This document shows positions 1 through 26,736 of a stretch of DNA of 26,736 nucleotides, in pieces. Position 1 is the first letter of the stretch. Each line of letters begins with the position of its first letter. The stretch is taken from positions 1 through 26,736 of the forward strand of contig VKHL01000246.1 of NCBI GenBank assembly GCA_015146655.1. The letters are read 5' to 3'. The notes beneath the pieces were generated by a model, which was not told the origin of the DNA, ran no database searches, and worked only from the letters and a program-made list of their open reading frames with translations. This DNA comes from Ochromonas danica (Eukaryota > Sar > Chrysophyceae > Chromulinales > Chromulinaceae). Both the position numbers and the translations under genes were made by a program.

Positions 1-300
1 TACTCATAGTAACATATACTATACATTAACATATTCATCTGCTTTCTACCTACACTAACACTAACTTATAACATACTACATCTTGTGAGCAACAACAAAT
101 GATAGAGAGAAACACAGATGAGACATTGCTAATACATCAATACTCTGTTATCACATACAAGACTCAAATGATGTTAGCAATAATAATAACGATATTAATA
201 CTATTTTACAGATGCTCATACTCAAGAACACCTTCACCTAGACCACTTTATAACAATCCCTACTACACCGACAACATCTTCTAATATACACACATCAATA
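1..300. repeat. Intron-type repeat DNA of the ankyrin copy, no gene
   Basis: Bases 1-85 are nearly identical to a block (tattcatctgctttctacc and flanks) that recurs in the introns of both ankyrin copies, for example near 700-770, 9430-9505, 10440-10510 and 11280-11350. The rest is AT-rich with no supported reading frame. It is most simply the next intron of the broken ankyrin copy. Confidence 0.55.
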
Positions 301-321
301 CTTTGCTACTAGACTAGATCA

Positions 322-482
322 TTATTACTTGATAATCGGGTGGATGTAAACAAGGCTGATAAGCTAAGTATGACCTTGTGTAGTAGTATCAGTTTATATG
401 GTACATGTAAACTGATACTACAACACACGGTCATACTCAGCTAATCAGTCTTGTTCACATCCACCCGATTATCAAGCAATAA
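322..482. repeat. Fold-back inverted repeat made from an ankyrin exon end
   Basis: The arms are 322-396 and 408-482, 75 bp each, with an 11-base spacer (397-407) and about seven mismatches. The right arm contains the last 42 bases of the ankyrin exon 441-542 plus about 33 bases beyond it. The left arm is an inverted copy of the same stretch. The normal exon end and donor (GATAAT|GTAAGTGT in the paralogue) are lost, leaving GAT TAG. Mechanism (inferred): local inverted duplication, or repair with template switching. Confidence 0.75.
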
Positions 483-1401
483 GATTATAACCACTTCAAT
501 ATGACCGTGTTTGCATGCATCATGCAAGGGCGTCAGTCCATCCTAGTCAAACGCAATCACATATATTAGATATAACAATATTGTAATCATTCTATATCTG
601 ATCATACTAACATATACTAATACTAACACCTACCCTAACCTACACCATACAAACCATCATAACAGACTAACTATTATACTGTATAGATATCTACTCATAC
701 TAACATATACTATACATTAACATATTCATCTGCTTTCTACCTACACTAACACTAACTTATAACATACTACATATCATAACAGACTAACTATTATACTGTA
801 TAGATATCTACTCATACTAACATATACTATACATTAACATATTCATCTGCTTTCTACCTACACTAACACTAACTTATAACATACTACATATCATAACAGA
901 CTAACTATTATACTGTATAGATATCTACTCATACTAACATATACTATACATTAACATATTCATCTGCTTTCTACCTACACTAACACTAACTTATAACATA
1001 CTACATATTATTAATGGGACATACTATACTATTCAGTACAAGACTACTATAGGATAACATTATCAGCCTTGTTTACATCCACTCGCCCATCGAGTAAGAA
1101 GATTTTTACAACTTCAACATGACCATAGCTGCAAGCAGCGTACAAGGGCGTCAGTCCCTCCTAGTCAAACACATTCATATATATTAGCTATAACAATCAT
1201 GACAACTTCGCCCACCCACTAAACCTTTAAATCTACTACAATCATTCAATTGGACTCAGACATCATCATTAGTAGTTGTTGAAATGTTTGCATGCTCACC
1301 TCACTGTCCACAGCATTGACATCTATTTCTGGATGAAGTAGCAACAGCCTTGCCAGCTCAACGTTACCCTTCACAGCTGCCATATGCAGCGCTGTCATAC
1401 C
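441..1401 (-). pseudogene. Broken ankyrin-repeat gene, second copy (three exons visible)
   Basis: Three ankyrin exons, each exactly 102 bp, can be read on the minus strand: 1300-1401 (begins [13 protein letters not shown]), 1059-1160 (EGLTPLYAACSYGH) and 441-542 (DGLTPLHDACKHGH). They match exons of the complete paralogue at 8858-12630 in order and phase. The first ends in a good donor (GAG|GTGAGC). The second ends in a weak donor (GTTATC where the paralogue has GTAAGT). The third ends in an in-frame TAG at 441-443 with no donor, because the sequence turns into an inverted repeat there. The coiled-coil exon that starts the paralogue is absent: homology stops at about 1661, where a fold-back element sits. 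Intron-type repeats reach base 1, so more exons may lie to the left. I infer a pseudogene; a shorter, still expressed gene is possible. Confidence 0.65.
656..1008. repeat. 117-bp direct tandem repeat, three copies
   Basis: The word aacagactaactattatact starts at 661, 778 and 895, an exact spacing of 117 bp, and the three units are almost identical to the base. The unit lies in the intron between ankyrin exons 1059-1160 and 441-542. Single diverged relatives sit in introns of the complete ankyrin gene. Near-identity of the units suggests recent amplification. Confidence 0.9.
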
Positions 1402-1661
1402 CTACAGACCATTATTAGACATTCACCACATCATACCATCCCTATTAGAATGCACAGCAACATAGTTTAGCTATCAACAGACATCCCTCCCGCCTACATC
1501 ACAACAAAAACAATAGCAAGTATCATCCTAGCTAACAGACTTAGTGAGCTGGAGTTCACGGTTCTCCATGACATCACTTTCTACACACTATATCAACCAG
1601 CAGGCTATAATCAATACTTTACCTCGATTTGTCGATCATCTGTAGTCATTGTGAAGTGATC

Positions 1662-1856
1662 CATCCGCCAGAACTATTGAAAAACTGCATAGAGGACCTA
1701 CAAGGTGTACTCATTTTCATAGAATTCCTGTATCACTCATTGATTAGTGATACAGGAATTCTATGAAAATGAGGTAGAATAGGTAAATTAATATTCTGAT
1801 TTGAACAGTACACCTTGTAGGTCCTCTATGAAGTTTTTCAATAGTTCTGGCGGATG
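1662..1856. repeat. Fold-back element at the site of a lost coiled-coil exon
   Basis: The left arm 1662-1735 pairs with 1746-1771 and 1808-1856; the 36 bases 1772-1807 are present only on the right side, and the spacer is 10 bases. The outer ends read CATCCGCCAGAACTATTG and its complement. Part of the right side resembles two separated places of the paralogue: gatacaggaattctatgaa matches about 12080-12098, and gaggtagaataggtaaatta matches about 12683-12702. The 600-bp coiled-coil exon lies between those two places in the paralogue and is missing here. No clear target duplication was seen, so I do not call it a named transposon family. Confidence 0.75.
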
Positions 1857-1989
1857 ATATTATGTTATCTAGACTAGTTATGTGGGGTTATCAGAAATCT
1901 TCTTCTTTTCTTCGTGTTTGCCGGCAGTTTGTGGTGCTGTGGGGGGAGATACCGCGCCTGGCAATAACACGGAGGCTTGCCTTGGAGGT

Positions 1990-2349
1990 CTTTGTTGGAA
2001 GCATGAGAGATGACATTCATTGTCACCGGCAGTCATCGTGCTCTTCGCGAAGAAGAGGAAGAAGAAGACGAACCTCTCCAAGCCACTGCAAGAGCCAAAG
2101 AGCTCATGAGGCAGCAGCAGAGAAACCACGAAGCATGACATCTCCACTCTGGATCTGACATCGGGACATAATAATTTTCGTTCTTCACTACTTTTCAACC
2201 CCAAGTTTCATGTTGACGTCACGAACGAAGTGAAGTTGCCTCATACCATTATCAAGAATCAATTGCTGGGTTTTCTGTGGATAGGGGCAAGACAAGTGGG
2301 AGGAAATGAGGCAGCCATTGAAAAAGAAGAGGATTTCTGGATGATGGTC
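1990..2349 (+). pseudogene. Degraded coding fragment, unrecognised
   Basis: Two adjacent plus-strand frames look protein-like. The first starts with an ATG near 2009 and reads an acidic stretch (REEEEEEDEPLQ) and then RAKELMRQQQRNHEA before a stop. A second frame opens at about 2110 and gives NPKFHVDVTNEVKLPHTII followed by GFLWIGARQVGGNEAA, ending in TAG at 2347-2349. The spacing of the LP..I....L.GFLW motif loosely recalls the stretch before helicase motif I in SNF2 ATPases, but this is too weak to name. The change of frame and absence of a start point to decay or missed introns. Confidence 0.3.
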
Positions 2350-2618
2350 TAGACTATTTGCCATCACAAGACGATTTCTCCACGCAGTTGAGGCGATGAA
2401 GTTCGGTCAAAGTTGGAGTGAGGTCGGAAACCTGGAATAAAGCCCGGTTGGAAATTAAATTTCACTCTTATTATTTAACTTTGTCAGTAAACGATCAGTA
2501 GTTCAAACTCAAAGCTAATCCAGTCCCAAGTGCATCAATCATTATTATGTTCAGGGTGTTGGCAAACACCATTTGATGCAGAGATTTAAATCTACTGAAA
2601 TATCTTCGAAATGTGACG

Positions 2619-2804
2619 ATGGAAAATAACCGTGTGTTGGTATCCAATAGTGGAGGACTGGGCATGCTGGTAGACCTTGCCTATGTTAATGACCCTGCTG
2701 AGGCTCGCATCCTCTCATATCATGCCCAGAAGTATATGGATGCATGGATTGTGTCCACTCATGAAATAGCTGAGGAACTCTTCTCTCTAGTTCGCAGACT
2801 TTAA
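2619..2804 (+). CDS. Small unrecognised open frame (61 aa)
   Basis: An ATG-to-TAA frame of 61 residues begins MENNRVLVSNSGG and ends STHEIAEELFSLVRRL. It has a plausible amino-acid balance and an amphipathic end, but no motif I recognise. It lies between the degraded fragment at 1990-2349 and the 3' end of the globin gene on the other strand. It could be an exon of a larger plus-strand gene, a remnant, or chance. Confidence 0.25.
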   Translation: MENNRVLVSNSGGLGMLVDLAYVNDPAEARILSYHAQKYMDAWIVSTHEIAEELFSLVRRL

Positions 2805-2934
2805 TCAGTTACGATTGTCACGAGGGACGGATACCTACTGTATATTCCTTATAGCATAATACGGCATGATAAAGAATGTAAACGAACGGATTTAGTCGAA
2901 AATCAAACACAACACAATATCGAAATAGTGCCTG

Positions 2935-3799
2935 TCAAAGCTCAGGGGTACTGGGAGGGTGATTCAGACCTTCGCCTTGCTTTGCAGGTAGAGGGATTGT
3001 TCTGTTGTCAATTAGCGCGACAGCAGGATCAGCAATGCAAGATGGCATTGTTTGCTCACGACTGGTTACATGAGCACCCAGCACAACTTCCATGCGTTTG
3101 TGTGCTTTGTCAGCCACTTCAGGCTTATGAGTGATCTCATAGTGCACAACGATGGGCACGACAACGGAGAGAATGCTAGAATAGATTTTGATCCAGGCGG
3201 CATGGGTGGCTTGATCGTACTCTTCTCCCAGACACCTCTTAAGGGTGGCGAACAGCACCTCTCCGAACAAACCATCTAGAGCGACATGGTCAAGGATTAA
3301 AGACTCAACAGTCGACGCAAGGTTAGGACTGACATTCCACTGCCTTGACGCCCAACTTGTTGTGCGAGTGGGCCAAGGCGATCAAATTCTTCTCCAGCTT
3401 CTCCTCGTTGTCAATCTCGGAGATAATGAAGGATATCATACGCAAAAGTGCTTGTCCTTCTCTCATGGAGCCTTTCGAAAAGAGACCGCGACAGGTTGGG
3501 TGGGTGTCAAAGAGTCTCAAGAAGAACTGATTGCCGAAGTACTCCATAGGAGTCTTGCAGGTCACAGCTTCGGGATCCAGATTCTTTACTCTCCAGAATT
3601 CCTTAGCTCGAGCATTGGCAATTTCTTTCCAAGCCTTGACGGCGAGCTCCTTCTCGTGCGGCAGGAGGGGTGCAGTGGTGTAGTAGACAGGCATGAGGAA
3701 GTATTTCACTTCTTCTTCAGTCTTGTTCCCTAAAGCAGCAGCGATAAATCCAGGATGGCCTGTTGGATATCCAGGCTGAGCAGATGGTGAAGCTCCCAT
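2935..3799 (-). CDS. Globin, two exons, probable N-myristoylation
   Basis: Exon 1 is 3799-3334 and exon 2 is 3275-2935, joined across a 58-base GT-AG intron (3276-3333). The join makes codon TAT and restores the globin stretch GVKAVEYGLFGEVLFATL. The product is 268 residues. About 45 leading residues precede a globin fold: helix A with Trp57 (AVKAWKEI), the B-C-CD region FFLRLFDTHP with Phe107 at the usual CD1 place, Gln116 at the likely distal E7 place, His146 in AHSHNKLGV as proximal haem ligand F8, and helix G/H around HAAWIKIYSSIL. About 65 residues follow the fold, of unknown role. The start MGASPSAQ fits the Gly2/Ser6 myristoylation motif, so membrane attachment is likely. The layout resembles neuroglobin, flavohaemoglobin and other single-domain protist globins. 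Expected role: binding O2 or NO, or redox chemistry; no reductase domain is attached. The open frame runs further 5' but has no other ATG, which supports this start. Confidence 0.85.
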
Positions 3800-4017
3800 G
3801 ACAAAGTCGACGTCACTCTTGTTCCCAAGATTCCTTATTTTCGTTCTGTCGAGTGACGCCAAGCCCCCGTTGAAGGTGAAGTCTAGAAGTTTTGTCCCCC
3901 TCTGCTGGAACCTCTGACCTGTTGGAACTTCTCTCACCTCTCTGGCTCTGCCCTCTCTCTTTTGTCCGTTGTCCCTTCTTGTCCCTTCAGATATCCCCAG
4001 ATTCTCAGTCGTCTAAA
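3800..4017. promoter_or_regulatory. Putative shared upstream region of two divergent genes
   Basis: This stretch lies between the globin ATG (minus strand) and a possible first exon on the plus strand at 4018. It includes a CT-rich tract at about 3930-3990. No TATA box or named factor site could be assigned. The regulatory reading is an inference from gene orientation only. Confidence 0.25.
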
Positions 4018-4050
4018 ATGAGTGCTGCTAACATTATCTTACAGACCAAG
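4018..4050 (+). CDS. Possible first coding exon of an unidentified plus-strand gene
   Basis: ATG at 4018 opens a short frame (MSAANIILQTK) ending at a textbook donor, AAG|GTAAGAG. Without splicing the frame closes at 4083. A possible second exon begins after CGAG at about 4131 and reads EKIGIGSLCFKTG before closing. I do not recognise the protein. The support is the strong donor and the head-to-head position with the globin gene. Confidence 0.25.
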
Positions 4051-4455
4051 GTAAGAGAAAAGATAACTCTTGCACTAAGCTGACTATCAGCAAGTATTCA
4101 CTACTTGTGTGACTTGAATCGAGGAGAAGATTGGCATCGGAAGTCTCTGTTTCAAGACGGGTATGGCAGCAATTATTGTAGTTGTCTAATCGCCATCAAG
4201 CAAGACTTTAAACTTACCATTATGAACTTCTGTCATTTATTTTGGCAAGTGCTTTGAGTTCGTGAAGAAAGGGATGAAAAAAGACAGACTTTGTTCAATT
4301 TAAATTTAGAAGGTCGTAAGCATATTTTGCGCGTGCGCATTTGTTGACACAAGCAATGTGGTTTTTTGGTTGACAGTAAGTCAAGACCTTCTCTTGTGTC
4401 TAGTACAGCAATGCAGACTATCTGCTTCGCACACAAGTCGAAGACATGATTTAAT

Positions 4456-5440
4456 TTACTCTGCTTTAGATCCCCGCGCACGTTCTGTAAAGCGACGGAG
4501 AGCTTTTTTGTCCCGCGTGTGATCGCTTACGAGCAACGAACATATTAACTCAGGAATAGGGGAAAGCATGGCACTCTGTTCCAAATCATTTCTTCCTTTA
4601 TTACCTAGAGCCGAGCCTAAGCAATAACCTCCATTAGTAGCCGCTGATATAAGCTTAACACTCTCTTCTCGCACTTTCAAATATAGTTCCACCTTACTCA
4701 GACTTACTCCTTTCGCTGGATAGACTAAGAGTCGGGCACAATGCTGCTCAACGGTCTCAGACACAGCCATGGCGATCACATTATTTGTTGTGTACCTCAA
4801 TGGCAATTGCACCACTGCCAGTAACTTTATTAAAGAACAGTTTATTTGATCCTAGGGGTGAGAGACTTGTCTGTATTGCAAGAAATGCTCGATAGATGAA
4901 AGATGATGATATGGCATTCTGAATTTGCTGGAATGAATACAGTGTTGTAGTACGTAGAGTGACATCCACTTGTTCAGTCAACACTGCCAATACGCAATTT
5001 TCAACATCTGGTACTACACTAAGAAGCAGTCGATCAAAAGAAAGTGTCCATCTAGGACCAGCCACTTTCAGATTACGACATTATGACATTAGACCTTCCA
5101 AAGCCATCTCAATAGTTTGACAAGCAATCTCCTTCTGCGTGGCAGATAACAACACTTGCAATAGACTCTGATTACGAGATTTGGCACGTTTTCTCGCCAC
5201 ATTAATAGCACTACTAGTTGCTGTAGTAGCTTCATTTCGTACTTTTTCAAACTAACCGCAATTAACGTGGGAGTTAAGCTCATCACACCCTACGTACTCG
5301 ATATCTTTGAACAGGGTAAGGAGAACCATATGACCAACAAAGTGCCTGGGCTGCTCAGTTTCCCACAAGTTTATCTTTTATCTTGTAATAATCGTCTCTT
5401 CGACGATCTCTGGACTATCTTCCCTAGGAAGAACTCCTTA
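4456..5440 (-). pseudogene. Decayed or multi-intron gene, unrecognised
   Basis: Several minus-strand frames read like protein in a row. About 5410-5090 includes HFVGHMVLLTLFKDIEYVG and then SSAINVARKRAKSRNQ, with in-frame TAA and TAG codons between coding-looking parts. About 5065-4870 includes AVLTEQVDVTLRTTTLYS. About 4815-4456 includes AMAVSETVEQHCARLL and ends in TAA. The last two can be joined in frame by a 52-base GT-AG intron (GTCTCTCACC to ACTGGCAG, ending near 4817), so part of the frame change may be real splicing. The stops further 5' fit C-to-T decay of Gln codons. I cannot name the family. A pseudogene is most likely. Confidence 0.4.
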
Positions 5441-5955
5441 ACTTGATTGATATGATAATAAAATCAATTCCTTTGAAATTTAATAAATCCAATGAATCTA
5501 GGTTGCATATCAACTAATAGAACAATATTATAAAAAGAAATAGAACTTGATCACTGTGATTTCAAAAGGAATTGGCTTTTCAAAATGCTCATTTTGAGTA
5601 ATGTTTTCAGGATGAGTGGGATAAAACACCAGTTATTCCTCTCAAGGAGTTTAGATGTTTGGCTTCTTCTCTTGTTTTCATTAATTCTCCTTTATTTGGT
5701 TGGTAAAATCAATAGTGTCTTACCTTCAGCCAAAGATATCAATAATGTGGACAGGTGATTCGGAAATCCGAGAGATAACACCCTAGACCAATTAATGTTT
5801 GAACATAACTTCTAGTCCTAAAGACAGTTCTCGTAACACTCTCCTATCGCCGCGGCCATATGGAGACCGCACCATTCGAAGTGTTGGAGTGGCATTACCT
5901 GCTTACTGTGTGTTGCGCAACTCTTAATGTATTATATACCCCACACACCATAGAT
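5441..5955. other. Intergenic region without a supported gene
   Basis: AT-rich sequence downstream of the OPR-like gene's stop codon. The only structure noticed is a short imperfect inverted match, aattcctttgaaat near 5464 with atttcaaaaggaatt near 5559. No coding frame, RNA gene or mobile-element end could be supported. Confidence 0.5.
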
Positions 5956-7719
5956 CTACTGGTGTACCATTGGATGAGCAGGAAAGAATTGCCTTGCCAC
6001 TTTCTTATGCTTCTTTAAACCTTGCTCCAAGCCTAAACGAACACCCTCCGATAATGCATCCCACTCAACTAACATACCGCCGAAACCATGCAACACCATC
6101 GATAAACCTTGACCTGCAAGATCTTTTGCTGCAACCTCTAAAGCAGCTTCTAAACTACTGCGTGCTGTGTTTGACAATGAACTCCATACACATGACATAC
6201 CACCTAACCCATGAAACACCATCGCTATGTTTTGAGCAGAAAGTTCCTCTGCTCGAGAGGCAAATGCTCCCTCTAAAATACTACGAGAAGCCTCTGGTAA
6301 AGTACTCCATCTACAAGACATACCACCTAACCCATGAAACATCATCGCTAAACCTTGAGCATTCAGATCTTTTGCTCGAGAGGCAAATGCTCCCTCTAAA
6401 CTGCTACGAGTAGCCTCTGATAACGTACTCCATCAACAAGACATACCACCTAACCCATGAAACATCATCGCTAAACCTTGAGCAGAAAGGTCCTTTGCTC
6501 GAGATGCACTAGCTCCTTCTAAACTCTCACGAGTGGCCTCTGATAGAGTACACCAGTCACATGACATGTTACCTAATCCATGAAATACCATCGCTATTTC
6601 TTGAGCAGAAAGGTCCTTTGCTCGAGATACACAAGCTCCCTCTAAACTGCTACGAGAAGCCTCTGATAATCTACTCCATCTACAAGACATACCACCTAAC
6701 CCATGAAACATCATCGCTAAACCTTGAGCAGAAAGGTCCTCTGCTCGAGAGGATATAGCTCCCTCTACACTCTCACGAGTGGCATCTGGTAATGTACTCC
6801 ATCTACAAGACATACCACCTAACCCATGAAATATCATCGCTATCTGTTGAGAAGAAAGGTCCTTTGCTCGAGATGCAATAGTTCCCTCTAAACTCTCACG
6901 ATCAGCCTCTGATAAAGTACTCCATCTACAAGACATACCACCTAACCCATGAAATACCATCGCTAAACCTTGAGCAGAAAGGTCCTTTGCTCGATATTCA
7001 ATAGTTCCTTCTAAACTCTTACGAGCAGTCTCTGATAATCTACTCCATTCAAATGACATACCACCTAACCCATGAAACACCATCCCTAAACCTTGAGCTG
7101 TTAGGATACGTAACCCCTGCTTACCAATCGCATTCGATGAGTCACGGTCACTGCTGCCCGTCGCCTCCACTGTTTTGCGCACCAGTTCATCCACTATCTG
7201 GTGTTCCGACTCTTCCAGCACATTCGTCGATACACCCAATTGTCCCAATGAATATATAACCATTGCCAATGTTTGTGGATCAATAGTTCCTTCATCTGAT
7301 CGGAGCTTCTCCAATAAAATAATTCTTGTTTCTGGGGTGATAATTGCAGCAGCCAAACCCAACTTCGGCAGAGCGAACAAAATGTTCGAAATGCTAGTGC
7401 AGTCTAACTCATTGGCTACTCTCTGAATCTCCTTTGACAACGACATCTCCAACCCGGGAGGAAAATCGACACTTTGAATTTTCGCAAGGCGAAGACCAGT
7501 CAATCCCAGGCCTACTTCCTTCCCTGACAAACCCTCTGCCGCACACAGCTTCTTCAATGTTAGTGAGATCAACGCCTTATGCCTCGAATCACGACCACAT
7601 AAGCCTAGGCGACTTAATGACCAGATCCAAGTCCCAATTTTGCTCGAGGGCAACTGCTCTGCCTTCACTTCCAGCCAAGGAAGCCATTCGTTCAGTATGG
7701 CCACATTTCCTTTCGACAT
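5956..7719 (-). CDS. OPR-like helical-repeat protein with one in-frame TGA
   Basis: From ATG 7717-7719 the frame is open to a TGA at 6433-6435, then continues in the same frame to TAG at 5956-5958; read through, it would be 587 residues. The first ~210 residues hold diverged helical repeats (FALPKLGLA, TLAMVIYSLGQLG). After them come nine units of 41 residues with the core LSAQGLAMVFHGLGGMSCRW, each followed by STLSEATRESLEG and AKD. The pattern L...L....GL..M...W..L resembles octotricopeptide (OPR) and related RNA-binding helical repeats of organelle gene-expression factors; RNA binding in plastid or mitochondrion is inferred. The TGA stands where sibling repeats have AGA (MSC-R-W). It could be a nonsense mutation, a sequencing error or a read-through site. 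A TAG six bases above the first in-frame TTG (7735-7737), preceded by an AG acceptor, means an upstream exon with a targeting peptide cannot be excluded. Confidence 0.7.
5985..7110 (-). repeat. Nine tandem 123-bp coding repeats
   Basis: The DNA word acataccacctaacccatga recurs with 123-bp spacing through the C-terminal half of the OPR-like gene. The middle units are nearly identical; the ninth unit (SMVLHGFGGMLVEWDAL) is the most diverged. The pattern of similar inner and divergent outer units fits unequal crossing-over or gene conversion. Sequence and assembly errors are also more likely in such an array. Confidence 0.85.
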
Positions 7720-8053
7720 ATATGACAAATCTTTCAAGTTCTACTCCTTACTTGCTCGTTTGAATAATTACAGATCATCTCATGGTGAATTTTCTTCATT
7801 AACCTCGTCATGCTGCTATGGTTATCGTCCTTCCACAGGCTTCGGACTTCGTCTCAAGCACACCTTTGTTGGAGATAGAGGTGCGCATAAGGACAGCAAG
7901 TTGTCGAAACCAGAATTAACGTTTGGTAGAAATGGAAAAGTTGACGAAAGGCTTGTAAATGTATCTGCAGAGGACATGGTCCAGCGTTTGCAAGAATTGA
8001 AGTCAAAAGACGGTAGTTCGACGAAGGATTTAGAGGCGATAGTGAAATTGTAG
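7697..8053 (+). CDS. Small plus-strand open frame overlapping the OPR-like gene start
   Basis: An ATG at 7697 opens 118 residues ending in TAG at 8051-8053. The last 70 residues look coding: KHTFVGDRGAHKDSKL, VNVSAEDMVQRLQELKSKDG and TKDLEAIVKL, with a probable C-terminal helix. Two good acceptors (TTACAG at about 7772 and TTCCACAG at about 7839) suggest the real gene may be the last exon of a spliced transcript. On the other strand a 5' exon of the OPR-like gene would compete for the same bases. No family recognised. Confidence 0.3.
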   Translation: MATFPFDIYDKSFKFYSLLARLNNYRSSHGEFSSLTSSCCYGYRPSTGFGLRLKHTFVGDRGAHKDSKLSKPELTFGRNGKVDERLVNVSAEDMVQRLQELKSKDGSSTKDLEAIVKL

Positions 8054-8343
8054 AACAATCTTCATTTTTCCAGAGCACGGATCGCAATTAATTATTGCAG
8101 AGTAGGTTCCTAGACTTCAATTCTTATCATCACACGAGAGATTTGATGACCTCCTAAGACCTCTGACCTCTTCCGCCTTGGTCATATTAGGACCTTGGCG
8201 TTTGTTTCAAGGCAGTATTTGAACAAATTGTCGTGAACAATCCGCTGAATCGTGAGGGATAACTCGTTTATTGGGGGAGCAAGGTGTTTATTCGTTGTAC
8301 ATTTACAATCCAGAACATGTTTTGCTACATGTTAACGCTTCTT

Positions 8344-8640
8344 TTAGTTGTGTACAACTACACTACAAAAAATCAAGTAATTTAACTGATCTAAGTCTTC
8401 CATCGATACGTTGCGTAACGATTTGAATCGATTTTCAATCGAGGCAAATGGTTGCTCAACGCGAGCTCAGACTTTGCAAAGGCTCTTAGGCACTTCTTTT
8501 GACTTCCGTGACCTTCCCAGTGTTGTTATGCGCTGACTGGTAAAGTAGTCATAGGAGTGGAAGTAGTCTAGCAGCAGTGATTGCTGAGACTCTGTAGTGT
8601 CACTGTATGTTAGGAGGAGGATGCTTCCTTCATTAGTCCA
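8344..8640 (-). pseudogene. C-terminal remnant of a Harbinger-like (DDE_Tnp_4) transposase
   Basis: The minus frame ends RNVSMEDLDQLNYLIFC and SVVVHN before TAA (8344-8346). It is preceded by ARVEQPFASIENRFKSLR. This matches the end of PIF/Harbinger and IS5-like DDE transposases, where R-x-E-x-x-F-x-x-x-K/E-N-R-F carries the third catalytic acidic residue and the chain closes with a LHN/VHN motif. One in-frame TGA (8467-8469) sits just before ARVEQ, where an Arg codon is common. The upstream part (LLLDYFHSYDYF) is open to 8640 but not diagnostic. The first two catalytic Asp regions and the terminal repeats were not found, so this is a dead 3' fragment. Confidence 0.5.
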
Positions 8641-8701
8641 TCAGATAGACTGGACCAGACTAGACTAGAGTAGACTAGACCAGCTAGTTCTCAATACCAT
8701 G

Positions 8702-8750
<49 letters not shown>
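8702..8750. repeat. (TCA)n microsatellite
   Basis: About 16 uninterrupted TCA units, followed by imperfect TAT-CAT units. It lies between the ankyrin gene's stop codon and the transposase remnant. Confidence 0.95.
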
Positions 8751-8857
8751 TACTATCATCAATATCATTATTATTATCTCTTGGCTATCATAGCTTGGTT
8801 TCTTCTTCTTCCTTCATCATGTCTTATCAATGCTTGTAGCCATCAACCTCTTCTTCT

Positions 8858-11800
8858 CTATATTGCTCCCTTGGCCCTCAGAAGCGCTTTAATGTCTTCT
8901 GTCTTAGCAACCGTCAGAGCAGTTTTCCCATTCTACCCAACAACAACCACAAGATACAAGACAACATAAGACAGAGAGTATGACAAGGTTAGAGTCAATA
9001 ACAACAACACACTCTGTCAACATAACTACCACTGCCACTAGACCTACAACATCTACTAACACACCACACATCATGACTCTAATAGACTATACCAGACTGT
9101 ACTATATTAGACTACTACCATATAAGCTGATATTAGACATGGACACACTTACCTTATCAGTCTTGTTCACATCTACTCGCCCATCAAGTAATAAGATCAG
9201 AACCACTTCTATATGACCCTTACGGCATGCAGCATGCAAGGGCGTCCGTCCATGCTAACAAACAAGCACAGTCACATATATTAGATATAACAATAGTAAT
9301 GGCATTGTAATCTATCTATATCAGTATATGCAAACAGTAGTACATCCTTCACCTACTTTATATCTACTACACCTACACTAACCTATTACATATCAACTAT
9401 CATAACATACTAACTATTAGATATATACTCAAACTAACATATACTATACATTAACATATTCATCTGCTTTCTACCTACACTAACACTAACTTATAACATA
9501 CTGCATATCATTATTGTGACATACTATACTATACAGTACAAGACTACTACCATGCAAGTTGATTGAAAAAAAGAATAATAAAATAAAATAAGAGAGAGAA
9601 AGAGAAGAGAATGAATGAAGGTTCTATTGTTTTCCTTCAACTTCTCAAATGAGTATCTTCTCTCGAATAAATAAAATAAATTGTTGAATTAGAAACTCAA
9701 TACTTATAGAATAGTCACACTTACATTATCAGTCTTGTTCACATCCACCCGCCCATCAAGTAATAGGACTTTAACCACCTCTAATTGACCATAGTAGCAT
9801 GCATTACTCAAGGGCCAATATCCATGCTAGTCAAACACAGTCACATATATTATTAGCTATAACGATAAAGACATTGTAACCATGCTATATCTGATCATAC
9901 TATCATATGCTAATAATACTAACACCTTCATCTACTTTATACTAACACCTACACTAACCCATAACATATACACCATCATAACAGACTAACTATATCAACT
10001 CACATTAACAGATACTGCACATTATATTCATCTGCTTTCTAACTACCCTAACTTATAACATGCTACATATGATTATTGTGACATAATATAGTATACAGTA
10101 CAAGACTATCACCATGTAAGGTGGAAGAAAGGATGATAGCTACACTTACCTTATTAGCCTTGTTTACATCTACCCGTCCATCGAGTAATAAGATCAGAAC
10201 CACTTCCACATGACCCTTCAAGCACGCAGTATGCAAGGGCGTATATCCATCCTACTCAAACATAGTCAAATATTAGCTATAACAATAAAGACATTGTTTT
10301 CTATCTATATCAGTTTATGCAAACAGTAGTACCTTCTTCACCTACTTTATATAAACACCTATAACATATACACCATCATAACAGACTAACTACTCCATTG
10401 GTAACTATTCCGCTATATATTGGTATTAGATATATACTCATAGTAACATATACTACACAATAACATATTCATCTGCTTTCTACCTACACTAACACTAACT
10501 TATAACATGCTACATATCATAACTGTGACATACTATACTATACAGTACAAGACTACTATCATGTAAGATAGAAGAAAGAATAGCAACACGTACCACACAA
10601 GCCTTGTTAACCTCCACCCGTCCATCAAGTAATAAGAACCGAACAACTCCAACACGACCATTCCGGCACGCAGTATGCAAGGGCGTCCAACCATCCTGGT
10701 CAAACACAGTCACATAACGATAAAGACATTGTATGCTCATACTAACATATGCTAATAATACTAACACCTTCATCTACTTTATACTAACACCTACACTAAC
10801 CTAATACATACAAACCATCATAACAGACTAACTATATCAACTCACATTAACAGATACTGCACATTATATTCATCTGCTTTCTAACTACCCTAACGCTAAC
10901 TTACAACATGCTACATATGATTATTGTGACATAATATAGTATACAGTACAAGACTACCACCATGAAAGGTGGAAAAAAGGATGATAGCTACACTTACATT
11001 ATCAGCCTTGTTCACATCTACTTGCCAATTGATTAATAGGACTTTACCCACCTCAACATAACCCTTACAGCATGCAGCATACAAGGGCGTCCGTCCAGTC
11101 TAGTCAAAAACAGTCACAAATATCAGATATAAGAATAACATTGACATTGTAATCTTTCTATATCAGTATATGCAAACAGTAGTACATCCTTTACCTACTT
11201 TACACTAACACCTACACTAACCTATTACATATCAACTATCATCACAGACTAACTATTAGATATCCACTCATATTAACATATACTATAGTACTATACATTA
11301 ACATATTCATCTGCTTTCTACCTACACTAATACTAACTTATAACATACTACATATCATAACTGTGGCATACTATACTATACACTACAAGACTACTACAGT
11401 GTAAGATAGAAGAAAGGATAGCCACACTTACATTATCAGTCTTGTTAACCTCCACCCGCCCATCAAGTAATAAGACTTTAACTAACACAACATGACCCTT
11501 CCAGCATGCAATACTCAAGGGCGTATATCCATTCTAGTCAAATACAGTCACAAACATTAGTATCAGCATTCTATAGGAATTATCTATCGATATGTATATA
11601 TATTAATATATACAACATATAGATTTACGCTTAAAAGCAGACTACTCAGACATCATCACTAGCAGTTGCTGAGATGATTAAATGCTCACCTCACTATCCA
11701 CAACACAGACAGCGTTGACATCTATTGCTGGATGAAGTAACAGCAATCTCGACATCTCCATATCACACCTTACAGCTGCCATATGCAGCGCTGTCATACC

Positions 11801-12630
11801 CTACAGACCATTATTAGACATTCACCACATCATACCATCCCTATTAGAATGCACAGCAACATAGTTTAGCTATCCACAGACATCCCTCCCGCCTGCATCA
11901 TAACAAAAACTACAATAGCAATGGCAAGCAGCATCCTAGCCAACAGGCTTAGTTAGCTAGAGTACACTGTTCTCCATGGCACCCCCTTCTACACACTATA
12001 TCGACCAGTAGGCTATAATCAGTACTTTACCTTGATTTTAGTATGACCTAGAGTCATTGTGAAGTGATGGTGGATTACAGATACAGGGATTCTATGAATT
12101 GCATTGTAAGTCTCCAGTGTTTTCAATGCTGTCAAATCTCCAGACTCGATCATTTTCTGCCAATTAGCATGGCAATTCAGAAGTAGAATAGCGATCTGAC
12201 CGTCTTTTTGTTGAGCGAGTAATTTGTCATTCAGAGCCAGAGCTTCTTCCAGCTTTCTCTCTGCCTCAACTCGTCTGGCTTCTTCTGTCTCTCTTGCTTT
12301 GATGCTCTCTTCTAGTTCAGACACTACCTTCTCATTTACTGCCTGACATTCTTCCAGCTTTCTCTCTGCCTCAACTCGTCTGGCTTCTTCTTTCTCTCTT
12401 GCTTTGATGCTCTCTTCTAGTTCAGACACCACCCGACATTCTTCCAGTTTTCTCTCTAAATCAACTTCTCTTCCTTTTTGTACCTTGTGAGGGATATCAT
12501 CCAGAAGACCATAGAACATCTCCTCTACCTCAACACGGCCTCTCTTTTCCAGTATGCTTCTCACTTCTTCAGCCTTTCTCTTTTCTTCTTCTACATCTGG
12601 CTTCTCTAGGCTCGACTGCATCTTTTTCAT
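8858..12630 (-). CDS. Coiled-coil / ankyrin-repeat protein, nine exons
   Basis: Exons in order of transcription: 12630-12031, 11800-11690, 11533-11432, 11099-10998, 10695-10594, 10251-10150, 9826-9725, 9254-9153 and 8932-8858. All introns are phase 0 with GT donors (mostly GTAAGTGT) and AG acceptors, 156-470 bases long. The product is 465 residues. Residues 1-200 are a charged coiled coil with a 35-residue (five-heptad) internal duplication. Then come a 37-residue ankyrin unit ([15 protein letters not shown]), six 34-residue units, one per exon (such as [18 protein letters not shown] followed by [16 protein letters not shown]), and a capping unit [20 protein letters not shown] with stop TAG. 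Ankyrin units bind proteins; the partner is unknown. The start is the first ATG in an otherwise open frame, so a further 5' exon is possible. A damaged paralogue lies at the left edge. Confidence 0.8.
8933..12030 (-). repeat. Related introns of the ankyrin gene (exon-intron tandem duplication)
   Basis: The introns between the 102-bp exons share words in the same order: acatattagatataac near the acceptor, actttatactaacacctacac, tattcatctgctttctacc, ttataacatactacat and tactatactatacagtacaag near the donor. So each duplication unit was exon plus intron, about 400-570 bp. The same words occur in the broken copy at 1-1250. The region 11640-12060 is similarly matched to 1250-1660, showing that the whole locus was duplicated. 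Confidence 0.75.
12249..12430 (-). repeat. 105-bp direct duplication in the coiled-coil exon
   Basis: The word ccagctttctctctgcctca starts at 12249 and 12354, and similarity runs for about 75 bases in each unit. The period of 105 bp is 35 residues, exactly five heptads, so the duplication ([11 protein letters not shown], then [14 protein letters not shown]) keeps the coiled-coil register. Confidence 0.85.
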
Positions 12631-13189
12631 CACCTTCTTATAGCAAATAGGAAAATATGATACGATAAGAAATAATTTTAGGATGAGGTAGATAGGATAA
12701 ATTAATTTTCTGAACACAGCTTATTGCTCTTCTATGGCGACAATCAGTAGCAGTTGTGTTTTAGTTGAGGGAGATACCAGTAGTGTTTTTAGTTCCAGTG
12801 GTGGGAGAAACCGTCGCCACACGCCACAGAACTTAGGCCCGCCTTCTCTCGTTGCAAAAAGTTTTGCAAAAATGCAAAATACAAAGTGAAGTTAACGTTC
12901 CAAGCCGTGAAGTTAACCCTACAATTTGCAAATTGCAATACAACAAAATCTTCAAACTTTTACAAAACCTTTACAAAGAGTAATTTCTTTTCGCATCGAA
13001 TGAATTCAGAACTCCACCCCGCTACAAAGTCAGTCTACCGGTTGTAGTAGTGATTTTACTAGAGAGTGGAATGCCCCGGGGAACACTATAGAGCGAGCTT
13101 TACAGCTGGATGATGACTAACAGCTGCTATCTTCAAAAGAGAAGGAAAGAAAAATCATTTCCAAGCTGACCACCATGCTAGATTCTACA

Positions 13190-13788
13190 GGGAAGAAGCC
13201 TCTGCTGCCACTTTATTACACCCGGCACCCCTGGAGTGTTTACTCAGAAGCGCAAAAGACGGTAAGGAAGATTATCTTTTTATTATTTCGCGGTTTAACA
13301 GAGGTTGTATCTTGACTTGCAGAGAACTAATACCGTCTGGGCAAATCTAAGTCAAGATGTGAAAGAGAGTATTGTGAAGGATCTGCCTATGGATGTACCT
13401 CCATAGAACACCACGACTGCCGATGACATCGCTTGTACACTTGTATTTGGATCCGCGCCAGGAGCAGCAATGGATATCTGTTTTCACGATGATGACGCGC
13501 ATTGAGCTAGACCATAAAGAGGCCCGTAATAACCAGTGGGACGCCATAGCCATAGCGTTCAACAGTTATACGGACTTCAGGTTCGATAACTGTACATGTT
13601 TGTATAACGAGGATGGCACAATCGAAGGTCCGTTACCCAACCACATCGTTGCTTACGGGTTCTGCAAGGACATTAACCCAACGGCTGGCCTAAGCAAGCC
13701 ACGCCCCGTTCAAAGCAGAGTGCAACAACTGCAGCCAGTCAACAAGCTTGTCAGGGTGGAAGTCACGCATACTCAGATCCATTTTTGA
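13190..13788 (+). pseudogene. Plus-strand gene of the transposon, damaged, unidentified
   Basis: A coding-looking stretch begins near the ATG at about 13173 (MLDSTGKKPLLPLYYTRHPW), is split by a good 61-base intron (13262-13322, GTAAGG to TTGCAG), continues TVWANLSQDVKESIVKDL, then meets TAG and further stops. A different frame takes over from about 13490 and reads NNQWDAIAIAFNSYTDF and then NHIVAYGFCKDINPT, ending in TGA at 13786-13788. Changes of frame indicate two or three lesions. Earlier sequence from about 13030 (REWNAPGNTIERALQLDDD) may belong to it. Harbinger elements usually carry a Myb/SANT DNA-binding partner; the W...A..FN pattern is compatible but not proof. Confidence 0.45.
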
Positions 13789-13834
13789 TTCTTTTTAATT
13801 TCTATTTAATATTAAGCATAAATATTAACAGTTT

Positions 13835-14627
13835 TCAAGGTCTTCTCCAGCCTTTTTGTTTGAGGAAGTAGGCGATCTTCAGTAGCTTTAAACTGCAGTC
13901 ATGGTTGTCCTCATCAAGCTCTCCACGTAGGCCGTTGCATTCGTTCAGAAAAACCTGAGCACTGTCACCATCAGCATGATCTTCAGGCATTGTGGTAGGC
14001 AAAAAAACCTGATGCACATGTTGTGCAATTCTGCACACACTCTGATTCACCTCTAAACGACTGAGGGCTTTGATTAAGGCTGCATTGGGCTCTCTGCCTA
14101 GGGCTGGGGAGGAGGAGTGTAGTAGGGGGTTGCTGGGGATTTGGGAGGAGCAGTGGTGGGTGGACGTGCCGTGCGAGGTTGAGGTACTTGCAGACGTGGA
14201 GGAGGAGAGGAGTGTTGTCTTGAGTGGTTGTAGGGGCGGTTGAATCTGTCGCGACAATTGGATCATCCCTTCTTCCTGGGCTACGGATGTTGTGACGACT
14301 TGGGAGAAAGCTGGGGCAGGAGAGGATGGGTCTTCTTCTTCTTCTACTTGGGCCGTAGAATAGGTTGTTGGGGTGGCTGTTGGGTCTTCTGTTGTGGTTG
14401 CTGGTCCCACTCTTTCCTGTTGAGGGTTGTCTAGGACTAAGTTGTTGACGATCTGGAGGACTATGGGGGCTGGGTCTCTTCGAGTTGCCTTTGTTTCGAT
14501 GCCTTGGAGTACTACTTCTTCCGCTAAACTACTCTCTCACCCGATCAGGTTCTTCTTTAGCCTCCTCCTCAATGATCTGGTCGATAATATTGTCAATAAC
14601 ATCATCAACACACGGAGGAATGTCCAT
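13835..14627 (-). pseudogene. Minus-strand gene of the transposon, Pro/Ser/Thr-rich, one frameshift
   Basis: ATG at 14625-14627 opens MDIPPCVDDVIDNIIDQII and an acidic helix up to a stop near 14529. One base off, an open frame continues SSLAEEVVLQGIETKATR, a Thr/Pro/Ser-rich linker of about 110 residues, and a conserved-looking end: NAALIKALSRLEVNQSVCR, ECNGLRGELDEDNHDCSLK and AYFLKQKGWRRP. The shift sits in a GAGAGAG run near 14535. About 260 residues in all. The stop is 47 bp from the end of the plus-strand gene, so the two genes face each other. Family not recognised; DNA binding or complex formation would be a guess. Confidence 0.4.
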
Positions 14628-14913
14628 TTTCTCACAAATTTCTATTGATGAATCCGTCTTGGAAAGATTTTGTATTGGTAATTGGCAAATTGCAACGAGA
14701 GATGGATGGATGGACGGAAAACGCGTGGAAATGCGATTTCTTGCAATTTGTGACGTTAACTTCACTTTGTATTTTGCATTTTTGCAGTTTTGTAGAGCAT
14801 TTTCCAACGAGAGAAGGCGGGCCTTACCAACTCCAATTCAAACATGATAAAGTTCACAAAATCGAACAGTACTTGCTCATTTCTGCACCAAAGTTGCCTC
14901 AAAGCATATCAAA

Positions 14914-15423
14914 ATGGTCCTAAGCAAGCGTGCTATTGATTACAGCCATAAAACTCTGAGGGCTGAGGAAAAGGAGCAAATTGGAAGAATGGCAAGTACT
15001 GGTCGAGGAAAGGCAAAGAAGGTGTCCAAGAAGTACAAGATACCGCTATCAGCCGCGAAGAAATACTCCCTATATGTTAAGAAGGGTATCAAGCTTTACG
15101 GGAAAGGCGGAAAGCCGCCCTTGCTCGAAGAGGAAGATAAAACCAAGTTGCGAAAGTGGTTTGGAAGAAAAAGGGGGGTGTTTACAGAGGAAGAATTTCA
15201 CGACGAAGTAGTCAAACTTGCTCGAGCTCGTCATATTTCACGTGGTAGAAAGCTGGAAAAGTTTGCGGTGCCTTACTATCAAGAAGCTGGAGAAGGAGTT
15301 ACACATAAAAACTGGTCAGGCCGAGGTCACTACCAGGAACGGTTTTTTGGAGTGTGGCGACGGTTTCTCCCACCACTGGGGTTCGTTCGAACGCAGATGA
15401 AAAAGCAAAAGCCGACTTTTTAA
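14914..15423 (+). pseudogene. Helix-turn-helix N-terminal part of a pogo/mariner-like transposase
   Basis: ATG 14914 starts 169 residues. Residues ~15-60 (LRAEEKEQIGRMASTGRGKA, then SKKYKIPLSAAKKY) look like a helix-turn-helix DNA-binding domain, followed by a second small basic domain (LLEEEDKTKLRKWFGRKRG, then FTEEEFHDEVVKLA). Such paired domains open pogo/Tc1-mariner-type transposases. Around 15240 a +1 frame becomes better: SLRCLTIKKLEKELHIKTG and then AEVTTRNGFLECGD, which is the kind of linker that precedes the DDE domain. So one frameshift is likely. No catalytic D-D-E/D region follows. It begins 90 bp from the right end of the neighbouring transposon but is a separate unit. Confidence 0.5.
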
Positions 15424-15825
15424 AATCGGAAAATGACAGATTTGAAAGCACGCATGGTGAGTTGATGGAGATCGTTATTGGAAGACGAAACTGGGGTGTG
15501 TGAAGAGATTGAAGAAGAGGATGCGGTTGTAGCTAAAGAGAAACTCAAAGTTGATGAGGAAGAGACGTACAGCTCGAGAGAAGAAGTGGCTGCTAATGCT
15601 GGTGGAACTGGTAGTGTTGGTGCAGCTGCTGATAAAGATACCGATGACGTGGACGATTGTAGTTACCAGAGTAGTTCAGTCGCAATTGAGAAACCAAGAA
15701 TGTCCGCTTTCGCTGACGTCGATATTGCTGCTGTTAACGCCAATGGCGTTTTGGCCTTCGAAAACTCCGGTCTGTTGGAGCACATATGTTCACAATGCAA
15801 GAAAGAATGCTATCAAAAGGCCTAA
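15400..15825 (+). pseudogene. Acidic C-terminal tail of the HTH transposase-like gene
   Basis: A frame reading ADEKAKADFLKSENDRFE and GELMEIVIGRRNWGV runs to about 15500. An overlapping frame then gives an acidic region (EDETGVCEEIEEEDAVVAKE) and a chain to TAA at 15823-15825, ending HICSQCKKECYQKA with three Cys that could bind metal. Order and strand make it the tail of the HTH gene with the catalytic core lost, or a separate domesticated gene. Several frame changes argue against function. Confidence 0.35.
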
Positions 15826-16748
15826 TGTGTAAATAACATCTTAAACAACGAGGAGAGTATGTAATGTCTATTGTTTTTCTTTGCTGTTTACACTGCTGGC
15901 TAATATGATTGTTTAGTGAGTGAGTCTATATTTGACTTGGAGTATTCGGTATTAGGAGATGGCTGTTGTAGAATTGTTTTGTTTATTGGTGTTGAGTGTT
16001 GTTAATTGGTTTACCTGATGATCAAATGTGGTGGAATAGCAGTTTGTTGATTCCTCTGGTGAGATTCTGGATAGTCTACGTTATTGAAATTGCTTTGTGA
16101 TCTGATATAGCGATGCTTTCTCATCAAATTGTTGACTGCATTGACACATGGTTAGACAAATTGATGTTCCATATTGCCTAAATCAGGACGTTCCTCTTTG
16201 TTGCTCATTGTTGATATCACTCATACTAGCCTGGGCTCTATCTGCTAGATGAACATTGTCTGTCTTGATGATTTGATTTGATTTGATTTGATTGTTACTA
16301 AAAAATACTTCACACAAGAGGTTACAAAGCTTGAAATCAAACAACACACGCTTCTTCCACTTCGATTTCATCTCAAAACAGAAGTCACCTTTCGAAGAAG
16401 AAGCCTGTGAATCAGAGGATTACTTAATAAGAACAGCATGATTAAAAGAGCATAGCGAATGACGCGCTACTCAAGTAGCAGAAATAGAACAAGACAGAAG
16501 CACCAAAGGGTACTAAACAATTCAACAATAGAGTTACAAGACAGAAAACAAAGAAAAAATCTATTGTATGACATTATGGCATTGTATGATATAATGGTAG
16601 TAATGTCAACGACGATCATACTGCTTTAAACTACACCTCAAGTCCTTTTCCTTCACAGTATCAATAAATCAACTCTTTGGAACAGAGAAACAGAAAAAGA
16701 GCAGAATTGCAATGCAGTGCTGAACTAATTGCAATGCTAAACAAAAAA
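15826..16748. other. Intergenic region; GATTT tandem at 16268-16292
   Basis: AT-rich and without a supported gene on either strand. Near 16268-16292 the pentamer GATTT is repeated about five times. Its right part is the 3' flank of the RCC1-like gene. No transposon ends were found. Confidence 0.5.
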
Positions 16749-19700
16749 TCACATCAAATCATCCCACTTCATCGAAGACGCACTTGACACTGACAGTGAA
16801 CTCACTGAACTGCCATCAACAAACACACCATTATTTCCCCACCCCACCAACAACCCATCCGACCTCACCGCCATAAACGACAGCTTGCCACCATGCAACT
16901 CCACCACACCTCCTCCCAGCAACCACGACACGGAAGACATGTCTCCTCCATACCCACCATGACCCCAAGATAACACACTGCCATCCTGCCTCAACGCTGC
17001 AAACGCTCCTTGAGAAGACACCACCTTCTGCACTCCACTCGACGCCCACAACCTCTCCTCCTCAGACATCTCGCCTCCATACCCACTGTGGTTTGTATTG
17101 TTGGGGTCGATCTAGCTATGGAGGGAACTGCAGTTCTGTTTCTTCTGCTTTCAAGAGCACGTCTGGAGAAGGAGTGGAAGTCGGGGAGGTGAGATTGGTG
17201 AGCTCGGATCGAGCATTTGCTGCTTGGCGGAAAGGAGGTGAGGTGAGGGTGTGGGGAGACCTACAGATGTCAACACTGACACCGACCCGCGATTGCACTC
17301 GATATACACCACTTCCTCCTCATACAACGCGGTCGACACTGACTCGGGAATTACTCCACCCACATCCGACTTACCCCACGCCACGATCTGACCTCGACCT
17401 TCCGCCTTCACCCCCACAAACACTTGACTACCCGATACCAACCACGACAACCGAGGAAGATCCGCTGGAGCACACCCACCATAGTAACAATTCCCCCAAC
17501 TCACCACATACCCATTGCCTCGCAACGCCGCGAACGCTGCCTCCGACGCCACGATCATCTTCACATCATGAAGGGAATCACTCACATTCAACCTCACATG
17601 TTTCCCTCCAACACCCTTCAGCGATCCATCCTGCCACGAAGAGACGCCTCCTCCGGCCCACGCATTGCCCCAGCTACACACCTTCCCATCTCTTCTCCAC
17701 GCCGCATAAGCGCCGCTAGACGCAGCTGCGATCCCCAACACTCTGCTGGACACATAAGGTGCACAAGACGATGACACCTCGCCACCATGGCTTGCTGCTC
17801 CGAACGACACCACTCCTCCTGTCTTGTTCACACCAGCGAACGACACATCCGTGCTCACCAACCACACCAAACCCCACCAGCTCACCCCACCCAACACACT
17901 CACATTCACACTCTCAACCCCACACGACACATGCCTCTCCCACCCTGAGATCGACACCTCCGATCCCCACGCCGCGAAACGACCATCCCGCAACAAACCC
18001 ACATACCCATTCTTGCTCGTGATCACCGCCGTCAAGTTCAACTCAGCTTCCAACTCAGACATATTCGATGAAGTCTCACACAGCTTCGACCTCACGTTGA
18101 ACACTGTGAGCGAACCATCCTGCTTCTGCTTCTGCTTCACCTTCTCATCCCCTTCCCACCACCACACCGTGCCAGAAACATTCCAAGCCACCATCCCACT
18201 CAAGCTTCTTGGACGGTAACTCGGAGAAGATCGAAGCATCTCTCTCAAGCTGCTCACATCCACGGTGGGGAAAGAGGAAGGCTGTGTAGAGGGCTGACTA
18301 GAAGGATGGACCGAGGGTTGGCTGGAAGGCTGTGAAGAAGGTATAGCAGAGGGCTGAGAAGAAGGTCGAGAGGATGGCTGTGTAGAGGGTTGACTAGAAG
18401 GATGGATGGAGGGTTGGCTGGAAGGTTGTGAAGAAGGTATAGCAGAGGGTTGAGAAGAAGGTTCGGAGGAAGGTTGCATACTGGGCTGACTCGACGGTGA
18501 CGATCTGGGGGTCGAAGTGGGCTGACCCGATGGTTGGCAAGATGGGAGGGAGGAAGGTTGGCAACTGGGCTGACTTGAAGGTTGGCTACTTGGCTCATTA
18601 GTCGGCCGTGTAGAAGGTTTGGCCGATGGTTGTCCCGATGGACGGCAACTGGGTTGGCCAGTAGGCCCAATAGAAGGCTGAGCAGAAGGTTGAGCTGAGG
18701 GTTGGGAAGATGGTTGAGAGGTCGGTTGGGAAGATGGTAGAGATGTTGGTTGGCAGCTTGGTTGACCTGATGGCTCGGAACTTGGTTGCACTGTAGGCTG
18801 AGATGATGGCTCGGAACTTGGTTGCACTGTAGGCTGAGATGATGGTTGACTGCTAGGATTACACGTGGGCTCAGCCGTGGGTTGTCTCGTTGGTTGGGAA
18901 GATGGTAGAGAGGTCGGTTGGGAAGATGGTAGAGATGTTGGTTGGCAGCTTGGTTGACCTGTTGGTTGAGAGCTCGGTTGCACTGTAGGCTGAGAGGATG
19001 GCTGACTGCTAGGATTACATGTGGGCTCAGCCGTGGGTTGTCTCGTTGGTTGGGAAGAAGGTTGAGAGGTCGGTTGGGAAGATGGTTGAGATGTTGGTTG
19101 GCAGCTTGGTTGACATGTTGGCACACAGCTCGGTTGCACTGTAGGCTGAGATGATGGCTGACTGCTAGGATTACACGTGGGCTTAGCCGTGGGTTGTCTC
19201 GTTGGTTGGGAAGATGGTACAGAGGTCGGTTGGGAAGATGGTTGAGATGTTGGTTGGCAGCTTGGTTGTACTGTAGGCTGAGATGATGGTTGTGTGCTTG
19301 GTTGAGAAGTGGGTTGAGAGGTTGGCTTAGGAGATGGTTTGGGACTAGGACGCGGTGTTGGAGATTTGGTAGGTAATGGGGAAGGAGCTATGGTTGGCAT
19401 CATTGTTGGAGACGCCGTATCGACGGCCAAGTAGATTGTAACCTGTGCAGAACAAGATTCATCACCGCCGCACCCTTCCCATATATACATGGTAGTACAA
19501 GTTGACAGAGGAGGCTTATAGGTATTACCGCACCCACCTCCGCATGTTGCGTACTCAGAGCCACTGCTGTATGTTAAGCGCAAATACCCACTATAGATAA
19601 TTTTCATGGTAAATTTGAATCCCGGACAAAGAGTAAAGGTACATATGTAGGATTTAGCATTGGTCGCCCAATTGGTAAGGCCAGTGGAGTAAGATGGACA

Positions 19701-20399
19701 CGCAGTCCACTGGTTAACTTTCAATTCGATTGAAGAAGTGCGGGAAGTGGGCTGACTTGTTGGTTGAGAGCTGGGACGGCAAGATGGGCTGCTTGGGTGA
19801 GAGGTCGGCTGTGCAGATGGCTGGGTTGGCTGGGTTGTCGGCTGACATGATGGTTGGGTGGAAGGTTGGGAAGATGGCTGAGAAGAAGGTTGGGTGGAAG
19901 GACGTGAAGATGGTCTAGCTGAGGGAGAGGATGGCTCATATGTGGGCTGGGCGGTAGGTTGAGAGGAGGGTCGAGAGGAGGGTGGCGAACTGGCCGCTGA
20001 AGTCGGCTGAGGAGAGGGGAATGCTGTGGGTAAAGCCGATGGCTGCATGGAAGGTTGAGAAGAAGGATTGCCACTAGGCGTACTCGAGGGTTGAGAGGAA
20101 AGACAGCCAGATGGTTCATTCGAGGGTTGCGAGGATGGTTGACTCGTTGGTTGGCCGGAAGGTTGAGAAGAAGGCTCTTGGCTTGGTTGTGCGGAGGGTT
20201 GGGCCGTGGGGATGTCGGTAGGCTGAGTCGAAGGCTGTGCTGAAGGAAGACTGGATGGTTCATTGGTTGATTGCGAAGAAGAAGAAGAGGCAGGAGAGGT
20301 GACAGCTGATAAGGTGGCTGAAGAAGTGCCCAGAGTCCCCCATGTCAAAGCCAAGAGAAGTAGTAGAACTGTTAACACTCCTCCTCCCATTATCCTCAT
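16749..20399 (-). CDS. Secreted PSSQPT-repeat / RCC1-like protein with an internal inversion
   Basis: ATG 20397-20399 gives a signal peptide (VLTVLLLLLALTWGTLG). Domains: PSSQPT array 1 (about residues 45-222); a Cys-rich domain of about 105 residues (TACPSYSTGLTNW, FTLCPGFKF, CGGGCG); PSSQPT array 2 (about 343-710); then RCC1-like units with the core AFAALRGNGYVVSWGNCYYGG shortened or varied six to eight times, with several N-glycosylation sites. As it stands, the frame ends at 17151 (1,082 residues) after about 35 non-RCC1 residues. The missing units are found on the opposite strand at 17088-17260 and then again on this strand from 17087 to 16749, ending in a stop. Probable role: cell-wall or surface protein; PSSQPT arrays act as extended linkers in algal extracellular proteins, and RCC1-like propellers bind proteins or ligands. 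Partners are unknown. Confidence 0.75.
17088..17260 (+). other. 173-bp inverted segment inside the RCC1-like gene
   Basis: On the plus strand this segment reads GLYCWGRSSYGGN and then SSDRAFAAWRKGGEVRVWGD, clear RCC1-like units, whereas the gene around it is on the minus strand. Breakpoints placed at 17087/17088 and 17260/17261 leave both sides in register: one base before, 173 bases inside (58 codons together), and the downstream codon AGT at 17087. Placed in gene orientation the junctions read TSVGGLYCWG and VWGDSGYGGE, and the frame would be open for 1,216 residues. Confidence 0.85.
18270..19390 (-). repeat. PSSQPT-type coding array, long block
   Basis: Hexapeptide-like units SQPSSQPT, SLPSSQPT, CQPTSQPS and similar run almost unbroken for about 370 residues. 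Larger blocks also recur, for example AEPTCNPSSQPSSQPTVQPS three times, so the array grew at two scales. A second block of the same type lies at about 19735-20265. Long opposite-strand and off-frame open frames here are by-products of the 6- and 12-base periodicity. Confidence 0.9.
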
Positions 20400-21168
20400 G
20401 ATGCTTGAGGTGTACGAGAGATATAGTATTTTACTTGATATGCACCGAGAAATGACAAAGAATTTCTTCTCTTATTTATTTTCTCTATTCTATTTCTCTT
20501 TTTTTCTTGCTTTTAGTCAACAGACAGAACTTCTTGATTTATATTTATAAACGTTATCCATGTTCTTCTCCGTGCACAGCTTTATCGGGCGGTTCGTTCC
20601 ACACAGAAATCCAGAATTTCGCGCGGCTGAGTTAAGTTAACAAACGCGGGTTTTTGGCAAAAAAACGCCCCTTCCGCCTTGTTGAATGGAAGAGGTCTGA
20701 GCGAATTTTCCATGGGATTCAGTAGAAGATCACCTTTAATTGGCAATCAATGGTTCCAATTAAATAGTTAGAAAGTGATCTGTGGCTACTAGGCTAACAG
20801 GGAAGGCTAACTTAACACAACCCGGTTCAGGGCTCCTCTCTCTTCTACTCACCCCTCTTATTAGTGTCAAAGACGGTAATAAGACAATGAATGAAAAGAG
20901 TAAGGAAGTCATGAATAGGGAAGAGGACACTGCTGCTGAGTGCGGTTTTCACCACTCATTGCGCGGGAAATCCCCACTGTGCAAAAATTTCACCGCTGTG
21001 CAATTATTTCACCGCTGTGCAATTATTTCACCGCTGACCGCGCTGGGGGCAGAGACAGTGGGAAATGGCGACGGCGAGGAGAGTCGAAAACACAATCAGT
21101 CACCAACCGAGAGAAACAATGAGAGGGTGAAGATCTTCATTCGTGGACCTCGAAAGCCCTCAAATCCT
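20400..21168. repeat. Gene-poor spacer with a 19-bp triple repeat (20976-21032)
   Basis: The unit gctgtgcaattatttcacc occurs at 20976-20994 (diverged), 20995-21013 and 21014-21032. Just to its left is gcgcgggaaa, a match to the E2F-type consensus TTTSSCGC. This stretch lies downstream of the copia element's coding part and could contain its 3' LTR, but with the other LTR outside the window that cannot be shown. The 20400-20530 part is the upstream flank of the RCC1-like gene. No gene was supported. Confidence 0.5.
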
Positions 21169-23451
21169 TCAGACAACTTGTGATATTATGGATTTGGAGT
21201 CTAAATTATTTGCCTGCTCCTCCACAAGACCTTCATTTGAAGAGATATGTTCTTCGTCCTTGGAAGACATGATGTTGAGGAGGACTTGTCGGAAAGCACG
21301 ATGACGAGGGGCATTGCTTAGCTTGGTCAGTAGGTCGGCTGGTAGGATATCTCCAGGCATATATTGGATCGCCAGTTCCTGGGTCGAGAGTTTCTCTCGA
21401 GTGTACCAGAGCCGGATGTCGATATAGCGTGCGCCTGTGGAGGCACCTTGCCCTTGGACATATTGGATCATGGCCTGATTATCACAGTAGAGAGTCATAG
21501 CAGGAGAGGGTTTAGGTGATTGGTAATTAGGTTGTAATAATCTAAGGAATGACTGAACATAATAAAGTTCCTTGATTGCACTCGTGGCCGCATCTAACTC
21601 GGCTTCGAATGAACTCGTACGGATGCCAATAGTGGCATGAGTACTCGCCATGATGGCTCCAGATTGCGGATGCAGCTTCACTAGTACTCCCGTAATACTC
21701 CTGCGTTTGGGACCGGTAGCCAGGGATGCATCGGAATAAGCTGTCAGGTTGATGGTGGAGCAATCACTTCCTCCCAGGGTGAGTGGGGTAGTGATGGACC
21801 CTGAGAGATAGGAAATTACGTAATTCGCCTGCTGTAGGTGGTGTACTCGAGGTTGCTGTGTAAACCATGATAGATATGCAGTAGAAAAACATATATCGAA
21901 ACGAATTCCGCTGATCCATAATAAAGAACCTACGATGGTCAAATATTGTTTGCGCTGTTTAATATTAAGATAAACACTTTTTTCTTCCTTCATCTCATCG
22001 AATTGTTCATCGTATACTTTATAACTAGAAGGCGATATTGGAACCTTGGGGTCTTTTGTAATACTGGGATCATCAGTACTACCTAAGAACTTGATCAAGT
22101 CTTGTATACGCTTCTCCATGGTTAGTTTGATAGTACGATTAACTCGGTCACGTACTATAGTCATACCTAATACCCAATCTGGTTCAGTTGTTTTGGCGAG
22201 TTGACGAAACGGAGTTATAAAATGCTCTTCGATTAAACTGCGAGATGCACCAGTACACACGAAATCGTCAACATATACGAAAACAATAAGAGATTCAGAT
22301 GAAGTGATCCTCTTGGTGAATATGCACTGACTCATCGCAATTGCACTGAAACCCATGGTATGCAGTCGCTGCTTGACGTCATCATTATAATCCTTCGGTG
22401 AAGATTTCAATCCATATAAGGCACCAATGACTTGAAAGTATTCATCTCCTTTAGTATGCTTCGTGAATACAGGCTTCGATCCCTTGTACGACGCTGATAG
22501 AAATGCACGTACTTCATCGATGTGACAGATATCCCAATCATATATCGCTGCTAGATGGAGGATTATGAGGAACTCTTCCCGTCGGGGAGAAGGTGAAAAC
22601 ACCGAGTCTTCAGGATGATGATGCTTGCCGTTTGCAACAAGCCGAACTTTCCAAACATCTTGACCTGCCTTGACCTTGGGCTCATAAACTGGGAACATAA
22701 CTACTAAGTCTGCACCGTCGCGTATGCCGTCTTGGGCGACTTTCTTGTCAACCTTGAGTAATGTCTTTGCTGCCATGATGGTTTCCCATTCCGCCCGTGC
22801 TGCTGCACCCCAGATTGGATCAAGTAGAGCAGTTTGGAAGGATTTCGGGACATTCTCAGTGACTGCCCGATAGCACTCAATAGGTTGAGAGGTACCAATC
22901 TCGCACTTGAGTAGGTCATTAGAGGGGTCAAATATAATAATAGAAGCTTCGTTTACTGAAAAATAACACGACTGGTTGGTGTGATTACTCCAGTCCGTAA
23001 ATGTGAAATTTCCGTCAGATGCAGATGTGGTGTACATAGCAGTGTCCACTTGAGGTGGTCCATCTGGTAATATCCTCCGATTGGGTCGCCTGGATGAAAA
23101 CAGGATGTTCTGAATTCTGTCTTCATAGGATTGACGTTTGGCCTTCATCGGTTTTTCCTTTCCTTTAGGGTCATTGTTGGGAGCCTGTGGTACAGGGATT
23201 GTCTTCTTCTGAGTTGTAAGAGCAGGAGAATCCATGACAGTGGTAGGATCATCAGATAATGTCTCATCAGTGGTTGGTAAGACATTCGTTGATTGCGGAA
23301 GATCAGTGACTACTGCTGTTGTGTCTTCTTCTTCTTCCGGTGGTGGTGTTGTCGTCGTGTTGATCACAATGGGTTCAATATCATCTGAAGTAATAATCAC
23401 CGTGTTATTGTTGTTGGGTGCGTTATCATCTTTGTCAGATAACACGATCAA
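21169..23451 (-). pseudogene. Reverse transcriptase and RNase H region of the copia element
   Basis: About 760 residues. A variable acidic start is followed by a copia reverse transcriptase with the VYVDDF catalytic box, GALYGLKSSP, and an RNase H part with SDASLATGPKRRSITG, SSFEAELDA and LYCDNQAMI, all usual copia landmarks. Listed as a part of the fossil element. Confidence 0.9.
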
Positions 23452-25266
23452 CGGCTGCTGCTGATGAATCCCCCGTTGAATAAAGGGATAAGGGTTAATT
23501 CAGAGACACTCTTGAAGTGAGTTGTGGCGATGATCTGGATCCTGTTGCCTGGCGTCAGGACAGCAAACCTGCACGCACCTTTGATGTGCAGGTCTGGACC
23601 AACGTAGAGTCCCCGTTGATAGAAGGAGTGGTTGGCCACCTGATGCGCAGTGGGTGGACGCTGGACTTGAACTATTGCAAAAATAGGGAGTATTCGAATA
23701 TCGAGTAGGTCAGGACGCTTGCCTGTAAATATCTCAAATCTTGTTTTTGTTGCATCGGACTTCGAAATTGCGAGATTGTGAACAATAAGTGCCCAATGAA
23801 ACAGTTCACCCCATAGCATATAGATCTGTCTGTGGGTGAAACCCAAGTATTGAAAATTGGGGTTGTGCAGTATATAATGAATCGCCTTCGAGGTGGCTTC
23901 CTTCACTACTCGTACTGCACGTTCCACATCCGGTGTTCCATTTTGATGATAATACGGTTCCGAAATCCTCGTGTGGATTCCAGCCTCCGTGAGATAGGAC
24001 TGAGCTTCGGGTTCCAAGACTCGGAACATGCGTCTAGGTAGTACCGCCGAATCTGCACTCAGTAGTTGGATGCGGTGTCCATGGAGTTCATAGTGTGCTC
24101 GGAGAGGTTTGAGAACAAGGAGTGTGTTCTGAGTTGACGGGACAAGGAGACCCCATAAATAACCAGAGAATTTGTCGACAGATAGGAAACCGTATTTTGC
24201 CCCACCTAAAGTAGGAATTTTCTTTCTTCGAGCATGATCAGTAGTCAATTCTGGCGTTGTTGCGGCGTCCAACTCATTGTAATCTGGTTCGAAAAAATCA
24301 CACTGGACCCATTCTCCGACACTTGTGGTGGTAGGACGCGGGCCAAAATAGCCTTTGGATCCACCATATGGGTTAGGATAGGCAAGTTGAAATGCATCTG
24401 GGGTTTGTCCCCAGCGATTGGTAAATGAGTTGAGGGCTTTAATAGTGATACTTGGGTGAAGTCCAGTAACTGGATGACTTGTCCCTGCTTCGCCACGTAC
24501 GTACGCTCGAAGTGTATCCATTGAAAGACCCGAGATAAGGTATGATAAAATGCGTTCATCCGTGTTCGTCACGTTCACGCGAGTATTAAAAAACGTAGTA
24601 GCAACACCGTGCGCATGGTGTTGTTGTACTCGTGCGTCTGCCAGCAGTTGGTCTGCAGTGGTGACGGCTTGTGTAGGTGGGCATTCCCAATGATCGTCAT
24701 CGATGACCTCATAGGTCTTGTCGTGTACGTGGAGACTTTTGAGTCTGGGGAAGCGAGATATGTAATGTCGTAAATCAAGTATTTCTGTGGTGTTCAGTTT
24801 CAATACTGCACCATCAGTTTCAAATAAGATAATAGCTCCTTCTGCGGCATATTCTTGAGCGCATAGGAGACATAGGTCTTTGGGCATATTATGCACATAA
24901 CATTCGACCTTTTGATCTTCGTTAATACCAGCCTGCGTAATACCGCTCGTGCGTGGTGTTGTTGAATCCAACTATTTGTTGTTGGTAAAGAGGATTGTTT
25001 TGCGGGTAGACATACTTCAGTCTCCTTGGACATCCTGATACACTGCGGCTGCATGCCGTATCGAGTTTTATTCGGACTCGTTGTTGAATGGCTTCGCTGC
25101 TGGGCTTGGTCGATGGTTCCCTGCGTTGATTACTGGGTATGATCGCTATTGCCAGTGCTTGCTCTTGATGAAATGTTGATAGTAGTTGTGGTTGCTCGTC
25201 ATCGGTTTCACCCGCATTGCTGTCAATAATATGAGTTGAGAGTGAGTAACCTCCGTGCATTGCCAT
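23448..25266 (-). pseudogene. Protease and integrase region of the copia element
   Basis: An aspartic protease motif (KLDTACSRSVSG) is followed by a pre-integrase part and an integrase core with recognisable acidic positions (QCDFFEPDY, LLSADSAV, GTPDVERAVRVV). The region is not in one frame. Listed as a part of the fossil element. Confidence 0.8.
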
Positions 25267-25344
25267 ATTGTAGTATGTAGTAGGATCGGCTTCTTCTTCT
25301 TCTTCAAATGTCTCACCTGTGGGAATAATGGGAGGCGTTTCTAG

Positions 25345-25744
25345 TCAATAAGGGTCTGGATTAAATGAAACTGCGTACGCTCGGTTCTGTTGGGTTGAAG
25401 GTGGAGGCGGTGATTCCGATGTTGTAAGGGCTCGTCGGGATGCGACAGTCAAGTCTTGGCGGCAGAAATCTTGCGTATGGCCATACAGACCGCACTTCGA
25501 GCAATGACTATCTGAACACCGGGGTTGATGATGCATCGTATTTTGGCGATTTTGACCACCATTTTTGATACATAAAGGACACAAACGTAAAGTGGCAGTA
25601 TAGGGGAATATTTGACCTTGGCGATTTACATAATGATAGACGCCGGCCATTATTTGCTTCGGGAACAGAGTACCCGTAGGAGGTAAAGGCTGGGAGGCAC
25701 TGCGTTTCTTGCTTGGGGAATTCGAATAGGGTAATTCTGCTGTG

Positions 25745-25808
<64 letters not shown>

Positions 25809-26676
25809 GAGTCGTCGATGGTGCGATTGCTGAATATGCTGTCGTCTGTTGCTGACTCTTGTAAGAAGTTGAATTTCGCGGATAGTACGCTCTGCGATTC
25901 GATTCAGTAGAAGTTGTACCACCACCCCCAAATCCAGGAGTGGTAGAAGAAGTCAACTTTACGTTAGGTTTGGAATCGAAACTCTTGGCATCTGAGTAAC
26001 GTCTTAGGTAATCCTTAAGAACTTGAAACATGGAAGGCATGAGTTCATGGCCATCGCGTGGATACTCACTCATAGTCGTCAAGACATGACTTAGAGCGCG
26101 TTCTTGTAAAGAAGCCTGATCTGTAGGAAACGAGTTCAGATGAATGAGGGTAAAAAACAGGTCCATTGTCATATATCGCCAATAACCCATACGAGTCCAC
26201 AGCGAATATAGCTGCTCAATTTCTGTTGACCCATCCAAAATGTCTTGAGTCGTCAGTCGTAGGCGTAAACTTTTCTGAAAGGCGTTGAAAAAATCGACTA
26301 CCGTGGGTTGGTAGAATTTTTCCTGTAGGAGAGCATACACCCCCGACAAATTACCGTCTTGCAGGGGATTCTCGGTCACTGTTGTGCCATCATCCAGACG
26401 TCGAACTTGCGCGGAGAGGTAAATCATCAATTGTGGATAAGGAGTAATTTGTTGTCGAATTGCACCACAAATATGCGTAATGCAAAGTTGAAGATGTTGA
26501 ATGAACGCGATCAAGGCAGCATGCTCATCTTGCATTTTCTTAAATTGAGCGGTAGAAAGATGATACTCTTTGTTCAGACGAAGTGCCTCGTGATACTCCT
26601 CGAGACGACTGGTAAATTCTTCATCAATTTCGGCGTCAATTTGATCTTTCAAGAGAAGATGTAGTATTGCTGGCAA
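25345..26676 (-). pseudogene. Gag region of the copia element
   Basis: About 440 residues. A helical capsid-like part is followed by a Thr run coded by the GTA/TAG microsatellite and a CCHC zinc knuckle (CSKCGLYGHTQDFC) near the end, which binds RNA in this family. Listed as a part of the fossil element. Confidence 0.8.
25744..25809. repeat. (GTA)n microsatellite inside gag
   Basis: About 22 GTA units without interruption; on the minus strand it codes for a Thr run. Length is likely variable between copies of the element. Confidence 0.95.
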
Positions 26677-26736
26677 TACTTATTTAATTCATGCTATTTT
26701 CTCTGTCTTTTCCCTCTGTCAATGATTGGAATTCCA

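Follow-up and report, generated by a model that had tools for sequence, protein, structure and literature searches.

A 173-bp segment of a PT-repeat/RCC1-like gene of Ochromonas danica stands in the reverse orientation, and the same reversed segment recurs in other members of the gene family on different gene backbones. The comparison of these copies makes it probable that one micro-inversion was followed by at least two transfers through ectopic gene conversion, and that the reversed form spreads within the family as a loss-of-function allele. That a reversed allele exists is near certain, and its presence on several backbones is likely, judging from the assembled copies. The stretch of DNA analysed here, called the window, comprises the 26,736 nucleotides of one contig (C246) of a genome assembly of 31.2 Mb in 337 contigs; gene copies are named after their contigs.

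A reversed segment within an RCC1-like gene

The gene in the window is made up of the following features.

17088-17260, plus strand: segment of 173 bp that contains two RCC1-like motifs and runs opposite to the minus-strand gene; forward in six of nine close paralogs and reversed in three
17151-20399, minus strand: present open frame, with a hydrophobic N-terminus, PT-rich repeats (Pfam PF04886) and a shortened RCC1-like part
17154-17260, minus strand: about 35 unrelated C-terminal residues encoded by the inverted segment
16749-17087, minus strand: orphaned 3' part of the gene with the last RCC1-like repeats; its 339 bp are 100% identical to those of C164, C15a and C230

A DNA comparison within the genome of the organism itself identified window positions 17088-17260 as the reverse complement of a segment that lies in coding orientation in close paralogs. 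Against C230 and C167, 173 bp align with 173 bp at 98.3% identity, with three substitutions, and no base has been gained or lost at either junction. On the plus strand, the segment translates to the RCC1-like repeat residues of the forward paralogs. The first-pass annotation had claimed, from the window alone, that an RCC1-like piece of this size is on the wrong strand and that both junctions and the codon phase would fit if it were turned round; both claims are confirmed by the match to the forward paralogs C230 and C167. The tail from 17087 to 16749 stays in frame to the original stop, the interval from 20399 to 16749 measures 3651 bases, which is divisible by three, and the corresponding frame of C230 runs uninterrupted across the segment to the same stop.

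As it stands, the frame of the window gene runs on the minus strand from 20399 to a stop at 17151 (1082 codons), about 35 codons beyond the left junction. By eye, its hydrophobic N-terminus looks like a signal peptide. The search of Pfam at E 0.01 gave no match for the tail of about 35 residues, and in the orphaned part a match to RCC1_2 covers positions 16749-17069 of the minus strand.

Orientation of the segment in the gene family

Copies were sought by a DNA search of the organism's own genome with a 351-bp query over the region, and the best candidates were scored, so that more copies may exist. Among these best-scored candidates, nine copies contain the segment together with both flanks, six of them in coding orientation and three reversed.

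Reversed copies: C246 (the window), C164:3503-3853 and C15:119073-119423 (C15a)
Forward copies: C230, C167, two on C30 (C30a and C30b), C15b (at 125 kb) and C15c (at 284 kb)
Fragments that do not reach the segment: C230:1-666, C15:113061-113267 and C72:5903-6073

The frame is open through the segment to the same stop in all six forward copies, while all three reversed copies encounter a stop at the same place inside it. The forward segment measures 173 bp in C230 and C167, and the four other forward copies have 12 more bases. A protein search added divergent paralogs on C59 (51%) and C20 (38%), whose alignments are colinear and cross the segment in coding orientation. Since six of the nine close copies and both divergent paralogs read through in this orientation, the forward state is, on this evidence, ancestral and the reversed state derived.

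In the upstream RCC1-like part, 34 of the 36 pairs of copies have dN/dS values of 0.16-0.58, which suggests that the family is under constraint, although these pairwise values say nothing on the reversed copies after the event. The two outliers are the pair of the window copy and C230 (0, with three synonymous changes only) and the pair C30a/C30b (1.01).

A single reversed segment on different backbones

The reversed segment is 100% identical in C246, C164 and C15a, and three substitutions are common to these copies and absent from all six forward ones. Because the three reversed copies share both these private substitutions and an identical stretch of 339 bp between the segment and the stop, a single origin of the reversed state is indicated.

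The sequences upstream of the junction give a different grouping. In the two 200-bp bins that lie 600-1000 bp upstream, the reversed copies are only 83.5-93.6% alike (window/C164, 93.6 and 88.1%; window/C15a, 89.5 and 90.0%; C164/C15a, 88.5 and 83.5%). From -200 to -1000, the window copy is 99.5-100% identical to the forward C230, and C15a is 98.5-100% identical to the forward C15b. In a tree of the upstream columns -1010 to -200, each reversed copy is found on a separate branch, which forces three changes of state; the groups C246+C230 and C15a+C15b have supports of 100/99 and 98/95, respectively. The downstream tree, in which the three reversed copies are identical and no branch is starred, does not separate reversed from forward copies because the forward C230 has the same tail.

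The extent of the agreement is described by two further features.

16746-17390: tract without a difference among the reversed copies at any of the 31 ungapped polymorphic sites counted between -130 and +341, including those of the segment
15916-20644: block common to the window and the forward C230, with an identity of 99-100% downstream and around the RCC1-like part and of about 87-94% in the PT-rich and 5' part

Both in 200-bp bins and in runs of polymorphic sites, the paralogs are more alike within the tract than in its surroundings. The window copy and C164 agree over 34 sites, from -188 (position 17448) to +341, and the pairs window/C15a and C164/C15a over 31 sites each, from -130 to +341. 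With the segment included, the runs of the three reversed pairs have permutation p values of 0.0005-0.001 (2000 shuffles). In the flanks only, they comprise 27 sites for window/C164, 24 for window/C15a and 24 for C164/C15a, with p values of 0.0031, 0.0029 and 0.0014 (20000 shuffles). These flank-only values are supportive rather than decisive, given that there are 36 pairs in all and that some forward and mixed pairs also have significant runs (C246/C167, p 0.0005; C230/C167, p 0.006). Since such pairs are affected as well, conversion is a feature of the whole family rather than of the reversed copies in particular. Another sign of it comes from C30a and C30b, whose upstream RCC1-like parts, with 3 synonymous and 10 non-synonymous changes, and first 400 bp downstream are near-identical, whereas the two diverge beyond the stop; here, conversion would have been confined mostly to coding sequence. 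The argument for transfer of the reversed segment consequently rests on the conflict with the upstream tree and the shared private substitutions taken together.

If the donor was C164-like, the left edge of the tract in the window copy would fall between -191 and -188; in C15a it falls between -152 and -130. Differing edges are as expected for separate transfers. Directly beyond either edge of the block 15916-20644, no match between the window and C230 was found over 100 bp.

Breakpoints

The absence of a long inverted repeat in the flanks, on which the first-pass annotation had based its doubt about programmed switching, was borne out. Over 60 bp, 10 of 60 positions match across the two breakpoints, and in the outer 30-bp flanks, which the search covered, the longest inverted match is 7 bp:

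17265-17271, minus strand: left arm, GACATCT, 4 nt outside the left breakpoint
17065-17071, minus strand: right arm, AGATGTC, 16 nt outside the right breakpoint

When a 173-bp segment was placed at 1314 positions in this part of the gene, 21 of them gave an inverted match of 7 bp or longer. The breakpoint features are compatible with template switching or microhomology-mediated repair and give no support to site-specific recombination; programmed inversion of this kind was rejected on the same two counts.

Consequence for the protein and possible source of the segment

It had been claimed that the product loses its last four or so repeats and gains about 35 residues, and the comparison with C230 agrees. 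The reversed copies lose about 169 of the 515 residues of the C-terminal part of the forward C230, with the match ending at residue 346. The loss corresponds to four RCC1-like repeats, counted by eye from their WG-type motifs, two in the segment and two downstream. As a whole, the forward C230 part reaches 43.7 bits for PF13540 against a cut-off of 22, with no single stretch passing E 0.01 alone, and in the PDB it has weak matches to the RCC1-like domains of HERC2 (4.7e-06) and HERC1 (1e-04). A truncated RCC1 propeller is probably unable to fold as a closed ring. Since the upstream frames remain open in C246 and C15a, a short product from these two copies is possible.

The third reversed copy is different. 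In C164 the frame begins in the PT region after a stop and its first methionine comes 121 codons in; a search of C164:1-2262 with the window gene at relaxed settings gave no match, that is, the 5' part of the gene is absent there. C164 would therefore be incapable of making the secreted protein, unless another start or exon serves. Because of this missing 5' part, C164 suggests itself as a candidate for the copy in which the inversion may have arisen, or persisted, before it passed into C246 and C15a. Transfer in the opposite direction, from C246 to C164, is an alternative, and the pattern is explained just as parsimoniously by a return of C230 to the forward state through conversion as by a gain of the reversed one in the window copy.

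Taken together, the probable course of events would be as follows. One precise, in-place micro-inversion of 173 bp would have occurred in a single gene of a young family that encodes secreted PT-repeat/RCC1-like proteins, most likely through a replication template switch or microhomology-mediated repair. Ectopic gene conversion, a process that we infer from a pattern directly visible in the copies, would then have carried the reversed tract into two or more other members. In each recipient, the stop inside the reversed segment would exchange the lost residues for the unrelated tail, while the family keeps six intact members.

Alternative explanations

The first-pass annotation, which treated the window gene alone, had offered four readings: a young loss of function, a haplotype difference, an assembly error and a switchable segment. 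Of these, a young loss of function is the best fit, and the doubt cast on programmed switching was right, whereas the other two readings fare poorly. That three of nine paralogs carry the inversion, on backbones that differ, could not be seen from the window. A haplotype pair was rejected: neither window 1-8000 nor 8000-16700 has a second full, near-identical copy among the best candidates scored, and the forward copies are paralogs with different surroundings. If the gene block on C230 and C15 is set aside, the best matches to window 1-16700 are partial, for example those on C256 (95%), C262 (96%) and C40 (91%). An assembly error at a single site is contradicted by the fact that the same inversion, with its private substitutions, was assembled at three places with different upstream sequence. 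A broader artefact, in which one reversed copy or none is real and the assembler joined an identical tract to several backbones, we regard as unlikely. The common identical tract, of about 650 bp with the segment, would lend itself to such joining in a repeat-rich assembly, the fragment C230:1-666 is at a contig end, C164 is about 2-4 kb from a contig start, and a run of at least 8063 N on C15 (an assembly gap or a withheld stretch) adjoins the array. Mixing of forward paralogs, however, could not yield a reversed segment with clean junctions, so that at least one real molecule would be needed; moreover, single-base differences distinguish the three reversed copies from one another in the interval from -205 to -152 relative to the left junction, and C15a is located inside a contig of 304.6 kb, with a forward copy 6 kb away.

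The remaining readings accept the reversed copies as real. Recurrent in-place inversion at a hotspot, or a slow switch, acting at separate loci instead of transfer, would account for the two forward/reversed pairs on nearly identical backbones (window/C230 and C15a/C15b), and the 7-bp inverted repeat flanking the segment can be cited in its favor. We consider it very unlikely in view of the three private substitutions, present in every reversed copy and in none of the six forward ones, of the poor match between the breakpoint sequences, and of the tract of C15a, which is like those of the other reversed copies and unlike that of its sister C15b. Even less probable is the plain duplication of one reversed gene without conversion. 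The family is clearly expanding, with several copies on C15, C30 and C230, but the three branches of the upstream tree, two of them beside forward sisters, would require exact re-inversions under simple descent. Finally, we give almost no weight to the idea that the reversed segment became an intron, by which the protein would lose a short piece and keep its end. By eye, the reversed piece is pyrimidine-rich, starts with GT and is followed by AG, and 88 GT-AG pairs in the scanned stretch would preserve the frame; the pair at the exact junctions (175 bases), however, shifts the frame, and only one acceptor among the 88 pairs has at least 11 pyrimidines in the preceding 20 bases. Where a short stretch separates exon matches of actin-type and light-harvesting genes, the donor is GTRAG by eye in five of the six cases sampled, a pattern to which GTCTCC and GTAGGT do not conform. 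Rescue of the reversed copies by splicing is, then, unlikely.

Surroundings of the gene and other loci

Window 21169-26676, immediately upstream of the gene, contains minus-strand open frames of a Copia-type retroelement; an RVT_2 match is found in 21169-23451, and the neighboring frame 23448-24971 is without a Pfam match. No direct repeats of at least 60 bp were found in 20400-26736, and two LTRs were not seen in that stretch. Window 8500-12800 and 1-1660 match many places in the genome, mostly at 70-90% (C124, C262, C181, C187, C10 and others) and some of them in tandem, as in an abundant, diverged repeat family. On the minus strand, 5956-7737 encodes a protein with 41-residue repeats around HGLGGMSC.W, with related stretches on C63, C26, C53, C48 and C4; it had no Pfam match above the cut-off and four weak ones. 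Also on the minus strand, the open frame 3323-3937 matches the globin family (PF00042, E 1.1e-05), and window 2800-3882 has a 91% copy on C40. Elsewhere in the genome, C224:8673-16382 contains four light-harvesting-type genes with equal scores, one every 2407 bp, which represent a young tandem array or an assembly repeat. Light-harvesting proteins (PF00504) account for 47 matches in the genome, which marks the organism as photosynthetic.

Relation to known systems

Conversion from pseudogenes is known to move disabling alleles into intact genes, as in human CYP21A2 and SMN. The reversed copies resemble these cases in that a disabling tract lies on otherwise intact copies, with C164 being here a candidate donor only. 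Programmed invertible segments, in turn, serve as phase-variation switches. The presence of a short segment in both orientations in one genome recalls such switches; unlike them, it has no inverted repeat longer than 7 bp at its breakpoints, and its reversed state is linked to a single origin by the private substitutions. One may also imagine that the orientation of the segment is a state passed among members, with conversion between expressed backbones swapping the C-terminus between a full RCC1-like end and a short proline-rich tail. A free-living alga would in this way diversify a secreted or surface protein by a cassette-type process, for which 5'-truncated copies would serve as donors; we see little chance that this reading is correct.

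The spread of a disabling inversion, which we prefer, has partial parallels in the literature. The human/chimpanzee microinversions (PMC8755829) are exact reverse-complement copies 17-33 nt long; 28 of the 59 have inverted repeats of 4-7 nt, whose inner edges lie within -5 to +4 nt of the boundaries, two exceptions apart. The inversion in the window shares with that set the precise copying, may resemble it in having a short inverted repeat nearby, and differs from it in its 173 nt, its coding position and its 7-bp repeat 4 and 16 nt outside the edges. With the cases of ectopic gene conversion and concerted evolution of gene families that have been reviewed (PMC3924832), our copies have in common near-identical short tracts in paralogs with diverged flanks, and young copies both clustered and dispersed. 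What would have moved here, however, is not a point variant but an inversion that introduces a stop, and it is present in three paralogs of one genome. In the titles and abstract openings surveyed, neither the transfer of an inversion from one paralog to another through conversion nor this PT-repeat/RCC1-like protein family was described.

The inversion is an unusually clean tracer of gene conversion, as the same breakpoints and the same three substitutions are very unlikely to arise twice. The paired forward and reversed sisters make the length and direction of the tracts measurable with long reads. The presence of the inversion on three backbones suggests how a disabling change can move through a gene family rather than staying in the copy in which it originated.
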